A DNA stretch of 64,000 nucleotides from Geomonas paludis (GTDB lineage: Bacteria > Desulfobacterota > Desulfuromonadia > Geobacterales > Geobacteraceae): positions 496,001-560,000 of the forward strand of contig NZ_BLXY01000002.1 of NCBI RefSeq assembly GCF_014193585.1. Direction: 5' to 3'. Position numbers and translations under genes: made by a program. Every line of letters starts with the position of its first letter. The first letter of the stretch is position 1. Below, one piece after another: positions 1 to 64,000 of this stretch. The notes under the pieces were generated by a model. The model was not told the origin of the DNA. It saw only the letters and a program-made list of their open reading frames with translations, and made no database searches.

Positions 1-859
1 GCGGTACCGGATGGAGCAGGAACTGCGAGAGAAGGAACTTTTGCTTTTGCAGCAAAGCCGTCTGGCAGCCATGGGAGAAATGATCGGCAACATAGCCCAT
101 CAGTGGCGTCAGCCGCTCAATATATTGGGGCTGCTGGCCCAAGATCTGGCCATGACCCACAAAAGCGGCAATTTTACCATCGAGTACCTTGATGGCACCA
201 CGAAGAAGATGCTGGAAACGATAAACCACATGTCGAGAACCATCGACGACTTCAGGAACTTCTTTGTCGCCGGCAAGCAAAAAGTGGATTTCTCGATAGC
301 CGAGGTCGTTCAACAAACCCTTTCCCTTTTAGAGGTCAGCCTGAGCAACCTGCAGATAAGGACCACCCTGGTATCGGACTGTGACGCTGTGGTAAACGGA
401 TACCCCAGCGAGTATGCTCAGGTTCTTCTGAACATACTCGGCAACGCCAAGGATGCACTTGTGGCAAGACATGTGGCGGACCCGACGATCCGGATAGAGA
501 TCGGCAAGGAAGGTGACTTGAGCGTGGTGACCATCACCGATAATGCAGGCGGAATCCCTGACGAGATATTCGACAAGATATTCGATCCCTACTTCACCAC
601 GAAAGGCCCGGACCGCGGGACGGGTGTGGGTCTGTACATGTCAAGAACCATCATTGAGAGGAACATGGGCGGGTCACTGACGGTCCAAAACGTTGCCGGC
701 GGTGCGCAGTTTCGCATCGCGGTTCAATGCAGGCCGGTTGAGGTACAAGTCGATGCAACTTCCACCGGGGTTGAAGCACTAGGCGCCGAAGGGGATCACG
801 TTCGGACGGATGGACTTCCCATGCTGTTCGCGGGGGTGTGGGAGAGACATGAGTCCTAA
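1..859 (+). CDS. Sensor histidine kinase, C-terminal part (cut by left edge)
   Basis: The frame is open to base 2, and the codons before the first ATG (11) continue the homology seen in the kinase at 18130, so this is the 3' part of a longer gene. Visible are the H-box with AHQWRQPLN (phosphoacceptor His), a helical dimerisation segment, and an HATPase domain with the N-box (NILGNAKDA), G1 (DNAGGIPDE), F-box (FDPYFTTKG) and G2 (GTGVGLYMS). Paralogues in this window stop right after the last strand (EFRIEV). This one carries about 43 extra residues whose end, DGLPMLFAGVWE, matches an SRAP peptidase rather than a kinase, so the native stop was lost. The upstream sensor domain is not in the window. 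Confidence 0.9.
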   Translation, partial: RYRMEQELREKELLLLQQSRLAAMGEMIGNIAHQWRQPLNILGLLAQDLAMTHKSGNFTIEYLDGTTKKMLETINHMSRTIDDFRNFFVAGKQKVDFSIAEVVQQTLSLLEVSLSNLQIRTTLVSDCDAVVNGYPSEYAQVLLNILGNAKDALVARHVADPTIRIEIGKEGDLSVVTITDNAGGIPDEIFDKIFDPYFTTKGPDRGTGVGLYMSRTIIERNMGGSLTVQNVAGGAQFRIAVQCRPVEVQVDATSTGVEALGAEGDHVRTDGLPMLFAGVWERHES

Positions 860-872
860 CATGTCGGGCTTA

Positions 873-1238
873 TCAATTCAACTCACTCAGCAGCATTTTT
901 TCCTCTTCTAGTTTCGATTGTGATTCCTCTGTGCTGTCATGTGCATCGGCAGCTGCAGTGATCTGAATCAAATCGTCCATACAGGCATTTTCAAGCCGCT
1001 CTGCATCAGCCGCCTCATCAGCTGCATCACGTGCCTCTACAGCTGGACTCTTTGCATCTTCCATCTGCGACCGGATTTCCGCTAGCCGATCATCGCCACG
1101 ATCCGAGGTGCGGGCCTGTGCCACATGAACTGGATCTGTCCGTGCAGGAGGGATAGTGCTGCCACTGTTTTCCAGCCCGTATCCTATACCTATGGAAGCA
1201 ACAGCGATTATAGCTATCATGATAAGCGGCTTTTGCAT
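873..1238 (-). CDS. Hypothetical membrane-anchored coiled-coil protein
   Basis: Protein of about 121 residues with an N-terminal hydrophobic segment (IMIAIIAVASIGIGYGL) that looks like a signal anchor, then a polar Ala/Glu/Asp-rich region likely to form a coiled coil. I do not recognise a family. An ATG lies two codons upstream (1244), but the GCGAGG ribosome-binding sequence touches that codon, whereas it has normal spacing to the ATG at 1238. It converges on the kinase at 1-859, with 13 bases between the stops. Confidence 0.55.
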   Translation of the reverse strand: MQKPLIMIAIIAVASIGIGYGLENSGSTIPPARTDPVHVAQARTSDRGDDRLAEIRSQMEDAKSPAVEARDAADEAADAERLENACMDDLIQITAAADAHDSTEESQSKLEEEKMLLSELN

Positions 1239-1413
1239 TGGCATCCTCGCATGTATATAAGCATTGTATTAAATCCACAAGAATTTCATGGTCACCCGAA
1301 AAACTTGCGGCCCTGAATAATCCAGTTCCTTCGGGCTGCTTCAGCCCACACTATGACTTAAAGCTCCAAGGGGTTTGGCGCTGACACCCACAGTTGCTTT
1401 CTGCGGCCAGGCA

Positions 1414-1860
1414 TCACGTTTTGGCCATACTGGCTGTTCTCTTGGCGCTCAGGTTTTCTTGCCGAACCGCACGGGCCTTCACCAGGTAGTCCGGCAGCCC
1501 GCGGGAGAGCGCCATATCACGACGCAACGCCGAAAAATTTGGTGCTGTCAGGGACTGCTGGTGAGGAATGCCGAACCTGTTCCGATACTCCTTGGGCTTC
1601 ATGGCGTGCGTCGTTGCCAGGTGCCGGGTCAGCGTCTTCATTGCCTTGCCACACAACAGGCATACTACCTCGGATTTTTTGAAGGCCTTGCGGATGGGCA
1701 CAGCAGACAAAGCCACTGTCTTAGGGCGTGAGTCGTCGCTCAAGGTGGAAAGCGTGCTATGCACCTTCGCGATTTCAGCGACAATTTCCTCGGAAGTCAT
1801 CGGGCTCTTTGAGGCGTGTGCCGCTACTATCTGTCCTACTGCTTCTATCAGTCCATTCAT
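1414..1860 (-). CDS. MucR/Ros-family zinc-finger transcriptional regulator (copy 1)
   Basis: MucR/Ros proteins bind AT-rich DNA through a single C2H2-type zinc finger and often act as repressors of surface and exopolysaccharide genes. The N-terminal helix region starts MNGLIEAVGQIVAAHASKSPMTSEEI. The finger is C-X2-C-X9-H-X4-H (CLLC...RHLATTH), followed by the family pattern EYRNRFGIPHQQSL. The ATG at 1860 follows a strong AGGAGGGGG by 6 bases. Two paralogues lie at 24884 and 42926; those have X10 between the second Cys and first His. No neighbour forms an obvious operon with it. Confidence 0.9.
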   Translation of the reverse strand: MNGLIEAVGQIVAAHASKSPMTSEEIVAEIAKVHSTLSTLSDDSRPKTVALSAVPIRKAFKKSEVVCLLCGKAMKTLTRHLATTHAMKPKEYRNRFGIPHQQSLTAPNFSALRRDMALSRGLPDYLVKARAVRQENLSAKRTASMAKT

Positions 1861-2039
1861 AAGCATCCCCCTCCTCATGTTTAACTATACAATTAGAGTA
1901 TATTAACATTTGCCAATGTCAATAAAAAAGAAACGTGTGTCACGGCTGTTTCTACCTCCTACAAACGATTGCTAGGCTGGTGCCAGTCGGTACAGTGCCT
2001 GGAAGTGAAAGTGTGACTGAAGAGCATAGGATACTTAAT

Positions 2040-2386
2040 CCACCCCGTCCCTCCGAGTACTGGTCGGCGGATGCCGGGACGAGCTGGGCTGGGGAGTTGG
2101 GACTACGGGTATGATGTTCAGGTGTTGGGTGAAGGTGGATTCGTTGCGGCCGGTCAGACGACGTCCTTCGGGGGCGGATGGGTGGGAGGCATACCTGCTG
2201 CGCACGGACTCGCAGGGAGGCCGGTTATGGCACCGGATCTTCGGCCGGGATGGCGCTGATTGCGCGTACGGGGTGCACAAGTTGGGCGGCGGGGGGGGGC
2301 GTGTCTGTCGGAGATTCGTCCGCTGCCGCCCCACCCCCTCCGATGCGTTTCTCCTCCGGACGGATTCCCAGAGGGTAGCGCGCTAA
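2040..2386 (+). pseudogene. Decayed repeat protein (GGFVAAG / FLLRTDSQ repeats)
   Basis: No single frame is open, but pieces in different frames join into a known repeat type. DYGYDVQVLGEGGFVAAGQT (around 2100-2160) continues, after a frame change, as AYLLRTDSQGGRLWHRIFGR (2190-2255) and then DCAYGVHKLGG; FLLRTDSQ reappears near 2350. This resembles roughly 50-residue beta-propeller-like repeats of secreted proteins (consensus like GYSV..T.DGGFIVAGYT..FG....YLIKTDSQG..LW...FGG). At least two frame changes and no start make it a remnant. The segment is G-rich compared with its surroundings. Confidence 0.6.
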
Positions 2387-2449
2387 GACCCATTGGAGAC
2401 CATACGGAAGCAAAGGTGAATCACGGCAACGGGCTGAGGCCGCTTGTCG

Positions 2450-2824
2450 CTACTCACCCATGGTCGAGCAAACCGCTTGAAGAAAGTCAGCTGGAAAGAA
2501 GGGTTTCATGATGAAACTGACCCCATCGGGAGGAGGTTGCTCTGCAGCATATCCGCTCATAAGGAGAACTTTGATTGACGGGGTGATGGTCCTCATTATC
2601 TTGATGCTCGATAGACCGTCCAACCGAGGCATAATGATGTCTGTCACAACCAAGTCAATTTCTTGCGGGTTTACTTTAAATTTTTCCAGTGCGTCAAGGC
2701 CATCAGCCGCCTGGATCACCTTATAACCACGGTTCACCAAGAGGGCAAACATCATCGACCGTATTTGGGGCTCGTCATCCACGAGAAGGATCGTTTTCCC
2801 ACCGCTAGGCTCTCCCTCTTCCAA
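2450..2824 (-). CDS. Single-domain response regulator (CheY-like), copy 1
   Basis: A stand-alone receiver of 124 residues with the acidic pocket D16/D17, phosphoacceptor D62 (VVTDIIMP), switch Ser90 (LLMSGY) and Lys107 (MKPF). There is no output domain, so it must act by binding a partner or passing phosphate on. The start is TTG, supported by GGAGG six bases upstream. It follows the 100-residue gene at 2898-3200 in the same direction, and the pair is repeated at 9193-9962. The kinase at 3352-5604, also on this strand and upstream, is a plausible partner. Confidence 0.9.
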   Translation of the reverse strand: MEEGEPSGGKTILLVDDEPQIRSMMFALLVNRGYKVIQAADGLDALEKFKVNPQEIDLVVTDIIMPRLDGLSSIKIMRTITPSIKVLLMSGYAAEQPPPDGVSFIMKPFFPADFLQAVCSTMGE

Positions 2825-2897
2825 AATATCCTCCTGCTCAATTCATGTGTGATCGACCGCCATCTGTATATCGCCAACAAAAAGCACAGGGCTGGCG

Positions 2898-3200
2898 CTA
2901 CGAGGCAGAGGCCTCATACGACGGGGAGACGCGAATCCGGGTCATGATGGTATCGATGCCCTGCAAAATCTCACCAGCGGTGTCTTCGGATGATAGGCCT
3001 GCAACAAACTCCTCGACAAGAAGCTTGAGCTTCTGAAAAAAAGCCGCCTCCTTAACCTCACTAGACTCCCCTTCGTGCTTCAGTAGTTCTACCCTTAACC
3101 GCAGGAATTTCACCTCAAGTTCAAGCTGTCGTTTGTGTGGTGAAGACCTTTTGCGAAGTACGTGCGCACAGTCATTCACGATCTGCTTTCTCTCATTCAT
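2898..3200 (-). CDS. Conserved hypothetical helical protein, copy 1
   Basis: A protein of 100 residues, highly charged and predicted mostly helical (HKRQLELEVKFLRLRVELLK, then KLKLLVEEFVAGL). I recognise no domain. It is very similar over its whole length to the product of 9660-9962, and in both places it lies directly upstream of a single-domain receiver. Conservation of the pair suggests joint function, perhaps as a scaffold or phosphotransfer partner, but no conserved histidine context proves this. The ATG has GGAGG five bases upstream. Confidence 0.75.
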   Translation of the reverse strand: MNERKQIVNDCAHVLRKRSSPHKRQLELEVKFLRLRVELLKHEGESSEVKEAAFFQKLKLLVEEFVAGLSSEDTAGEILQGIDTIMTRIRVSPSYEASAS

Positions 3201-3285
3201 ATGGCCTCCACTGTCTTAAATGAGGCGCCAGTGCCAGAGGGAGAACCAATCTACAACAAACTATTTCTAATGTAAACTTTTTTAA
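3201..3285 (-). promoter_or_regulatory. Conserved upstream region of the receiver module, copy 1
   Basis: The sequence immediately upstream of the 100-residue gene (GGAGG, then TCATTTAAGACAGTGGAGGC-like context and CCCTCTGGCACTGGCGCCTC on the minus strand) recurs almost unchanged upstream of the duplicate at 9963-10050, followed in both by an AT-rich block. A weaker third copy lies at 5868-5935 with no module behind it. It probably holds the promoter. Confidence 0.45.
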
Positions 3286-3351
3286 ACCGTTACCCTCTGC
3301 AGCTTCTTCCCCATCCGAAAATGGCTTATGCCTAGCGCGCGCAAGACCGGT

Positions 3352-5604
3352 TCACACCTCTATCCTAAACTCTGTGCCACCGGCAACGTTGCGAACGGAG
3401 AGAATGCCATCCATGTGTTTCTCTATTATATTACGCGCCATATATAAGCCGATTCCCGTCCCTTTGTCTGGCCCCTTGGTGGTGAAGTAGGGATCAAATA
3501 TCTTGTCAATGACATCATCGGCAATTCCTCCCGCGTTATCGGCTACAGTCACCACCGAGCGCCCCTCTTCCTTGAATATCGTGATCGTTATACGCTTGTT
3601 CTCGATGTTCCTGACTTCGAAAGCGTCTCTGCTGTTGTTCAAAATGTTTAGCAAAACTTGAGAATATTCATTGCCGTATCCGTCAACCTCCACCCGGTCA
3701 CGCTCTATCTTTTCAATTGATATGTTTTGCTTTTTTAGAGAGGATTCGATGAGCAGCAACGTCTTTGCGATGGCTGCATTGATGCTGAACCTGCTCTTCG
3801 TGGCGTTGGGTTTGAAGAAATTCTGGAATTCGTCAATAGTTTTGGACATATGAGTAATCAAAAGCATCGCTTTATCGACATTCCCGTCAAGGTATTCCTT
3901 GGTAAATCCACCCAACTCGTACGTCAGTTTCAGCTCTTGTACGATCAGCCCCAACGTGTTGAGTGGCTGCCTCCACTGGTGCGCGATGTTGCCAATTGTC
4001 TCGCCCATGGCAGCTTGCCGGCTTTGTGCTATCAAAATTTTGTCCTTCTTTCGCAGTTCCGAGACCGATTCAGCCACTTTCTGCTCGAGGTACTGGTTTA
4101 ATTCTTCCAACTGGCGTTGCTTTTCTATCAAAGCCTTTTCAATCTTTTTCCGGTCAGTTATGTCCTGCGCGGTACCTGCCATTCCGATTACCTTACCATA
4201 TGAATCAAGTACCAAATCCCCGCGACCCGAAATATATTTCAGGCATCCGTCCTGGGTAAAGGCACGAAATACAAGCTCATGATTGCAATCCCCACCTTTA
4301 CATGCCTCTATCCACTCTACCATCGCATCTTTATCATCGGGGTGGATGAGCTCCAGAAACGTTTCTGTACTAAGGTCAAAGCTATCTGGTGAAACCTCGA
4401 AGATCTTGTACATCTCGGATGACCATGTCAGCTTTTCATTTTCATCCATTTTCCAGCTGCCCAGCTTCGCCAGTTGGTGCGCTTTTTTCAAATCACTTTC
4501 ACGCTGCAACAACACTTCCTGTCGCAATGACAGTTGTTGCGCCATGTGGTCAAAAACCTCTCCGAGCATACCGAGTTCACCTCCTTCTACCAGATGTGAG
4601 ACTCGAATCTGGTCGTCGCCCTCAGCGAGTTTTTGGGATGCCATTTTTAACAGCTCTATACGGTCAGCAATGGCTTTCTTGCCGATAAACCAGGAGAGGA
4701 TCAACGCTGTGCTCAGGACTAACAGCAGTTGGCTCATTTTTATTGCGATTTGCCTGTTGACTTCAGCAACGATGGGACGTGAAGGAACGGAGACCAAAGC
4801 GTACATATACGGCTCCGGATCGGCATCGAGACGCATTTTCCGGTAGCTGATATATCTGGTCCTGGAATCGCCACCTCTGCCCACAACTGTTCTAGTATCT
4901 GCGTCCGGGCCGCTGCGCATTGTGGCGAAGAGGTCTTTATCGAAAGATTGACCTCTCATGCTGTCCCGGCCGGTGCTGAAGAGGATCGTGCCCTTGTAGT
5001 CCATCAGCACCAGGTTACCGCCCGCCCCCATTTGAGCCAGCCGTAGAACTTCTGCATACTTGTTCAGCTCGATGCCGACACAGATGACGCCGACCACTTT
5101 CGCTGCCTGATCCCTATAGGGAAGCCCCAGATTCAGACTGGGACGGTGGGTGATCCTTCCGACTTGGAAGTCTCCGGCTGACAGACGCCCCGTCGCCATG
5201 GCATTCTTGAAATACCGTCGGTCTGATATGTCGACAGGGTGTGTGTAAGGGATAGCGGAGGCCCACACCGCCCCCTTCCGGTCAGCTACAAATATGTTCA
5301 GGAGGTTGGGGTGAAGGTTGAGAATCATGCCGAGGAAACGATTGGTAGCGTCCCGATCCTTATCGTTGATCTCAGGAAGTTGGGCCAGAATGGTGAGCAA
5401 CTGCTGAGTAGAAGCGACAAGAACTTGCTGTTCAGATGCAACGGTCTCGACGATGTTTTGGGTATCAATACGGGCGTGTTCCAACTCGCGGTTTTTGGTC
5501 TGCATTTCGGTGTAAATGATGATGAAAGCAGCGGGAATGGCCACGATGGCGACAATTAGGAGCAGCTGCACTCTGATAGGAACTCGAAACCATGATTTCA
5601 TCAC
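3352..5604 (-). CDS. Membrane sensor histidine kinase (Cache-HAMP-PAS-HK)
   Basis: Protein of 750 residues. The order is TM1 near residues 12-30 (LLLIVAIVAIPAAFIII), an extracytoplasmic double-Cache-like sensor to about residue 290, TM2 (LLLVLSTALILSWFIG), HAMP, PAS (about 390-490, ending AGTAQDITDRKK), a coiled coil, the H-box with AHQWRQPLN (His542) and HATPase with NILNNSRDA, DNAGGIADD, FDPYFTTKG and GTGIGLYMA. It probably senses a small periplasmic ligand and phosphorylates a separate receiver, since it has none of its own. The start is GTG at 5604 or ATG at 5601. The receiver module 2450-3200 lies downstream on the same strand. Confidence 0.92.
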   Translation of the reverse strand: MMKSWFRVPIRVQLLLIVAIVAIPAAFIIIYTEMQTKNRELEHARIDTQNIVETVASEQQVLVASTQQLLTILAQLPEINDKDRDATNRFLGMILNLHPNLLNIFVADRKGAVWASAIPYTHPVDISDRRYFKNAMATGRLSAGDFQVGRITHRPSLNLGLPYRDQAAKVVGVICVGIELNKYAEVLRLAQMGAGGNLVLMDYKGTILFSTGRDSMRGQSFDKDLFATMRSGPDADTRTVVGRGGDSRTRYISYRKMRLDADPEPYMYALVSVPSRPIVAEVNRQIAIKMSQLLLVLSTALILSWFIGKKAIADRIELLKMASQKLAEGDDQIRVSHLVEGGELGMLGEVFDHMAQQLSLRQEVLLQRESDLKKAHQLAKLGSWKMDENEKLTWSSEMYKIFEVSPDSFDLSTETFLELIHPDDKDAMVEWIEACKGGDCNHELVFRAFTQDGCLKYISGRGDLVLDSYGKVIGMAGTAQDITDRKKIEKALIEKQRQLEELNQYLEQKVAESVSELRKKDKILIAQSRQAAMGETIGNIAHQWRQPLNTLGLIVQELKLTYELGGFTKEYLDGNVDKAMLLITHMSKTIDEFQNFFKPNATKSRFSINAAIAKTLLLIESSLKKQNISIEKIERDRVEVDGYGNEYSQVLLNILNNSRDAFEVRNIENKRITITIFKEEGRSVVTVADNAGGIADDVIDKIFDPYFTTKGPDKGTGIGLYMARNIIEKHMDGILSVRNVAGGTEFRIEV

Positions 5605-6449
5605 CGACCACCCGCTCTAGCGCGACATGGATACTTCCATCTAGCAGGAAATGGCCTAAGCGCCGCACCGGAGAAGCCTTTAGTGCTGCATGAGTCCCTG
5701 GCCAGGGCAGGTGCCCTTTCCTGCCGTCCGGCATCTAGTCTATCAAAGGTTTCTGCCTCCATTGCGTGTGGAAGAATAAGTTTTCAAGCCGATGGCCGAT
5801 CCCCTACCCGGCGGTAAGTTTTTTACTACCACGACCTCCTACTTTGCTGTCACACGTGCAGGTGGCCTCGCTTTTGTTGTACCAGTGCCGAGGGAGAACC
5901 AACATACAGCGAACATCCTCTAACTTTCTCAAAGGCTCCGGCGAAAAAGGCAGTTGCGTCTAAGGCGCAGGTGCCCTTAAAACTGTTAGTCCGAAGTACT
6001 TACCCGGTGGAGCAGCTGCGAAACTGCCTCCCCTAGTTCAGTTCAACGGGCACTCCCCTTCATTATGTGTTCCCATCCTGTTTTTACCGTTGTTGAGAGT
6101 CCCGGACAAGTTCTCTAGGGCTTGGGTCGTGGTGTAGCGGTATTGCAATACGACTGTCATCACTGCAGCGAACTCATCCTTTTCCACGCTCGCTGGATAC
6201 TCCGACCAGTATCGTCCTACACGTAAGGAAAAACCTTACCTGCACACCAGCGATTTCCTGGTGTTATCGAAGTCAACTCATATACGTCCAGGTCTCAATT
6301 GGAGGCACTCCCATCCTTTATCGTCACGTATGGGCCTGAAAAACATGACAAATTTAATAAAACTTGATCGGTACGCCATAGAGTGATAGGGTCCCTCTGT
6401 TTGCCCACCATTGGCATTCGAAGTATCAATCTTGTTCAAAGGAGGAAGT
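5605..6449. other. Long intergenic stretch
   Basis: About 845 bases without a convincing gene. It contains a decayed copy of the module upstream region (5868-5935). Immediately before the OmpA-family gene is an AT-rich run (AATTTAATAAAACTTG near 6351) that may belong to its promoter. I see nothing else I can name. Confidence 0.4.
5868..5935. repeat. Decayed copy of the receiver-module upstream region
   Basis: GTGGCCTC followed by ACCAGTGCCGAGGGAGAACC matches the segment at 3205-3245 (ATGGCCTCC ... GCCAGTGCCAGAGGGAGAACC) and, in part, 9963-10005. No receiver or 100-residue gene follows, so it may be the scar of a lost third copy. Confidence 0.4.
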
Positions 6450-7772
6450 ATGCAAAGAATTGTTTCATCGATGCTGGCCTGTGCTACTGTTCTCACGATG
6501 GCAACGGTTGCCGTCGCCGGTGAAAGGGAAGGGGCCTTCTCGGTTTCACCCTTCGTAGGTGGTTACACTTTTGACGGGGAGCAACACCTGGAAACGGCAC
6601 CCGTGTTCGGGCTTCGCCTGGGGTACGACCTGACCAAGAACTGGGGTGTCGAAGCGGTTGCCGACTTTCTAGCGACCGAAGGGACGCGCAATGACAGGAG
6701 TGTCAACGCCCTGTCCTATCGTTTGGACGTTCTCTACAACTTCTTGCCGGAGGGGCCGCTGGTGCCGTACCTTGCGGTGGGCGGCGGCGGCATCACCTAT
6801 GGACACGGCCACAATGGTCTCAAAATCAGCGACAGGACTACCGACGCCACCATCAACGCAGGCGGGGGCATCAAGTACTTCGTGACCGATTCCGTCGCGC
6901 TACGCGCCGACGTCCGCCAGCTGTTTTTATTGGAAAGCCCGGACAGTCCCAAGTACAACTGGGAATATACCGCCGGCCTGACCTTCCTTTTTGGCGGGAA
7001 GGGAGTTCCCGCGCCAGTAGCGGCACCGGCACCTGCGCCAGAAAAGGTTGCTGCCCCTGCCCCTCCCCCTGCTCCTGCGCCGAAGCCGGCTCCGGCCCCG
7101 GTGGTTGCTCCTGTACCGGCCCCGGCGCCTCCGGCTCCGTCCGCCAACCTGTCGGTCACGCCGGGTTCGATCACCAGGGGGGAAACGGCCACCTTGGCGT
7201 GGAACTCTAAAAACGCCACCGACTGCAAGATCCAGCCGGAGATCGGTGCGGTCCAGCCCCAGGGTTCCCTGACGATCACCCCCGTTGACAACGCGGCGTA
7301 CACGCTGACCTGCAATGGCGCTGGCGGCACCGCCGAGAGCGCAGCAAGGATTGCGGTCGCCGCTCCTGCACCGGTAGTGGCAGCGCCCCCGGCTCCAGTT
7401 CCCGCCCCTGCCCCGAAGCTGTGCCGGCCGGCGATCATAAACATCCAGTTCGACACCAACAAGGCCGACCTCAAACCCCAGTACCGCGACGAGCTGAAGG
7501 CGCTGGCGGATTTCCTCAAGGAGTTTCCCAACGCCAAAGGGGTCATTGAGGGACACACCGACAACGTCGGCCCCAAAGCGCTCAACATGAAGCTGTCCCA
7601 GCGGCGCGCCGACACGATACGTGACTACCTGGTCAAGGAGTTCGGCATCGCCCCTGACAGGATCAAGGCCGTCGGATACGGGCCCACCAGGCCCGTCGCC
7701 AGCAACAAAACCAAGGCAGGCAAAGCGCAGAACCGCCGCATTGAATCGAACTTCACCTGCAACAACAAGTAG
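6450..7772 (+). CDS. OmpA-family outer-membrane porin with peptidoglycan anchor
   Basis: Protein of 440 residues. A signal peptide (to about residue 23, VAVAG) is followed by an eight-strand-like beta-barrel (GGYTFDGEQ ... YTAGLTFLFGGKG, to about residue 190). Next come a Pro/Ala-rich linker, a small Ig-like insert of about 80 residues (SVTPGSITRGETATLAWNS) and a second Pro/Ala linker. The C-terminal OmpA domain (about 330-440) includes FDTNKADLKP, GHTDNVGP, LSQRRADTIRDYLV and GYGPTRPVASN. The barrel sits in the outer membrane and the OmpA domain binds peptidoglycan. The insert between two linkers is unusual. The ATG at 6450 follows GGAGG; the longer frame from 6411 lacks such a site. Confidence 0.93.
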   Translation: MQRIVSSMLACATVLTMATVAVAGEREGAFSVSPFVGGYTFDGEQHLETAPVFGLRLGYDLTKNWGVEAVADFLATEGTRNDRSVNALSYRLDVLYNFLPEGPLVPYLAVGGGGITYGHGHNGLKISDRTTDATINAGGGIKYFVTDSVALRADVRQLFLLESPDSPKYNWEYTAGLTFLFGGKGVPAPVAAPAPAPEKVAAPAPPPAPAPKPAPAPVVAPVPAPAPPAPSANLSVTPGSITRGETATLAWNSKNATDCKIQPEIGAVQPQGSLTITPVDNAAYTLTCNGAGGTAESAARIAVAAPAPVVAAPPAPVPAPAPKLCRPAIINIQFDTNKADLKPQYRDELKALADFLKEFPNAKGVIEGHTDNVGPKALNMKLSQRRADTIRDYLVKEFGIAPDRIKAVGYGPTRPVASNKTKAGKAQNRRIESNFTCNNK

Positions 7773-7794
7773 TATTGCAGCCCGGCATGTTAAC

Positions 7795-7828
7795 AAGCAG
7801 AACACCCTTTAACATGGGTGTTCTGCTT
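7795..7828 (+). terminator. Hairpin after the OmpA-family gene
   Basis: A perfect 13-bp stem (AAGCAGAACACCC / GGGTGTTCTGCTT) with an 8-base loop starts 22 bases after the stop. No T-run follows, so it may end transcription weakly or protect the mRNA 3' end. Confidence 0.6.
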
Positions 7829-8059
7829 GCCGCCAAAATATCCAGTGATATCCTCGATGCAGTTGACTATGACTGAATGCCGCTTGCCCCAAATCAGAAT
7901 TATTAACGTCAATGAAATCCCATGGGACCGCCAAGTCCTGTGCGGCTCGCTGCACCTTCTGGACGGACATGGTGTCCATGTCGGCAACCTACGCGAGTGG
8001 CCAGCCTCTCGCGATTGTCAACACATCCCAAATCGTTATTCTTCACGGAGGCCGAGACT

Positions 8060-8458
8060 ATGAGCATCGTCAAAGAGTTCAAGGAATTCGCGGTGAAAGG
8101 CAATGTTGTGGATATGGCGGTAGGTATCATCATCGGTGCGGCGTTCGCGAAGATCGTGTCGTCATTCGTCGGCGACGTGGTCATGCCGCCCATCGGAGCC
8201 CTGGTGGGGGGAGTCGATTTCTCCCAGCTTTCCATCGTGGTGAAGGAGGGTGTCGGCAATAAACCACCGGTACTGATCAGTTACGGCAAGTTTATCCAGA
8301 CCATCATCGACTTCATTATCATCGCAGCCGCAGTGTTTGCTGCGATCAAAGGGATTAATTCGCTCAAGAAAAAGGAAGCCGCAGCACCGCCGCCTGCACC
8401 TACCAAGGAAGAGCTACTCCTCACCGAGATCAGGGACCTGCTCAAGGCAGGAAGATAA
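8060..8458 (+). CDS. mscL: Large-conductance mechanosensitive channel MscL
   Basis: A protein of 132 residues forming the pentameric inner-membrane channel that opens under membrane tension and releases solutes after osmotic downshock. The N-terminus [29 protein letters not shown] is the typical amphipathic helix plus TM1. TM2 is [18 protein letters not shown], followed by the charged KKKE and a C-terminal helix ([13 protein letters not shown]). Length is normal for the family. The ATG at 8060 has CGGAG nine bases upstream; longer starts have no support. It appears to be a single-gene unit. Confidence 0.96.
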
Positions 8459-8590
8459 GTCACCGCCGCAGCCTGCTGACGTATCTCCTCCTCTAGGCGC
8501 CCCGACTTGAACGGCGGCTGAGTGCTCTTAAAAAGGTTCTAGCGAGGACATAGTCAGTCTAAGCACTCACAGAATGGGAAGGGAATCAAG

Positions 8591-8638
8591 AAAGCCGGGT
8601 TACTGAAATATCTTCGGGTATTGAGGTCCCGGCTTTTT
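8591..8638 (+). terminator. Terminator resembling the 3' end of a GEMM riboswitch
   Basis: AAAGCCGGG (8591-8599) pairs with CCCGGCTTT (8628-8636), followed by a T-run. Between them is TTACTGAAATATC, close to the conserved GEMM 3' segment (AGCCGGGTCGCCGAAAT) seen in the riboswitches near 59.9 and 61.3 kb. The upstream aptamer core (AAACCATCC, GGGACGGAAAGCC) is absent here, so this is either an ordinary terminator or a decayed riboswitch end. Confidence 0.55.
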
Positions 8639-8909
8639 GCATCTATGGCAGGCCAAAGCGACACAGGCCACGTCCGAATCGCCCAGGAGAGGGAGACCAT
8701 ATTTCGTTCGAGGTGGAGCAACTCCTGTATTCATGTTGTAGGCTTTGTAGACCTCGTCCTGCCACATATTTGCAGGAAAGTACTGCCTCAATATGAGAGA
8801 ATTCCTGCATTTCCGAACTGGAAACTTGATGTAGATTGGTACGCGAGATACGAGCTTACACCACTGCGCTAGGGATGCGGGCATTAATCCTAATAATGGA
8901 GGGGGAACG
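8639..8909. other. Intergenic stretch without a recognised gene
   Basis: Open frames on both strands are short and lack ribosome-binding sites. A plus-strand frame ends in FPNWKLDVDWYARYELTPLR (stop near 8872) and could be a gene scrap, but I recognise nothing. Confidence 0.3.
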
Positions 8910-9155
8910 GTGAGCATCACTGACATCCTGCTGCTAGCACCTGAAGAACTTCTTGAACTATGTGACCACTATCCAGGTTGTCATTTCGAGAAGACTAGCA
9001 ACTGGAAAGGAAACATCCAGGAATACCGGGTGCAGATAGAGGGAGAAGGCCAAGACAGATATTACAAGGTCTTGCTGGATATAGGCATAGCCATGTCATC
9101 GCATAGCTTTTATACCAGAGTGAAAACGGACCAGAGTTTTCGCAGACAGGGCTAG
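8910..9155 (+). CDS. Hypothetical protein, 81 residues
   Basis: The GTG start at 8910 follows a strong GGAGGGGG by four to five bases, which is the main evidence that this is a real gene. The product is soluble and acidic (ILLLAPEELLELCDHYPGCHFEK at the start, then alternating strands such as EYRVQIEGEGQDRYYKVLLD). No family is recognised. It stands alone between a riboswitch-like terminator and the convergent receiver gene at 9193-9567. Confidence 0.6.
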   Translation: MSITDILLLAPEELLELCDHYPGCHFEKTSNWKGNIQEYRVQIEGEGQDRYYKVLLDIGIAMSSHSFYTRVKTDQSFRRQG

Positions 9156-9192
9156 GCAGAGGAACAGATTACCCAGGTGAGGCAGCCTGTCG

Positions 9193-9567
9193 CTAGTCTC
9201 CCAAGGTCGAGCGAACGGCTTCAAGAAAACCGGCTGGGGTGAAGGGTTTCGGGATGAGGCTGACGCCATCGGGCGGCGGTTGGTCTAAGGCATACCCGGT
9301 CATGACCAGAACTTTTATGGACGGGGTGATGGCCCTCATTATCTTTATGCTCGCCAAACCGTCCAGGCGCGGCATCACGACGTCAGTTACGACGAGCTGT
9401 ATTGCTTCGAGGTTGAGCTTGAATTTCTCCAGTGCATCCAGGCCGTCGGCAGCCTGTATCACCTGGTAACCGTTGCCTACCAGGAGAGCACAAAGCATCG
9501 ACCGTATTGGGGCCTCATCATCTACGAGAAGAATGGTTTTCCCGCCTGCAGGCTCTCCCTGTATCAT
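9193..9567 (-). CDS. Single-domain response regulator (CheY-like), copy 2
   Basis: A receiver of 124 residues closely similar to the product of 2450-2824. It keeps D16/D17, phosphoacceptor D62 (VVTDVVMP), switch Thr90 (LVMTGY) and Lys107 (PKPF). Both copies share the unusual QPPPDGVS segment between the switch residue and the lysine. The ATG start has GGAGGG eight bases upstream. It follows the 100-residue gene 9660-9962 in the same direction. No kinase is adjacent, so its partner is not obvious. Confidence 0.9.
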   Translation of the reverse strand: MIQGEPAGGKTILLVDDEAPIRSMLCALLVGNGYQVIQAADGLDALEKFKLNLEAIQLVVTDVVMPRLDGLASIKIMRAITPSIKVLVMTGYALDQPPPDGVSLIPKPFTPAGFLEAVRSTLGD

Positions 9568-9659
9568 AACAACACCCTCCAGCTAAACTCATGCATGATC
9601 GACCGCCACCTGTATAACGGCAAGTAGAAGCAACTGACTAAAGACAACCTGTACGGGCG

Positions 9660-9962
9660 CTACGCGGGGGATGCATCCCACGCTGGGGAGACCTGGATCC
9701 GGGTCATGATGGTGTCGATGCCTTGTAAAATCTCGCTTGATGTGTCTTGGGATGAAAGACCGGCAACAAACTCCTCAACCAGAAGCTTGAGCTTCTGAAG
9801 AAAAGCCGCCTCCTCAACCTCGCTCGACTCCCCTTGGTGCTTCAAGAGTTCTACCCTTAACCGCAGGAATTTCACCTCAAGCTCGAACTGTCGCTTGTGG
9901 GGTGAAGACTTTTTGCGCAGCGCGTGCACGCAATCATTTACCATCCGATATCTCTCATCCAT
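9660..9962 (-). CDS. Conserved hypothetical helical protein, copy 2
   Basis: Protein of 100 residues, near-identical in the middle to the product of 2898-3200 (shared EVKFLRLRVELLKH and KLKLLVEEFVAGLSS). It is predicted helical and charged, with no recognised domain. GGAGG lies five bases before the ATG. It is placed upstream of a single-domain receiver exactly as in copy 1, so the two genes move and duplicate as a unit. Confidence 0.75.
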   Translation of the reverse strand: MDERYRMVNDCVHALRKKSSPHKRQFELEVKFLRLRVELLKHQGESSEVEEAAFLQKLKLLVEEFVAGLSSQDTSSEILQGIDTIMTRIQVSPAWDASPA

Positions 9963-10050
9963 GTGGCCTCCACTGTCTGAAATGAGGCGCCAGTGCCAGA
10001 GGGACTGTCAACTTATCCCAACTTATCTCTAATGTAAATATTTCTAATTT
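9963..10050 (-). promoter_or_regulatory. Conserved upstream region of the receiver module, copy 2
   Basis: It matches 3201-3285: GTGGCCTCCACTGTCT, then ATGAGGCGCCAGTGCCAGAG, then an AT-rich tail containing TCTAATGTAAA, which is also present in copy 1 (3268-3278). Conservation extends about 85 bases upstream of the start codon and then stops. Confidence 0.45.
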
Positions 10051-10261
10051 ATTACTTTTGGAGATTCTGCCTTGTCGGTCATTGAGGTACGGGAGGAACG
10101 GAGACTGAAACGAGGGAGGGGGCTGCTCAGGAGTTAAGGCGGTATGTGGAATTGTCATGGTCTTCCACAACAGAGGCCGCCTACACGGTTGTCTGTGGGC
10201 AGTGGTTCTTGTATAACTATCATGGGTAGAGCAGTTAGTCGGATCTGAAGCGAGGTACACC

Positions 10262-10926
10262 GTGTGTGGTAGATTTTCCACAGATGTTTCTGCAGAGGTG
10301 CTGTTGCAAACATTTAACCTGTCGGAGTTACCTGTTACAAATCCGCGCTACAACGTGGCGCCGACACAGCAGGTGGCGGTGGTAAGAGAAGGCGCCGACG
10401 GGGGGAACCGGCTCGACCTCTTGCACTGGGGGCTGATTCCGGCCTGGGCCAAGGAGCGTACCGTCGCCTACAAGATGATCAACGCGCGGTCGGAGACGCT
10501 CCTGGAGAAGCCTTCTTTCCGTCAGGCGTACAAGTATCGCCGCTGCGTGGTGCCGGCGTCGGGTTCTACGAGTGGCGGCACGAGGGAAAGGCGAAGCTCC
10601 CCCACTACATCCGGATCCGCGACGGGCTTCCCATGCTCTTTGCCGGGTTGTGGGAGAGCTGGAAGTCTCCCGAGGGGGAGGTGGTGGAGTCTTTCACCAT
10701 CCTGACGACGGCTGCCAACAAGCTCTTGGAGTCCATACACGAGCGCATGCCGGTCATCCTGCACCCGGCGGAGTGCGGGCGCTGGCTGAACCGGCACCTT
10801 ACCGATCCGACGCCCCTCTCCCTTTTCTTCCAGCCCTACCCTGCCGACCTGTTGGAGATGTGGCAGGTGGCGCCGCTGGTCAATACGCCTAAATATGACA
10901 ACTGCGAACTGATCGCGCCGATTTGA
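10262..10926 (+). pseudogene. SRAP-family (YedK/HMCES-like) protein, frameshifted
   Basis: SRAP proteins crosslink to abasic sites in single-stranded DNA through Cys2. The GTG start gives MCGRF, so the catalytic cysteine is present, followed by NPRYNVAPTQQ, LHWGLIPAWAKE and INARSETLLEKPSF. Near 10557-10565 the sequence reads TCGGGTTCTACGAG where the family GFYEW needs TCGGGGTTCTACGAG: one G is missing. The remainder (GFYEWRHEGKAKLPHYIRI, then FTILTTAANKLL and HERMPVIL) continues in another frame to a stop at 10926. All key motifs survive across the two frames, so the mutation is recent or a sequencing error. The first frame alone ends at 10705. Confidence 0.85.
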
Positions 10927-10977
10927 GCACCCCGAGAGCATCACTCGGTCAACCATTGACGCAGAAACGGAGGAATC

Positions 10978-11373
10978 ATGAATGCAGCAGATTACGATGC
11001 ATTGAAATTGGCCGTTGATGATCTGAACATCCGGTATCCGAGGCCAAACCTCAATTTAGTTCTCAACTCGCTTGCCCCGGTTGCCACGAACGATATGTGG
11101 CAAAATGCAGACAAAAAGGGCTTGTATTTTCTGTTTGACGCAAGTGGAACTCTGCAGTACATCGGTAAAGCATCTTTTAATTCCAACATTGGGATTCGTC
11201 TAGGAGTGAGGTTTTCCTGTAAAGACTGCCGATGTCTCGATGACAGATTCTCGTCAATATCAATGCTAGCCACCATCGCTTTGGAGGATGAAAGAGCATT
11301 CGAAGCGTCATCAATCGAGGAATACTTAATAACCGAGCTTCAACCGCCTCTGAACGTGGTTGGCATCAGGTAA
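10978..11373 (+). CDS. GIY-YIG nuclease-domain protein
   Basis: Protein of 131 residues. The GIY-YIG signature is GLYFLFD...GTLQYIGKAS (about residues 48-66), followed further on by a glutamate context SSIEEYLITELQPPLN at the C-terminus, where the family has its metal-binding Glu and conserved Asn. Such small single-domain proteins may nick or cut DNA; the substrate cannot be told. The ATG follows GGAGGAATC. It lies between a frameshifted SRAP gene and a thermonuclease, in the same direction, with gaps too large to be a tight operon. Confidence 0.8.
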   Translation: MNAADYDALKLAVDDLNIRYPRPNLNLVLNSLAPVATNDMWQNADKKGLYFLFDASGTLQYIGKASFNSNIGIRLGVRFSCKDCRCLDDRFSSISMLATIALEDERAFEASSIEEYLITELQPPLNVVGIR

Positions 11374-11548
11374 TCGTGGGCAGCCCCAATGAGTGGTTAT
11401 TTAAATTGTTGACGGCTCAACGTCCTAACCAGCCGCCAGACCGGCCACGTCGGTCCGCCTTGTGATGTTGAACTTGTTTGAGTGTTCCAGCATCGCCGCC
11501 ATTTCGAAGAGTGCCCCAAGTGAATGCGGGCGTTTTCCGGAGGACAGC

Positions 11549-12082
11549 ATGAGAATACCGTTTCTGATGGCGCTTCTTTTCTCTTTGTGTAGCATTCCCT
11601 CTTGGGCCAAGGAGCCGATCAGGGTTCTGGAAGGGGTGGTCTCCAAGGTAAGTGACGGGGACACGGTGCAGGTGCAGGATACCCTGGGGACCAAGGTGAA
11701 GGTGCGGCTGTACGGCATCGACGCGCCGGAGACGGAGAAGAGGAACCGGAAGACGGGGAGGGTCTCGAAGCCGGGGCAGCCATTTGGTGAGGAGGCGTTT
11801 CAGGCGCTGAAGGGGAAGATCGGCGGGCAGAGGGTGACGGTCGAGGTTCGGGACATCGACCGGTACCGGCGGGCGGTGTCGTTGGTGCGCCTTGGGAAGC
11901 GGGATATCAACCAGGAGATGGTGCGGGAGGGGTTCGCCTGGGCCTACCGGCAGTATCTGGACCGGCCGTATGCCTCCGAGTACATACAGGCGGAGGAGGA
12001 GGCAAGGCGGGAGAGGCGGGGACTGTGGCGGCTGGGGAACCCGCAGCCGCCCTGGGAGTTCAGGCGGTTGTCGAGGCGCTGA
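11549..12082 (+). CDS. Secreted thermonuclease (SNase-like)
   Basis: Protein of 177 residues with a signal peptide (MRIPFLMALLFSLCSIPSWA). The staphylococcal-nuclease OB-fold includes VSKVSDGDTVQV (Ca-binding Asp), VRLYGIDAPE (catalytic Arg and Asp), GEEAF, and DIDRYRRAV with the second Arg region. The end is AWAYRQYLDRPYASEYIQAE and GLW. It should hydrolyse DNA or RNA outside the cytoplasm. The ATG at 11549 follows CCGGAGGAC; the longer frame from 11462 would bury the signal peptide. Three decayed relatives lie at 13540, 19862 and 40021. Confidence 0.9.
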   Translation: MRIPFLMALLFSLCSIPSWAKEPIRVLEGVVSKVSDGDTVQVQDTLGTKVKVRLYGIDAPETEKRNRKTGRVSKPGQPFGEEAFQALKGKIGGQRVTVEVRDIDRYRRAVSLVRLGKRDINQEMVREGFAWAYRQYLDRPYASEYIQAEEEARRERRGLWRLGNPQPPWEFRRLSRR

Positions 12083-12161
12083 CCGAGCCGAGGCTGCATT
12101 ATCGGAGACGGGTGGCTGGTGATCTCCAAAATTTACCGGACCACACCGGCGAGAGGCAGCT

Positions 12162-13343
12162 TCATGCCTTGGGTAGCGAAAAACGGAAGGTCGCGCCAAC
12201 GTCGACCGCACCTTCAGCCCAGATCCTGCCGCCGTGCCGCTCTATTATGCGCCGCACGTTGGCAAGACCGATACCAGTCCCCTCAAACTCCTCCGCCGCG
12301 TGCAGGCGCTGAAACATGCCGAACAGCTTGTTGACGTACCTGCCGTCAAAGCCGACGCCATTATCTCTGACAAAAATGACGGTTGCTTCGCTCTCATCGA
12401 GCGCGCCGACCTCTATTTTCGCCAAAGAACGGGACTGGGTGAACTTGACGGCATTGGCAAGGAGGTTGAACATCACCAGACGCAGCATCTCGGGGTCACC
12501 CGCCACGGTCGGCAGGGGGGGCACCTGCCACTCGATGTCCCGTCCTTCGGCCTTCCTGGCCAGTTCCGTCACGATATCCCCTACCATCCTGTTTAGGTCT
12601 ATCCGGGCCTTCACCACTTCGATCCGTCGCAGTTGCGCAAAGACCAAGAGGCCGTCAACCTGATCGGCCATTTTCCGGGATGACTGCATGATGACGTCCA
12701 AGAAGTGCCGACTCTTCTCTTCCAGGACGTGGGCGGACTGCGCCATGAGCATTTCCGCGAAGCCGATGACATGGCGCAGCGGAGCACGGAGGTCATGGGA
12801 TATGGTGTAGCTGACATCAGCTAATTCTTTGTTGGCTGCGGTCAGTTGCTCGATCTGGCTCTGCAACTGGGCATTAAGGTGACGAAGGTCGGCCTCATAC
12901 CGTTTTTGCTGGGTGATGTCCCGGGCGACGGCGAGAATCCAGCGTCTTTCCCCGCACTCGATGGGAACCAACATGATGTCCAAAGGGATTTCCCATCCCT
13001 GGCTGTGCTTGCCATACAGCTCCAAGGCGCTCCCCATCTTGCGGGGCTGTGGGTCCGCCACATAGTGCCGGCGGTCCTGGCGATGCCGTGCGCGGAATCG
13101 GTCGGGGATCAGGATCTCGACATGCCGGCCGATCAGGTCCTCGCGCCGATAGCCGAAGAGAGCCTCCGTGTGCTGGTTCACCTTGACGATCACCCCCGCG
13201 CCATCCACCACCAAGACCGCATCCGGAGACTTTTCGAAGAGACGCTCAAATAAAGCGTGCTCCTCCAGTTTCTCGTTCGCCTGCTCCGGCGCAGGGTGCT
13301 CGCTTCTTGCCGCGGTTGTGTCTGTTCCTGCCTCTTTGACCAT
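12162..13343 (-). CDS. PAS-domain sensor histidine kinase
   Basis: Protein of 393 residues, cytoplasmic, without membrane segments. A PAS domain occupies about residues 32-150 (FEKSPDAVLVVDGAGVIVKVN ... AVARDITQQKR). The HisKA domain has SHDLRAPLRHVIGFAEML (His183), and the HATPase has NLLANAVKFT, VRDNGVGFD and GTGIGLANVRRII. This H-box is of the phytochrome/bacteriophytochrome-like type, different from the AHQWRQPLN kinases nearby. There is no receiver domain and no adjacent regulator on the same strand. It converges on the thermonuclease gene. Confidence 0.92.
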   Translation of the reverse strand: MVKEAGTDTTAARSEHPAPEQANEKLEEHALFERLFEKSPDAVLVVDGAGVIVKVNQHTEALFGYRREDLIGRHVEILIPDRFRARHRQDRRHYVADPQPRKMGSALELYGKHSQGWEIPLDIMLVPIECGERRWILAVARDITQQKRYEADLRHLNAQLQSQIEQLTAANKELADVSYTISHDLRAPLRHVIGFAEMLMAQSAHVLEEKSRHFLDVIMQSSRKMADQVDGLLVFAQLRRIEVVKARIDLNRMVGDIVTELARKAEGRDIEWQVPPLPTVAGDPEMLRLVMFNLLANAVKFTQSRSLAKIEVGALDESEATVIFVRDNGVGFDGRYVNKLFGMFQRLHAAEEFEGTGIGLANVRRIIERHGGRIWAEGAVDVGATFRFSLPKA

Positions 13344-13539
13344 AGCGAACCTCTATCAACGCCCCTCGACAGGCAGCGCAACCGAGACCTTTGGCGCGAT
13401 TGACCGCGATCAAGGCCGGGGCCGCTGGCAGCTCCCCGCCAGGGTTTTCATTATACGCCGATACCCACAGGGACCACTAGCAGGAACTTCAAATAGCGGC
13501 CAAAGGTGCAGATCCTGACGGTTGATGAGCCCCTTCCCC

Positions 13540-13625
13540 GGCACTGTTTGGCAAGGGAAACCATCTGGGATTTATGGGGAGGCGTTTCCGGCTGCGAAGG
13601 GGAAGATCGGCGGTAAACTCGACAG
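13540..13625 (+). pseudogene. Thermonuclease gene remnant
   Basis: A short stretch encodes GEAFPAAKGKIGGKL, matching GEEAFQALKGKIGGQRV of the intact thermonuclease (bases 11788-11838), with clear nucleotide similarity (GAGGCGTTTC, GCGAAGGGGAAGATCGGCGG). No start or flanking domain remains. Confidence 0.55.
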
Positions 13626-13692
13626 GCGGGTACTAAAGGGGGGCAGATGGGGAATCCACGCCCCTGAGGGGGCTCGCATCCTGCACCAACTT

Positions 13693-15843
13693 TTACAGAA
13701 CGTAGCTGGGGCCTTCAGTGAAATAAAAGGTAGCGCCCTGACCGACCTCAGCCACGGCCCAGACCCGGCCACCGTGCATGTCGATCACCCGCTGCACTGT
13801 CGCGAGCCCAATACCGTTCCCTTCGAACTCTCCAACCCGGTGCAGCCGCTCGAAGGGGAGGAATATTTTCTTCGCGTAGGACATGTCGAAGCCGATGCCG
13901 TTGTCGCGCACAAAGAAGATGTTCTGCTCCCCACTGCAATAGCTGCCGAATTCAATCCTGGTATCGGTCTTAGTGGCGCTGTACTTCCAGGCATTGCCAA
14001 CGAGGTTCTGCAAAGCCAGCTTGACCATGCCGGGGTCCCACAGCCCCCTAATTCCGGTGGGAATCTCCACCGAAACCTGGCGGCCCGGGGCCTGCTCCCT
14101 CAGGCTGTCGAGAATCTCCAGCGCCATGGCGCTCAGGTCCACGGTTTCACGTTGCACCTTCCTGCGGGTCACCCTCGAGAGCATCAGGAGGTCCTCGACC
14201 TGGCGCCCCATCCTGGATGCAGCAGCAGCGATCCTCCGCAGGTAGCCAATCCCCTCAGGGTCCAGCCGCTCGGCGTACTCCTCGAGCAGAATCTCGCTGA
14301 AGCAGCTCATGGTGCGCAAGGGTCCTCCCAATTCGTGCGTGACGGAGTAACAAAAGGACTCCAGTTCCTTGTTGATAGCCGTAAGTTCGACAGTCCGTTT
14401 TTGAACCCGCTGCTCCAGGTTGAGGTTCATTTCGGTCAGCGTTTGCTCCGTCTGTCTGCGCTCGATCAGGTCGGCAGCCTGGCGTGCCACGATATCGAAC
14501 AGGCTAAAGTCCCGCTCGGATAACCGGTGCGGCTGCCGCCAGTGGGTGGACAACATGCCAACCATGAACCCGGTGCGGCTCAGTAGCGGTGTGCTCTGGA
14601 CGGCGTAGATGCCGTTTCCCAGGTAAACATTAATCTCCTCTCTCATCCACTGTGCCGACTGGACATTCGATTCCATCACCCGCGTGCCTCGCTTCAGGGC
14701 CTGCCCACAGGTGGTGCCGGTGCTTGGTTGCACCCACTGCCAATGCTCGGCCGCCTGGGGGGGGAAGCCGCGATGAGCGAGGAGGTACAGCTCGCCCTCG
14801 TTGCCCCGGTCCGGATAGTACATCTGGAGACTGGCGCAATCCGAGTGCATGATGGTGGCGGCGGCGTCGACGATGCGCTGGTAGAGACCCTGAACGTCAC
14901 CCTCCTCGATCAGCGACTCGCTGATCTGCTGCAGCATCCTCAAGTCGCGCAGCTCAGCCTCCACGCTCGCTTCCCGTTGCTTGCGCTCAGTGACATCAGT
15001 GAACACAACTCCGACCACTCGGTCTTCCCGTGCCCCGACGCAAAAGGCGGAAACGTCATACCAACGGCCGAGTGCTCCGGCGAGGTTGACGCAGCGTTCC
15101 GGCGCTCCCGTCTTCACGATGCGTCCGTAAAGCTCAAACCAATGCTCGTCAAGCTGAGGCACCAGCTCCCTTATTCGACGGCCCGTCGGGTTCACAAGGC
15201 CCGACTGTCTTTCGAAGGAAGGGCTCACTTCGAGGAAACGGTAATCTATAGCCCGATCCCTGTCGTCGAAAATAACCTCGATAGTGCAGAACCCTTCGTC
15301 GAGGGACTGGAATAGAGACCGGTACCGCTCCTCTGACGCGCGCAGTGCCTCCTGGGCCAGGATCTGATCGGTGGCGTCGATGCCGATGCCGCCGAGGTAA
15401 CGGCGTCCGTGCGAGTCGGTGAAGGGGAACTTGTAGCAGAGCCAGCAATACCTGTTGCCGTCGATGTCCTTCGAATCCTCCAGGAACTGGTGCACCCGAT
15501 TCGTGGCCAGCACCGCTGCGTCATTGGCGCGGAACAGTTTCGCGCTGTCAGGATCCCAGAAATCGAAATCCGTCTTGTGCAACCAATCTCGCCCCTGAAC
15601 AAAGCGTTGCTCGTAGGTCGCGTTTAAGTAAACGTAGCGCCCCTCTTGGTCTTTGAGAAACACTAGCGAGGGCATGAAATCCAGAAGCAGCCTGAAGTGC
15701 TCCTCACCTTCAGTGACGGCCGGGTCACGGTTGCCTGAGTCCGATAGAATCGAGGCAAGCTGCACCTCGAGCAACTGTGTACGTTCACGCAGCTCCCGTA
15801 ATTCGGCGAGCAGCTCTGCTTTGGTTTGGCTGCATCTTGCCAT
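13693..15843 (-). CDS. Multi-sensor histidine kinase (PAS-PAS-GAF-HK)
   Basis: Protein of 716 residues, soluble. An N-terminal coiled coil (KAELLAELRELRERTQLLEVQL) leads to PAS 1 (about 50-165), PAS 2 (about 170-285, RYRSLFQSLDEGFCTIEVIF ... VVFTDVTERKQRE), GAF (about 300-465), HisKA with CYSVTHELGGPLRTMSC (His503) and HATPase with NLVGNAWKYS, VRDNGIGFD and GNGIGLATVQRVI. PAS 2 is the same subtype as in the kinase at 18130. There is no output domain. GGAAGGAGATTCT before the ATG supports the start. A stand-alone receiver gene lies divergently at 16062 and is a candidate partner. Confidence 0.93.
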   Translation of the reverse strand: MARCSQTKAELLAELRELRERTQLLEVQLASILSDSGNRDPAVTEGEEHFRLLLDFMPSLVFLKDQEGRYVYLNATYEQRFVQGRDWLHKTDFDFWDPDSAKLFRANDAAVLATNRVHQFLEDSKDIDGNRYCWLCYKFPFTDSHGRRYLGGIGIDATDQILAQEALRASEERYRSLFQSLDEGFCTIEVIFDDRDRAIDYRFLEVSPSFERQSGLVNPTGRRIRELVPQLDEHWFELYGRIVKTGAPERCVNLAGALGRWYDVSAFCVGAREDRVVGVVFTDVTERKQREASVEAELRDLRMLQQISESLIEEGDVQGLYQRIVDAAATIMHSDCASLQMYYPDRGNEGELYLLAHRGFPPQAAEHWQWVQPSTGTTCGQALKRGTRVMESNVQSAQWMREEINVYLGNGIYAVQSTPLLSRTGFMVGMLSTHWRQPHRLSERDFSLFDIVARQAADLIERRQTEQTLTEMNLNLEQRVQKRTVELTAINKELESFCYSVTHELGGPLRTMSCFSEILLEEYAERLDPEGIGYLRRIAAAASRMGRQVEDLLMLSRVTRRKVQRETVDLSAMALEILDSLREQAPGRQVSVEIPTGIRGLWDPGMVKLALQNLVGNAWKYSATKTDTRIEFGSYCSGEQNIFFVRDNGIGFDMSYAKKIFLPFERLHRVGEFEGNGIGLATVQRVIDMHGGRVWAVAEVGQGATFYFTEGPSYVL

Positions 15844-16061
15844 AGAATCTCCTTCCGTTTTGGACCAAGAATCTACATTTTATACAAAATAAGCCATATC
15901 TAATCAAGTTTTTCCTTTAATTGATCCGAGTGTCGATCTAGGCGGAGAAACATACGAGGAAGCGATAAGGCAGGGAGGTCAATCGTCCATAGCTTTTTGA
16001 CTGATTTACTGGTATACAGACCCAAAGGTAGTTGAGTCGTGTACTCAAAACGAGGCTTGGT

Positions 16062-16439
16062 ATGAGTGGTGCAGAAAAGACAGAAACAATTCTGGTTGCC
16101 GATGACGAACCGCAGATCAGGGAGATCGTCCATACTCTCCTTACTCGCCAGGGCTACACAGTGGTTACCGCAGCCAATGGCCAGGAGGCCCTGGAGAAGT
16201 TCATTGTAGATCCGGCTGCGTTCGACTTGTTGGTAACAGACATCGTAATGCCCGGCATGGACGGCATTTCAAGCTACAAAGAAATGACAAAGATCAACCC
16301 TGCACTCAAGGTCATTTACATGTCTGGATTCGCCGACAACCTACCACCCTATGTCCACATCATTCTTAAGCCCTTCAATCCGGTACAGTTACTCCACATG
16401 ATCAGAACCGTTTTGGACAATAAGCTTTTGGATCTATAG
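16062..16439 (+). CDS. Single-domain response regulator
   Basis: A receiver of 125 residues with D14/D15, phosphoacceptor D60 (LVTDIVMP), switch Ser (VIYMSGF) and Lys in ILKPFNP. The ATG at 16062 follows CGAGG with 6-base spacing; an upstream TTG (16032) would add ten poorly conserved residues. It lies 228 bases upstream of the KaiC-like gene and the kinase at 18130, so a phosphorelay among them is possible. It is distinct from the two duplicated receivers at 2450 and 9193. Confidence 0.9.
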   Translation: MSGAEKTETILVADDEPQIREIVHTLLTRQGYTVVTAANGQEALEKFIVDPAAFDLLVTDIVMPGMDGISSYKEMTKINPALKVIYMSGFADNLPPYVHIILKPFNPVQLLHMIRTVLDNKLLDL

Positions 16440-16667
16440 TTTCACGTCTCTCGCCCTGCCCTTTCCCAGCATTCTACAGCTCCTCCTCACAACCCGGGCA
16501 GACATCCTGGTTATCTCGTGGTGTCAGCACCTAGGGGAGTCGCCAACTATAATTAACATCTTATAATACCAACCAACTGCGGGTCTGCTTTGGACTTGCT
16601 GGCATGCCACAGTGACCTCTGGCTGTTTTACTGTTCCCTTTGTCAGATGCAGTACGAGGAGCACAGC

Positions 16668-18140
16668 ATGGGAGAAAACATTTCCTCTGAGGTAGTTTCA
16701 ACCGGTGTCCCTGGCCTCGACGATATTCTGCACGGGGGGCTAACCGCTGGCATGATGCACCTCCTTTCCGGTGGTCCCGGCACCGGGAAAACCACCTTCT
16801 CTCTCCAATTCATTGCCGAAGGTATCAGGAGGGGGGAACAGTGCCTCTATATCACGGTCGGAGGCGCCGGCGATGAGTTGGTCGCCTTGGCGAAGGCGGG
16901 GGACATCAATCTCGATCCGGCATTTTTCGCCATCTATTCTGCAAAAATCACGGAGGAAATCCTCCAGGGTCCGGAGCAGAGGATTTTCCACTCGGCCGAA
17001 ATGGAGCCGGCAGCTGTGCTGAAGGATTTGGTGGCTAAAATCCGGCGCGTGAAGCCGAAACGGCTGGTAATCGATTCACTGTCGGACCTGCGCCTTCTCA
17101 CGGAAGACTACATCATGTACCGCCGGCTGGTCCTGTCCCTGCGGCAGGAATTGGAGGGGGGTGGTTCCACCGTCCTCCTTACCTACAACATCAATGTGGA
17201 GCGGACAGACGTCGATATGCACCTGGAGACCATCTGCCACGGGGTCATCTACCTGGAACAGGTGGTGCTCGGCTTCGGCCCTACACGTCGGAGGCTTCTC
17301 GTGCTTAAGATACGGGGCAGAACCTACCGCAGCGGCTGGCACGACTTCCGGATCGTGACAGGAGGTATCCGCGTATTCCCCACCCTGATCGCCGGCGAGC
17401 ACAGAAGGCCTCCGAAAAGGGGACTCATTTCCAGCTGCAACGCGCAACTGGACCTCCTTTTCGGCGGGGGCTTGGACAAGGGGAGCGTGGTGGCCATCAT
17501 CGGGTCTTCCGGCACGGGAAAAACGACGGTGGCTAGCCAGTATGTAGTCGCCGCCGCGAAAAATGCCGAGCACGTTGCGGTGTACCTTTTCGATGAGACG
17601 GAGGAGTCGTATCGGAAGCGGGCCGAGGGAATGGGGCTTGCGGTGGAAGAAACTGTCGACAAAGGTGTCATTGCGCTCAGCCATGTCGACATTGCCGAGT
17701 TCTCCATAGGAGAGTTCTCCGCGAAACTGCGCCAGGAGGTAGAGGAGCGGGATGCCCGCCTTCTGGTGATTGACACGCTGAGCGGCTACGCCAACTCCAT
17801 GCCCGACCAGGACTACCTGGCGATCCATCTGCACGAGCTATTGACCTACCTGTCGCACATGGGAGTCACTACGCTACTGATCGTGGAACAGGAGGGTTTC
17901 TTCGGCAAGGAGCCGCTCGAGTTGAAAGGTGTCAGCTATCTAGCCGACACCATCTTGCTGCTGCGCTTCTTCGAGCACCGGGGAGAAGTCAGGCGCGCCA
18001 TCTCGGTGGTCAAAAAAAGGGGATACGACCACGAGAAAACCATACGGGAGCTCACCATCAGTGGCAAAGGGCTTTCCATTGGCGAGCCGCTGGTGGAGAT
18101 GCAGGGGGTGCTGACGGGGGTCCCCAACCTTGCCGTCTAG
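16668..18140 (+). CDS. KaiC-like double RecA-domain ATPase
   Basis: Protein of 490 residues with two KaiC/RecA domains. Domain 1 has Walker A GGPGTGKTT (residues 35-43) and Walker B LVIDSLSDL. Domain 2 has Walker A GSSGTGKTT and Walker B LLVIDTLSGY. In cyanobacterial KaiC a Glu pair near each active site supports hydrolysis. Here the domain 1 position reads TVGGAGDEL, so the pair seems lost, while domain 2 keeps FDETEES. At the KaiC phosphosites, Ser431 appears kept and Thr432 is Tyr in GVSYLADT, my alignment by eye. The ATG at 16668 follows GAGGAG. The stop overlaps the start of the kinase at 18130, so the two are translationally coupled. No kaiB is present. Confidence 0.9.
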   Translation: MGENISSEVVSTGVPGLDDILHGGLTAGMMHLLSGGPGTGKTTFSLQFIAEGIRRGEQCLYITVGGAGDELVALAKAGDINLDPAFFAIYSAKITEEILQGPEQRIFHSAEMEPAAVLKDLVAKIRRVKPKRLVIDSLSDLRLLTEDYIMYRRLVLSLRQELEGGGSTVLLTYNINVERTDVDMHLETICHGVIYLEQVVLGFGPTRRRLLVLKIRGRTYRSGWHDFRIVTGGIRVFPTLIAGEHRRPPKRGLISSCNAQLDLLFGGGLDKGSVVAIIGSSGTGKTTVASQYVVAAAKNAEHVAVYLFDETEESYRKRAEGMGLAVEETVDKGVIALSHVDIAEFSIGEFSAKLRQEVEERDARLLVIDTLSGYANSMPDQDYLAIHLHELLTYLSHMGVTTLLIVEQEGFFGKEPLELKGVSYLADTILLLRFFEHRGEVRRAISVVKKRGYDHEKTIRELTISGKGLSIGEPLVEMQGVLTGVPNLAV

Positions 18141-19782
18141 CGCGGAAGGGTCACACGGCGGCTTGGAAGAGCGGGTGCTCATGCTCCTGCCGGAGGGACG
18201 GGATGCCTGGTCGATGCCCCGGGTGCTGGAGCGGATACATGTGACCTACAAGATGTGCGCGACCCAGGCGGAGCTCTGCGCTGAAATCGGCAAGGGGGCC
18301 GGAGCACTGCTGGTCGAGGAGGAAGCCCTCTCTTCCGCCATGAAGCAGTGCCTGGTAGGCGCCCTGAGCGTGGGGGAGCCCCCCGCCTGGTCTGAATTGC
18401 CGATCATCGTGCTCTTGCGCCCAGGTCCCGAAACCCAGATGGCCCGTGACGCGCTGCTACTGCCAGGCGACGTGACCCTTGTGGAACGGCCGGTGCGGGT
18501 TAATACCCTGGTGGCCATCATCCGTTCCGCCCTGCGCAGCCGTCGGCGGCAGTACCTGGTGCGGGATCAGTTGCAGGCTCTGGAGGAAGCGAAGACACGC
18601 TACCACACGCTGTTCGTCTCCATCGACGAGGGGTTCTGCATCATTGAAATGCTCTACGATGCAACGGGCAAACCGGTCGACTACCGTTTCCTGGAAACCA
18701 GTCCTTCCTTCGAAAAGCAGACCGGGCTCAGGCATGTCGAAGGCAAAACCATCCGGGAGTTGGCGCCAGGGCAGGAAGAGTACTGGTTCGAAATATACGG
18801 ACGAATAATCGAGACCGGGGAGCCCCTGCGTTTCGAGCGACCGGCCCAACAGCAGGAGCGCTGGTTCGATGTGTACGCCTTTCGTTTCGGCCCGCCGGAA
18901 AACCGGCAGGTTGCCATCCTGTTCAACGACATAACCGATCGGAAGCGGGCCGAATCGGAACTGCGCCGGGCGAAGGACGAACTCGAGGTGCGGGTCCAGG
19001 AAAGAACGGAGGAGCTGACTCGGGCGCTGCAGAGCCTGCGCAGCGAAACCGAGGAACGCTTCCGCGCTGCTGAAGAGCTGCGCGTCAAGGAACAGCAGCT
19101 CATGCAGCAAAGCCGGATGGCGGCCATGGGCGAGATGATCGGCTACATCGCGCACCAATGGCGGCAGCCATTGAATGCGCTGGCTCTGATCGTTCAGGAA
19201 ACCTACGCGCTCTACAAAATGGGTCAGCTCCACGACGAGGCCTTCAATACCAGCACTGCGCAGGCGATGCGGGTGATCGGGCAGATGTCGCACACCATCG
19301 ACGACTTCACCAGCTTCTTCAAGCCCGACAAGCAGAAGGTCCCCTTCTCGGTACAGGACATACTCGCCAAAACCATCAGGCTTGTCGACGCGAGTTTCCG
19401 GCACGCCAATGTGGCCGTCGAGGTCATCCCGCAGGATGATACCGTTGTCGAAGGTTTCCCCAACGAGTTTTCCCAGGTGCTGCTCAACCTCCTCATGAAT
19501 GCCAAGGACGCTCTCTTGGAGCGAACAGTAAGAGAGCCGGCGATCACCATCCGCATCTTCACGGAAAACGGCAAGGCGGTGACAACCATTACCGACAATG
19601 CAGGCGGCATTCCCGAGGACGTGATAGAGAGGATCTTCGACCCGTACTTCACCACCAAGGGTCCCGACAAAGGGACGGGCATCGGGCTTTACATGGCCAA
19701 AGCGATCATCGAGAAACACATGGGCGGCCGCCTATCGGTCCGCAATGTCGAAGGCGGCGCCGAATTCAGGATCGAGGTGTGA
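18130..19782 (+). CDS. Histidine kinase with degenerate receiver and PAS domains
   Basis: Protein of about 550 residues. Residues 16-140 look like a receiver-fold domain (VLMLLPEGRD ... PIIVLLRPG ... VTLVERPVRVNTLVAIIRSAL) without a clear phosphoacceptor Asp. Then come PAS (about 155-280), a coiled coil, the H-box AHQWRQPLN (His342) and HATPase with NLLMNAKDA, DNAGGIPED, FDPYFTTKG and GTGIGLYMA. The first start is TTG at 18130, overlapping the KaiC-like stop by 11 bases; GTG at 18175 or ATG at 18181 are alternatives. Coupling with a KaiC-like ATPase suggests it reads out the state of that protein. Confidence 0.9.
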   Translation: MPSSAEGSHGGLEERVLMLLPEGRDAWSMPRVLERIHVTYKMCATQAELCAEIGKGAGALLVEEEALSSAMKQCLVGALSVGEPPAWSELPIIVLLRPGPETQMARDALLLPGDVTLVERPVRVNTLVAIIRSALRSRRRQYLVRDQLQALEEAKTRYHTLFVSIDEGFCIIEMLYDATGKPVDYRFLETSPSFEKQTGLRHVEGKTIRELAPGQEEYWFEIYGRIIETGEPLRFERPAQQQERWFDVYAFRFGPPENRQVAILFNDITDRKRAESELRRAKDELEVRVQERTEELTRALQSLRSETEERFRAAEELRVKEQQLMQQSRMAAMGEMIGYIAHQWRQPLNALALIVQETYALYKMGQLHDEAFNTSTAQAMRVIGQMSHTIDDFTSFFKPDKQKVPFSVQDILAKTIRLVDASFRHANVAVEVIPQDDTVVEGFPNEFSQVLLNLLMNAKDALLERTVREPAITIRIFTENGKAVTTITDNAGGIPEDVIERIFDPYFTTKGPDKGTGIGLYMAKAIIEKHMGGRLSVRNVEGGAEFRIEV

Positions 19783-19861
19783 CTAGGTCATCTCCCCAGC
19801 AACCTTTCTGTCATCTGCCCGGAAAAACCGACGTTTCCCCCCTGTTTGCAGAGAGCTTGTT

Positions 19862-20315
19862 TTAGCGATGTGTGCCGGCTCGGCCTGGGCCAAGGAGCCG
19901 ATGAGGGTCCTCGAGGGCGTTGTCTCCAAGGTTACAGGGACACCGTGCAGGTGCAGGATGCCCTGGGGAGCAAGGTGAAGGTGCGGCTCCATGGCATCGA
20001 CGCGCCGGAAACGGAGAAGAGGAACCGGAAGACGGGCAGGATCTCGAAGACGGGGCAAACTTTTGTGGAAAGGTGTTTCAGGCGCTTAAGGGGAAGATCG
20101 GCGGGCAGAGGGTGAGTGTTGAGGTGCGGGAAATCGACCGGTACCGGTGGACGGTGTCTGTGGTGCGGGAGGGGTTCGCTTGGGCCTACCGGCAGAACCT
20201 GGAGCGGCCGTATGCCTCTGAGTATATCCGGGCTGAGGAAGAGGCCAGGCGCGAGCGGCGGGGGCTGTGGCGGCAGGGGTCCCGCAGCCGCCTTGGGAGT
20301 TTAGGAAAGGGCTGA
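19862..20315 (+). pseudogene. Thermonuclease pseudogene, frameshifted
   Basis: The nucleotide sequence runs parallel to the intact thermonuclease at 11600-12070. In shifting frames it gives MRVLEGVVSKV, then VQVQDALGSKVKVRLHGIDA, then VQ-free RLRGRSAGRG/LKGKIGGQRVSVEV, then DRYRW and FAWAYRQNLERPYASEYI with GLW. Bases are lost near 19933 (GDGD region), near 20062 and between 20158 and 20166, where the VRLGKRDINQEM segment is deleted. The signal peptide is not readable. It is a dead copy. Confidence 0.8.
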
Positions 20316-20587
20316 GGATGCAATAGAAAGGAGGCAAAAAGCCTAACGGTCGGGCCGCCGTCCTTTAGATGCGTTTTTCCGGGTTTTGCCCTCCTCAGAG
20401 TGTCGGCAGGGCTAGCGGAGAGGTGGCACCTTCAAACGAACCGGTGCGGGAAGAACTGGCGCAGCCGGAAGCTGAGGCACAACACAGGCGGTTCGAGCGC
20501 CGGGAAAGCAGCCCGAAGGCATCCGATCTTCTGGCTTTTCCGGTCCACGGCCCGAGTTGACTCTATTGGGCGTGGATGCCACACGTC
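20316..20587. other. Intergenic stretch
   Basis: About 270 bases between the thermonuclease pseudogene and the 98-residue gene. I find no supported gene or hairpin. Base composition changes from GC-rich to clearly AT-richer toward 20600, where the island-like genes begin. Confidence 0.3.
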
Positions 20588-20884
20588 CTACGATGTAGCG
20601 GCGCCCCAGGCCCAGTCTCCACCAATAACAACAAAAATCTCAGACTTGAACTGTCGAGCAGTGAAAGCACGTTGCACCTGGCTCGTTACGTCATCCCTTA
20701 CAGATGTTGCGCTGGCACCGTTATAAGTGCCCATTGCTGCAGTGGTTGGGATCACCACATCATGGCCCTGATCGGCCTTGATAACCCTTTTCAAGCCAAT
20801 TTTTTCCAGATCAGCATACGCATTCTTGTAGTCAGCACTGGTTGCATTCTTGAGGTCAAAGGTACAAAATACCAAATAGCTCAT
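20588..20884 (-). CDS. Hypothetical protein with ferredoxin-like fold pattern
   Basis: Protein of 98 residues. The secondary-structure pattern by eye is beta-alpha-beta-beta-alpha-beta: YLVFCTFDLK, DYKNAYADLEKIGL, a strand pair DVVIPTTAAMGTYNG, the helix VRDDVTSQVQRAFTARQF, and EIFVVIGGDWAWG. This layout resembles the ferredoxin-like fold of Cas2/VapD-type small proteins, but I do not see their catalytic residues clearly, so no function is claimed. The ATG follows GGAGGAATT. It lies 47 bases downstream of the E2-like gene on the same strand and is probably co-transcribed. Confidence 0.65.
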   Translation of the reverse strand: MSYLVFCTFDLKNATSADYKNAYADLEKIGLKRVIKADQGHDVVIPTTAAMGTYNGASATSVRDDVTSQVQRAFTARQFKSEIFVVIGGDWAWGAATS

Positions 20885-20931
20885 AATTCCTCCGTAGAAT
20901 TAGAATAAGTAATTGCTGCAAAACAGAGAAT

Positions 20932-21915
20932 CTACTTAAGCTGAGACCTGCAGCCCCCTTTGCGCAAACTGTGATTCATGAATGGCAACAATATCGGAGC
21001 CGCGGAAAACCTGGGGGCCTTGAGGAACCCAAACACCGAAGGCAGCAGGTCAGCTAAAGGCGGTGGATTTGTTGGATTCTGTATAAATTCCGTCACAACT
21101 GGAGGTGGACGCCGTACCCCACCCATCTCTACATAGAAAGACACAAAAACTTCAAACGCATTCAATGTATTATCTTTGTCCCTACAGCACTCACCATAAA
21201 GCTTATCGCTGTTGTCACAACCACAGTATTCATCCCCTGATAGTTCAGTCAGCCTTTCATAAGGATGATGAGCAACCTGTCGCCCTGGCCATCTTCCAAA
21301 AACCTGCAAGTGCAGATGTCGAAACGCCCAAACAGTATAAAGGTCTAACAGATCAACGATAGGTTTGCCCAGTCGCCAGGTACCGTCACTATGATCGAAA
21401 GCACACACAGAACCGTCTGGGAAATTTGTGTGCCGAGGACCAATCCATTTAGGAGCTGTCAACGGGGGACCGACCCAGAATCCCCAACTCCGGGGAAATC
21501 GTACAGGGGAGAAGGGGATTCCGGTTAAAAAGACTACTCTTCGTGCTGGCATGGGAACCAACAAGCTTTCAGAAAGCAACCAAAGACCATCTGGTTGCAC
21601 CCATACTTTGGTGCCAGGATAGGCTTCGGTTATCTCGCCTATCTGTTCTCTGTAGAGGGCTTCACAACTTGGGCCGAAGAGCGGTGCGGTTGTACCGGCC
21701 GGCCATGCTCCGTTGGTTGTCCCTTCCCGTCCTTCGGTCCCTGTCCATGCTGCGGCTGCGGGTCTTTTCTGTTCTGATCGTCCATAACTTTGCTCCTTCG
21801 CCCCATGTTTTTTTTGGGCTTCGACATCGTGGGGCAAGACGATGCCGGAGTTAAGAACCCTTACCTCAAGATTCAGATCAAGTTGCTGCCCGACCTCACG
21901 AACTAGCTCTCTCAT
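20932..21915 (-). CDS. E2-like (UBC-fold) protein with SEC-C-like cysteine cluster
   Basis: Protein of about 327 residues. The central part reads like a prokaryotic E2 core: strands GLWLLSESLLVP and RRVVFLTGIPF, prolines in FPRSWGFWVGPP, then GPRHTNFPDGSVCAF, where the Cys would be the thioester-forming residue, and the helix DLLDLYTVWAFRHLHLQVF. About 40 residues on is CGC-X9-CC, close to the SEC-C zinc motif (CPCGSGKKYKKCC). The N-terminal 60 residues and the Pro-rich C-terminus are not recognised. The ATG at 21915 has AGGTGG upstream. No E1 or ubiquitin-like gene is adjacent. The divergent gene is a WYL regulator. I infer the E2 call from motif layout; it needs a profile search. Confidence 0.6.
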   Translation of the reverse strand: MRELVREVGQQLDLNLEVRVLNSGIVLPHDVEAQKKHGAKEQSYGRSEQKRPAAAAWTGTEGREGTTNGAWPAGTTAPLFGPSCEALYREQIGEITEAYPGTKVWVQPDGLWLLSESLLVPMPARRVVFLTGIPFSPVRFPRSWGFWVGPPLTAPKWIGPRHTNFPDGSVCAFDHSDGTWRLGKPIVDLLDLYTVWAFRHLHLQVFGRWPGRQVAHHPYERLTELSGDEYCGCDNSDKLYGECCRDKDNTLNAFEVFVSFYVEMGGVRRPPPVVTEFIQNPTNPPPLADLLPSVFGFLKAPRFSAAPILLPFMNHSLRKGGCRSQLK

Positions 21916-22085
21916 GACCACCTACCCGAATTTTGACGACACGGTATCATAATCATTTTGATCATCACAAGACTTTTTATTGATTACTACATTAAATATT
22001 TTTAGCTTTCATGGTGGGGGCTGCAGTGGTATATTCCGCCGGGGCACTTCTCACCGAAAGGCCACTTTTTATCTAGGAGAAGATA

Positions 22086-22976
22086 ATGGTGTCAGAGCAA
22101 GCCATAGAGATGGCGCGCGCACAAAAAATCCGCTTGGCGCATATTGATTTCAGGGTCAATTTTCTTGGGAGCATCGGAAGGAATGACTTGATTAGTCGTT
22201 TTGATGTCAAGGAGGCGGCAGCAACACGGGACATTGCGGAGTATAGACGCTTGGCGTGCAACAACCTTGTCTACGATGGTGCCTCAAAACGATACATACG
22301 TTCGGAGGTTTTCAGCCCACTGTTTAACTTTTCGCCAAGTCAAGTTCTAACCGCTCTGACCCAGGGCCTTGGAGATGACTTTGTAGGAATCCATAGAGCA
22401 TATATAAGCTGTGAAACGCCAGCTCACTTAAGTAAACCATCTATTCTAATACTTAGCGCTGTTTCACGTGCTATATTCCAAAAACGGGCTTTGCATATCC
22501 AATACAGGTCTCTAACAAGCGGCATCTCTTCTAGGCAAATTGTTCCTTTCGCTTTGATTGACAACGGGCTTCGCTGGCATGTGAGAGCCTTTGATCGAAA
22601 AAGAGGACTGTTCACTGATTTTGTGCTTACAAGGATGATGGAAGCATCGGTGCTTGAAGACACAATATTGGAAAATGAAACGCGCGACGCAGACATTCAA
22701 TGGAACAGGATTGTGGAATTAGAAATTGCACCACATCCTAAGGTGCAATACCCAGAGACGATTGAACTAGATTATGGCATGACTTCAGGGGTTCTGCAGG
22801 TGAATGTGCGAGCAGCAATGGCTGGATACATGTTGCGACACTGGAATGTTGATTGCTCCAAAGGGCATAAACACGATGGGAACGAAATGCAGCTATGCTT
22901 GCGCAACCCCGCCGCACTCTATGGTGTTCAAAACGCCCTAATGGCCCCTGGTTATGATGCGGAAAGCTGGAAGTAA
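22086..22976 (+). CDS. WYL-domain transcriptional regulator (BrxR/CapW-like)
   Basis: Protein of 296 residues. An N-terminal winged-helix segment (RLAHIDFRVNFLGSIGRNDLISRFDVKEAAATRDIAEYR ending LVYDGASKRYI) is followed by a WYL domain (about 130-205: ALHIQYRSLTSG ... IVPFALIDNGLRWHVRAFDRKRGLFTDFVLTRM) and a C-terminal WCX-like extension (VQLNV-type strand, MAGYMLRHWNVDC). Proteins of this layout regulate phage-defence operons such as BREX and CBASS. AGGAGA supports the ATG. It is divergent from the E2-like gene (170 bases between starts), so it may control it. Codon use is AT-richer than the flanking kinases. Confidence 0.85.
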   Translation: MVSEQAIEMARAQKIRLAHIDFRVNFLGSIGRNDLISRFDVKEAAATRDIAEYRRLACNNLVYDGASKRYIRSEVFSPLFNFSPSQVLTALTQGLGDDFVGIHRAYISCETPAHLSKPSILILSAVSRAIFQKRALHIQYRSLTSGISSRQIVPFALIDNGLRWHVRAFDRKRGLFTDFVLTRMMEASVLEDTILENETRDADIQWNRIVELEIAPHPKVQYPETIELDYGMTSGVLQVNVRAAMAGYMLRHWNVDCSKGHKHDGNEMQLCLRNPAALYGVQNALMAPGYDAESWK

Positions 22977-23097
22977 CAGACTACAAGACCGCCTGAGTGA
23001 GTTCCGCTAGTGAAGGCAGATTCCTCCTTCGGCCTACAGTATGTTATCGACATTTGGAAACGCTCCCTGAGAGGAAGAGGTTGATGCCTCTTTAAAC

Positions 23098-23126
23098 AAA
23101 ATGCCCCGGCTTTACCGGGGCATTTT
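23098..23126. terminator. Bidirectional intrinsic terminator
   Basis: AAAATGCCCCGG (23098-23109) pairs with CCGGGGCATTTT (23115-23126) around a 5-base loop. T-runs on both strands suit the convergent WYL gene and helix-hairpin-helix gene. Confidence 0.85.
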
Positions 23127-23135
23127 CTGTTACAG

Positions 23136-23489
23136 CTACTTCGCCTGCTTGGCGACGATCTTGTCTTTTACCTTGTCATAGGTCGCCTTCGGCAGGATCT
23201 TCTTGCTGAGAAGCTGGTCTTTCTTCGCATAGGGGCGGCCGGCGAGGATCTTTTTGGAGTAGGCGTCGCCGACACCGGGAAGGGCTTTCAGGTCGGCTTC
23301 CGAGGCGGTGTTGATGTCGACCACGGCATCCTTGGGAGCGGCTGCGGCTGCCTTCTCTGCCGGTGCGGGTTTGGCTGCTTCCGCTGCTTTTGCAGGCTTT
23401 GCGGTCGGGGCTTTGTCGGCGGCGAAGCCGGTGAGGCTGACAGAGAGAGAGATGAAAACAGCGGAAATCAGGGTGACGATTTTCTTCAT
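23136..23489 (-). CDS. Secreted helix-hairpin-helix protein (ComEA-like)
   Basis: Protein of 117 residues. A signal peptide ([24 protein letters not shown]) leads to a Lys/Ala/Pro-rich linker and a C-terminal helix-hairpin-helix domain: [26 protein letters not shown], as in ComEA and related DNA-binding periplasmic proteins. It may bind DNA in the periplasm. Only the HhH pair is present, shorter than full ComEA with its membrane anchor. The ATG at 23489 follows AGGAGG; an upstream in-frame start (23546) lacks one. It ends at the shared terminator. Confidence 0.85.
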
Positions 23490-23559
23490 GCAGAACCTCC
23501 TGTTGGAATGTGAGCTGAAATATACACAAAATGGAAATCGGCGCAAGGCATAAGAGCAT

Positions 23560-24795
23560 TCACGCGGGGGTGGGTAAAGAGAGCAACTTCTTTAACTCTG
23601 CAACTGTTAAAATTTTGTTGGGGCGCCTGTGTATCATCTTGTGGCAATTTGAGCATAGCGTAACCAGGTCCGTCTTTGGGTCAACCTGTTGCTTTCCCTT
23701 TAACGTACTAATGGGCTTAACATGATGCACCTCGACAAAGCCACTCCCGCGTTCACCGTACACCTTTTCAAAGTTGAAGCCACAAACCTTGCAAGTCAGG
23801 CCGTGGTGTTCTATGGCTCTGCGGCGATTTGGGGCGTCACGCTCGTATCTTTTGCCATAATATTGCTTTACTCCTCCTTCACCCCTTGGACCTGCATCTT
23901 CCATTATTTCGGCTTCGATGTCCTGAACAACAAGCGACTCAGGCAACTCGGCACCAAATGTTACGTCGTAGGATCTTGAATTACTACGCCGCTCCATGCA
24001 CATAACAACGCGGTGAGGAGGCAGTTGATCCTGCTGGTATTGTTTCAGATGGTTGGGGAAAGATTTGTGCAGCAGAGATACGAATGACGAGTCCCAAAAG
24101 AGCCTAGTCCGCGCTGTCTGTTGCGACTCCATTGCTATGTGGGCAGGGTATGCCTTACCATCAGCTAGGAGCATTAGGTCAACTCTGTCACCGGGCTCCA
24201 GTTCGCGATCAAGGAAGAACGATCTGACGTCCTTGGGGATACCACTGCCATGATGAAGAAACGCAGATTTGTCCAATACCTTGGAAGCCCTGCTACGCCC
24301 TTCTATTGTCCAAGAGTATGATGCAATTAGGCGATCCTCTCGCGTCAACTGGTTGTAGAGAGTGAGAAGACGGTTACCTTCCTCGTCGGAAATAAAGTAA
24401 TTGGTGTTCTGGCTGAGTCGCAAAATGCGGAGATTGCTAAGCAGTTCGTCACCACGTATATGTTCGGTAGACAGAAGCGTTCCTTTAGATATCGCACAGT
24501 GGTCAATATCAATCCAGCAACGCAATGCCACATCCTCTTCCGGCTTCGTCACCCAGTATGGCAGTGCCTCAGGGTGATCCGGCATGATGACTGGGGTGGA
24601 GGCTATATTACCTATAGCTACGATACCGTAAGGCCCCTTCTTTCCTCCCTTTGACCTCCAAAAGAAAACGCGATCCCCAACGGCGATATCGTTCTTGAAG
24701 TGTCCTTGCCGGATTGTCCAGGCAACCCGGCTAAAGGCACTAAGATAGCCGTCGATGTCAAAATCCTTCGGGTTCCCTTGGAAGATCCATGGCAT
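23560..24795 (-). CDS. EVE-HNH nuclease (modified-DNA restriction type)
   Basis: Protein of 411 residues. The N-terminal EVE-like domain ([18 protein letters not shown] ... [24 protein letters not shown], to about residue 150) is of the PUA-like fold that reads modified bases. A middle region of about 150 residues (about 170-310) has no clear match. The C-terminal HNH domain has [19 protein letters not shown], and [13 protein letters not shown], with all zinc Cys and catalytic His present. EVE-HNH proteins are known or suspected type IV restriction enzymes against phage DNA with modified cytosine. GAGGAGG lies upstream of the ATG. The gene is alone on its strand between the HhH gene and MucR. 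Confidence 0.85.
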
Positions 24796-24883
24796 GAGGT
24801 CTGCCTCCTCTCGGTGCTTTTGTGACTCCGACTTTTGCTGGTCTCCTTTTACTTTCTTCCAGAGGTCTACCAGCTACACCTTT

Positions 24884-25456
24884 TTACTGTTTCCCCACTG
24901 CCCTATCTTTGACGCGGGTGCCCTTCCGGCTAGCTTTGGCTGGTGCCTTGGCTGCCAGCGCTGCCATCGCAGCTTTGCCAGGTGCCTTGGCTGCCGGCGC
25001 AGCTTTCACAGCCCTGGCAGGGGCCTTTTCCGCCTTGATCTTGGCCATCCTCACGTCTCTTGCTTTGGCAAGGTTGTCGGCCAGACCACGGTCGTTGGCA
25101 AGCTTGCGGCGTGACTCGGAGTAGCTCTTCGCCACGAGGGACTGCTTCGATGGGATCCCGAACTGCTTCCTGTAGGCGGCCGGCTTCAGGTCATGGGCCG
25201 TAGCCAGGTGGCGAGTAAGGGTCTTGAAGCCGCCTTTGCCACAGATGAGGCAGACCACCTCGTTCTTCTTGAAGGCATCCTTGACTCGGACTGCCGGTTT
25301 TATCTCCCCTTCTGCCTCTAGGGTTCCTCCGGCATCGAGTTTCTTCAGGGCGGCGTGTACCTTGGCGATCTCAGCCAGAAGTTCGTCTGAGGTCATTGGG
25401 GTGCTGGAGGCATGAGCGGATACGAGTTGTGCGGCGATTTCTACGAGAGTGGCCAT
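24884..25456 (-). CDS. MucR/Ros-family zinc-finger regulator with Lys/Ala tail (copy 2)
   Basis: Protein of 190 residues. The MucR core (ATLVEIAAQLVSAHASSTPMTSDE, then CLIC-X10-H-X4-H and AYRKQFGIPSKQSL) is followed by a low-complexity C-terminal tail of about 55 residues rich in Ala, Lys and Pro (KAPARAVKAAPAAKAPGKAA) that resembles histone H1-like or other nucleoid-binding tails and is missing in copies 1 and 3. It may add non-specific DNA binding. The ATG at 25456 follows AGGAGGGAACC; the longer frame starting at 25498 is not needed. Confidence 0.88.
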   Translation of the reverse strand: MATLVEIAAQLVSAHASSTPMTSDELLAEIAKVHAALKKLDAGGTLEAEGEIKPAVRVKDAFKKNEVVCLICGKGGFKTLTRHLATAHDLKPAAYRKQFGIPSKQSLVAKSYSESRRKLANDRGLADNLAKARDVRMAKIKAEKAPARAVKAAPAAKAPGKAAMAALAAKAPAKASRKGTRVKDRAVGKQ

Positions 25457-25551
25457 TGGTTCCCTCCTGGTGTTTAAAACCGCCCTGTACCTACTCATAG
25501 GGCTGGCAATGTCTGGATCTACCTGAGACTCGCCTTGACAATTAATCGACT

Positions 25552-25573
25552 TTTATAATAAAACCATTATAAA
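25552..25573. promoter_or_regulatory. AT-rich inverted repeat
   Basis: TTTATAAT-N6-ATTATAAA is a perfect inverted repeat in the gap between the divergent MucR gene and the gene at 25782. TTGACA lies just upstream at 25535. It may be an operator or promoter element, possibly for MucR itself, which prefers AT-rich sites. Confidence 0.4.
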
Positions 25574-25781
25574 TGCAATCGAAACTGCCCTGAAAAAGAC
25601 ATCCTGCTTGAACAGGGGACAAATTGCTGAGGAGCTTATGCACGGAATGGACTCCTGTACTTGAATTGGGAAGCGAGGGGGACACCATAAATGACATATC
25701 CCCGAACAAATGCCGAGCAGGGGTGTCCGGCTTCTCTCCTCCGCTGTGAGGGGAAATGAACATTTTCGAGGGAGGAAATGC

Positions 25782-26147
25782 ATGGGCGCTTCAATAGAAA
25801 ATCAGATTCAGGAGGTGATCAGTCGCTATAAAGACTCGGTCCACCTTAGGGTAAGCGACGCCTACCCGGACGGGGGCGTGGCAGGAGGCCTAGACCTTCT
25901 GTACATGCGTCTGGAGCGCGCAGCGCTAAATCAGGTTTGCGATGGCGATGCAACCTTTTCGCGCTATGCAATCTGGGCGAACACTTTACGCGACACCATT
26001 ATTTCCTGCATACGGGAACTGGGGGAAGATGCTGCAAACCTTGAGGCGATCAAAATACTAGTTCAAGTGGCTAACGCTCTGTCTGCATTTTCGGATATCC
26101 AAGGGCTATTCGAACAGAGGCAAATGGCTACGTCAGAAGGCGAGTAG
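25782..26147 (+). CDS. Hypothetical protein, 121 residues
   Basis: The ATG at 25782 follows GAGGGAGG with good spacing. The product is soluble and helical (IENQIQEVISRYKDSVHLRVSDAYPDGG ... LEAIKILVQVANALSAFSDIQGLFEQ). I recognise no domain. It is divergent from the MucR-like gene and 148 bases before a secreted-protein gene. The frame continues upstream to 25710 but without a ribosome-binding site. Confidence 0.6.
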   Translation: MGASIENQIQEVISRYKDSVHLRVSDAYPDGGVAGGLDLLYMRLERAALNQVCDGDATFSRYAIWANTLRDTIISCIRELGEDAANLEAIKILVQVANALSAFSDIQGLFEQRQMATSEGE

Positions 26148-26295
26148 ACAGACAAATCTGCATCAAAGGCCTTTCGGTGAAGGCTTGGGACCTCAGAAAT
26201 GGTAACAATTAGCCTCAAAGTTATTTAATTATTGACATTGAAGATTATGAGGTAGACACTTCCTCTGTTTATTAAGTTTTAACCGGAGGAAAGAC

Positions 26296-26628
26296 ATGAA
26301 AAAACTTACAACTGTGACTTTCCTGATCCTCATGGCAGCGCCCTCGTTCGCTGATGAGTATGTTAGGGGGTACGCCCGTAGCAACGGAACCTACGTCAAC
26401 GGGTACACCCGTAGCGAAAGGGACTCCAGCTACAACAACAACTACAGCACCTCCCCGAATGTCAATCCATACACTGGTGAGCGTGGCACCCGCTCTCCGA
26501 CCTACAACGACCGCACCCCCACCTACAATACCAACACCTACGGCAACTCTGGCACCTACGGCAGCGGCAGCTATGGCACCCGCTCCGGTAGTGGTTCCTC
26601 GAGATCGTACGGCGGTTACGGCTACTAG
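26296..26628 (+). CDS. Small secreted Tyr/Gly/Ser-rich repeat protein
   Basis: Protein of 110 residues. A signal peptide (MKKLTTVTFLILMAAPSFA) precedes repeats of the type VRGYARSNGTYVNGYTRS, a short motif common in small secreted bacterial proteins (G-Y-x-R-S-N-G-T-Y-V-x-G-Y), followed by NVNPYTGERGT and a low-complexity Thr/Tyr/Ser/Gly tail ending SYGGYGY. The function is unknown; it is probably a periplasmic or surface protein. GGAGG lies ten bases before the ATG. The outer-membrane protein gene follows 47 bases later in the same direction. Confidence 0.75.
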   Translation: MKKLTTVTFLILMAAPSFADEYVRGYARSNGTYVNGYTRSERDSSYNNNYSTSPNVNPYTGERGTRSPTYNDRTPTYNTNTYGNSGTYGSGSYGTRSGSGSSRSYGGYGY

Positions 26629-26675
26629 GCGGTTCGGCTCAGAATGAGCCTATTCCCAATACAGGAGGTAGAAAA

Positions 26676-27284
26676 ATGAAGTTGAAAGTCATGGCAGCGG
26701 CGGCACTCTTGGTGGCAGCATCGGCTACGTCCGTAATGGCGGCACAGGAAGGACCGTATGTTGGTCTTAACGCAGGGGTCGTATTTGTGCATGAAAGTAC
26801 ACTGGATGCAGGAGGCGGCGACAAGGCCGATCTCTCCTTCGATCCGGGTTTTGCCGTAGGTGGTGTCCTGGGCTACGAGTTCGCAACCGGCCCAAGGCTT
26901 GAAGCTGAAATTGCCTATCGGAAATCCGACACAGACGAGCTTTCGGCCCCTGGCTTCGGTTCTGAGAAGGTGGACGGAGATGTCGGCGTAACCAGCTACA
27001 TGATCAATGCCTACTACGACTTCTCCAAGGAAGCCTCCGTCTCGCCGTTTGTCGGCGTTGGCCTTGGTATCCTTGACGGAAAACTCTCCGATGGATTCGA
27101 TGACGCAAGCGATACCACCTTCGGTTATCAGGCCATGGTGGGCGTCACAGTTAAGGCCGCTCCGAACGTCAACCTTGACCTCAGCTACAGATACCAGGGC
27201 GCTGCAAGCGACTTCTCTGTGGACGGCGTCGACATGTCTTACGGCAGCAGCAACATCCTCGCCGGCGTAAGGGTGAAGTTCTAA
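26676..27284 (+). CDS. Outer-membrane beta-barrel protein
   Basis: Protein of 202 residues. A signal peptide (MKLKVMAAAALLVAASATSVMAA) is followed by an OmpA-barrel/OMP_b-brl-type eight-stranded barrel: GPYVGLNAGVVFV, GFAVGGVLGYEFATGPRLEAEIAYR, YMINAYYDFSKEASVSPFVGVGLG and a C-terminal strand SSNILAGVRVKF ending in Phe, the outer-membrane signature. There is no peptidoglycan domain. GGAGG precedes the ATG. It is probably a two-gene unit with the upstream secreted protein and ends at a strong terminator. Confidence 0.88.
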   Translation: MKLKVMAAAALLVAASATSVMAAQEGPYVGLNAGVVFVHESTLDAGGGDKADLSFDPGFAVGGVLGYEFATGPRLEAEIAYRKSDTDELSAPGFGSEKVDGDVGVTSYMINAYYDFSKEASVSPFVGVGLGILDGKLSDGFDDASDTTFGYQAMVGVTVKAAPNVNLDLSYRYQGAASDFSVDGVDMSYGSSNILAGVRVKF

Positions 27285-27305
27285 GTACTTAGACAGCCGG
27301 ATGTC

Positions 27306-27338
27306 AAAAGGCCCACACATTTCATGTGGGGGCCTTTT
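27306..27338. terminator. Intrinsic terminator after outer-membrane protein gene
   Basis: AAAAGGCCCACACAT pairs with ATGTGGGGGCCTTTT (one mismatch) around a 3-base loop. It works for the plus-strand gene and could also stop minus-strand transcription. Confidence 0.85.
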
Positions 27339-27349
27339 GCATTAACTAC

Positions 27350-27505
27350 TTATCCCGATCTGCTGCTGTCGTCTGGGGCAGGGCTTGTTACTGGAGCCGA
27401 ATTACTTTTGCTCTCATCCCTCATGAGCTTTCCAGCTCGTTGGAAACGGTCTGAAAGGACACGTAAATCCTCAACATCAGCCCCTGTGCGAGTGTACCCT
27501 CCCTT
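27350..27505 (-). pseudogene. Possible gene fragment
   Basis: A minus-strand frame (stop TAA at 27350-27352) reads GGYTRTGADVEDLRVLSDRF then QRAGKLMRDESKS and looks protein-like, but it has no start codon before an upstream stop. It may be the 3' end of a lost gene; a start at the internal ATG would leave only about 23 residues. Confidence 0.3.
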
Positions 27506-27520
27506 GTCTCAGCAGTCCGC

Positions 27521-27862
27521 CTATAAGAACAGCCGGTAATCGAGCTGGAGCCCCGTAGCCAGCTTCTTGGCGGTTTCCCTGCCGATCGGCCTCTTCCCCC
27601 GCTCCATTTCCGAGAGGTGGCGCTGCGGTATGCCGGAGAGTTCCGAAAGCCGGGTCTGGGTCAGCCCCGCCTTTCCTCTCGCGCCGCGAAGGATGGAGGC
27701 GGGCACGCTGCCGCGCCTTGCTGCCACCTCACGCCAAGGGACGGACTCCGCCTGCTCCAACTGCTCGGCGTACCTGGTGATGGCCGCGACATTGGCGGGA
27801 TGCACCATCAGCTGCAGCGGGACCAGCCCTTCAGTAGGGCGCTTTTTCGTGCGTGCCAACAT
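27521..27862 (-). CDS. HTH antitoxin of HigBA-like pair (copy 1)
   Basis: Protein of 113 residues. An N-terminal segment (VPLQLMVHPANVAAITRYAEQL) precedes an XRE helix-turn-helix (RGARGKAGLTQTRLSELSGIPQRHLSEMERGKRPIGRETAKKLATGL). It overlaps the 3' end of the toxin gene by 32 bases, toxin first, as in HigB-HigA pairs. The antitoxin should bind the toxin and repress the operon through the palindrome at 28125. It is nearly the same as 50722-51063. Confidence 0.88.
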   Translation of the reverse strand: MLARTKKRPTEGLVPLQLMVHPANVAAITRYAEQLEQAESVPWREVAARRGSVPASILRGARGKAGLTQTRLSELSGIPQRHLSEMERGKRPIGRETAKKLATGLQLDYRLFL

Positions 27863-28115
27863 AGGTTACCTCCAAAAGCCTTACCCGGTCATCGATCACT
27901 TCCCACACGGCGACGTAGGTCGGCTTCCCCTTCTTTATATGGCAGTGATACCGTTGGGTCGTACCTTCCAGTTTGGAGTAGTTCTTCCAGTTGTAGCGGT
28001 TGGGGCCTAGAAGCTCAAACTCCGCGGTCAGCAGGTCCAGCCGGTCCTGCACAGCCCGTGGCAGGTTGTCGTACTGCTTCGAGGCTTTCCTGCTGTAACT
28101 CACGATCCATTTCAT
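27831..28115 (-). CDS. RelE/HigB-like toxin (copy 1)
   Basis: Protein of 94 residues of the RelE/ParE superfamily: MKWIVSYSRKASKQYDNLPRAVQDRLDLLTAE at the N-terminus, then the strands RYNWKNYSKLEG, YHCHIKKGKPTYVAVWEVID and RVRLLEVTYVGTHEKAPY. Members cut ribosome-bound mRNA or act on gyrase; the family of this one cannot be fixed from sequence alone. The ATG at 28115 is preferred because it aligns exactly with the second copy at 51316. The overlap with the antitoxin indicates coupling. Confidence 0.88.
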   Translation of the reverse strand: MKWIVSYSRKASKQYDNLPRAVQDRLDLLTAEFELLGPNRYNWKNYSKLEGTTQRYHCHIKKGKPTYVAVWEVIDDRVRLLEVTYVGTHEKAPY

Positions 28116-28124
28116 CCGGCATCC

Positions 28125-28143
28125 TATACTACTTTTTAGTATA
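28125..28143. promoter_or_regulatory. Toxin-antitoxin operator palindrome (copy 1)
   Basis: TATACTA-N5-TAGTATA lies ten bases upstream of the toxin start. The second pair has the same arms at the same distance with a different 5-base centre, which marks them as the conserved binding site of the antitoxin. Confidence 0.7.
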
Positions 28144-28172
28144 ATGTCAACACGCACTCCTGCGGCGGCGCC

Positions 28173-29489
28173 CTACTCCGCAGCTCCCGCCTTGCGCCGA
28201 AGCGGTATCACGTTATCCGGCAATTCCGGCACCAACGGTCCGCCCATGATCTCGACCAGTTTGTCGCGCCAGAGGGTCAAGGCGGTCTCGATTTGGCGCA
28301 GGTAGCGGTGGTGGTCGTAGTTCTTTTTGGTCCCCTCCCTGGCGTGGTTGAGGATCGCCTCGGCGGCGCTGGCGCTGATGCCGTCGATGTCCGACATGAA
28401 GGTGCGGCAGGTGCGGCGCAGGTCATGCGGCCCCCAAGGGGGAAGCCCCAGGTAGTTGTTCACGAAGACCACGTGTCCTAAGGCATTGGTCGAGATCGGC
28501 CTCAACTCGGCCGCCCCCCCTCCCCGCTTCTTCACCCTTGATTCGAAGATGTAACCCTTCTTGTCGCCGATCAGCGCCAGCGCCTCAGGCACCAGGAAAA
28601 CTTTGTGGTCCATCCGGTTCTTGTCGTAGCGCGCCTTGGTCCTCGCCTTGGGAAGGGTCCACCAGTTGCCATCAATCTCGTCGGAGTGGAGCCCGAGCAC
28701 CTCGCCCGGTCGCTGGCCGGTGAGGAGGATGAGGCGCAATGCGTTCCGGATTTCGACGCTCCCGGTGGCCCTTGAGAGCTCCTTCCAGAAGTGCTTTATT
28801 TCGTCCTCGCTGAAGGTCCTGCTCCTGACGCCCGGCACCAACCTGACCTGCACCGGCTTGGAGAGGAAACTCTTCACGCTCCCAAGGATGAAGGGGTTGG
28901 TCGGGATCATGCCTCGCGCCAAAGCATAGGAGAACATCGGACGCGCGGTACGGATCAGGTTACGCGCTGCGGCAGCGGACCTTGCGGAGACGTCCTTTAC
29001 GAGTTTGGCGGCCTCCTCAGTGGTGATGCCGGCGACCTTCCTGGTGCGCCAGGTCTTGAAGTCGTCCAGCGTTCCGGGCTTGCCCGTGCTCAGGAGGATG
29101 CGCTTGATGCCGTACACGGAGATGTCGACCAGCTGTCCCTCGACGTTGTTGGTGATGTACTCTCTCGCCAACTCGTCAAAGGTCAGATCGTGTTTTGGGG
29201 CCTCGACTACCGGCTCGGGCACGGCCTGGGGGTTCACTCCGGCTTTCACCTTCTTACGTGCCGCTTCGAATTGATCCCGCGCCTCTTCCAGTGAAACCTG
29301 CGGGTAAGTTCCGAGACTCATCTCCCAGCGCTTGCCGTCCAGACCGTAGAGGTAAAACCACACCTTACCGCCTGAAGGAAGAACCCTAATGGTGAAGCCG
29401 TTTCCCTCGGAGCGGGTGTACTTTGCTGCTTCGGGTTTCAGCTTCCGGATCATGGTGTCGGTAAACATCGTGCTCTTGGAGCGTGCCAT
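28173..29489 (-). CDS. int: Tyrosine-type site-specific integrase
   Basis: Protein of 438 residues. An N-terminal DUF4102-like arm-binding domain (FTDTMIRKLKPEAAKYTRSEGNGFTIRVLPSGGK) is followed by a SAM-like core-binding domain and a catalytic domain with LILLTGQRPGEVLGL (Arg I), HDLRRTCRTFMS (His-X2-Arg) and the C-terminal Tyr in KKNYDHHRYL. This is the P4-like class that integrates into tRNA genes. The ATG at 29489 follows GAGGGG; the 12 residues of the longer frame lie over a palindrome. It is placed 190 bases from a tRNA-Cys 3' half, its likely attachment site. Confidence 0.93.
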   Translation of the reverse strand: MARSKSTMFTDTMIRKLKPEAAKYTRSEGNGFTIRVLPSGGKVWFYLYGLDGKRWEMSLGTYPQVSLEEARDQFEAARKKVKAGVNPQAVPEPVVEAPKHDLTFDELAREYITNNVEGQLVDISVYGIKRILLSTGKPGTLDDFKTWRTRKVAGITTEEAAKLVKDVSARSAAAARNLIRTARPMFSYALARGMIPTNPFILGSVKSFLSKPVQVRLVPGVRSRTFSEDEIKHFWKELSRATGSVEIRNALRLILLTGQRPGEVLGLHSDEIDGNWWTLPKARTKARYDKNRMDHKVFLVPEALALIGDKKGYIFESRVKKRGGGAAELRPISTNALGHVVFVNNYLGLPPWGPHDLRRTCRTFMSDIDGISASAAEAILNHAREGTKKNYDHHRYLRQIETALTLWRDKLVEIMGGPLVPELPDNVIPLRRKAGAAE

Positions 29490-29504
29490 TTGCCCCTCGT
29501 TTTT

Positions 29505-29522
29505 TTGCAGCGATCGCTGCAA
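29505..29522. promoter_or_regulatory. 18-bp palindrome upstream of the integrase
   Basis: TTGCAGCGATCGCTGCAA is a perfect palindrome 16 bases upstream of the integrase start, followed by another half-site (ATCGCTGCAA, 29524-29533). It may be an operator for integrase expression or an arm-type binding site. Confidence 0.5.
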
Positions 29523-29675
29523 AATCGCTGCAATAATGTTGTGGGCTAGGATGTTCCGCGGTGAAACACCCTGAGCAACAAACTACAGTTAAATACGCGA
29601 TTAGTCAAGGGTTACAAGCTGTAAGGAAACACAATGAACAGTGTTGAAACGGGGTGAAAGTGGAGTTTTTTTAAA

Positions 29676-29720
29676 CTGCAAATCCTTCATTCATCGGTTC
29701 AAATCCGATTGCCGCCTCCA
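29676..29720 (+). repeat. tRNA-Cys 3' half: attachment site of an integrated element
   Basis: The segment reads as the 3' half of tRNA-Cys: anticodon loop CTGCAAA (GCA), T-arm ATCGG-TTCAAAT-CCGAT, acceptor strand TGCCGCC, discriminator T (typical of tRNA-Cys) and CCA. The 5' half is absent upstream. Such a truncated tRNA next to an integrase is the distal attachment site left by integration. The intact tRNA should be at the other end, beyond the left edge of the window. Confidence 0.75.
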
Positions 29721-29723
29721 AAT

Positions 29724-29761
29724 AAAAAGGGGCTTACAGTGACACACTGTAAGCCCTTTTT
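29724..29761 (+). terminator. Terminator of the tRNA-Cys 3' flank
   Basis: GGGCTTACAGTG (29730-29741) pairs perfectly with CACTGTAAGCCC (29745-29756), flanked by A5 and T5 runs. The same hairpin, with one mismatch, follows the second tRNA scrap at 39331-39357. Confidence 0.85.
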
Positions 29762-30121
29762 CTTTGTGCCCTAGTAGGTGCCGTAATTATCCCGCCCCTC
29801 CCCCAATGGCTATCGCCCTCCTCTGCAACATATTTCGCGCGCACCGCTGCCGATATGTTAAATCAGGTACCCTCCAGCAGCGAAAATCTGCAAGACCTTT
29901 GCCTCCCACCTAATCCGGATTAGTCGTACCGGCTTCCCAAAATCAATGCCCTGCCCCCCCTGCGCCTGTCCCCAGCCTTCCGCCCGCTGCAGGGAAAATT
30001 AGCTTGATACGAAGTATGTCTTAATTTAAAGTGCTTCAGCCGACCAAGAGTTGGGTGGAGGAAGAGGATAGTTTTCGCCACGCCTACGTACCATCGAAAA
30101 ACAATCTCTGGAGGTTTCCAA
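29762..30121. other. Intergenic stretch
   Basis: About 360 bases. Open frames here lack ribosome-binding sites and domain content. GGAGG at 30110 belongs to the next gene. I see no other element. Confidence 0.3.
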
Positions 30122-30658
30122 TTGAAAAAGCTAGTGATCCTAGCAGTTTCGCTTACTGCAGTGCTCGTAGCAGGGTTTACCTTTGTCAAAGGAACTCCGC
30201 AATACTCCCTTTACCAATTTAAACAAGCTGTCCAGAACCATGATCCTGATGCCGCTTTTAAATACCTTGATGTCGACTCTGTTGTCGACAATCTCGCCTC
30301 AGACCTTATGAACTCTCAAGAGATGAACAAACCGACCAGCAACCCTTGGGAAGAAGCGGGACAGAACATGGCCAAGGGCCTCGTGACGGTAATGCTCCCT
30401 AGCATTAAGGAGGCAATGAAGGGACAAATCAAGACCGCCATCACGACTGCCGAATCCGAGAAAAAGGAAGGCGACAAGGGCACAAATCCCATTAAAGGCT
30501 TGAGCAAGGGCAGCTGGTCTGATTTCGATGTCAAGGTGGAAGGGAAAATGGCCATTGTCTCCAACAAGCAGGACGACTCCCTGAAATTTAAGATGGTAAA
30601 GAGCTCAGAAGGACACTGGAGAATCACTCAGATTATGATCCCAAAGCCCATGAAATGA
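30122..30658 (+). CDS. DUF2939-like membrane-anchored protein
   Basis: Protein of 178 residues with a TTG start supported by GGAGG eight bases upstream. An N-terminal anchor (LVILAVSLTAVLVAGFTF) is followed by TPQYSLYQFKQAVQNHDPDAAFKYLDVDSVVDNLA, the typical DUF2939 opening, and a C-terminal cystatin-like half (WSDFDVKVEGKMAIVSNKQ ... FKMVKSSEGHWRITQIMI). The function of the family is unknown; it is probably anchored in the inner membrane and faces the periplasm. The lipoprotein gene at 30746 follows in the same direction after 87 bases. Confidence 0.75.
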   Translation: MKKLVILAVSLTAVLVAGFTFVKGTPQYSLYQFKQAVQNHDPDAAFKYLDVDSVVDNLASDLMNSQEMNKPTSNPWEEAGQNMAKGLVTVMLPSIKEAMKGQIKTAITTAESEKKEGDKGTNPIKGLSKGSWSDFDVKVEGKMAIVSNKQDDSLKFKMVKSSEGHWRITQIMIPKPMK

Positions 30659-30745
30659 CATAGATCCGGTTTTGGGCTGTGGCCAAATGGGGAATAGAAA
30701 TAGTGAAACGGCTTTGAGATTTGAACAAAACTCAAAAGGAAAAGA

Positions 30746-31315
30746 ATGAAACTGCTGATTTTATTGATTACCACCTGCCTGCTCTGTTCCTGTAGCCAGC
30801 TATATTATGGTTATCTGCCCGGTACTGATTACAAGATCCTGGAGCCGCAACGGAAAGTTGACCTTAAAGGAAAGAGCTTCGACATCCAGTTCGTAGACAG
30901 CAGGGACAACGTAAGCAAAATAAGTTGCTCCGACCATGATTTGGACCGGAACACTGAGCTAGAAGGCGAACTCGGTGCAAACCTTTTCCGGCAATCGGTG
31001 CTGACGATGGTTCGCCAATCAAACGGAAAGATCGATCCTCATAGCCCAAATAAATTGGTGGTCGAACTGGAAGTAGAATCTTTTGTGCTGATCGGAGCGG
31101 GGTACATCGTTCCGCATGGTTTCACACAATTTAAAGTTACCTCACCTTTCCTTTCGAAGAGGTATTGCACCGACATGTCCGACCATGACGATGATTCGCC
31201 ATTAAAATGGTACTCATTTGCTACAAGAAAATCGGCGAGCCGGTTAATAGTTTCAGGAGCAACCCGTAGAACTGCCGAGCAGTTCGTGAAAGATCTCGCC
31301 GACAGCAACATCTGA
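30746..31315 (+). CDS. Hypothetical lipoprotein
   Basis: Protein of 189 residues. The signal MKLLILLITTCLLCSCSQLYY has a lipobox (LLCSC or CSCS), so one of the early Cys would be lipidated. The body has mixed strands and helices (DLKGKSFDIQFVDSRDNVSKISC, NKLVVELEVESFVLIGAGYI) and resembles lipoproteins of the type that binds other envelope partners, but I recognise no family. Ser follows the Cys, so outer-membrane sorting is expected. AAGGAAAAG precedes the ATG. It may form a unit with the gene before and the protease after (43-base gap). Confidence 0.65.
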   Translation: MKLLILLITTCLLCSCSQLYYGYLPGTDYKILEPQRKVDLKGKSFDIQFVDSRDNVSKISCSDHDLDRNTELEGELGANLFRQSVLTMVRQSNGKIDPHSPNKLVVELEVESFVLIGAGYIVPHGFTQFKVTSPFLSKRYCTDMSDHDDDSPLKWYSFATRKSASRLIVSGATRRTAEQFVKDLADSNI

Positions 31316-31358
31316 CCCGTCAAAGAATAACCTTTGCCCCTACCCTCGGAGTCAGCAG

Positions 31359-32936
31359 ATGTCTCATAGTATCCAAATAACCTGCCCATCATGCGCATTG
31401 AGCCGCTTGGTATCTCTTGAAAAGATGCCGCAAACAGCGGTGACGGTCACGTGTCCCAAGTGCAACACCCCGTTCCTCTTCGACGCCCATGTCAGCGCAC
31501 CGCTCCCCGCAATAGAGACACCACGACAACAACCTGAAGTTACCCCCTGTCTTTTGAGGGAATCGGGCGGAGAACCGCCAGGCGAGATTAAAGCGGCAAA
31601 AGGGACCACGGATTCGACTGGGACCGAGCCGGATTTGGAACTTGAGCGCCTGGCAACTGAACTGCAGGTGATAAGTTCCGGGGAGAGCAAAACAGGTTCC
31701 CTGGTGCTGCTCATTATCACGGTGATGTTCTTTTTCAGCGCGCAAATCGTATCGACCACGTGGCATGAAGTTCTTATCCTAGTGGGTGTCTTGTTCTTCC
31801 ACGAGCTTGGCCACATGGCGGCAATGAAGATTTTCAAGTACACCGACCTGAAGATGTTCTTCATCCCCTTTTTCGGGGCCGCCGTATCCGGGAAAAACAG
31901 CAATCCTACTGCGGTGAAAAGCTGCATCGTCTCGCTGATGGGGCCGCTTCCGGGAGTAATTCTCAGCGTGGTGCTGTACATCCTGTTCTTTCTGACAAAA
32001 AACTACTACCTGTTCAAAACCGCACAGATCATGATGATGCTGAACGTCTTCAATCTGCTGCCGATCATGCCGTTGGACGGCGGCAGGTTTGTGGATGTGC
32101 TGTTCGTCAATCGGAGATATTTCCGGTTTGTCTTTGCCTTTCTGGGGGGCGCCGCATTTTTGCTCCTGGCCAAATCGGCAGGCGACTTCGTGCTTGGTTT
32201 CTTTGGCGTAATTACCATCTACGTCGCACTGTGCAACTTAAAGCTGCACGGTATCTGCAGTGAGCTGAAAGCTGAGGGGATAACGGCCGATTCGGTAGCA
32301 GAACTGATCGCTAACCCGAATGCACTGAAACGGGTTGTCGACAAAATGAGGCTTCCGTTTCCGAAGCTTTTCTGTCCCAACATGAATTACAAGGGCATCT
32401 TTGACAAGCTCACGGTCGTCATCGACACGATGAAGTTCAAGCCGGCCAGGGTTTTGCCAAAAACTTTTTTATTGGGCACCTATATTACCTGTATCTTGGC
32501 GTCTATCGCCGGGTTGTTCCTGTTCTTAGGGCTAAATTATAAGGAAGTCTCCCGTACCGTTGAGGTGGATGGAAAGAAGTGTACCTATGCGGAGCATCAT
32601 GGTTTCGGGAAGAAGAGAAGTGAATGCCCGATCAACAGTCAACTCTACTATGACGGCAAGGGGACTGCCTACGCAGACGACGGTTCTGTGTCAGACATCT
32701 ACTACTACAAAGATGGGTATCGGACCGGCGAGTGGCTCGGCCTCGAAAAGTCAGGCAATGTGGTAGAGAAGAGGAAATACGACCGTGGAAGGCTGGTAAC
32801 GGTTGCGACATTGGAAAATGGTGCGTGGAAAACAACATCGGCTGAAGACAGGCCGGTCCTAAAAAGGTGGTCTGAGGAAATAGAGCGGATGTCTCAACCG
32901 TTCAAGTCAAACCACGAACATTTCTATGGGAAGTAG
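31359..32936 (+). CDS. Zinc-ribbon / site-2 protease (M50) / MORN-like fusion protein
   Basis: Protein of 525 residues. Residues 1-45 form an MJ0042-type zinc ribbon (ITCPSC ... VTCPKCNTPFLFD). After a linker come transmembrane helices from about residue 118, with the metalloprotease motif HELGH (148-152) in a membrane segment, further helices, and the second S2P motif NLLPIMPLDGGRF (about 229-241) with the metal-binding Asp. A later helix (TYITCILASIAGLFLFLGL, about 370-388) precedes a MORN/YwqK-like region (QLYYDGKGTAYADDGSVSDIYYYKDGYRTGEW). It should cleave membrane proteins within the bilayer. Combining these three parts is unusual. GGAG precedes the ATG. Confidence 0.85.
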   Translation: MSHSIQITCPSCALSRLVSLEKMPQTAVTVTCPKCNTPFLFDAHVSAPLPAIETPRQQPEVTPCLLRESGGEPPGEIKAAKGTTDSTGTEPDLELERLATELQVISSGESKTGSLVLLIITVMFFFSAQIVSTTWHEVLILVGVLFFHELGHMAAMKIFKYTDLKMFFIPFFGAAVSGKNSNPTAVKSCIVSLMGPLPGVILSVVLYILFFLTKNYYLFKTAQIMMMLNVFNLLPIMPLDGGRFVDVLFVNRRYFRFVFAFLGGAAFLLLAKSAGDFVLGFFGVITIYVALCNLKLHGICSELKAEGITADSVAELIANPNALKRVVDKMRLPFPKLFCPNMNYKGIFDKLTVVIDTMKFKPARVLPKTFLLGTYITCILASIAGLFLFLGLNYKEVSRTVEVDGKKCTYAEHHGFGKKRSECPINSQLYYDGKGTAYADDGSVSDIYYYKDGYRTGEWLGLEKSGNVVEKRKYDRGRLVTVATLENGAWKTTSAEDRPVLKRWSEEIERMSQPFKSNHEHFYGK

Positions 32937-32957
32937 GGAGCAGGAAGAGCCACGAAA

Positions 32958-33614
32958 TCACGCATCATCCTTCTTTTCCTTCGAAACGGGCGTGTCCGGT
33001 GGCGCTGGCCCCCTGGCGATCGGGAGATGCCAGCCCAAGCGGATAGCCATGAGCCGCAGCCCGAAACAGAGGACGGCGCCGGCAATGGTCACGGCCGTCG
33101 CAGGAAGCCCAAACGCAGAGCCGATCACAACCACGACGGCGCCAGCCAGCGCCGCTACGGCATAAATGTCGGAGCGCAGTACGGTGGGAACCTCGGTCAG
33201 GAGCAGATCGCGGGTCATGCCGCCTCCGATCCCGGTCAGCATGCCGAGCACCGCTGCCATGGCAGGGTTGAGACCAAACACGAGAGCTTTCTGTGTGCCG
33301 GCAACAGCGAAGAGCCCCAGTCCCGCGGCGTCGAACAAAAGCACCGGGTTGCGCAAGCGATCGATGATCGAGGGGCGCCAAAAGGTTGCCATTCCCGCAA
33401 GCAGCGAAGCCGCCAAGTAGTACCAGTTGCTGATTGCTGCCGGTGGCGTAGCGTCGATCAACAAGTCGCGGGCTATGCCCCCGGCATTACCAGCCGCAAA
33501 CGACAGGACCAGGACCCCGAACAAGTCGAGGCGGCGTTTTGTTCCAGCCGTTGCTCCACTTAGCGCGAAGACGAACGTACCAGTGAGATCAAGCACCAGG
33601 AGAAGTGTTGCCAT
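32958..33614 (-). CDS. TRIC-family cation channel (UPF0126/YicG-like)
   Basis: Protein of 218 residues with seven predicted membrane helices in two homologous halves, each carrying the glycine-rich GG motif with a basic/acidic pair: FAAGNAGGIARDLLI and LTGIGGGMTRDLLLTEVP. This is the UPF0126/TRIC trimeric cation channel family. It opens with LLLVLDLTGTFVFALSGA, which is typical. The start ATG at 33614 has AGAGGA upstream; five more residues from 33629 are possible. The end is a charged tail (VSKEKKDDA). It converges on the protease gene with 21 bases between the stops. Confidence 0.9.
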   Translation of the reverse strand: MATLLLVLDLTGTFVFALSGATAGTKRRLDLFGVLVLSFAAGNAGGIARDLLIDATPPAAISNWYYLAASLLAGMATFWRPSIIDRLRNPVLLFDAAGLGLFAVAGTQKALVFGLNPAMAAVLGMLTGIGGGMTRDLLLTEVPTVLRSDIYAVAALAGAVVVVIGSAFGLPATAVTIAGAVLCFGLRLMAIRLGWHLPIARGPAPPDTPVSKEKKDDA

Positions 33615-33678
33615 CCCGTCCTCTCTCATCTTAAACTCCGCAACCCCTCACCACACCGTGGACCGGCTTCCCTACCCC

Positions 33679-34947
33679 CTATGAGGCGAGCCACATAAGC
33701 GCCGCGACGACCATGGCCTCGACACCGGTTTCCAAGGTTGGATGGAGCACTGGCGCGAATTGCGGGCTATGGTTGACCGGCAGTTTATTGACCGTCCCCC
33801 CCTCTTTGGCCTTTGCATAGGTTTCCCGGTCGGTGCCGCCGACAAACCAGAAAACCGACGGCACGCGCCAGGCCGTACCGAAACAGCCAAAGTCCTCGCT
33901 GGCCGACGCCGGTCCGGTATGGTGCACGCGCACCGGGGAGAAATGAGCGCGGAAAGCCTCTGCGATCCGCTGGCTTGCCGCCTCATCGTTCACATTGAGC
34001 GGATACCGGTCCAAAGGCGTGATCTCCGGGCTCCGCGGAGCACCTGAGGCTACCGCCTCGGCGTTGACGATCCGTTCGATGGCAGCCAGTACGCGCTTGC
34101 GGACACCGGCATCAAAGGTCCGGACGTTCAGCTTTATGATCGCCTCGTCCGGTATGACGTTCTCCTTCGTGCCGGCTTGCAAGACGCCGATGGTGACGAC
34201 CGCTGCCTCGGTTGCGGCGACCTCGCGGGAAACGATGGTCTGAAGCCGCAGGACGATGGTCGCGGCCATGACCACGGGATCAACGCTGGCTTGCGGCATC
34301 GATCCGTGTGCGCCACGACCGAACAGCCTGATTTGAAGACTGTCCGCCGCCGAGGTGATGGGGCCGGCACTTCCGGCGATGTCGCCGGCCGCTCCAAGCA
34401 TGACGTGCTGCCCAAGCACCACAACAGGTCGGGGAAAACGGGCGAGCAGGCCGTCGTCGATCATGGACTGGGCTCCCTGCGCCGTCTCCTCGCCAGGCTG
34501 GAAGACCACCATCAACGTCCCGCGCCAGGCATTGCGTTCCTGGGCGAACAGGGCGGCAGCGCCGGCGAGCCAAGCCACATGCATGTCATGGCCACACATG
34601 TGTCCCACCGGCACGGCTTTGCCTTCTGCATCAGCCGTGGTCTCCTGGCTCGCATAGGAAAGACCGGTTGCCTCTTTAATAGGTAGTGCATCCATGTCGG
34701 CACGCAGCATCACCGTCGGCCCTTCGCCGTTGCGGAGCAGGCCAACCACTCCCGTCTGGCCGACACCGGTCGTCACCTCGTAACCTGCCTTGACAAGCCA
34801 GTCCGCCGCCAGCGCTGCCGTTCGCGTCTCTTGCATCGACAACTCGGGGTGGGCATGCACGTCTTTGTAAAGTGCTTCCAGGTCGGGGAGCAGTTGATCG
34901 AGATTCTTCAGGACGAGATCCGTGGGAATTGCTCTCTTTGTGTTCAT
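33679..34947 (-). CDS. M20 family amidohydrolase (hippurate/N-acyl amino acid hydrolase-like)
   Basis: Protein of 422 residues with the metal site of M20D peptidases: HAHPELSMQE, RADMDALPIKE, GHMCGHDMHVAWLAGAA, VVFQPGEETAQGAQ and the dimerisation-domain motif GRGAHGSMPQASVDPV, then ENVIPDEA and SEDFGCFG. It should remove the acyl group from an N-acyl amino acid or similar amide in the cytoplasm; the exact substrate cannot be set. There is no signal peptide. GAGGAAGACAGGT precedes the ATG. It lies 64 bases upstream of the TRIC gene on the same strand, so they may be co-transcribed. GC content is high and codon use unlike the adjacent small genes. Confidence 0.9.
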   Translation of the reverse strand: MNTKRAIPTDLVLKNLDQLLPDLEALYKDVHAHPELSMQETRTAALAADWLVKAGYEVTTGVGQTGVVGLLRNGEGPTVMLRADMDALPIKEATGLSYASQETTADAEGKAVPVGHMCGHDMHVAWLAGAAALFAQERNAWRGTLMVVFQPGEETAQGAQSMIDDGLLARFPRPVVVLGQHVMLGAAGDIAGSAGPITSAADSLQIRLFGRGAHGSMPQASVDPVVMAATIVLRLQTIVSREVAATEAAVVTIGVLQAGTKENVIPDEAIIKLNVRTFDAGVRKRVLAAIERIVNAEAVASGAPRSPEITPLDRYPLNVNDEAASQRIAEAFRAHFSPVRVHHTGPASASEDFGCFGTAWRVPSVFWFVGGTDRETYAKAKEGGTVNKLPVNHSPQFAPVLHPTLETGVEAMVVAALMWLAS

Positions 34948-35092
34948 ACCTGTCTTCCTCGCTAGTCTGGCAAAGACCTACCTTTACGTGCCACCGGCGG
35001 CCGTCTGGCATGGCGCGGACTTGTAAAGTAAACCACAAAGGTTTTTTACAGCAATCATCGAAAATAACAGGAGACGTTGTTGATTGCGTTGG

Positions 35093-35245
35093 TCAGTGAG
35101 CAGTAAAAGTGTGGGCTGGTTGAGGTAGAAGCTTCGGTTTATCTTCCGTGGCGATAACCTGGCCAAGAAACACACCGCCATGTGCTTCAATAAGCCGCTC
35201 CGACACGTATGCCTCAGGTAGGTGACTTCCAGGGAAGCCAGCCAT
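35093..35245 (-). CDS. Possible small protein or gene fragment
   Basis: A minus-strand frame of 50 codons reads like protein (AGFPGSHLPEAYVSERLIE, then GGVFLGQVIATEDKPKLLP). The frame stays open upstream to a TAG near 35329, so the first ATG may not be a true start; no good ribosome-binding site precedes it. It might be the C-terminal scrap of a lost gene. I recognise no family. Confidence 0.3.
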   Translation of the reverse strand: MAGFPGSHLPEAYVSERLIEAHGGVFLGQVIATEDKPKLLPQPAHTFTAH

Positions 35246-35281
35246 GCTCCGCGTGCCGAGCTCAAACGTTGCTCCTGAACG

Positions 35282-35306
35282 AAAAAGGAGGAGCTGCAGC
35301 TCCTCC
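35282..35306 (-). terminator. Perfect 20-bp palindrome with T-run on the minus strand
   Basis: GGAGGAGCTGCAGCTCCTCC (35287-35306) is followed on the minus strand by TTTTTC. It sits 12 bases after the stop of the 60-residue ORF at 35319-35501, which suits an intrinsic terminator. Confidence 0.5.
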
Positions 35307-35318
35307 CCCTTGTCCTAC

Positions 35319-35501
35319 CTATCCTGATTTTTTTATCAGTCTGCCGATTTCTCTTAGCAACCAGGCCAATTCGGAATCACCACCAGCCTGAATCACGAAG
35401 AAAATCGCCCCCAATTCTGAGGAAGGATGTATTAGAAAAAACAATCCGCCGATAATACGCGTTACTTGTACTAGGACCCCCCGCAAAGCCGGCAGGTCCA
35501 T
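35319..35501 (-). CDS. Possible small protein, 60 residues
   Basis: The ORF encodes a hydrophobic middle (VTRIIGGLFFLIHPSSELGAIFF) and a basic end (LLREIGRLIKK). An in-frame stop lies one codon before the ATG, fixing the start; the upstream GGGGTG is only a weak ribosome-binding site. A terminator-like palindrome follows directly. I recognise no family. It could be a small membrane-associated protein. Confidence 0.4.
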   Translation of the reverse strand: MDLPALRGVLVQVTRIIGGLFFLIHPSSELGAIFFVIQAGGDSELAWLLREIGRLIKKSG

Positions 35502-35897
35502 GAGTTAGGCACCCCAAAAGGATATTTCTTTCATAAGTTTGACCTATAAGTTGTCACATAACCGTCATATCCACCTTTCCCAGGAACACGTACACAGGAC
35601 TACCCGTTTCGTCTGAGCTACGTCATGACTTCCCTCCCACCCTTGATGATGTATAAGGTCGATTTTACTCTTGACGCCATGTCGAAGTCAATCAGGAAGC
35701 CCCACAAGCATTCGATTTACCACGACTTTAAATTATCAACGCTCCCCCACGCCTAGTACCTGGGATCGACTCCGACAGCTCTAACTGCCGGACCTAAGCC
35801 CGATGGCTAGCCTGCTATAATACGCGACTCCCAGAATCCTTTTCCTGCCCTCGAACTATATGTGTCCCTCTTCCCCCAACCGAACAATTAATTCATG
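35502..35897. other. Intergenic stretch
   Basis: About 400 AT/C-rich bases without an open frame that has a ribosome-binding site. I see no hairpin or repeat that I can support. Confidence 0.3.
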
Positions 35898-35990
35898 TTT
35901 ACATTAGTATTTTCTTGTGTTAAAAGGAAACCTCCTCGGTTTGTGTAGTATAAGCCCCCTATCGAAGCTTGGTAGGGGGCTTTGCTTTCT
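35898..35990 (+). ncRNA. Candidate short RNA, copy 1 (promoter plus hairpin)
   Basis: A -35 TTTACA (35898-35903), a 17-base spacer and -10 TAAAAG (35921-35926) are followed, 14 bases on, by TTGTGTAGTA and a hairpin: AAGCCCCCTATC (35952-35963) with GGTAGGGGGCTT (35971-35982). The same arrangement with identical spacings is found at 42248-42335. The predicted transcript is about 55 bases and contains little more than the hairpin. Confidence 0.5.
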
Positions 35991-36069
35991 GCCTTGAAAT
36001 CCACAAGACTCCCCCACCACGTCTTACCGCCAACCGAACCCGACAGCCCAACTGCTCAGCACAAGCCGG

Positions 36070-36200
36070 TAGACTCATCCATCCCGATTGGTGGGGTGCT
36101 TATCGCAGTTGAGGGCTCGTCTATCGCAGTTGATAACTCAGTTACCGGGGGGGACGACTCGTCTATGGGTTTGAGGACTCGTCTACCGGGTTGTTGGGTC
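36070..36200 (+). repeat. Degenerate direct repeats (GACTCGTCTAYSGGKTTG type)
   Basis: Imperfect units of about 20-25 bases recur: GCTCGTCTATCGCAGTTGA (36115), GACTCGTCTATGGGTTTGA (36156) and GACTCGTCTACCGGGTTG (36176), with a weaker one at 36071. No gene with support covers them; a plus frame (35982-36242) is open but lacks a ribosome-binding site. Confidence 0.45.
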
Positions 36201-36308
36201 CCCGCGGCGGTGCGAGCGATGTTTAATCCGGTCAAGCCGTGACACCTCCTGCGACAGCTGCCATGCCGCTACTTTGGCATCCCCCAAACTGACTTCAACT
36301 CCACAACT

Positions 36309-36393
36309 CATTACTTTACTATTTCACTTTAGAGTTTCTCCTTGATTTTTACGACTTTTTTAGTTAGTGATGTCTTCACGCATTACTTTACTA
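36309..36393. promoter_or_regulatory. 13-bp direct repeat upstream of the rhodanese gene
   Basis: CATTACTTTACTA occurs at 36309-36321 and again at 36381-36393, just before the start codon at 36407. The repeat distance is 72 bases, in an AT-rich block that probably includes the promoter. It could be a regulator-binding repeat. Confidence 0.35.
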
Positions 36394-36406
36394 CGGAAGT
36401 TGTAAA

Positions 36407-37381
36407 ATGAAGGGGTCCATAACCAGAGTTTTCTTGACAATTGTGGTGTTATTATTGTTCTCCACGGGGGCGTATGCATCGGGGACGAAGCCGGGGTACA
36501 AGGGTTATGCTCGGGGCAACGCGCTGATCACGGCAGCCGAGTTGAAGCACCTCATCGACTCCAAGGATCCCAACCTCATCATCCTTGCTGCCGAGAACGA
36601 GCTCGAGTACCGCATGGGGCACATTCCCGGTTCGTTCATGGTGGATCGTCCCGACTATGAAGCTCCGGCCGAAACTCAAAACGGCATCACCGGCAACCTC
36701 ATCAATGCCGAAGGGTTCACAAAACTGGCAAGGCAACTCGGCATCAATAAAAACTCGAAGGTCGTTGTCTACGACGCAAAGTACGATGCGACGCGGCTTT
36801 GGTGGGCCTTCTTCTATTACGGTAAAACCGACGTAAGGGTGCTGGACGGCGGGATCAAGGCCTGGAAAGACGCCGGGTACGACACCGAATTCCTGGCCCC
36901 CGAGAGGCGCAATGGCGGCAACTTCGTTGCCAAAGTCACCTATCCGCGCTTGAGGGTCGATACACCGGAGATACTGGCTCTCAAGGACTCGCCCAAGGGC
37001 CAGCTTTGGGACGACCGTGAACAGAAGGAATTCTGCGGCGAAGAACTGAAAAAGGGAGCCCATCGTAAAGGACGCATCCCGTGGGGGAAATTCGCCAACT
37101 GGGAACTGTTCAAACAGAAGGCCAACAAGGCGGAGTGGCTTCCCGCCGAGGAAGCGGCCGCCGCTGTCAAAAAGCTCGGAGCGGATCCTAAGAAGGACCA
37201 GTACTTCTTCTGCCAGTCCGGGGTGCGCTCCACGCAGGCGCTGTTCACTTTTTATCTCCTGGGCTGGTCCCTGGACAAACTGCACAACTACGACAGTTCC
37301 TGGATCGGCTGGTCCAAGGATGCTTCCCTCCCGATCGTCACCGGGTGCGGCACTGCGCCTACCGTAGCCTCCATCCCCTGA
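36407..37381 (+). CDS. Secreted double-rhodanese sulfurtransferase
   Basis: Protein of 324 residues with a signal peptide (VFLTIVVLLLFSTGAYAS). There are two rhodanese domains. The first (about 40-160) keeps AAELKHLID, HIPGSFMVD and RVLDGGIKAWKDAGY but has no active-site Cys (VVYDAKYDATR). The second (about 180-310) has the loop CQSGVRST with the catalytic Cys. Such proteins move sulfane sulfur from thiosulfate or persulfide donors; here in the periplasm. The next gene, an iron-sulfur/TVP38 fusion, begins 53 bases later and is likely co-transcribed, suggesting a sulfur-redox role. Confidence 0.9.
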   Translation: MKGSITRVFLTIVVLLLFSTGAYASGTKPGYKGYARGNALITAAELKHLIDSKDPNLIILAAENELEYRMGHIPGSFMVDRPDYEAPAETQNGITGNLINAEGFTKLARQLGINKNSKVVVYDAKYDATRLWWAFFYYGKTDVRVLDGGIKAWKDAGYDTEFLAPERRNGGNFVAKVTYPRLRVDTPEILALKDSPKGQLWDDREQKEFCGEELKKGAHRKGRIPWGKFANWELFKQKANKAEWLPAEEAAAAVKKLGADPKKDQYFFCQSGVRSTQALFTFYLLGWSLDKLHNYDSSWIGWSKDASLPIVTGCGTAPTVASIP

Positions 37382-37433
37382 TCATACATCTCAACTGCGG
37401 TGGGGAGGCTCCTCCCCACCTTCGGAACAGCTC

Positions 37434-39212
37434 ATGGCAGTATCTGACCAGACAACCGTGGCAACAAGTGCAGCCGCCGGCAATGTCGGCCGTTGCACCG
37501 GATGCAATATCTGTGTGAAGGAATGCGGTTTCCTGCAGCGAACGGGAAACCCCAAGGAATTGGCAAGTGGAGCAGCGGAGTGCGACCCTTTCGAGTGCAC
37601 CCTTTGCGGGCTCTGCACCGCAGTCTGCCCACTGGGGATCGACCCCGCCGCCTATTTTCTTGAGCGTCGGCGGGAAGTGCGGCAAGCAAAGGGAGCTGAC
37701 GATCCCCGACACGCTCCGCTGATCGCATATGAACGAAGAGGCACCTCGCGCGCCTATACCTTCTACGGGCTGCCCGAGAACTGCAGCGCCGTCTTTTTCC
37801 CGGGGTGCGCCCTCCCCGGTTCCCGCCCCGAGGCGGTGTGGAAGGTGTACGAGGAGTTGAAGCGGACGCTTCCCGGTCTCGGTATCGTCCTCGACTGCTG
37901 CCTCAAGCCGTCGCACAGCCTGGGCAGAAAGGAACATTTCGGCGCCTCCTTCAGGGAGATCACGGATTATCTCCTCGACAAAGGGATTCAGAAGGTGCTG
38001 GTCGCCTGTCCCAACTGTCAGAGGATCTTCAGTGAGTACGGCAGCCACTTCACGGTGCAGACGGTGTATGAGGCTTTTGCCGGCATCCCCGGCGCAATTC
38101 CTGCCAGCCCCTCAGCCACGGTGGTCATTCACGATCCTTGCGTATCGAGGGGGATGAAGTCGACGCAGGACGCCGTCCGGGAACTTGTTGCGCGGCGCGG
38201 GCTTCACGTGGAGGAGATGAAGCATGCGCGGCAAAGGACCCAGTGCTGCGGACGCGGCGGCGGGGTCAACTTCGTGCGCTCCAACGCGCTCGAAGAGGCA
38301 GCCGCATCGCGTGCCGCCGAAGCGGCGGGAAGAGCGATGGTGACCTACTGCGCGGCATGCGCGGAAACCTACCGCGGCAAGACGACGACGATGCATGTGC
38401 TCGACCTCTGGTTGTCGCCGGAACTCGCCAAGGCCGGCAGGTCGAAGGTGTCGAGGGCTCCCTTCACCTATCTGAACCGGCTGGCACTGAAACGGAGATT
38501 TCGCAACAGTGGCTATTTCGCCGTCATGCGGGAACGGGGAGGGAAAGACGTGACAATTGAAACCACGAGACGCATAAAGGCCGCTACCATGGTGCTTGCG
38601 ATAGCCGCAGCGGCGCTGCTGTTTCGGCTGGCCGGAGGGAGCCAGGTCTGCGATCCGGCAGCCCTGAAGCAGATGCTCCAAGGGCACGAGATACTGGCTC
38701 CGGTGATCTTCATCCTCTTGTACGGCATAACGCCGGTGCTCTTTCTGCCCGGCCTGCCGATGGCCATTGCTGCGGGCTTGCTGTTCGGCCCCTTTTGGGG
38801 AGTGGTCTACGCCATCACCGGGGCCACCTTGGGAGCCTCTGCGTCCTTCCTGGTGGCGCGGTACCTGGCAAGGGACTGGGTGACAGCGAAGCTCAGCGGG
38901 GAGATGTGGCAGAACCTTGACCGCAGGGTAGCTGAACAGGGATGGAAGATCGTGGCCATCACCCGACTGGTCCCCCTCTTTCCGTTCAACTTGCTCAATT
39001 ACGCCTTCGGCCTGACCAGGATCCCGTTCCGGCATTATGTCACTGCGAGCTTCCTGTTCATGCTGCCGGCCTGCATAGCCTTCATCGTATTCTCAAGTTC
39101 CTTGCCGCAACTCCTCAAGGGAAAGGCCTCGCCGGCGCTCTTTGCAGGTGCGGCACTGATTGCTGCGGTCATGCTGCTCCCGGCCTGGTATCGGAAACGG
39201 GCCACGCCGTAA
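37434..39212 (+). CDS. Iron-sulfur CCG-domain protein fused to TVP38/DedA-like membrane domain
   Basis: Protein of 592 residues. Residues 20-70 hold two [4Fe-4S] motifs (CTGCNICVKEC and CTLCGLCTAVCP). Two CCG domains follow, FFPGCALPG...LDCCLKPSH (about 122-160) and IHDPCVSRG...QCCGRGGG...YCAACAET (about 225-315), as in heterodisulfide reductase HdrD and GlpC. From about residue 385 comes a membrane domain of the TVP38/TMEM64 family (PVLFLPGLPMAIAAGLLFGP, RLVPLFPFNLLNYAFGLTR). The soluble half would carry out thiol/disulfide or electron transfer at the membrane. Such a fusion is uncommon. It follows the rhodanese gene. Confidence 0.88.
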   Translation: MAVSDQTTVATSAAAGNVGRCTGCNICVKECGFLQRTGNPKELASGAAECDPFECTLCGLCTAVCPLGIDPAAYFLERRREVRQAKGADDPRHAPLIAYERRGTSRAYTFYGLPENCSAVFFPGCALPGSRPEAVWKVYEELKRTLPGLGIVLDCCLKPSHSLGRKEHFGASFREITDYLLDKGIQKVLVACPNCQRIFSEYGSHFTVQTVYEAFAGIPGAIPASPSATVVIHDPCVSRGMKSTQDAVRELVARRGLHVEEMKHARQRTQCCGRGGGVNFVRSNALEEAAASRAAEAAGRAMVTYCAACAETYRGKTTTMHVLDLWLSPELAKAGRSKVSRAPFTYLNRLALKRRFRNSGYFAVMRERGGKDVTIETTRRIKAATMVLAIAAAALLFRLAGGSQVCDPAALKQMLQGHEILAPVIFILLYGITPVLFLPGLPMAIAAGLLFGPFWGVVYAITGATLGASASFLVARYLARDWVTAKLSGEMWQNLDRRVAEQGWKIVAITRLVPLFPFNLLNYAFGLTRIPFRHYVTASFLFMLPACIAFIVFSSSLPQLLKGKASPALFAGAALIAAVMLLPAWYRKRATP

Positions 39213-39305
39213 CGATAGCATAGAGGCAAATCCCCTCTGTCTCCCCGCCGCAAAGGGGAGGACGTAGGGGCGTGTGGAAAAAAGTAGCCTGTCCCCTTTT
39301 CCTTT

Positions 39306-39362
39306 AAATCCGATTGCCGCCTCCGAAATGGGGCTGACAGTGTCACACTGTAAGCCCTTTTT
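39306..39362 (+). repeat. Second tRNA-Cys 3'-end scrap with terminator
   Basis: AAATCCGATTGCCGCCTCC (39306-39324) is identical to 29701-29719, and the terminator hairpin that follows (GGGCTGACAGTG / CACTGTAAGCCC, 39331-39357) matches the one at 29730-29756 with one mismatch. It lacks the anticodon loop and most of the T-arm. Together with 29676-29720 it brackets about 9.6 kb. Confidence 0.65.
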
Positions 39363-39427
39363 GCATCCACCCACCTTCCCCATCAAACGCTAAGAGATCC
39401 TCGATGAAATCAGTCCGCCTCCCCTGG

Positions 39428-39832
39428 CTACGACCACACGTCTTTCGACGCCTTCTTGATCCGCTCGAATGGCTCCCGTTCACAAAATACCACGGCGTTT
39501 TTGGACGGGAAGTCTGCGAGCTTTTGGATAATTTCCTTAGGTAGGTACAACATGTTTCCTGTCCTTCCCTCGGCCTGCCAGACCATCGCGCTGTACTCCT
39601 CCTGATTTCTCACCGTCTGGATCTCGATAACCGCAACCAAGCCCTCGTTGAAATACTTCTGGTGCTCAGGGCAAAGGCCGAGATTTTCCGGGTGCACCGG
39701 GGGGCGGTCCGGGCGGGACAGGATGCCCTGCGGGGTGGAGGAAGGGTGTATGCTGTCGTCCAGTTCGTACAACTCTGCAGCGACTGAGTTGCTACATCTT
39801 TTGAGGCAGACCACGCAGAGCTTTTCGGTCAT
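39428..39832 (-). CDS. Hypothetical protein with N-terminal zinc-ribbon-like Cys
   Basis: Protein of 134 residues. CVVCLKRC at residues 6-13 and LCPEHQKYF later suggest a small zinc-binding site (Cys/His pairs). The middle half contains strands and a helical end (PKEIIQKLADFPSKNAVVFCEREPFERIKKA). I recognise no family. GGAGG precedes the ATG with nine bases. It stands alone between the second tRNA scrap and a decayed thermonuclease segment. Confidence 0.6.
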   Translation of the reverse strand: MTEKLCVVCLKRCSNSVAAELYELDDSIHPSSTPQGILSRPDRPPVHPENLGLCPEHQKYFNEGLVAVIEIQTVRNQEEYSAMVWQAEGRTGNMLYLPKEIIQKLADFPSKNAVVFCEREPFERIKKASKDVWS

Positions 39833-40020
39833 GCTGCACCTCCGGCTTCTGAGTTTTCAAGAATCCATTGGCCTTTTTTATTCAGTCCACGTGACCTGTC
39901 CGCAGCGCAGGAGTGGGACCTCTACCTACACCCCTTCACGGTCGGCAGTGTAGACGGTACGAGGGTATCACCGGCCGCGAGTTTTCCAACCGGGGTAATG
40001 TCGTAGAGGATATGGACGTC
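39833..40020. other. Intergenic stretch
   Basis: About 190 bases between the hypothetical gene and a thermonuclease remnant. I see no gene. Confidence 0.3.
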
Positions 40021-40102
40021 CTGACGCTGAAGGCAAAAACGGTAGGCAAAAGATCAAGGTGCTGGAGATCGATTGGTATAGGCGCGGCATGGGGGGCCTT
40101 CC
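40021..40102 (+). pseudogene. Thermonuclease gene remnant
   Basis: LTLKAKTVG (frame 1), then after a frame change RQKIKVLEIDWYRRGMGG, corresponds to ALKGKIGGQRVTVEVRDIDRYRRAV of the intact thermonuclease at 11549. Only the middle of the gene remains. Confidence 0.5.
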
Positions 40103-40252
40103 GCCATAATTAATTACTGGAAGGATCGTCTCAGGCGTCTGGACTCAGTCCCTCCCCCCCGTTGAGCTGCAACCTCATCAGGAAACCCTTTGCGCGTGCT
40201 TTGGCCTAAGTAGTAGTTTTGGCAGCGGTCATGTATTTGGCCCCAACATCTT

Positions 40253-40290
40253 GCGCCCCTGCCGTGAAGCCGCGGCAGGGGCGCTTTTCT
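40253..40290 (+). terminator. Strong intrinsic terminator with no clear gene
   Basis: GCGCCCCTGCCG (40253-40264) pairs perfectly with CGGCAGGGGCGC (40272-40283) and is followed by TTTTCTAT. No plus-strand gene ends here, so it may close a small RNA or a lost gene between 40100 and 40250. Confidence 0.7.
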
Positions 40291-40416
40291 ATGGGAGGAC
40301 AAGCACCGGACTATCAAATAGAAAACCGATTTCTGGCTGTGGTGCCGCCCCTGATACTGATAATTCGATCTCCCCACCGATAAAACTACTGTCTGGGTGC
40401 CTTGGCGGCGTTTTCC

Positions 40417-41076
40417 TCAGGTGTCAAGCGACTTTCGACGCTTAGCGTAAACTGCCAAAGCAAAACAACCAGCTCCAAGCAACGTCACTGTGCCCGGTTC
40501 GGGCACAGGAGGGACAGGCCTACCCGAGGACGCGAATTGAGCACTTTCATAGGTTTTGCCGTCCGTTCCGACCTCAGAAAAACCTCCTATCTGACCAGCA
40601 AACATGTATGCCGTGTTGGGTGACGTCACCGCAAAAGCGGCTGCAGACAAGGGCCCCGTCGGAGAACTCAGGTAAAAATCTAAATAACCTGTCCTGTCGC
40701 TTCCAGAGCCGGACGTTACCAATTCGAACTTGCCATAAGGTCCCACTCCCCCAAGCTCACTACCAGGGGAGTATTTATAGGTCCAAGTGCTTGGATACGA
40801 GAATTCCAAGCTGAGATTAGTTAGGCCGGTGTTCTCATTGAAATAAAAATCTTTAAGGCCAAAGTTTGATCCCGTTGAATCGTAGCCTGCCTGAAGCAGG
40901 TCAACTGTGATATGAACTTTGCCCTCCTTAGCATCATCCAGGGTAATGTTAGCCCATGGTCCACCCGTGAGGTTGGAGTTGTTCTGGTCAAAACTGTAGG
41001 TTAGAGTTGTGGCCCTTGCTTCTACTGTGGCCAGCAATGCCATCGCAGCGATAGCACAGGAACACATTATTTTCAT
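40417..41076 (-). CDS. PEP-CTERM surface protein (1)
   Basis: Protein of 219 residues. A signal peptide (MKIMCSCAIAAMALLATVEARA) is followed by a beta-rich secreted domain of about 160 residues and a C-terminal sorting signal: PVPEPGTVTLLGAGCFALAVYAKRRK, that is the PEP motif, a hydrophobic helix and a basic tail. Exosortase (XrtA-type) would cut at PEP and release the protein outside or anchor it in the exopolysaccharide. Function of the secreted part is unknown. No exosortase gene lies in this window. GGAGG precedes the ATG. It probably stands alone. Confidence 0.88.
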   Translation of the reverse strand: MKIMCSCAIAAMALLATVEARATTLTYSFDQNNSNLTGGPWANITLDDAKEGKVHITVDLLQAGYDSTGSNFGLKDFYFNENTGLTNLSLEFSYPSTWTYKYSPGSELGGVGPYGKFELVTSGSGSDRTGYLDFYLSSPTGPLSAAAFAVTSPNTAYMFAGQIGGFSEVGTDGKTYESAQFASSGRPVPPVPEPGTVTLLGAGCFALAVYAKRRKSLDT

Positions 41077-41270
41077 GACAACCTCCTCTTTCTGGGCACT
41101 TTAATCATGCACCGCCTCAGCATGCCCCCCAAGGATTTGTTTTCGCTCCCCGTAAGCCGATGTTGGAGGATCTGGGGTCGAATTCCGGGAGACGTAGGTT
41201 CCCTCGAAGAGGGTTAAGTATCTGAGAAGGTGGTGGCGAAGGGTGCTGAGGCTGGTGACAGGGGCACTGT

Positions 41271-41314
41271 GCTGCACAAAAAGACCTTCTTTGTGAAAGC
41301 GCTTTTTGTGCAGC
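41271..41314 (-). terminator. Hairpin after PEP-CTERM gene 2
   Basis: GCTGCACAAAAAG (41271-41283) and CTTTTTGTGCAGC (41302-41314) form a perfect 13-bp stem with an 18-base loop that itself can fold (TTCTTTGTGAAAG). It starts 10 bases after the stop of the gene at 41325-42026. Confidence 0.6.
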
Positions 41315-41324
41315 ATCGATATCC

Positions 41325-42026
41325 CTACACCGTTTTTTTCCTTCTCCAGAAAGCGAGGCCGGCAAAACCGACGCCAAGGAGGAGGACAGTGGTCGGTTCG
41401 GGGACAGGGACAACACCAACAGCAATGTTGTCGGCCTCGAAGGCTCTGCCAACGCTGGTCAGTGAAAATGAATCGAAATCAGGTAGACCCAAAAGGTTGA
41501 CGTACCTGTTGTTGTCATCGCTGGTCCAGCTACCTGCGGCCACCAAGGGCGCAATCACTTGGTCCCCGGTGACGGTTTCCACCAAATTTCCGTCTTTATA
41601 AAAACTCAACTTATTGTTAATACCAAGACCGCCATTAACCCCGTCAATAGAGCCCCACCATAGGCCAAAGTAGTTAAAGGTGTCGCCCAGAACGGCTGTA
41701 GTTTGCGTTGCGGTAGCAGTACCGTTCGACTCCCGAAAAGGTACCGCGATATATGGGGTAGCATCGGCTGTTGAAAGCGGATTCATGTATGCCGGAGCAG
41801 CTGCCAGGCCACTTGCAGAACCGGTACGGATAAGGTAGTCCCCCGACCAGTTCCAGAGGAAAGGGGCGGAGTCAAAGGTTTCTACCTGAACTCCGGCGTA
41901 GGGGGAGCTATACCCCCCGTTTTGAGGCAGTGGTATGGCATGGTCGTAGTTGATAGTGTATGCGCCGGCCCCTCCTGCAGCCAGCATCAACATCGACCCC
42001 GCAACTAGTGACGCCATTTTTTTCAT
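41325..42026 (-). CDS. PEP-CTERM surface protein (2)
   Basis: Protein of 233 residues. The signal peptide is MKKMASLVAGSMLMLAAGGAGA. The secreted domain (about 24-205) includes FNYFGLWWGSIDG and NNKLSFYKDGNLVETVTG, similar to the PEP-CTERM domain group that carries Npun/NF038126-like beta-sandwich repeats; I do not assign one. The C-terminus PVPEPTTVLLLGVGFAGLAFWRRKK is a textbook PEP-CTERM signal. GGAGG precedes the ATG. The two PEP-CTERM genes are on the same strand, separated by 248 bases and a hairpin, so they are probably separate units under PrsR-like control, though I see no sigma-54 site. Confidence 0.9.
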   Translation of the reverse strand: MKKMASLVAGSMLMLAAGGAGAYTINYDHAIPLPQNGGYSSPYAGVQVETFDSAPFLWNWSGDYLIRTGSASGLAAAPAYMNPLSTADATPYIAVPFRESNGTATATQTTAVLGDTFNYFGLWWGSIDGVNGGLGINNKLSFYKDGNLVETVTGDQVIAPLVAAGSWTSDDNNRYVNLLGLPDFDSFSLTSVGRAFEADNIAVGVVPVPEPTTVLLLGVGFAGLAFWRRKKTV

Positions 42027-42247
42027 TGCGTTACCTCCTTATTTTAGGTGTGCAGCGATAGCTGCCGGGTGTTACAGGGAGCAAAAAACGGAGAAAACTT
42101 TAACGTTGTTTTTGGGCGTCGCAATGCAGGGTTTTGCTGGACTTGCTTCTGTGGTTTTGGATGACTCGAATACGGTTTCCACTCTTGCAGGTAGGGGTGC
42201 ACGGAGTCCTACGATACAAGCATTTTGATAAATATCTAATTTTTACC

Positions 42248-42335
42248 TTTACATTGATTGCAGCACATTGTATACAATTAATCCTCATCGTTGTGTAGTA
42301 GAAGCCCCCTACCGGAAGTTGGTAGGGGGCTTTGC
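42248..42335 (+). ncRNA. Candidate short RNA, copy 2 (promoter plus hairpin)
   Basis: A -35 TTTACA (42248-42253), a 17-base spacer and -10 TATACA (42271-42276) are followed, 14 bases on, by TTGTGTAGTA and the hairpin AAGCCCCCTACC (42302-42313) / GGTAGGGGGCTT (42321-42332). It is the same layout as at 35898. The next gene (42390) starts 54 bases later, so the hairpin could alternatively attenuate that gene. Confidence 0.55.
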
Positions 42336-42389
42336 ACTTCCAAACCGGTCTCAGTTGTACCCCAACAAGCAGGCAGTGAAAGGATAGGT

Positions 42390-42746
42390 ATGCCCGGCAA
42401 ACGATATCTGGTAGTACAAAGGTGCTCGGAATTGCTCAAACTCTCAACTGTTCCACAGCGTGACAAGCTTAGGCTGGAGTTCCAGCTTATCCAGGTAAAG
42501 AGACTTCTTCTGAGGGACCAGAACTTGAAGAGTTGCCAACTCACGCAGTGCAACCTTGCTGCGTTCGAGAAACTGGAAGTCAGGCTGAGAGAAGTAATCG
42601 AGGCGGAATTGCTGGGACCTGCGCTGGACCACCTTTCACAAGAACTTGAAGAAATGCTCGTGGTGCTGTGGGCAGTCGATAAAATCTACGCCGACTGCTC
42701 CGGGGTTTACTTCAACAACAGTCCCTCCGGCCATCCCAGCCGATAG
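42390..42746 (+). CDS. Hypothetical helical protein, 118 residues
   Basis: A charged, mostly helical protein (LRLEFQLIQVKRLLLRDQNLK, FEKLEVRLREVIEAELLG, LDHLSQELEEMLVVLWAV) without recognised domain. The size and helical layout recall the 100-residue proteins at 2898 and 9660, but I see no residue-level match. The ATG at 42390 has AAAGGA upstream. A candidate RNA hairpin lies just before it and might control it. Confidence 0.5.
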   Translation: MPGKRYLVVQRCSELLKLSTVPQRDKLRLEFQLIQVKRLLLRDQNLKSCQLTQCNLAAFEKLEVRLREVIEAELLGPALDHLSQELEEMLVVLWAVDKIYADCSGVYFNNSPSGHPSR

Positions 42747-42925
42747 CAGGCTCCACGGGTTCCGTGCCGGATATCCCGTGCTGCTACTTGAACGGGCTCA
42801 AAAAGCTCCGTCCTAATACACCATCCTTGCTTCTTACAGCTCAAACCACGCCTCCACCCCTGACTCGACCTCCGTCACTATCGAAAGATGCCTAGGGGGC
42901 TCTTCGCGCGCAGAGGAACCAAGTA

Positions 42926-43384
42926 CTATGAAAGAGCCGCTCTGTTGTCTTTCTTTCCTTTAAGTCTTTCCGCCCTGACTGCGCGAGCCTTCACTAGATA
43001 GTCAGCCAAGCCGTGGGCGGTCGCCAAGGTGCGACGGTGCGCCGAGAAGTCCCTTGCGGTCAGAGGCTGTTCTCTGGGAATGCCAAATTTCGTCCGATAC
43101 TCCCCCGGGTTCATCGAATGGGCATATTTCAGATGACGCGCTAGAGTGCGCATCCCTCCCTTCCCGCACAGCATGCACACCACTTCAGTCTTTTTAAAGG
43201 CCTGCTTTCGTGATACGGCGGGCATTCCTTCATGCCTTGTCGTCTTAACGCTGGCATCCTGGTGGAGATTGGAGAGAGTGGCATGGACGCTGTTGATTTC
43301 AGCAAGCACTTCTTCCGATGTCATTGCGCACATGGATACGTGTGCGCTCACTATCCGGCCAACGACTTCCAGCATATTTGTCAT
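42926..43384 (-). CDS. MucR/Ros-family zinc-finger regulator (copy 3)
   Basis: Protein of 152 residues. MTNMLEVVGRIVSAHVSMCAMTSEEVLAE forms the N-terminus; the finger is CMLC-X10-H-X4-H (GGMRTLARHLKYAH), then EYRTKFGIPREQPL. It shares the layout of the other two copies but not the long tail of copy 2. The ATG at 43384 follows GGTGGAGG. No operon partner is obvious. Target genes are unknown; the nearby PEP-CTERM genes are reasonable candidates because MucR homologues often control exopolysaccharide and surface proteins. Confidence 0.9.
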   Translation of the reverse strand: MTNMLEVVGRIVSAHVSMCAMTSEEVLAEINSVHATLSNLHQDASVKTTRHEGMPAVSRKQAFKKTEVVCMLCGKGGMRTLARHLKYAHSMNPGEYRTKFGIPREQPLTARDFSAHRRTLATAHGLADYLVKARAVRAERLKGKKDNRAALS

Positions 43385-43721
43385 GTGCAACCTCCACCCT
43401 TAACAATTTCTAACGAAAGGACCATCTTTTTACCTGAGTCAAAGGTGAAAGTCAAACCTTGTCCACAGCCGCGGCTTCAGTAAAAGTCGCTATCGATTGC
43501 GCCTTTGGAGCGCTATCCCTTCTGGTATTTCTCCCATGCGCCTGACGACGTGAGGGCATCTGCCCCAGCGGAGTACGGGTACAGGTCCAGACATTGAGCC
43601 ACACCTGCTCCAGTTGGAGGGTTGACAATTAATTTAACTTTACTAAACCTTCCCTCTGTAATGGTTTTGCCGTCTGACGACGAAAACTGCGCCATTTCTT
43701 TGGAACCCGCAGGAAAAGGAG
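43385..43721. other. Intergenic stretch with a doubtful minus ORF
   Basis: A minus-strand ORF of 60 codons (43513-43695, AQFSSSDGKTITEGRFSKVK at the start) is present but has no ribosome-binding site. I leave it unassigned. Confidence 0.3.
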
Positions 43722-43871
43722 ATGGAAAACGTGGAACGGGATCTGATGGATGACGCCACTTCTAAGGACTTAATGGTCCAGTCGATCGGGTTCGCACATA
43801 TGACTGGGTATCAAGGACTAACTACTCTGCTGGCATGGGAGGTCTGTAATGGCACGCTGCACGCAGTTTGA
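43722..43871 (+). CDS. Small protein, 49 residues, overlapping the next gene
   Basis: AAAAGGAG lies directly before the ATG at 43722 and with ideal spacing before a GTG at 43731, so the true start may be the GTG. The product contains ERDLMDDATSKDLMVQSIG and ends LLAWEVCNGTLHAV. Its last 23 bases overlap the start of the Cys-rich gene at 43849 in another frame, which would couple their translation. I recognise no family. Confidence 0.4.
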   Translation: MENVERDLMDDATSKDLMVQSIGFAHMTGYQGLTTLLAWEVCNGTLHAV

Positions 43872-44067
43872 CTCATGCCCTTTCAGCAACAAAACGATAA
43901 TCACCTCGCCTGCAGTGACTGAATTCATGTTTGGTTTCTTCTGTAACGACAGGTTCACCAAGTGCAGGTTTTACAATTGTGCATCCGATCTTTGTGCAGA
44001 AACACCTGATGCCCCGGTTTCCTTACCAGCCGAGGTAATCATGTGGCTTGCCTCTGGCAAGATGTGA
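43849..44067 (+). CDS. Small Cys-rich protein, 72 residues
   Basis: GGGAGGTCTGTA before the ATG is a good ribosome-binding site. Six cysteines (CTQFDSC at the start, FFCNDRFTKCRFYNC in the middle, DLC later) are arranged as in small metal-binding or disulfide-bonded proteins. No signal peptide is seen, so zinc or iron-sulfur binding in the cytoplasm is more likely. It overlaps the 49-residue ORF. The gene at 44174 follows in the same direction after about 105 bases. Confidence 0.6.
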   Translation: MARCTQFDSCPFSNKTIITSPAVTEFMFGFFCNDRFTKCRFYNCASDLCAETPDAPVSLPAEVIMWLASGKM

Positions 44068-44173
44068 GGAGCGACTGAACCTGCAGCACGGGTTCGAATG
44101 GCTCTTTGTCTGAGAGGCAGTGTGACGCTGCGGGACATCGACATGACAACCAGGAGGGAAAGGAGTACGGGTG

Positions 44174-44725
44174 ATGAAAGAGAATGAGACCCTTTCTCCC
44201 CCATTCGCTTCGACGCTGATGCCTCAGAGAATGCCGGATGACAGGATCTGCGTCGAGTATTCCAGGGAGCGGGGCTTTCGTGCTTACCGTGTATCGGAAC
44301 CACCCCCACAGTTTGCTGACAACAATGCCTGGGAGGCATACCTGTGGGTATCAATGAAGCCCCAAGAGTTGGATGTATTCCAAAGCAAGCTGGCGCAGTA
44401 TACAGCAGTGGTGCGAAAAAATGCGGAAGTCACCGGTTTCCTGCACAAGGTGCTGCTGGAGACCGGGGACGCTACCCTCGTTTTCGACCAAGACCAAAGC
44501 CACCACGACAACCTGAACGACTGGGAGGTTAACGCCTGGAACTGCTGCAGCGACTTGGACGCTTGGATTCGCGATCAGGATTACGAGTTTGTGTGGGATG
44601 ATTGGGAAGATTGCTTGTACACCCATCGACTTGAGTGGCTGTTTTTCACCATCCTCAACACGGCGGCCCAAGTTTTTGGAGCCCGTAGACGAGCTCAGCC
44701 GCAGCCGCGTTGGGTCAGACGCTGA
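44174..44725 (+). CDS. Hypothetical acidic protein, 183 residues
   Basis: The ATG at 44174 lies one codon after an alternative GTG (44171); AAAGGAG is 12-13 bases upstream of the ATG and closer to the GTG. The product is acidic and rich in Trp and Asp (NDWEVNAWNCCSDLDAWIRD, EFVWDDWEDCLYTHRLEW). It has no signal peptide or membrane segment. I recognise no family. Confidence 0.55.
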   Translation: MKENETLSPPFASTLMPQRMPDDRICVEYSRERGFRAYRVSEPPPQFADNNAWEAYLWVSMKPQELDVFQSKLAQYTAVVRKNAEVTGFLHKVLLETGDATLVFDQDQSHHDNLNDWEVNAWNCCSDLDAWIRDQDYEFVWDDWEDCLYTHRLEWLFFTILNTAAQVFGARRRAQPQPRWVRR

Positions 44726-44869
44726 TAGAGCGCTGAACAGGCAACCTATGGACCGAAAGCTTTTGAATCATGGTTCCCCGGGATCACCTGCACACGTCAG
44801 ACGGCCAGTCCTGATCTGAAAAATATGGAGATGATTTGGCCCGCATGGCGGGCGTTAAGGAAGGGGACC

Positions 44870-45907
44870 ATGAAAAAACACGCCAAAATTTGGATCGATC
44901 TGGATAACTCGCCTCACGTCCCTTTCTTCGCTCCCATCATTGCAGGACTGGAGCGCAGAGGCCATAGGGTCTGGGTTACCGCGCGTGACCGCTTCCAGGT
45001 AGCGGAACTGGCGGTCCTGCACGGCATCCCCACCATCATGGTAGGCAGAGATTACGGAAGGAATAAGCTGATAAAGATTTCCGGTCTTTTGTACCGAGCG
45101 ATGCAGCTTTTTCCTATAGTGCGTAGGGAAAAGCCGACTCTTGCGCTGTCCCACGGCTCCAGGTCCCAGGTGGCCGCCGCAAAGATGGCGGGGATACCGA
45201 CCGCAGTAATGCTCGATTATGAGTTCATAGATCTCTCGTTTCCTTTTAGTATCGACGACATCTTCATGCCCGACGCTATCCCGGAACAAGCCATCACCGT
45301 GAACTGCGCCAACATCTGGCGCTACCCAGGCATCAAAGAGGACGTATACGTCCCGGGGTTCCGGCCGGGCAAGGGCCTCCTCACCGATTTGGGTATACCG
45401 CCCAACCGGATTGTCGTTACGATGCGTCCTCCCGCGACCACTGCCCATTATCATAACGTGAAAAGCGAAGTGCTGTTCCAAGATGTCATCTCGTTGGTAG
45501 CGCGCACCCCCAATACCGTCATCATCATGCTGCCAAGAGACGACCAGCAGCGTGAGGAAATAAAAGAAACCTGGGGTCATCTCCTGGAGGCGGGAAATAT
45601 GATCATTCCGCGCAAGGCTGTGAACGGCCTTGATCTAACCTGGCACTCAGACCTGGTAGTTAGCGGCGGAGGCACGATGATCCGGGAAGCGGCTGCCCTT
45701 GGAGTTCCGGCCTACAGTGTTTTTTCAGGGGTGACAGGGTGCGTGGACCGCCGCCTTGCCGAGACCGGGCGTCTGAAACTTATCACCTTTTTCGATGATA
45801 TATCGCGCATCGCCATAAGGAAGAAGGACAGACTGCACGAGGCACGTCGAAAGAGCGAAACCCTCGATTACATACTGGATCGGGTTGAGGAGGTGATAGG
45901 AAGATGA
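44870..45907 (+). CDS. DUF354 family predicted glycosyltransferase (GT-B-like)
   Basis: Protein of 345 residues. It opens IWIDLDNSPHVPFFAPIIAGLERRGHRVWVTARD, the DUF354 signature, and contains SHGSRSQVAAAKMAGIPTAVMLDYEF, VTMRPPATTAHYH and a donor-site-like end VVSGGGTMIREAAALGVPAYSVFSG. The fold resembles UDP-GlcNAc 2-epimerase and GT-B glycosyltransferases, so a role in surface polysaccharide making is likely, but the substrate is unknown. The ATG at 44870 has AAGGGG. A longer frame from 44825 is less likely. It stands between unknown genes and a sensor kinase. Confidence 0.88.
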   Translation: MKKHAKIWIDLDNSPHVPFFAPIIAGLERRGHRVWVTARDRFQVAELAVLHGIPTIMVGRDYGRNKLIKISGLLYRAMQLFPIVRREKPTLALSHGSRSQVAAAKMAGIPTAVMLDYEFIDLSFPFSIDDIFMPDAIPEQAITVNCANIWRYPGIKEDVYVPGFRPGKGLLTDLGIPPNRIVVTMRPPATTAHYHNVKSEVLFQDVISLVARTPNTVIIMLPRDDQQREEIKETWGHLLEAGNMIIPRKAVNGLDLTWHSDLVVSGGGTMIREAAALGVPAYSVFSGVTGCVDRRLAETGRLKLITFFDDISRIAIRKKDRLHEARRKSETLDYILDRVEEVIGR

Positions 45908-46205
45908 AATAAGTAACTGAGCAGCCACAAGAAGGATTTCTGCATACGCCGGCCGGCCTCCTCTATCTGAAACTGCGCTCAGACCTCTCGGAAAATTTCC
46001 CGGGTGAGAAATAAAACCCCTGCATGCTTTTCAAGCCGTAGTGATAAAAGAGTTGAAACTCAACAAGCAGCGCGCTCTCCTGCCATAACGCCACCATTTA
46101 CCGTTGAACTTTTTTCATGTTTACAGCATAATACACACCCGCCTGCCGCGGCGAACTTGTCGCTGCAGCCGATACTGCTGTCATGTTGAGGAGCGAGAAT
46201 TGCCG

Positions 46206-47729
46206 ATGAATGCAGAACAGATCAAAGAGTTTTGTGATGCTGTGAAAGATGCCTGCTGCAGCGTCGATATGGCCGGCAACTTCCTATCGATTAACGATTC
46301 GTTTTGCGCTCTTGTCGGGTATAGCCGCGCTGAGCTTCTTACCAAGCGAGCCCGCGACCTGACTCCTCACAAATGGCTTTCTTACGAGGAGGCGATCGTC
46401 GAGAAACAGGTCAAGGTCAGAGGTTTTTCTGACATCTATGAGAAGGAGTATCGCCGAAAGGACGGCTACCTCGTTGCGGTAGAACTGACGCGTACCCTGA
46501 TCCGTGACGACAACGGATCACCGATGGGGATGTTCGCTATGGTTCGGGATCTGACGTCCCGCAAACGCATTGAGCAGGAACTTCTTGTTACTCAAGAGGA
46601 GTACCGTGCCCTAGCTGAGGAGTACCGTGCCCTAGCTGAGGAGTACCGTGCCCTAGCTGAGAACTCCCCAGACATCGTTTTACGTTTTGACCGGGACCTC
46701 CGGCACATCTATGCCAACTCCGCAGCCGGAAGGGCCTGCGGCATCCCCGTCAAAGACCTGGTTGGGACAACCTTGTTCCAGATCGGCCTCCCACCGGCAG
46801 TTACCGATGTCTGGAAGGAGCGCATCGCGTCCGTTTTCCGGACGGGTGTCCCTATTAAAGTTGAAGACGTCATGGCGTTTTCGGAGGGGCGAAGGGATTT
46901 CGAGTACCAGTTGGTTCCGGAGGGAGGGGCGGCGACTATGCCAGTGTCGGTGCTGGTCGTGGGGCGGGAGATAACCGACCGCAATCATGCCGCGGCTGAA
47001 CTCGACGCGGCACGGCAGGAGTTGGAGACACGCGTCGCAAAACGGACGCAGAGCCTGCAAAAGGCGCTACAGGAACAGGAATCTTTCAGCTACACCGTTT
47101 CCCACGATCTCCGGGCGCCGCTGCGCCACATTAATTCCTACCTTGCCATTCTCCATGAAGAATTCGGCGACATCCTCCCTCCGGAAGCGCAGAGTCTGAT
47201 AGGAAAGACCCGGCTGGCTAGCTGCCACATGGGGAATCTGATAGATGACCTCCTGGATCTGGCCCGCGTCGGCAGAATCGCACTGACCAAGGTTGAAGTG
47301 AATATTAGTGCGCTCGCCTCCAGTTCCTGCGAAACACTTCAAGGGGCCGAGCCTTCCCGCCAGGTGCGGTTCCTCGTTCAGGACGGCATGAGGGCGAAAG
47401 GCGATTGGCTTCTGTTAAAGCAGATGCTGGACAACCTCCTGGACAACGCCTGGAAGTACACCGCTGGAAATCCAGAGGCAACAATAGAATGTGGTACGGA
47501 AGTTTGTGGCGATGAAGTTATCTTCTTCGTCCGGGACAATGGCGTTGGGTTCGAGATGGCATACAGCGACCAGTTGTTTCATCCCTTTCAGCGCCTGCAT
47601 GGTCCGGAGTACCAAGGGAACGGCATCGGGCTTGCCACGGTGAAGCGGATCATCGACCGGCACGGCGGCAGGGTCTGGGCGGAATCACAACTAAATAAAG
47701 GGGCAGGTTTCTACTTCACCTTGCCGTAG
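46206..47729 (+). CDS. PAS-PAS sensor histidine kinase
   Basis: Protein of 507 residues, cytoplasmic. PAS 1 (about 5-120: FCDAVKDACCSVDMAGNFLSIN ... MFAMVRDLTSRKR), then a short heptad coiled coil with three exact EEYRALA units, PAS 2 (about 150-260: PDIVLRFDRDLRHIYANSAAG), HisKA SHDLRAPLRHINSYLAIL (His300) and HATPase NLLDNAWKYT, VRDNGVGFE, GNGIGLATVKRII. There is no output domain. The start may also be TTG at 46200, which better fits GGAGCGAGAA; the ATG at 46206 is the conventional choice. No receiver is adjacent. Confidence 0.92.
   Translation: MNAEQIKEFCDAVKDACCSVDMAGNFLSINDSFCALVGYSRAELLTKRARDLTPHKWLSYEEAIVEKQVKVRGFSDIYEKEYRRKDGYLVAVELTRTLIRDDNGSPMGMFAMVRDLTSRKRIEQELLVTQEEYRALAEEYRALAEEYRALAENSPDIVLRFDRDLRHIYANSAAGRACGIPVKDLVGTTLFQIGLPPAVTDVWKERIASVFRTGVPIKVEDVMAFSEGRRDFEYQLVPEGGAATMPVSVLVVGREITDRNHAAAELDAARQELETRVAKRTQSLQKALQEQESFSYTVSHDLRAPLRHINSYLAILHEEFGDILPPEAQSLIGKTRLASCHMGNLIDDLLDLARVGRIALTKVEVNISALASSSCETLQGAEPSRQVRFLVQDGMRAKGDWLLLKQMLDNLLDNAWKYTAGNPEATIECGTEVCGDEVIFFVRDNGVGFEMAYSDQLFHPFQRLHGPEYQGNGIGLATVKRIIDRHGGRVWAESQLNKGAGFYFTLP
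46596..46658 (+). repeat. Three perfect 21-bp tandem repeats inside a kinase gene
   Basis: The unit GAGGAGTACCGTGCCCTAGCT occurs three times without change. Each encodes seven residues (EEYRALA), exactly one coiled-coil heptad, between the two PAS domains. Change in copy number would keep the frame and the heptad phase. Confidence 0.9.
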
Positions 47730-47793
47730 ACCAGAAGGGTAGCCTGCCCCCTATTCCTTTATTCTTGTGAACTTCACCTTCTCACGAGATATA

Positions 47794-47814
47794 TAATACA
47801 AAAATAATGTATTA
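47794..47814. promoter_or_regulatory. Inverted repeat upstream of the chemoreceptor gene
   Basis: TAATACA-N7-TGTATTA lies in the 367-base gap before the chemoreceptor gene. It could be an operator; the rest of that gap shows nothing I can name. Confidence 0.35.
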
Positions 47815-48096
47815 CATTTCTGGTTGTGTATACTTTTTTTCTGAATCTATTCCTCCGGTTATACACCTCAAACACGCTCAGCGCCCCTCTTCTACTGCTG
47901 TTCTTCAGCAAACCTAATCATTTTCCCCTTCATTTACTCAACCAGCCGCCGAAAGCAACTGCAACTTCTGGATGAAGATGCAGAAGCTTCAGGCGCATTG
48001 AGCCGTCCCGGCGCGCCGACCTGCTTTTTAAATGCCCGTAAAAATACACGCGTCGGGGTGACGCCATCACTAAACCGGAAACAAGGACAGGAAGGT

Positions 48097-50640
48097 ATGG
48101 AAAAGATGAAACTCAAGGTAAAGGTCATCATCGGGTTCACTGCTGCGGCGCTGTTCGGTGGCGCAGGTTGTCTCGCGACGGTGCGCGGCTCTACCCCAGT
48201 CGGATTGGGTGCCGGCGCAGCCGCTTTCGCCCTCACCCTCGCCATCGGCTGGTTCCTGGCGCGTGCAGTCGAAGCGGAACTGCACCGCCTCGCCGAGAAC
48301 AGTTCCGGCACGGTCGAAACGATGAGGAGGGAGTTCGAAGGGGAACGTGCCCGGCTGATCGAGGATAGCGCCCGGGCGGCGGAGGCGATGAAGAAGGAAT
48401 TCGAGGGAGAGCGTGACCACCTGATCGAGAAGAACGACTGGTTCCGCGCCATCATCGACGCGGTGCCGTTCCCGGTACACGTCACCGACAACGACATGAA
48501 CTGGACCTTCATGAACAAGCCGTTCGAGACGCTGCTGGTCCGCGAGGGGCGCATCAAGGACCGCGACTCCGCCGTGGGGCATGCCTGCAGCAACGCGGCA
48601 GCCAACATCTGCAACAACGAAGGGTGCGGCATCAAGCAGCTCAACAAGGGGGTGAACGAAAGCTTCTTCACCTGGTGCGGCTCGGAATGCAAGCAGGACA
48701 CCGCCTACCTCCTGAACCGCAAGGGTGAGCGCATCGGTTATGTCGAGACGGTGACCGACCTGACGGCGATCATCAGGAACCGCGACTACACCCAGGTGGA
48801 GGTGGAGCGCATGGCGGGAAACCTCACCAAGCTCGCGCTGGGGAACCTGGACCTCGACCTGAAGGTGGCGGAGGCGGACCAGCACACCGTGGTGGCACGT
48901 GAGAACTTCGTCAAGATCAACGACAGCCTCTCCAGGGTGAAGGACGCCGTCGGCGCCATGATCGTTGACACCGAGACGCTGGTGCACGCGGCGCTGGCCG
49001 GCAACTTCCAGACCCGCTCCGACGCCTCCAAGCACCAGGGGGAATACCGGGCCATCGTGGACGGAGTGAACCGGACCCTGGACGTGGTGGTGGAGAAGAA
49101 CGACTGGTACGAGGCGATCATAGACGCGGTCCCCTTCCCGATCCATGTCACCGATAACGACATGAACTGGACCTTCCTCAACAAGCCCTTCGAGGCGCTC
49201 CTGGTGAAAGAAGGGCGCATCAGGGACCGGGTCACGGCGCTGGGGCTTCCCTGCAGCAACGCGGCCGCCAATATCTGCAACACCGAGGGGTGCGGAATCA
49301 AGCAGCTGCATCGGGGGGTGCCGGAGAGCTACTTCGACTGGTGCGGTTCCGGGTGCAAGCAGGACACCACCTACCTGATGAACCGCAAGGGGGAGAAGAT
49401 CGGCTACGTGGAGGTGGTCCAGGACCTGACGGCGATCATCAGGAACCGGGACTACACCAAGGGCGAGATCGACAGGATGGCGGTGAACCTCCACCTCCTT
49501 GCGCAGGGGGACCTGGACCTCGACTTCGCCATCGCCCAGCCGGACCAGCACACCAGGGAGGCACATTCCGACTTCACACGCATCAACGACAGCCTGAAAA
49601 GCGTGAAGCTGGCCATGGATCGCGTCATCGGCATCACCAAGGAAATCGCCGACGGCAACCTGAGCGTGGAGGTGACGCCGCGCTCCGAGAAGGACGAACT
49701 GCTCAAGGACCTGGCTGCGATGGTGCAAAAGCTCTCGGACGTGGTGCTCGACGTCAAGCAGGCCGCGGACAACGTGACGCTGGGGAGCAAGGAGTTGGCC
49801 GACAATGCAGAGAACACGTCGCAAGGGGCGACCGAGCAGGCGGCCTCGGCCGAGCAGGCGTCCAGCTCCATGGAGCAGATGAGCGCCAACATCAGGCAGA
49901 CGGCGGACAACGCGATGCAGACCGAGAAGATCGCGGTGAAGTCGGCGGTCGACGCGCAGGAAGGGGGCAAGGCCGTCGCGGAAACGCTGGCAGCCATGAA
50001 GGAAATCGCAGGTAAGATCTCGATCGTGGAAGAGATCGCGCGGCAGACCAACATGCTGGCGCTGAACGCTGCCATCGAGGCGGCGCGAGCCGGAGAGCAC
50101 GGCAAGGGTTTCGCGGTGGTCGCGGCGGAGGTGAGAAAGCTCGCCGAGCGGAGCCAGAAGGCGGCAGGGGAGATTTCCACCCTCTCCACCTCGAGTGTCC
50201 AGATCGCCGAAACGGCGGAGGCGCTGCTGGGCGAAATCCTGCCTAACATCCAGAGAACGGCGGAACTGGTCCAGGAGATCAGCGCCGCGAGCAAAGAGCA
50301 GGACGGCGGCGCCCAGCAGATCAACCAGGCGATACAGGTGCTGGACCAGGTGATCCAAAAGAATGCGACGGTGGCCGAGGAGATGGCGTCCACCGCCGAG
50401 GAGCTTTCCTCGCAGGCTGCCCAGTTGCAGAACACGATCTCCTTCTTCCAGGTCAGGGACAACGAGGTTGCAACAGGTAGGGTCGCGGAGGGGATGAAGC
50501 GGCACAGCGGCCGCAAAGCCGCATCGATGACCTATGCGGCTTCGGAACCCAAAGCCAGCCCCAAGGCGCGCGGCAAGCAGGCCGCCATCGACAAGGGAGT
50601 GGCGCTGAGCCTGGATCACAACGACTTCGAACGTTTCTAA
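48097..50640 (+). CDS. Methyl-accepting chemotaxis protein with two Cys-rich PAS domains
   Basis: Protein of 847 residues. Two N-terminal membrane helices close together ([15 protein letters not shown] and [21 protein letters not shown]) leave almost no periplasmic domain, so sensing is cytoplasmic. Two PAS domains (about 105-235 and 320-450) are near repeats of each other; each carries a conserved Cys set ([27 protein letters not shown] or WCGSGCKQD). Each is followed by a HAMP-like segment. The signalling domain has [30 protein letters not shown] in the hairpin tip. The Cys pattern suggests a metal or haem cofactor, perhaps redox or gas sensing. GGAAGGT precedes the ATG at 48097. Confidence 0.92.
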
Positions 50641-50651
50641 ACCACAAACAA

Positions 50652-50684
50652 GAGGCCGCCTTGTCCAGGAGACAAGGCGGCCTC
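50652..50684 (+). terminator. Hairpin after the chemoreceptor gene
   Basis: GAGGCCGCCTTGTC (50652-50665) and GACAAGGCGGCCTC (50671-50684) form a perfect 14-bp stem with a 5-base loop, 11 bases after the stop. No T-run follows. Confidence 0.7.
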
Positions 50685-50721
50685 AGCAGGCCTAACCCGC
50701 TCGCCTTTCGTTCGGCGGGGG

Positions 50722-51063
50722 CTACAGGAGGAGCCGGTAATCAAGCTCCAGGGCCGCGGCAAGCTTCCTGGCAGTCTCCCTGCCTATCGGCCTTTTCCCC
50801 CGCTCCATTTCCGAGAGGTGTCGTTGCGGTATACCTGAAAGTTCCGACAACCGGGTCTGGGTCAGTGCCGCCTTCCCTCTCGCTCCACGCAGAACTGAAG
50901 CGGGCACACTGCCGCGGCGTCCAGCCACCTCACGCCAAGGCACCGACTCCGACTGTTCCAATTGCTCGGCGTACTCAGTGATTGCTGCTACATGGGCAGG
51001 ATGCACCATCAGGTGCAGCGGGACCAACTCTTCAGTAGGGCGCTTTTTCGTGCGTCCCAACAT
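50722..51063 (-). CDS. HTH antitoxin of HigBA-like pair (copy 2)
   Basis: Protein of 113 residues, nearly the same as 27521-27862: VPLHLMVHPAHVAAITEYAEQL at the start and the XRE domain RGARGKAALTQTRLSELSGIPQRHLSEMERGKRPIGRETARKL. It overlaps the toxin gene by 32 bases, as in copy 1. Both genes share the palindromic operator at 51326. With two so similar pairs in one region, cross-binding between antitoxin and toxin of different pairs is likely. Confidence 0.88.
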   Translation of the reverse strand: MLGRTKKRPTEELVPLHLMVHPAHVAAITEYAEQLEQSESVPWREVAGRRGSVPASVLRGARGKAALTQTRLSELSGIPQRHLSEMERGKRPIGRETARKLAAALELDYRLLL

Positions 51064-51316
51064 ACGTCACCTCCAAAAGCCTTACCCGGTTATCCACCAC
51101 TTCCCACACCGCGACGTACGTCGGTTTTCCTTTCTTGATGTGGCAGTGATACCTTTGAGTACTGCCTTCCAGCTTGGAATAGTTCTTCCAGTTGTAGCGG
51201 TTCGGGCCAAGCAGCTCAAGCTCTGCCGTCAACAGGTCCAGTCGGTCCTGCACCGACGGCGGCAGTGCATCATACTGCTTGCCCGCCTTCTTGCTGTAGG
51301 TCACTATCCATTTCAT
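51032..51316 (-). CDS. RelE/HigB-like toxin (copy 2)
   Basis: Protein of 94 residues, nearly the same as the toxin at 27831-28115: MKWIVTYSKKAGKQYDALPPSVQDRLDLLTAE, then RYNWKNYSKLEGS, YHCHIKKGKPTYVAVWEVVD and the identical C-terminus LLEVTYVGTHEKAPY. The start ATG at 51316 lies ten bases from the operator palindrome. No integrase is nearby, so the second copy is not obviously part of a mobile element. Confidence 0.88.
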   Translation of the reverse strand: MKWIVTYSKKAGKQYDALPPSVQDRLDLLTAELELLGPNRYNWKNYSKLEGSTQRYHCHIKKGKPTYVAVWEVVDNRVRLLEVTYVGTHEKAPY

Positions 51317-51325
51317 CCGGCATCT

Positions 51326-51344
51326 TATACTAGGTTTTAGTATA
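51326..51344. promoter_or_regulatory. Toxin-antitoxin operator palindrome (copy 2)
   Basis: TATACTA-N5-TAGTATA, with the same arms as at 28125-28143 and the same 9-base distance to the toxin start; only the central 5 bases differ (GGTTT here, CTTTT there). Confidence 0.7.
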
Positions 51345-51410
51345 TTGTCAAACCAGCGAACGCTCCCCCCCTCCCCCCACCACTAACCAGAAGGAGCGCC
51401 TCCCGCACCG

Positions 51411-52832
51411 TTACTGCAGAGGCCGGCCGGCTTGGTCGGTGGCGAGCAGGACGTTGCTTTTCCGGAAATAGGCGGCGTAACCGCGGTTGGCCCAGTGCCG
51501 CGGATCGGGATTGAGGAAGGTGAAATAGAGGCTGGCAGGACGGTTGACGACGTCCCGGACGGTGCAGACATCACAAGGGTCCTGCGTCAATTGGGACTGC
51601 TTTTGCTCCATCTCCTTGCTGTAGCGATAGGAAAGCCCGCTGGCAAGATCCCGGCTCACCATCACCGCGTTGGAACTCTGTATGCTGAACAAGGCGGCCA
51701 ATCCTGCCGTTAGCAAGCCCCACCTCCTGCTGCAGACATTCCTGATGGAGCCAACAACAGCCTCCCCCGCCCCCGCCGCGATGATGGCGACCAAGATCAG
51801 CCAACCTGCCAGGAAGCAGAAGTAGATCATGTTGAGTACCCTGTTCTGCGGGTAGCTGCCGGTGGCCCAATAGGGCACCAGGAAGCTAGTGAACATGACC
51901 AGAAACAGGATCAGCAATGCAGACGGCACCGTGACGCCGCTGAGGGCGGCCCGGAGGCGGGGCCTGCCGGTCACGGCGAAGAAGACCGCGGCCATGAGCA
52001 TCAAGGCGAGCGGTGTGGTCACCCACACCGCCATGGACGCAAGCGATGCTTGCAGCGCATCCCAGGCGACCACCGCCAGATCCCTCTGCACGTGGTATTG
52101 CCCACTCATGCGCGCAAAGTTACCCGGCGCGAGGGCCGCCAGACTGCCGCCGGTCAGCGCCGCCACAAGCGTGCCGACGTGGAACAGGCCCACCCTCCCG
52201 GTGGCCCGGTACCGGAACCAAAGGAACAGAGTCGCGCCGAACACGGTCAGCACCAGCGCGATCTCGTTGGTCCCTCCCAGTAACAGTGACAGCAGTAACA
52301 CGCCTCCTTGCAGGTGGGTCGTGTTGCGGTGCCGATCCTGGTGCAGGAGAAGCACCAGGGAAAGCCACAGGGCCATCATGGCCTGTGCCACCCCGTAGGT
52401 GACCACACCGGCCATCCAGTAAAGCCCGGACCTGACGTCATTCATCTGGTCGAGGAAAGCAAAGAAGAGGGCAAGGGCAATAAGCACCCTTTCCCGGCGC
52501 GATAGCACGTCCCGGGTCAAGGCGCCGGCCAGCAGATACAGCGAAGCGATCTGGGCTGCGATGACAACCGCGAAGACCGTTCTGTACCCGGTCAGGGAAC
52601 CATAGACAAGGGGATTGATGCTTAACAGTGCAGTGGATGTGAAGCGACCGGACCAGTTGATATAGGTGTCGTACTGTGCCTTGAGAAAGCCGCTATCGCG
52701 GGAGGCTACCGAGAACATGAAGTCGTCGGTCTGCGGGTAGGCGAAGAAGCAGTTGACGATGAAAGGTGCGATCAACACCACCAGGAAAAGAAGGGCGGCT
52801 GTTTTCAGAGAGTCGGAACGGGTCTGTGCCAT
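51411..52832 (-). CDS. Polytopic membrane protein (DUF6056/GT-C-like)
   Basis: Protein of 473 residues with about ten to eleven membrane helices. After TM1 (TAALLFLVVLIAPFIVNCFF) comes PQTDDFMFS, an acidic DD motif in the first periplasmic loop as in GT-C glycosyltransferases that use lipid-linked sugar donors. SGRFTSTALL and the later long helices fit the DUF6056 group. The C-terminal 80 residues (CDVCTVRDVVNRPASLYFTFLN) are soluble. A role in moving a sugar onto a surface glycan is possible but not shown. It has no adjacent same-strand partner. Confidence 0.75.
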   Translation of the reverse strand: MAQTRSDSLKTAALLFLVVLIAPFIVNCFFAYPQTDDFMFSVASRDSGFLKAQYDTYINWSGRFTSTALLSINPLVYGSLTGYRTVFAVVIAAQIASLYLLAGALTRDVLSRRERVLIALALFFAFLDQMNDVRSGLYWMAGVVTYGVAQAMMALWLSLVLLLHQDRHRNTTHLQGGVLLLSLLLGGTNEIALVLTVFGATLFLWFRYRATGRVGLFHVGTLVAALTGGSLAALAPGNFARMSGQYHVQRDLAVVAWDALQASLASMAVWVTTPLALMLMAAVFFAVTGRPRLRAALSGVTVPSALLILFLVMFTSFLVPYWATGSYPQNRVLNMIYFCFLAGWLILVAIIAAGAGEAVVGSIRNVCSRRWGLLTAGLAALFSIQSSNAVMVSRDLASGLSYRYSKEMEQKQSQLTQDPCDVCTVRDVVNRPASLYFTFLNPDPRHWANRGYAAYFRKSNVLLATDQAGRPLQ

Positions 52833-52869
52833 ATGGTGTTAGTTGCTGCCCTCACAGCGCTCTTTGGTT

Positions 52870-52923
52870 ATTCACAAATAAATTGCAAATCTTAATTGAC
52901 ATTCACAAATATTAGATCATACT
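52870..52923 (+). promoter_or_regulatory. Promoter with 11-bp direct repeat
   Basis: ATTCACAAATA occurs at 52870-52880 and 52901-52911, exactly 31 bases apart (about three helical turns). The second copy overlaps the spacer of a possible promoter: TTGACA (52896-52901), 16 bases, CATACT (52918-52923). It would serve the small gene at 52976. Confidence 0.45.
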
Positions 52924-52975
52924 CACTCTTCTCACCAAACAGCAACAGCGTGCGAAGCACCGAAGGAGTGAAACG

Positions 52976-53200
52976 ATGGGTATCTGCAAGGATTGTCATG
53001 ACAAGAAGGTCGTCACCTGCCCCGAATGCGCCGGGACCGGTAACCGCTACTACGTCGCCGTGCTGGACATCTGGGAGTCCGACTGCAGCTCGTGCTTCGG
53101 CAGCGGCATGGTCACCTGCCCGGTCTGCGCGGTCACCCCTTTGGGGGCGCTGCGCCCAAGCCCCTCCGCCACCTGGAATGCCGCCGCCTCCCATCAGTAG
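52976..53200 (+). CDS. Small DnaJ-type zinc-finger protein, 74 residues
   Basis: CKDCHDKKVVTCPECAGTG and CSSCFGSGMVTCPVC are four CxxC knuckles in the order seen in the DnaJ cysteine-rich domain (CxxCxGxG), making two zinc sites. There is no J domain, so it is a stand-alone zinc protein that could bind unfolded chains or partner proteins. The C-terminal 20 residues are low complexity. GAAGGAGTG precedes the ATG. The gene converges on prsR with 27 bases between the stops. Confidence 0.75.
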   Translation: MGICKDCHDKKVVTCPECAGTGNRYYVAVLDIWESDCSSCFGSGMVTCPVCAVTPLGALRPSPSATWNAAASHQ

Positions 53201-53227
53201 AGTGCCGGCGGCACCGCCCAAAAGGTG

Positions 53228-54586
53228 CTACTGGTGAATGGACAGCTTCTTCATCAGGTCGTAGAGGGTGGGACGGCTCACCCCCAACTCCTCTGCGGCC
53301 TTGAGAATGTTGCCGGACTGTCGCTCTATGGCGTTCAGGATCATCTCCCGTTCCATCCGCTCGCGCGCTTCACGCAGTGACAGGTTGTCGCTGCTGGAGA
53401 CCGGCATCGGCGGCGGTTCCTCGTCACAGCCCAGGTCAAGCGGGCCGATGCTGGAGCCGTCGCACATGATGACGGCCCGCTGGATGCGGTTCCTCAACTC
53501 GCGCACGTTGCCGGGCCAATCATGCCTCTTCAGGAAGGAGATGGCCGCCGGCGACAGCCGCACCTTCTTCTTGTTCTCCTTACAGTACAGCTTCAGGAAA
53601 TTCTCCGCCAGCAGCAGGACGTCGTCGCCGCGCTCCCTCAGGGGGGGAAGCTTGATGGTGACCACGCCGATGCGGTAGTAGAGGTCTTCACGGAAGCGCC
53701 CCTCCTCGATCGCCTTCTGGATATCGATGTTGGTGGCGCAGGTGGTGCGGGCATCGATGGGGATCTCCTCGCGCCCGCCGACACGCTGGATGGTCCCTTC
53801 CTGCAGAAAGCGCAGCAGCTTCACCTGCAGGTTCACGGGGAGCTCGCCGATCTCGTCGAGAAAGAGCGTCCCCTTGTGGGCGTACTGGAGCTTGCCGCGC
53901 ACGGCGGTGTGGGCGCCGGTGAAGGCCCCTTTCTCGTGCCCGAACAGCTCGCTCTCGAGGAGATTCTCGGGGATGGCACCGCAGTTGATCGCCACCAGCG
54001 GCCCCTTGCGGCGCTGACTCGCCTCGTGAATGGCGGCCGCCACCAGTTCCTTGCCGGTGCCGCTTTCACCCACGATCAGGATGGGCGCGTTGGAGGCGGC
54101 CACCTTCCTGATGGTGGTGAAAACCGCCTGCATCTCGGCGCACTTGCCGACCATGCCCCACTGTTCTTCGGCCTCCGTGTGCGAGGAAAGGGCGCTGTTT
54201 TGCTCTTCGATATTGGCGATGTGGAAGGCGCGCCCGATCATCACCTTGAGCTCGGACAGGACGGGGGGCTTGGCGTAGAAGTCGAAGGCGCCCATGCGCA
54301 TAGCCTTCAGTGCGTTTTCCCGCTCGTTGTTGCCGGTCAGCATGATCACCTTGGTCACCGGGTTCAACCCCAGCATCTCGTCCAGGCAGCGAAACCCCTC
54401 GACGGAGCTGTCCGGGTACGGAGGGAGCCCCAGGTCGAGCACCACCACGGCGGGGCATTCGCTCTTGAACAGGGAGAGCGCTTCCCGGGCATCGGCCGCC
54501 AAAAGTACGGAGTACTCCTGGTTCAAGCCCCACTTCAACTGCTGCCTGATATCCTCGTTGTCGTCGACAATCAGAAGCTTTCTCAC
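53228..54586 (-). CDS. prsR: Sigma-54-dependent response regulator PrsR
   Basis: Protein of 452 residues. A receiver (D8/D9, phosphoacceptor D51 in VVLDLGLPPYPDS, the longer loop typical of PrsR) is followed by an AAA+ domain with Walker A GESGTGKE, the sigma-54 contact loop GAFTGA, Walker B GTLFLDEIGEL and the Arg finger region, and a Fis-type helix-turn-helix (GNILKAAEELGVSRPTLYDLM). PrsR activates sigma-54 promoters of PEP-CTERM and exopolysaccharide genes. The start is GTG at 54586, with GGAGGAG four bases upstream. The stop of prsK lies 10 bases before, so they form an operon. Confidence 0.93.
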   Translation of the reverse strand: MRKLLIVDDNEDIRQQLKWGLNQEYSVLLAADAREALSLFKSECPAVVVLDLGLPPYPDSSVEGFRCLDEMLGLNPVTKVIMLTGNNERENALKAMRMGAFDFYAKPPVLSELKVMIGRAFHIANIEEQNSALSSHTEAEEQWGMVGKCAEMQAVFTTIRKVAASNAPILIVGESGTGKELVAAAIHEASQRRKGPLVAINCGAIPENLLESELFGHEKGAFTGAHTAVRGKLQYAHKGTLFLDEIGELPVNLQVKLLRFLQEGTIQRVGGREEIPIDARTTCATNIDIQKAIEEGRFREDLYYRIGVVTIKLPPLRERGDDVLLLAENFLKLYCKENKKKVRLSPAAISFLKRHDWPGNVRELRNRIQRAVIMCDGSSIGPLDLGCDEEPPPMPVSSSDNLSLREARERMEREMILNAIERQSGNILKAAEELGVSRPTLYDLMKKLSIHQ

Positions 54587-54596
54587 TACTCCTCCT

Positions 54597-56675
54597 TCAC
54601 GCAGCAGCAATCACGCCGGAAGCGGCATCGTCCTCGGCGACCGGCAAGTGGACGGTGAACACGGTCCCCTCCCCTTCCACGCTGGCGACGTCGATCCTGC
54701 CGCCGTGAGCGGTCACGATCTGGCGCGACTGGTACAAACCGATGCCGAGACCGGTCCGCTTGGACGTGCGAAACGGCACGAACAGGTCGTTTCTGATGAA
54801 GCGCGGCGACATGCCGCACCCCTGGTCGGTCACCTTGACAAAGGGGGTGCCGTTGCACCCTACTTCCGCGGCGATGGGGGTCTCGGGTGGGGACGCCTCG
54901 ACCGCGTTCAGGAACAGGTTCAAGAGCACCTTCTGCAGTTCCTCCCGGTCCCCCAGCACGACCTGCTGGCTTCCCAGCACCGAGATGGCCCTCCCCTGCA
55001 CCATTGCCGCGCAACTCTGGGTCAGGGTCAGAAGATCGACGGGGCGCCGCTGCAACAGTTCGCTCTCGCCCAGGTTGCGCAGGCGGCCGATCATGTGATG
55101 CATCTTCCTGGTGGTGTTGCCCAGGCTGTTCAGCATGTCCTGCTGGAACTCAGGGTTGTCGATGTGCTCACGCGCGTTCTCGAGTACGAGAGAAATCGTC
55201 GCCGCCAGGTTTTTCAGGTCGTGCACCACGAACGTCGCCAGGCTCCCCACGGCCTCCATGGCCTTGGCCTGGGTGAGCTGCTCGGAGAGGCGCTGGTGCT
55301 GCATGGCCACCGACACCTGGCGCGCGATGGTCTTCATCAGGTCGAAGTCTTCGTAGCGGTACTGCTCGTCGGGCACGACCTGCGCACCGAGCACGATGAA
55401 GCCGGAAAGGCTCTCCCCCTCGAACAGGGGCACCACGAACGAGATGCCGTACCTTGCCAGGAAGTCCCACTCGCGCGGGGTCAGTTCGCGGTTGGGGTCG
55501 CTGCTGCAGAAGACCCACTGGCGCTCCCGCAGCGAGGTGAGGATCGGGTTGTCGTCGCTGATGGTCTCCCGAAGCGGCTCCAGTTCGAGCGTGGAGGCGA
55601 CGCAGTACCAGCCGCACCCTTGCTGGTGCTGGTACAGGGCCGCGCCTTTTACGCCGAAGATCTCGCAGTAGGCGAGGAGCACCCTTTTGACCAGGTCGTC
55701 GCCGTCCTCGAAGGTGGACAGTCTCTCGGTAAGCCCCAGCCACTGGGCGCGGTAATCGTATTTACTCTGGTAGAAGTGCTTGTGCAGCAGCACCTTCAGC
55801 TCCCGCTTGGCGCGGTCGGAGAGGAGCAGGAGCAGCAACAGTATCCCGGCGACGAACCCCAGGGACAGGATGAGCACCCGCGGGAACAGGGGGCCGAAGT
55901 ACTTCATCCCCTCCCCCAGGGCGCCCAGCATGATCAGGTAGGCGGCAACCACCGCCATGACCACGGATTTCAGCACGACTGCCTGGGAGATCTTGACGCG
56001 GGCGCTGCCGCGCCAGTGGGAACGGGCGTAGAGCATCATCACCGAGGCGATCACGAACAAAAGGGACCGCAGCGGCGCGAGCTCCAGGTTGAGGGAGCGG
56101 TACAACAGGGCGTTGGAGTAGTAAAAGACGAGCACGGCGAGCATGGAGCCGAGCGCGACGATATCGAGCTTCACCCGCCACAGCGCCTCCGATGAGGCAT
56201 TCGCCAGGGTGGCCTCGAAGTTCATCAGTGCCACCACCAGCAGCACCAGGATGGCGACGTAGAAGTAATAGCCGACGTCGGCCAAAAACAGCACCGGCTC
56301 GGCGGGAAAATCGGGCGCGTAGTAGAAGGAAGCTACCGGCAGCAACGCGGGGACCAGCACCAGCATCAGGCTGGCGCCGACCAAGAGGCGGTGCTTCAGC
56401 GGCACCCCCCGTTCCGGGATGTCCCGGGCATAGGTGAGGCTCAGGATGAGCCACACGGACGGCAAAAGCGCCTCGACGAACAGCGCGCAGCGCTTCCAGT
56501 CCACCTCCGGTTGGAAGTAATTGAGGGCGAAAAAATCGAACAGTTCCAGGACCGCTATGGCGAAAAAGGGGGCGGCTAGGTAGCTTGTCGCTCCGCTTCG
56601 TCGCTCCAGCAGCACGATGCGCAGCACGGATACCAGCAGCAGCAACACTGAAATCAGCATAAGCGCCATCGCCAC
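54597..56675 (-). CDS. prsK: PEP-CTERM system histidine kinase PrsK
   Basis: Protein of 692 residues. The N-terminal half holds about eight membrane helices (ALMLISVLLLLVSVLRIVLL, FFAIAVLELFDFFAL, and more to about residue 300). A GAF domain follows (about 330-470: LVKRVLLAYCEIFGVKGAALYQHQQGCGWYCVAST). Then come a kinase core with FVVHDLKNLAATISLVLENA (phospho-His) and HATPase with NLFLNAVEAS, VTDQGCGMS and RTGLGIGLYQSRQIV. It is the partner of PrsR and belongs to the XrtA/PEP-CTERM regulatory pair. The signal is unknown. The operon order prsK-prsR is as in other exosortase bacteria. Confidence 0.93.
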   Translation of the reverse strand: MAMALMLISVLLLLVSVLRIVLLERRSGATSYLAAPFFAIAVLELFDFFALNYFQPEVDWKRCALFVEALLPSVWLILSLTYARDIPERGVPLKHRLLVGASLMLVLVPALLPVASFYYAPDFPAEPVLFLADVGYYFYVAILVLLVVALMNFEATLANASSEALWRVKLDIVALGSMLAVLVFYYSNALLYRSLNLELAPLRSLLFVIASVMMLYARSHWRGSARVKISQAVVLKSVVMAVVAAYLIMLGALGEGMKYFGPLFPRVLILSLGFVAGILLLLLLLSDRAKRELKVLLHKHFYQSKYDYRAQWLGLTERLSTFEDGDDLVKRVLLAYCEIFGVKGAALYQHQQGCGWYCVASTLELEPLRETISDDNPILTSLRERQWVFCSSDPNRELTPREWDFLARYGISFVVPLFEGESLSGFIVLGAQVVPDEQYRYEDFDLMKTIARQVSVAMQHQRLSEQLTQAKAMEAVGSLATFVVHDLKNLAATISLVLENAREHIDNPEFQQDMLNSLGNTTRKMHHMIGRLRNLGESELLQRRPVDLLTLTQSCAAMVQGRAISVLGSQQVVLGDREELQKVLLNLFLNAVEASPPETPIAAEVGCNGTPFVKVTDQGCGMSPRFIRNDLFVPFRTSKRTGLGIGLYQSRQIVTAHGGRIDVASVEGEGTVFTVHLPVAEDDAASGVIAAA

Positions 56676-56858
56676 CTCTTGGGGGAGCCATCGGATGCCC
56701 CTCCCACCTCATCTGCTCTGCCGGCTGAAGACCAAGTCAAAGCTCGGAGCCGATGTCTTTGCGCTCGTCAAGCACCTTCGGGCAGACTGTGAGCCGCCAC
56801 AGCACAGACAGGAAATGAAGGCCAGTGCCTGCTATACCTATACAGCTTAAGGCATAAA

Positions 56859-56888
56859 TTGACAAGTGCTAATTGTTTGTGTTAAACA
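56859..56888 (+). promoter_or_regulatory. Promoter and palindrome upstream of the Crp/Fnr gene
   Basis: TTGACA (56859-56864), a 17-base spacer and TTAAAC (56882-56887) fit a sigma-70 promoter. TGTTT-N5-AAACA (56874-56888) overlaps the -10 region and could be a site for self-repression by the Crp/Fnr protein. Confidence 0.45.
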
Positions 56889-56928
56889 TTTGAACGGCTG
56901 AGGTAAAATGAGAGCCGGAGGCACTGTG

Positions 56929-57654
56929 ATGACTTGTCCTACATCGCAAAGACACAAGCACGAAACCAACATTATCAGCAGCATCCCCTTCTTCGCGTCC
57001 CTCACCGTTGGCGAGGTGGACCAGGTTGAGAAGCTGTTTAGAAAAAAGAACTACGAAAAAGAACAGATAGTGCTTTACGAGGAGGACACCTCCAGCTACA
57101 TGTACCTGATCTATTCGGGCAAGGTGCGGGTAGTGAAGATGAACGACGAGGGTAAAGAGCAGATCATCACCATCCACAAGAAGAACGACTTCTTCGGCGA
57201 GATGTCGCTTCTGGACAACAAGACTTCCCCGGCCACCATCATCGCCCACGAGGACTCGGTGATCGGGCTGTTGCACAAGGACGATTTTCAGCAGCACCTG
57301 ATGAGCAACGACGCGATCCGCAAGAAGATCATCGAACTGCTGTGCAGCCGGCTGCGCGAATCCTGGGAGATGATCAAGATCCTGAGCTTCAACGCGGAGA
57401 ACGCCCAGGACCGGGTGCTGTCCCTGCTGGACCGGCTGGGGGAGCTGTACGGGGTCCGGGATGACCGCGGCGTGATCATCGACGTGAAGATGACCCACCA
57501 GCAGATGGCCAGCTACGCCTCGGTGACCCGCGAAACCATGAGCCGCGTCTTGCGCAGCCTGGAGAAGTCGGACGTGATCAGCATCCTGGACAGCAAGGCG
57601 ATCCTGCTCAACAAGAATTTCTTCGACACACGGAGCAACGGCAAAAGACAGTAA
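56929..57654 (+). CDS. Crp/Fnr-family transcriptional regulator
   Basis: Protein of 241 residues. The cyclic-nucleotide-binding-like barrel (about 18-135) has IPFFASLTVGEVDQVEKLF, YMYLIYSGKVRVVK and FFGEMSLLDNKTSPATIIA; the cAMP-contact Arg-Ser pair of CRP is replaced by KTSPA, so another ligand is expected. There is no N-terminal Cys cluster for an FNR iron-sulfur site. The helix-turn-helix is MTHQQMASYASVTRETMSRVLRSLE. The ATG at 56929 follows GGAGG; an ATG at 56908 would add seven residues. It lies next to prsKR on the other strand and may regulate the same surface genes. Confidence 0.9.
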   Translation: MTCPTSQRHKHETNIISSIPFFASLTVGEVDQVEKLFRKKNYEKEQIVLYEEDTSSYMYLIYSGKVRVVKMNDEGKEQIITIHKKNDFFGEMSLLDNKTSPATIIAHEDSVIGLLHKDDFQQHLMSNDAIRKKIIELLCSRLRESWEMIKILSFNAENAQDRVLSLLDRLGELYGVRDDRGVIIDVKMTHQQMASYASVTRETMSRVLRSLEKSDVISILDSKAILLNKNFFDTRSNGKRQ

Positions 57655-57878
57655 AAAGGCAACGGATGTTCAACGTTCAACGTTCTACGGCTGATTCCAG
57701 TCCCAACTCCGAACTCCCTTCCTTTCCGCGCGCTATGACGGCGCGAATCCTTCACCTGCTCAATTCGGCGCTAACCTCTCACGCCCGCAAACCAAATCCC
57801 CCCTGTCCCCCTTCGCAAAGGTTCATCCGTGAATTCCGGGGAAATGTCCGAGGCTGATCTCCCCCTCCAATCGGCACT

Positions 57879-58580
57879 CTATTGAATCAAGTTACCGTTA
57901 CCGTCATAGACGGCTGATACTGCTATGCCGAAGTCGGAGGGCTGGGCACCGGAGGGCACGTTGGCAAAGGTGACGGTCATGATCTGCCCTGAGGCGACCG
58001 GACTGCTGGCGAGAATGAGACTGTTGGCACCGGAGATGGTGGCAAGCCCGCTACCGGCATAGGGACCGGAGGTGCTGACTCCGGACAGGGTGCCCCCTGC
58101 GGGCATGGTGACCACGAAGTTCACGCCGTAAGGTGCGGCAACGGGTATGCCGGCAAGGGATACGGTGCCGACGGCACCGGTGCCGGTCACGACGGTAGCC
58201 ATGGTGGCATAAACCGGGACGGTAACGGTAACGGCGGCGGAGTCGCGCTCGTTGCCGGCGGCGTCATACGCCTTCGCAGCCCAGGTGTAACTCCCCCTGG
58301 CAAGTGTCGACGGGTCCCAACTGTAACTGTAAGGAGCGGTAGTGTCGCTCCCCTGTTTGACGCCGTTCAGGTAGAAATCGACTCTGGCCACTCCGACATC
58401 GTCGGCGGCATCTGCCGTAACGGTCGTCGTCCCGGTCATCGTGGCACCGTTTGCCGGGGCGGAAAGCGCGACAGTCGGGGCGGTGACATCTGGAGTCGAG
58501 GCCGTTCCCCCTCCCCCGCCGCCGCAGGCAGCCAGCACCAGCATCCCTCCCCCCAACAACGATCGTTTCAAAATGCGCAT
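57879..58580 (-). CDS. Lipoprotein with Ig-like and cohesin-like domains
   Basis: Protein of 233 residues. A signal with lipobox LAAC (Cys19) is followed by a Gly run, one bacterial Ig-like domain (about 35-120: PTVALSAPANGATMTGTTTV ... AKAYDAAGNERDSAAVTVTV) and a C-terminal domain of about 105 residues with a jelly-roll-like pattern (VSLAGIPVAAPYGVNFVVTM, PSDFGIAVSAVYDGNGNLIQ). It resembles cohesin-type modules of cell-surface scaffolds. GGAGGAG precedes the ATG. It is 38 bases downstream of the FN3 gene that ends in a dockerin-like domain, so the two products could bind each other. Confidence 0.7.
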   Translation of the reverse strand: MRILKRSLLGGGMLVLAACGGGGGGTASTPDVTAPTVALSAPANGATMTGTTTVTADAADDVGVARVDFYLNGVKQGSDTTAPYSYSWDPSTLARGSYTWAAKAYDAAGNERDSAAVTVTVPVYATMATVVTGTGAVGTVSLAGIPVAAPYGVNFVVTMPAGGTLSGVSTSGPYAGSGLATISGANSLILASSPVASGQIMTVTFANVPSGAQPSDFGIAVSAVYDGNGNLIQ

Positions 58581-58618
58581 AGCTCCTCCTGCTGCTTAAA
58601 CCGCGAGCTTCACCCTGG

Positions 58619-59767
58619 TTACAGTTTTCCGGTCAGCTTGGCGAGGATAACGACGACATCGCCCGTATCAACCTTGCCGTTGGGAACCGACTGGCCATTC
58701 AGATAAGGCGCCAAGTCCAGGCGCTGCAACTGCTCGACGGTAGGAATCTGCTGCCCCGAGGCGATCTGCAACGCGAACTGGGCGTCTGCCAGGGTAAGCG
58801 GAGCCGCGGGGGGCGAGGTTGAGGTTGAGGTTGAGGTTGAGGGCGGAGGCGGGGCGGCCTGGCTGGCGCCGTTGTCGACGACGACGGTGGCGGAGGCGAC
58901 GCCGCTGTTTCCGGCCGCATCGTACGCCCTGGCGGTGATGACGTGGCTGCCGTCGGCAAAGCTCGTGGTGTTCCAGAGATAGCTTGCCGGGCTCTGGTTG
59001 CTGCCAAGCAGCAGCGTGTCGTCGATGGAGAGCTCGAGCCTGGTGACCCCCACGTTGTCCCCGGCGCTTGCCGCAACGTTGATGGTCCCGGCTACCTTGC
59101 TACCGGAGGAAGGCGCCGCCAGGGAAACCGTGGGCGAGATCACGTCGCCGGGCACGGAAACGTGCACCGGTTGCGAGAGCGCCGCATTGCCGGCAAGATC
59201 GACGGCCCTGGCGGCGATGGTATAGGTCCCCCCGGCAAGGGGGGCGGCGTTGAAGGTATACGTATAGGGAGCGGCGCTGGTCTCGTACACCTGCGTGCCG
59301 TTCACCAGGAACTGGACCTTGGCGATGCCGACGTTGTCGGTTGCGGCCGCGCTGACGTCGAGGGCGGTGGCTACGGAGGTGTTGTCCGCGGGGGAGGTGA
59401 TGCTGACCAGCGGCGGGAGGGTCTCGGGGATCTGGACGATGTTGGAGTAGACACTCTCCTGGCCGAGGGAATTGTAGGCGGTAACGGCGAAGTAATAGGA
59501 TCTGGCGGGGTCAAGACCGCTTATGCTCGCCACGGTCACCTTGCCGCCGTCGACCGGGGCCTTTCCTTCCAGGGCTCCCGTCCCCCGAAAGGGGAGTTGG
59601 TCGCTGTTGGCCTGGTAGTAGATCCGGTACCCTGCCAGGTCGGCATCGGGACTTGGGTCCCACGCCAGCGTGACGGTGGTGGCAAGACAGTTGTGGGGAA
59701 GGGACAGCAGCAGGAGGGAAAAAAGCGCAGCGACGCGGGACCGGCCCGCTTTTCCGTTTACTCCCAT
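58619..59767 (-). CDS. Secreted FN3/Ig-like protein with dockerin-like C-terminus
   Basis: Protein of 382 residues. A signal peptide (to about residue 29, NCLAT) is followed by a fibronectin type III domain (VTLAWDPSPDADLAGYRIYYQ ... YFAVTAYNSLGQESVYSNIVQ, to about 115) and two Ig-like domains (about 118-205 and 210-297: PPLVSITSP, DNVGIAKVQFLVNG; PTVSLAAPSSGS, DNVGVTRLELSIDD). A Thr/Ser/Pro linker leads to a C-terminal LADAQFALQIASGQQIPT ... GKVDTGDVVVILAKLTGKL with one clear dockerin-like calcium-loop half. A GEMM riboswitch precedes the gene. GGGAG lies seven bases before the ATG. Confidence 0.8.
   Translation of the reverse strand: MGVNGKAGRSRVAALFSLLLLSLPHNCLATTVTLAWDPSPDADLAGYRIYYQANSDQLPFRGTGALEGKAPVDGGKVTVASISGLDPARSYYFAVTAYNSLGQESVYSNIVQIPETLPPLVSITSPADNTSVATALDVSAAATDNVGIAKVQFLVNGTQVYETSAAPYTYTFNAAPLAGGTYTIAARAVDLAGNAALSQPVHVSVPGDVISPTVSLAAPSSGSKVAGTINVAASAGDNVGVTRLELSIDDTLLLGSNQSPASYLWNTTSFADGSHVITARAYDAAGNSGVASATVVVDNGASQAAPPPPSTSTSTSTSPPAAPLTLADAQFALQIASGQQIPTVEQLQRLDLAPYLNGQSVPNGKVDTGDVVVILAKLTGKL
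58815..58841 (-). repeat. Hexanucleotide repeat in the linker of the FN3 protein
   Basis: GAGGTT occurs four times in a row (plus GAG) on the plus strand, coding for Ser-Thr pairs on the minus strand. Slippage by whole units would lengthen or shorten the linker before the dockerin-like part without a frameshift. Confidence 0.85.
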
Positions 59768-59821
59768 CGTTTACTCCCAAGGATCGGCGTGGGGCCTTGG
59801 GCGTTTCTCGCCGGGAAGGAG

Positions 59822-59946
59822 GAAAAAAGAAAAGCCGGGACCGCAGCACCAGTACTTGGCATTTCGGCGACCCGGCTGTCTCAGAGAGACCCTGTAGGCT
59901 TTCCGTCCCACCCTCGCGGATGGTTTAGTATTATCGTCTACCTGTG
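59822..59946 (-). promoter_or_regulatory. GEMM (cGAMP/c-di-GMP) riboswitch with terminator (1)
   Basis: On the minus strand the aptamer reads ATACTAAACCATCC, GCGA loop, GGGTGGGACGGAAAGCC, then GGGTCTCTCTGAGACAGCC and GGGTCGCCGAAAT (59946 to 59861). These are the GEMM-I helices and the receptor-docked GNRA tetraloop. Where class c-di-GMP aptamers have G20, this one has A (TACTAAACC), the feature of Geobacter GEMM-Ib 3',3'-cGAMP riboswitches. GCCGGG (59876-59871) of the aptamer can pair with CCCGGC (59840-59835) followed by a T-rich run (59834-59823), a terminator that competes with the aptamer. Ligand binding should therefore turn on the FN3 gene at 59767. Confidence 0.9.
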
Positions 59947-60079
59947 TTATGGATGGCCTCTCATCCCGGCCATCGGTGGCGCATAGTAGTTGATTTATAA
60001 AAGGAAAGCAACTTTTTTAATAAAGCGGTAACAGGTAGCGCCCGCCGGGCCCGGCGGGACCCGCTCGCCGGGCCGAAGG

Positions 60080-61213
60080 CTACCTGATGACGGAGACCGT
60101 CCTGCTCCCCTTGTTTCCTGCCGCGTCATAGGCGTTGACGGCAACCGTATGGACGCCGGCGGCGACCTTGGCCGATGCGCTGATGGAACCCGAGTTGGTC
60201 CCAAGAAGCAGGGCCCCGTCCAGGTAAACCTCCATTCTGACAACCGCGACGTTGTCCTTGGCCGAAGCGGAGACCTTGAGGTTGGCATTGCTGAGCGTGG
60301 AGGAGGAAGGGGAAAGGATGTTGACGCTGGGAGAGGTGACGTCGTTGGAAACGGTGACGGTCACGCTGGAGGATCCGGCGTTCCCCGCGGCGTCGGACGC
60401 TATCACGACCAGGGTGTGGCTCCCGGCGCCGGCTGTGGCCGTGTTCCAGTTGTAGCTGAGCGGGCTCTGGTTGGCGGCGTACACGAGGGTGGAGTTGTCG
60501 TAAAGGGCAAGACCGGTAACCCCCACGTTATCCGTGGCGCCGGCCGTCACGGTCACGATGCCGCTTACCTGCTTGTTGTTGGACGGCGCCGTGATGGTGA
60601 CCGTCGGAGCCGCCGCGTCCCCGGAAACGAAGACCACCTGCTCGGCGGTGCCGACATTGCCGGCCGCGTCGTAGGCCTTTGCGGTAAGAGTGTACTGGCC
60701 GGGGGCCAGCGAGGCTGTGGGCCAGTTGAACACGTAGGGAGCCGAGTTGCCGCCGGCAAGGAATTTGCCGTTCGCGTACAGTTCCGCGTTGGTGACGCCG
60801 ACGTTGTCAACGGCGCTGACGTTGACGGCAACCGAGCCGGTAACGGTGACGTTCGGGGCCGGTGAGATGATGCCGACCACCGGTGGCACCATTTCCTTTA
60901 CCTGTACCACGTTGGAGTAGATGCTTTCCGCTCCGCTGGCATTGTAGGCCGTGACCGCGAAATAGTAGGAATTGCGGGGATCGAGGCCGCTTATGGAGGC
61001 GGTGGTGCCGGTGGAGACATCGATGGGGGCGGCCCCCTCCACGGCGCCGCTGCCGGCGAAGGGCTGGACGGGACTGTTGGCCTGGTAATATACCCGGTAA
61101 CCGGCCAGGTCGGGGTCCGTGGAAGGGTCCCACTGAAGGCTCACCGACGAAGGAAAAGCTGCAACGGGAATGAGAGTCAGAACGAGAAGGAACAGCGGTA
61201 CATAAGCTTTCAA
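60080..61213 (-). CDS. Secreted FN3 and three Ig-like domain protein
   Basis: Protein of about 377 residues with a TTG start at 61213, supported by GGAGG six bases upstream; no ATG with a site exists. A signal peptide (KAYVPLFLLVLTLIPVAAFPSS) precedes an FN3 domain (SLQWDPSTDPDLAGYRVYYQ ... YFAVTAYNASGAESIYSNVV) and three Ig-like domains with the repeated DNVGVT and AYDAAGN motifs. The end is AYDAAGNKGSRTVSVIR with no anchor or dockerin. It is a close relative of the product of 58619-59767 and lies upstream of it; each has its own riboswitch. Confidence 0.82.
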   Translation of the reverse strand: MKAYVPLFLLVLTLIPVAAFPSSVSLQWDPSTDPDLAGYRVYYQANSPVQPFAGSGAVEGAAPIDVSTGTTASISGLDPRNSYYFAVTAYNASGAESIYSNVVQVKEMVPPVVGIISPAPNVTVTGSVAVNVSAVDNVGVTNAELYANGKFLAGGNSAPYVFNWPTASLAPGQYTLTAKAYDAAGNVGTAEQVVFVSGDAAAPTVTITAPSNNKQVSGIVTVTAGATDNVGVTGLALYDNSTLVYAANQSPLSYNWNTATAGAGSHTLVVIASDAAGNAGSSSVTVTVSNDVTSPSVNILSPSSSTLSNANLKVSASAKDNVAVVRMEVYLDGALLLGTNSGSISASAKVAAGVHTVAVNAYDAAGNKGSRTVSVIR

Positions 61214-61254
61214 CGTTGACCTCCACGAGAGGCGGAAACCCGGCGGCAAGGCGC

Positions 61255-61370
61255 AAAAAAACCGGGACCGACCTGTAGTGCAGGTATTTCGGCGACCCGG
61301 CTGTCTCAGAGAGACCCTGTAGGCTTTCCGTCCCACCCTCGCGGATGGTTTAGTATTATCGTGTACCTCT
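61255..61370 (-). promoter_or_regulatory. GEMM (cGAMP/c-di-GMP) riboswitch with terminator (2)
   Basis: The minus-strand aptamer (61370 to 61287) is almost identical to the one at 59861-59946: ATAATACTAAACCATCC, GCGA, GGGTGGGACGGAAAGCC, GGGTCTCTCTGAGACAGCC, GGGTCGCCGAAAT. It also has A at the position equivalent to G20. CCGGG of the 3' segment (61300-61296) can pair with CCCGG (61266-61262) around an inner hairpin ACCTGTAGTGCAGGT, followed by seven T. The terminator sits 42 bases before the TTG start of the gene at 61213. Confidence 0.9.
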
Positions 61371-61904
61371 TTTTTTTATCCCTTTCTAACTGAAGACGTT
61401 CTTCGCCGTTGTATTTCAAATCACAAAATTTCCTTTCTGGACCTGTTCCACCGTTTTTTATGGCCAGGTTTCATGCTTCCGCCCCTGCCGGGCTCGCCGG
61501 GAGGATGATTACGTCGGGGCGCGCATCGAAGCTGCCCAAAGACCATACGGTGCGGCCCGCCCCCGGGCTGAAACCGGTGAAAACGAACCTTGTTTTTTGG
61601 TTTTTAACCCTGAATTTTCCGCCGCCCCGAAAACGCCTATATACTACGGCACATTGCACGAACCAAAACGTAACCTGTTCCGCAAAAGAGCAGACTTATT
61701 CAGCCCAAAACCAAACCGGATCAACGCGAAACCAAACCTCATCAAGGCAAAAGCAAACCTGATCAAATGCAAACTCGATCCACAAAAAACGACGCCCGAT
61801 CGGCCGCTTGTACGATTTCAGCACGCGGAAAATAAACCTGCTTGACGCAATAGGATACCGGGATAATATTAGGCAAAACTAAGAAAAAGAATGAGGAGGT
61901 CGTC
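61371..61904. other. Intergenic stretch with A-rich degenerate repeats
   Basis: About 530 bases. Between 61690 and 61790 imperfect units of about 21 bases recur (AACCAAACCGGATCAACGCG, AACCAAACCTCATCAAGGCA, AAGCAAACCTGATCAAATGC). A plus frame runs through (61409-61762) but has no ribosome-binding site. The ribosome-binding site GAGGAGG at 61891 belongs to the next gene. Confidence 0.4.
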
Positions 61905-62537
61905 ATGTCCACCGACAGGGTCATTATCAGTTTTCCTGCTGCCATCGTGGCGTTTCTGGAGCTGGCCCGCAGAGTACTGATGGCGCTTACGGGAAATCCG
62001 AACTTCCCGGAGCCGTGGGTCGGGTGTTCTCTGGCGGAGTTGGGGGAGTGCGTGGAAAGGCTGCAGCGGGCGGTGGACGAGGCAAAGTATCACGACTCGC
62101 AAAAGATCAAGTACCGAAACCAGGTGAAGGAGGAAACGAAGCAGGTTTTGCGCAAAATCGCCAACTACGTGCAATTGGTCGCCGCAGGTAACATCCAGGC
62201 GCTGCAAAGTAGCGGTTTCAGCTTCCAGAAAGAGCGCCGAACCTTCCACCTGGGGCAACTCCCCTTTCCGGAGCTCATGCTGAAGCATGGCGAGCGGAGG
62301 GGCAGCATCATCGCCAAAGCGCGGGCCCTTCCCGGCGCGGGAAGCTACGAGGTTCAACTAACGGATAAGGATCCCAACATCGAAGCCAACTGGGCCGGCT
62401 ACTGCAACGTGAAGACCTGCAGCAAGATAAACATCAACGACCTGGTCAGTGGCCAGAACTACTGGGTCCGGATGCGCGGCATCTTCAGCGCCGGCGCCGG
62501 CGATTGGTCCACGCCGGTCACCATCATGTCCCTTTAA
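61905..62537 (+). CDS. Hypothetical protein with C-terminal FN3-like domain
   Basis: Protein of 210 residues without signal peptide. An N-terminal helical part (about 1-105: SLAELGECVERLQRAVDEAKYHDSQKIKYRNQVKEE ... IANYVQLVAAGNI) is followed by a C-terminal half resembling a fibronectin type III domain (GAGSYEVQLTDKDP, DLVSGQNYWVRMRGIFSAGAGDWSTP). The layout is found in phage-derived and soil-bacterial hypothetical proteins, where the FN3 part may bind partners. GAGGAGG precedes the ATG. It ends at a strong terminator and is alone on its strand. Confidence 0.7.
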   Translation: MSTDRVIISFPAAIVAFLELARRVLMALTGNPNFPEPWVGCSLAELGECVERLQRAVDEAKYHDSQKIKYRNQVKEETKQVLRKIANYVQLVAAGNIQALQSSGFSFQKERRTFHLGQLPFPELMLKHGERRGSIIAKARALPGAGSYEVQLTDKDPNIEANWAGYCNVKTCSKININDLVSGQNYWVRMRGIFSAGAGDWSTPVTIMSL

Positions 62538-62543
62538 AGACCT

Positions 62544-62587
62544 CGGGCCCGGTTCCAGATCGCCATGGAACCGGGCCCGTTTCGTTT
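62544..62587 (+). terminator. Intrinsic terminator
   Basis: CGGGCCCGGTTCC (62544-62556) pairs with GGAACCGGGCCCG (62567-62579) around a 10-base loop, then TTTCGTTT. It ends the gene at 61905-62537. Confidence 0.85.
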
Positions 62588-62632
62588 ACCAGGCTCACCC
62601 CACCACGACGTAGAGGGCGAGCTTTTAAACGG

Positions 62633-63763
62633 TCACCTTTGCGACGGAGTCCACATCACCAAGCGGTTGCCGCGCAAGTAGCGCAGCCACGCAACGGCGA
62701 TGGCGAGGTTGACCGTGGCGAAGTACAGCGGTAGTTTGACGGCAAGGCTTCGGGCCAGGGACGGGCTCCTCCAACCGGCAAGGGCGCACACGTAGAAGCC
62801 CGCCTGGGCGAGAAAGAGAAACAGGTAAAGGCCCGACACCGGGGCCAGCGCCGCATTGATCAGCAGGGATGCCGCCAGGAAGAAGGGGACCAGCCAGCGC
62901 AGCAGCTTGTGGCAACAGAACTGGTAGGCGAACAGGCCGTAGCGAAACGGGTTCAGGAACTCGAGATTTCTGAAAAAGACCGTGAGCCCCCTGAGCACCG
63001 TCCTCACCTTGCGGTCGAATTCGCGGCTGGTGTCCGCGACGTCCTGGTACAGGCCGATCACCTCAGGGTCGCTTACCCCGCGCAAGCCTAGCCGCATGCT
63101 GTTGAGAAGCGTCCTGAAGTCGCTCTGCATATCGGGGGAAAAGTCGCGGCAGACTTCTTTTCTCGCGGCAAAGAAGGAACCGCTCAGCCCGACCAGCGAG
63201 TTCACCCTCCCCTCCAGTTCTCTAAGCCACATCTCGTAACGCACGTACGCCCCTTCGCCGCACGGCTTTCCGTCCCGCCCGAGCACCCGGTCCACGCTGC
63301 TCACGCAGCCGACCGAAGCATCGGCGAAGTTGGCCATCATCCGGCGCAGGGCACCCGCTTCGATCATGGTTGCCACATCGGAGAAAACGAGGATTTCCCC
63401 CTGCGCGACGGCGACCGCCTCCCGCTGGGCGTTCTCCTTGCCGCCGCGGTTCTTCACCTCGACGAGCCGGACGCCACGCCCCTCGAATTCGCGCACGATG
63501 TCGTTGGTACGGTCGGTCGAGCCGTCGGAGGCGACGATCACCTGCAGGAGGAGTGCGGGGTAGTCAAGCGCCACGGTGTTTTCGAGCTTCTCCCTGACCC
63601 GTTTCTCCTCGTTGAAGGCGGTGATGATGAAGGTGACCCTCGGCGTGATGTCGCCCTTTTCCACCCCGCGCCCATGCAACAGCGACAGCAGGTACAAGGA
63701 GAGCGGGTAGCCGAAGTAGGCGAAGAAGACCAGGAAGATGCAGCTGCATAAGAGAATCGGCAT
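62633..63763 (-). CDS. Membrane glycosyltransferase family 2
   Basis: Protein of 376 residues. TM1 (ILLCSCIFLVFFAYFGYPL) is followed by a GT-A domain: VTFIITAFNEEKRVREKLENT, VIVASDGSTDRTNDIV, ILVFSDVATMIEAGAL (DxD-like region), LVGLSGSFFAARKE and the QSDFRTLL acceptor motif, then two to three C-terminal membrane helices (LVPFFLAASLLINAAL, LYLFLFLAQAGFYVCAL). It should add sugars to a polysaccharide at the inner membrane, probably for exopolysaccharide. It is 15 bases downstream of a glycosyltransferase family 1 gene on the same strand, so they form one operon. Confidence 0.9.
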   Translation of the reverse strand: MPILLCSCIFLVFFAYFGYPLSLYLLSLLHGRGVEKGDITPRVTFIITAFNEEKRVREKLENTVALDYPALLLQVIVASDGSTDRTNDIVREFEGRGVRLVEVKNRGGKENAQREAVAVAQGEILVFSDVATMIEAGALRRMMANFADASVGCVSSVDRVLGRDGKPCGEGAYVRYEMWLRELEGRVNSLVGLSGSFFAARKEVCRDFSPDMQSDFRTLLNSMRLGLRGVSDPEVIGLYQDVADTSREFDRKVRTVLRGLTVFFRNLEFLNPFRYGLFAYQFCCHKLLRWLVPFFLAASLLINAALAPVSGLYLFLFLAQAGFYVCALAGWRSPSLARSLAVKLPLYFATVNLAIAVAWLRYLRGNRLVMWTPSQR

Positions 63764-63778
63764 GGGCGAGCTCCGGTT

Positions 63779-64000
63779 TCAGTCCGCCAGGAGTTCCCGG
63801 TAGACCCGTTGGTAGTCCTTGGCCATCTTCTCGACCGAAAACATGGCACCGACCTTCTGGCGCGCGGCGCGGGACATGGCGGCGCGCAGCGCGGCGTCAT
63901 CGACGAGCTCGATCAGACGGCGGGCGAAGGAGGCGGGATCCCGGTCCCGCACCAGGTACCCTTCCACCCCGTCGGTCACGATTTCGCCGATGCCCCCTAC
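63779..64000 (-). CDS. Glycosyltransferase family 1, C-terminal part (cut by right edge)
   Basis: The frame is open to the right edge: GGIGEIVTDGVEGYLVRDRDPASFARRLIELV ends a GT-B fold; the G-x-x-E-x-x-x-D-G-x-x-G-x-L motif is the sugar-nucleotide-binding end of family 4 retaining glycosyltransferases. The C-terminal helix follows (FSVEKMAKDYQRVYRELL). Only 73 residues plus the stop are in the window. Confidence 0.85.
   Translation of the reverse strand, partial: VGGIGEIVTDGVEGYLVRDRDPASFARRLIELVDDAALRAAMSRAARQKVGAMFSVEKMAKDYQRVYRELLAD

Follow-up and report, generated by a model that had tools for sequence, protein, structure and literature searches.

In bacteria, ubiquitin-like defences are identified by an E1 gene adjoining the gene of an E2. 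Bub operons carry an E2-like enzyme, and Cap2 of type II CBASS is a fusion of E1 and E2 (Prok-E2_B). For the regulators of such operons, published work describes two switches: repression by CapW/BrxR ends upon binding of ssDNA, while in the pair CapH + CapP (an XRE repressor and an M78/IrrE peptidase) ssDNA-activated CapP cuts the repressor CapH. CapW is a dimeric repressor that can act bidirectionally from its promoter (PMC9122588). A further study reports that BREX, Pycsar, CBASS and DISARM operons are under the control of CapW/BrxR and CapH + CapP, and that CapW or CapH + CapP is found in 219 of 544 Bub operons (PMC13373217).

The locus described here resembles these systems in that an E2-like gene occurs together with the same kinds of regulator. 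It differs from Bub in that the unit is without an E1 or peptidase gene, carries a SEC-C tail and has no match to a catalogued E2 family; this distinction is drawn from gene content and family libraries. With Cap2 the E2-like protein shares a predicted E2 fold with a catalytic-type Cys. CBASS is moreover controlled by the same regulators and one relative adjoins a CBASS-like operon, whereas the unit itself contains no CD-NTase or E1 domain.

Layout of the locus

The locus lies in a 64-kb window, i.e. the whole stretch of DNA that was analysed. A sequence-only reading had proposed that an E2-like/SEC-C protein, a small ferredoxin-like partner and a divergent WYL regulator form one conflict system. 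The positions of its three ORFs were borne out, its coordinates for the E2-like gene corresponding to the ATG start. The features are the following:

20932..21921, minus strand: E2 (UBC)-like / SEC-C gene, 329 aa with the GTG start, 327 aa with the ATG start at 21915
22086..22976, plus strand: BrxR/CapW-family WYL transcriptional regulator, divergent, 296 aa
20588..20884, minus strand: 98-aa ORF, putatively accessory, co-directional with the E2-like gene, 47 bp gap between the two
21922..22085: divergent promoter region common to the E2-like and WYL genes, 164 bp, GC 0.40
21238..21672, minus strand: codons of the predicted UBC-like core, residues 84-228, folded separately
21403..21432, minus strand: codons of the H-T-N-x-x-D-G-S-V-C motif, residues 164-173, with Cys 173 as candidate nucleophile
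21184..21225, minus strand: codons of the SEC-C-like CxC-x9-CC cluster, residues 233-246
23560-24795: EVE-HNH gene (EVE E 1e-9, HNH E 6e-9)

The AT-richness noticed earlier was confirmed: positions 20588-22976 have a GC content of 0.480, whereas the adjoining 10 kb have 0.585 on the left side and 0.531 on the right. Of 617 stretches of equal length in the window, 3 have a GC content this low. The EVE-HNH gene, previously placed about 600 bases away, begins 583 bp beyond the WYL gene. Between the two sits an ORF at 23136-23546, which we take to be ComEA-like. WYL is the sole library-named domain among the three ORFs (Pfam E 3e-11; PADLOC WYL E 7e-20); the 329-aa and 98-aa proteins gave no Pfam, NCBIfam or PADLOC family match of note.

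Members and distribution of the family

A scan of genome contigs with the single E2-like protein as query gave no match. Relatives were obtained from plasmids (three, with 35-37% identity by tblastn), from a same-family genome (one, 46%) and from a profile scan of genome contigs (66 loci). Each of the 66 scanned loci was required to match WIGPRHTN or [FC][PT]DGS[VI]CA[FY]. Since one of them (L010) is the locus of the same-family genome again, one copy was kept, which gives 69 relatives, of which 60 are distinct and intact, and 70 loci with the window. The set of 61 used below comprises the distinct loci with an intact frame, window included; dropped from the 70 were duplicate cores (L030, L032, L058, L059, L062, L064) and loci with a broken E2 frame (L067, L068, L070).

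By record title the hosts are mostly Proteobacteria, together with some delta-proteobacterial bins and one Flavobacteriales bin. The distribution is sparse. In the class, 10 of 277 genomes passed E 0.001 with profile A1; six of these matches covered the SEC-C region onward only and four were true, including the own genome. Among 19 same-genus genomes one carries the E2-like gene and the 18 others lack it. When 395 phylum genomes were searched with the core profile, one additional strong match appeared, G528, which shares its contig and neighbours with L019 and so provides no independent test, alongside a marginal match, G617 (E 0.0023). No relative was found in 50,697 phage records, nor among 13 pattern-matching stretches of viral contigs, and we therefore rejected a phage-borne effector as an explanation. 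The literature search, to which subscription papers were mostly outside scope, found no paper describing an E2-SEC-C protein, and it is only in the sense of this negative result that the family may be called undescribed.

Conserved residues and predicted fold

In the 329-aa numbering, the protein consists of a small N-terminal element (1-40), a mostly low-confidence stretch (about 42-84), the UBC-like core (about 86-226), the SEC-C element (231-250) and helices to about residue 300. The GPRHTNFPDGSVCAF motif and the CGC-X9-CC cluster, which had first drawn attention to the protein, are present and kept throughout the family. Invariant in 61 of 61 sequences are W146, W159, R163, H164, T165, N166, G170, S171, C173 and W182 as well as W211, C233, C235, C245 and D250. 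In 66 loci the search patterns demanded motif letters, whose conservation is therefore in part a result of how these loci were chosen. Outside the patterns lie W146, W182 and the zinc-motif cysteines, and the three plasmid copies were recovered without any pattern. The candidate catalytic residue is C173, which in all 61 sequences lies with H164 and N166 in the loop that joins strand 144-150 to helix 188-208. The canonical motif order of E2s is H-x-N ... G-S-x-C ... W. For the SEC-C zinc motif, the CxC and C[CH] residues are present in 61 of 61, with C246 replaced by His in one sequence. PF02810 matched 10 of 61 members at E <= 1 (best 2.8e-4) and did not match the window protein.

AlphaFold predicted the whole protein (58 sequences) with pLDDT 81 and pTM 0.76, and the core alone with pLDDT 86 and pTM 0.84. 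In the models a helix and four strands are followed by a long loop, on which H-T-N and the Cys lie, and then by a long helix, which is the UBC order. The first Foldseek match of the core was 3fn1, an E2 of the NEDD8 cascade. Among the best 50 of 117 PDB matches, all six at TM >= 0.35 are E2s (3fn1_B 0.42, 7un6_A 0.36, 8tz0_C 0.41, 8x7k_K 0.46, 8tyz_C 0.38 and 5tte_E 0.44), and they include a bacterial E1-E2-Ubl complex. At E <= 0.001 Foldseek found no match for the full model or the core, for which the best E-value was 0.35, and the full-length model had no significant match in PDB and BFVD. Sequence methods gave no link to E2s: an hmmsearch of the PDB with the E2-like profile returned no E2, hhalign against three CBASS-type E2 template sequences showed no similarity, and Pfam E2 families had 0 matches in 61 members. 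A Prok-E2_B search of six host genomes found no match but is uninformative, the controls being likewise without match. Altogether a UBC fold is well suggested by the models, though not proved. The UBC similarity anticipated before structure prediction did appear in the predicted fold, without a significant E-value. The proposed combination of an E2-like core with SEC-C is supported by the conserved residues, the PF02810 matches in relatives, the order of elements in the AlphaFold models and the E2s as best-superposing structures.

E1 and ubiquitin-like genes

The window contains no ThiF/E1-family protein, and no small Ubl gene was noticed by eye in its ORF list. Four ThiF-family proteins are encoded in the genome, all outside the window. 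One of them adjoins what we take to be ThiS-like and JAB-like ORFs and one a presumably MoaD-like ORF; the remaining two we assume to be a protein resembling the MoaD-neighbour copy and a TcdA-like protein. The ORFs of 82 loci (70 distinct), flanks of up to 8 kb included, were searched with a profile of six ThiF-family proteins, and 81 of the loci were without a ThiF-family ORF. That no E1 gene adjoins the E2-like gene in the window agrees with the sequence-only reading. The difference it had drawn from the E1-containing CBASS type II and Bil systems also held, and extends to Bub: in the 70 loci no cluster is conserved apart from the E2-like gene, its regulator and some lineage-specific ones.

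The exception to the lack of a nearby E1 is L005, where a ThiF-family ORF (L005:11922-13610; Pfam ThiF E 8e-24) lies on the strand opposite the E2-like gene in a separate operon. It is adjoined by a SAVED protein (E 1e-19) and, on the same strand as ThiF, by ORFs that we take to be JAB-like and nucleotidyltransferase-like. This cluster has the layout of a type II CBASS operon, at a distance of 1-6 kb from the E2-like gene, and is also a defence neighbour.

Given these results one may ask whether the protein is a different cysteine enzyme, e.g. a peptidase or other acyltransferase whose Cys-His-Asn centre sits on a scaffold that is UBC-like or only similar to it. Such an enzyme would agree with the lack of a significant E2 match in structure and profile searches and of a linked E1 in the flanks of 81 of 82 loci. 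It is opposed by the superposition, in which E2s fit the core best (best 50 of 117 matches), and by the H-x-N ... G-S-x-C ... W order, which is that of E2s. We consider this explanation unlikely.

The divergent regulator

A regulator is encoded divergently from the E2-like gene in 58 of 61 distinct loci. Four kinds occur: fused XRE-M78 proteins in which HExxH reads EExxH (25 loci), XRE/M78 with HExxH (22), WYL (9) and a response regulator with a histidine kinase (2). These labels derive from Pfam for the regulators of ten loci (window, L004, L010, L013, L022, L025, L031, L034, L037 and L053) and from clustering and motif beyond them. In the 22 HExxH loci XRE and M78 are separate genes, except for L027 where they are fused; the small XRE ORF of L033, counted in this class, is putative. 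Three loci carry no regulator label: L008 begins 229 bp upstream of the gene, in L024 none was recognised, and in L071 an XRE gene is about 3 kb distant. When genes up to 6 kb away from the E2-like gene were clustered, the XRE/M78 cluster occurred in 54 and the WYL cluster in 10 of 70 loci. No other cluster was found in more than 8 of 70, the remaining ones being lineage-specific. Pairing with a divergent regulator, as proposed from the window, is thereby a recurrent property of the family; the regulator is usually XRE with an M78 peptidase, however, and WYL in only 9 of 61.

The WYL protein of the window is of the BrxR/CapW type, as had been suggested from its layout. Its residues 8-291 of 296 match residues 9-293 of BrxR 7qfz with E 2.9e-96; matches to CapW (9c5g, 7tb6, 7tb5) have E-values of 6e-29 to 1.5e-27, and BrxR 7t8k gave 3e-19. 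As with BrxR/CapW, its gene stands divergently at the promoter of a putative defence gene. It differs in facing a lone E2-like gene, and a palindromic operator was not found: in the shared promoter, the best imperfect palindrome was equalled in 78 of 300 shuffles, and no sigma-70-type site was detected. Operator repeats are also missing from part of the published BrxR homologues, being found for 193 of 347, and the same study, Picton 2022, reports no BrxR in Deltaproteobacteria (PMC9122601). The 22 distinct HExxH relatives have the architecture of CapH + CapP, from which the 25 relatives with fused XRE-M78 differ by EExxH replacing HExxH. The peptidase of L025 matches CapP 7t5t (E 6.7e-11), and that of L010, an M78 protein by Pfam, had no PDB match.

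In a quick maximum-likelihood tree built from the 61 E2-like proteins the regulator kind changes at least 14 times, where 3 is the minimum possible and 25.9 the shuffled mean. The kind is thus clustered by ancestry yet was repeatedly replaced. Such replacement is seen between close relatives: L035 (fused) and L023 (split) have E2s that are 93% identical and different regulators, while L044 (WYL) and L037 (XRE/M78) share 84% and L031 (WYL) and L039 (XRE/M78) 80% identity of their E2s.

This exchange bears on the idea that the two genes are a toxin-antitoxin pair, with the E2-like protein as toxin and the divergent XRE/WYL protein as autoregulating antitoxin. A patchy, partly plasmid-borne two-gene unit would fit a toxin-antitoxin pair, and other genes of this type lie near some loci, e.g. 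BrnA, which adjoins L019. Yet the genes are divergent instead of forming a single operon, and four regulator kinds alternate beside related E2s. Unrelated regulator folds can hardly all be specific antitoxins of one toxin, which makes the toxin-antitoxin pair quite unlikely. The exchange of CapW- and CapH-CapP-type regulators around a lone E2-like gene is instead the strongest argument for an immune role.

Neighbouring genes and mobility

A relative of the 98-aa protein with 79% identity is encoded at the same position beside the E2-like gene in L007. By tblastn among the E2 loci, the 98-aa gene adjoins the E2-like gene in the window and in L007 only, and it was not found in 275 of 277 class genomes. 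Relatives were found in two viral contigs (L113, L114), the viral collection having given no E2-like relative; the match in L114 comprises 32 residues at the sequence end. These relatives follow ORFs that we take to be large-terminase-like, and in L113 also precede a presumably portal-like ORF. For the Cas2/VapD-like fold that had been proposed for it, library searches gave no family match of note, with best E-values of 0.11 (Pfam) and 0.085 (NCBIfam) and nothing of note in PADLOC. Being beside only two E2 loci and present in two viral contigs, the 98-aa protein behaves like a mobile accessory gene. Its proposed place as core partner was not upheld, as outside these two loci its relatives occur among phage structural genes. 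A three-gene system in which the putatively ferredoxin-like protein is essential accounts for its identical place in the window and L007 and fails at the other E2-like loci searched; we rejected it as the core and regard it as very improbable.

G002 (89%) and G017 (83%), same-genus genomes that lack the E2-like gene, match the window from position 23099 onward, i.e. from just right of the E2-like/WYL unit. Beyond this border other ORFs are found in both, the one in G002 being presumably helicase-like. The flank match is clear on the right side only. On the left, the next matching gene, which we assume to be thermonuclease-like, fits the window copy at 11540-12064 better than that at 19852-20317, and a further left-flank piece of G002 is located near a contig end. 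Since EVE-HNH and its neighbours are common to G002, which has no E2-like gene, they belong to the flank, and EVE-HNH was discarded as a component of the system. The occurrence in 1 of 19 same-genus genomes, the three plasmid copies and the flank match stopping at 23099 argue for a mobile unit.

Several loci carry a gene closely downstream of the E2-like gene. In L034, L037, L044 and L062 (one cluster) a TIR gene starts at a distance of 17-18 nt from the E2-like stop codon; for the L034 protein, TIR_2 gave E 7e-16. A PIN gene follows after 41 nt in L022 and DruA after 201 nt in L050, while Rhodobacterales have a 94-aa repeat ORF downstream. These genes would suit a protein acting as a non-catalytic, UEV/RWD-like adaptor, which senses or scaffolds and leaves the true effector function to TIR or PIN; that no E1 belongs to the unit would fit as well. 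Many loci, on the other hand, have no convincing downstream partner (Pfam on some of them), and Cys, His, Asn and Trp are invariant in 61 of 61. Inactive RWD-type domains are described as lacking the Cys (PMC1779556). A purely adaptor-like function is doubtful in our view.

Further neighbours include GajA beside L035 (E 1e-239) and a type I restriction enzyme in L016 (E 0). Clearly, homologues of the E2-like protein do neighbour WYL or defence genes, on which the sequence-only reading had made its case depend. PADLOC scans of the flanks covered 154 proteins with lengths of 200-1500 aa, at most 3 from each locus; the control consisted of 80 proteins from 20 arbitrary positions in nine complete relatives, at most 4 proteins per locus. 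Family tallies refer to the 25 most frequent of 114 and 199 (flank) and 101 (control) families. Control proteins also matched restriction and Cas families among the matches listed. Although the flank matches are real, we dropped enrichment in defence islands as a claim since the control had several such matches too.

Proposed mode of action

The conserved unit is two genes, not three. The single conflict system first proposed is retained for the E2-like gene with its divergent regulator (58 of 61) and given up for the 98-aa component and the framing around WYL. We favour a mobile two-gene defence module, repressor-controlled and probably damage-inducible, whose E2-like effector has no dedicated E1; to this reading we would give an even chance of being right. 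A stress-sensing regulator, i.e. the BrxR/CapW-type WYL protein in the window and mostly an XRE repressor with an M78/IrrE-like peptidase in relatives, would silence the E2-like/SEC-C gene from the shared divergent promoter. Infection or DNA damage would produce ssDNA and lead to derepression. What the data show directly are the pairing of the genes, the exchange of regulators and their family membership, the conservation of catalytic-type residues and the predicted fold. Repression, damage induction and the defence role are inferred, damage induction being published for CapW and CapH/CapP.

Once expressed, the E2-like protein may act through the nucleophilic Cys in its UBC-like fold. More speculatively, the likeliest chemistry would be an E2-type acyl transfer onto a target, selected via the SEC-C zinc element, which is likely a docking part, and the C-terminal helices. 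As no E1 is encoded with the unit, activation of the modifier might fall to an E1-like (ThiF/MoeB) protein of the host or to a different Ubl system present in the cell. Abortive infection could result, or a phage protein could be disabled; in some loci the TIR or PIN protein would take part. In a bolder form, offered tentatively and with little confidence, the protein would be a free-standing E2-type immune effector under the host's ssDNA/DNA-damage switch, having no dedicated E1 or Ubl and either borrowing ThiS/MoaD activation to tag targets during infection or carrying out E1-free acyl transfer.

The E2-like/SEC-C family is real, conserved and outside the family libraries searched, and it very probably belongs to the stress or immune biology of bacteria, the mechanism being a matter of inference. 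The earlier core idea of an E2-like protein and a WYL regulator in a conflict system has been strengthened. If it is true, a defence-regulated E2-like family without E1 would be a part of this machinery hidden from current surveys, since the window protein matches no Pfam E2, NCBIfam or PADLOC model. It would raise the question of what a lone E2 conjugates and which partner charges it. Four regulator kinds swapped on one enzyme would, furthermore, constitute a natural test of CapW and CapH/CapP as plug-in controllers.

Divergent regulators

In all 25 distinct loci (L003, L004, L005, L014 and 21 more) in which a fused XRE-M78 regulator faces the E2-like gene, the HExxH motif is replaced by EExxH. 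Such a protein is possibly a cleavage-free or differently cleaving sensor. Least common among the four regulator kinds is a response regulator with a histidine kinase, which in L053 and L061 stand upstream of the E2-like gene in the usual regulator's place (Pfam, L053). At L034 the end of the WYL gene is overlapped by a gene for a PF01909 nucleotidyltransferase-domain protein (locus coordinates 4168-4887; E = 4e-7), with counterparts in L031, L044 and L062; this protein may be part of the sensor.

BrxR-type or WYL regulators were observed in delta-proteobacterial genomes (window 22086-22976; L007; L019). This differs from the BrxR survey of Picton et al. 2022 (PMC9122601), which gives zero BrxR homologues for Deltaproteobacteria.

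Genes beside the E2-like gene

In sphingomonad-type loci a TIR-domain gene starts 17-18 nt past the E2-like stop codon; the N-terminal segment of its product contains Cys.

TIR-domain proteins (locus coordinates)
L034, 6953-7672
L037, 3272-3991
L044, 6954-7673
L062, 6953-7672

In Rhodobacterales a short ORF (L004, 8819-9103, and counterparts) overlaps the E2-like gene at its 3' end and encodes two copies of a SYRSAxSGxxVTxxxGKxxPxTT-type repeat. The E2-like gene itself is frame-broken in three relatives (L067, L068 and L070, frames taken as read), reflecting either natural decay or sequencing error.

On a plasmid of Sinorhizobium sojae, the E2-SEC-C pair has an apparent type II CBASS operon nearby (L005, 10074-14668), which carries SAVED and ThiF (E1-E2-like) genes and ORFs that we take to be JAB-like and nucleotidyltransferase-like.

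Borders and phage relatives

Comparison with two same-genus contigs (G002:C32, G017:C1) placed a sharp junction at window 23099: one side, with ComEA and EVE-HNH, is shared, and the other holds variable cargo. Thermonuclease-like copies blur the border on the left. Repeated copies that we take to be thermonuclease-like lie at 11462-12082 and 19846-20315, and several genes within 1-20000 we take to encode PAS/histidine kinases. On the right, a few kb away, lie a presumed HigAB/RelE-like pair (27521-28157) and a presumed P4-type tyrosine recombinase (28173-29522), consistent with a mobile region.

Relatives of the accessory 98-aa gene (window 20588-20884, minus strand) occur on phage contigs.

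98-aa gene relatives (locus coordinates)
L113, 4001-4300
L114, 4001-4096 (match to the first 32 residues only)

Both follow ORFs that we assume to be large-terminase-like, a position that is a typical cargo slot.
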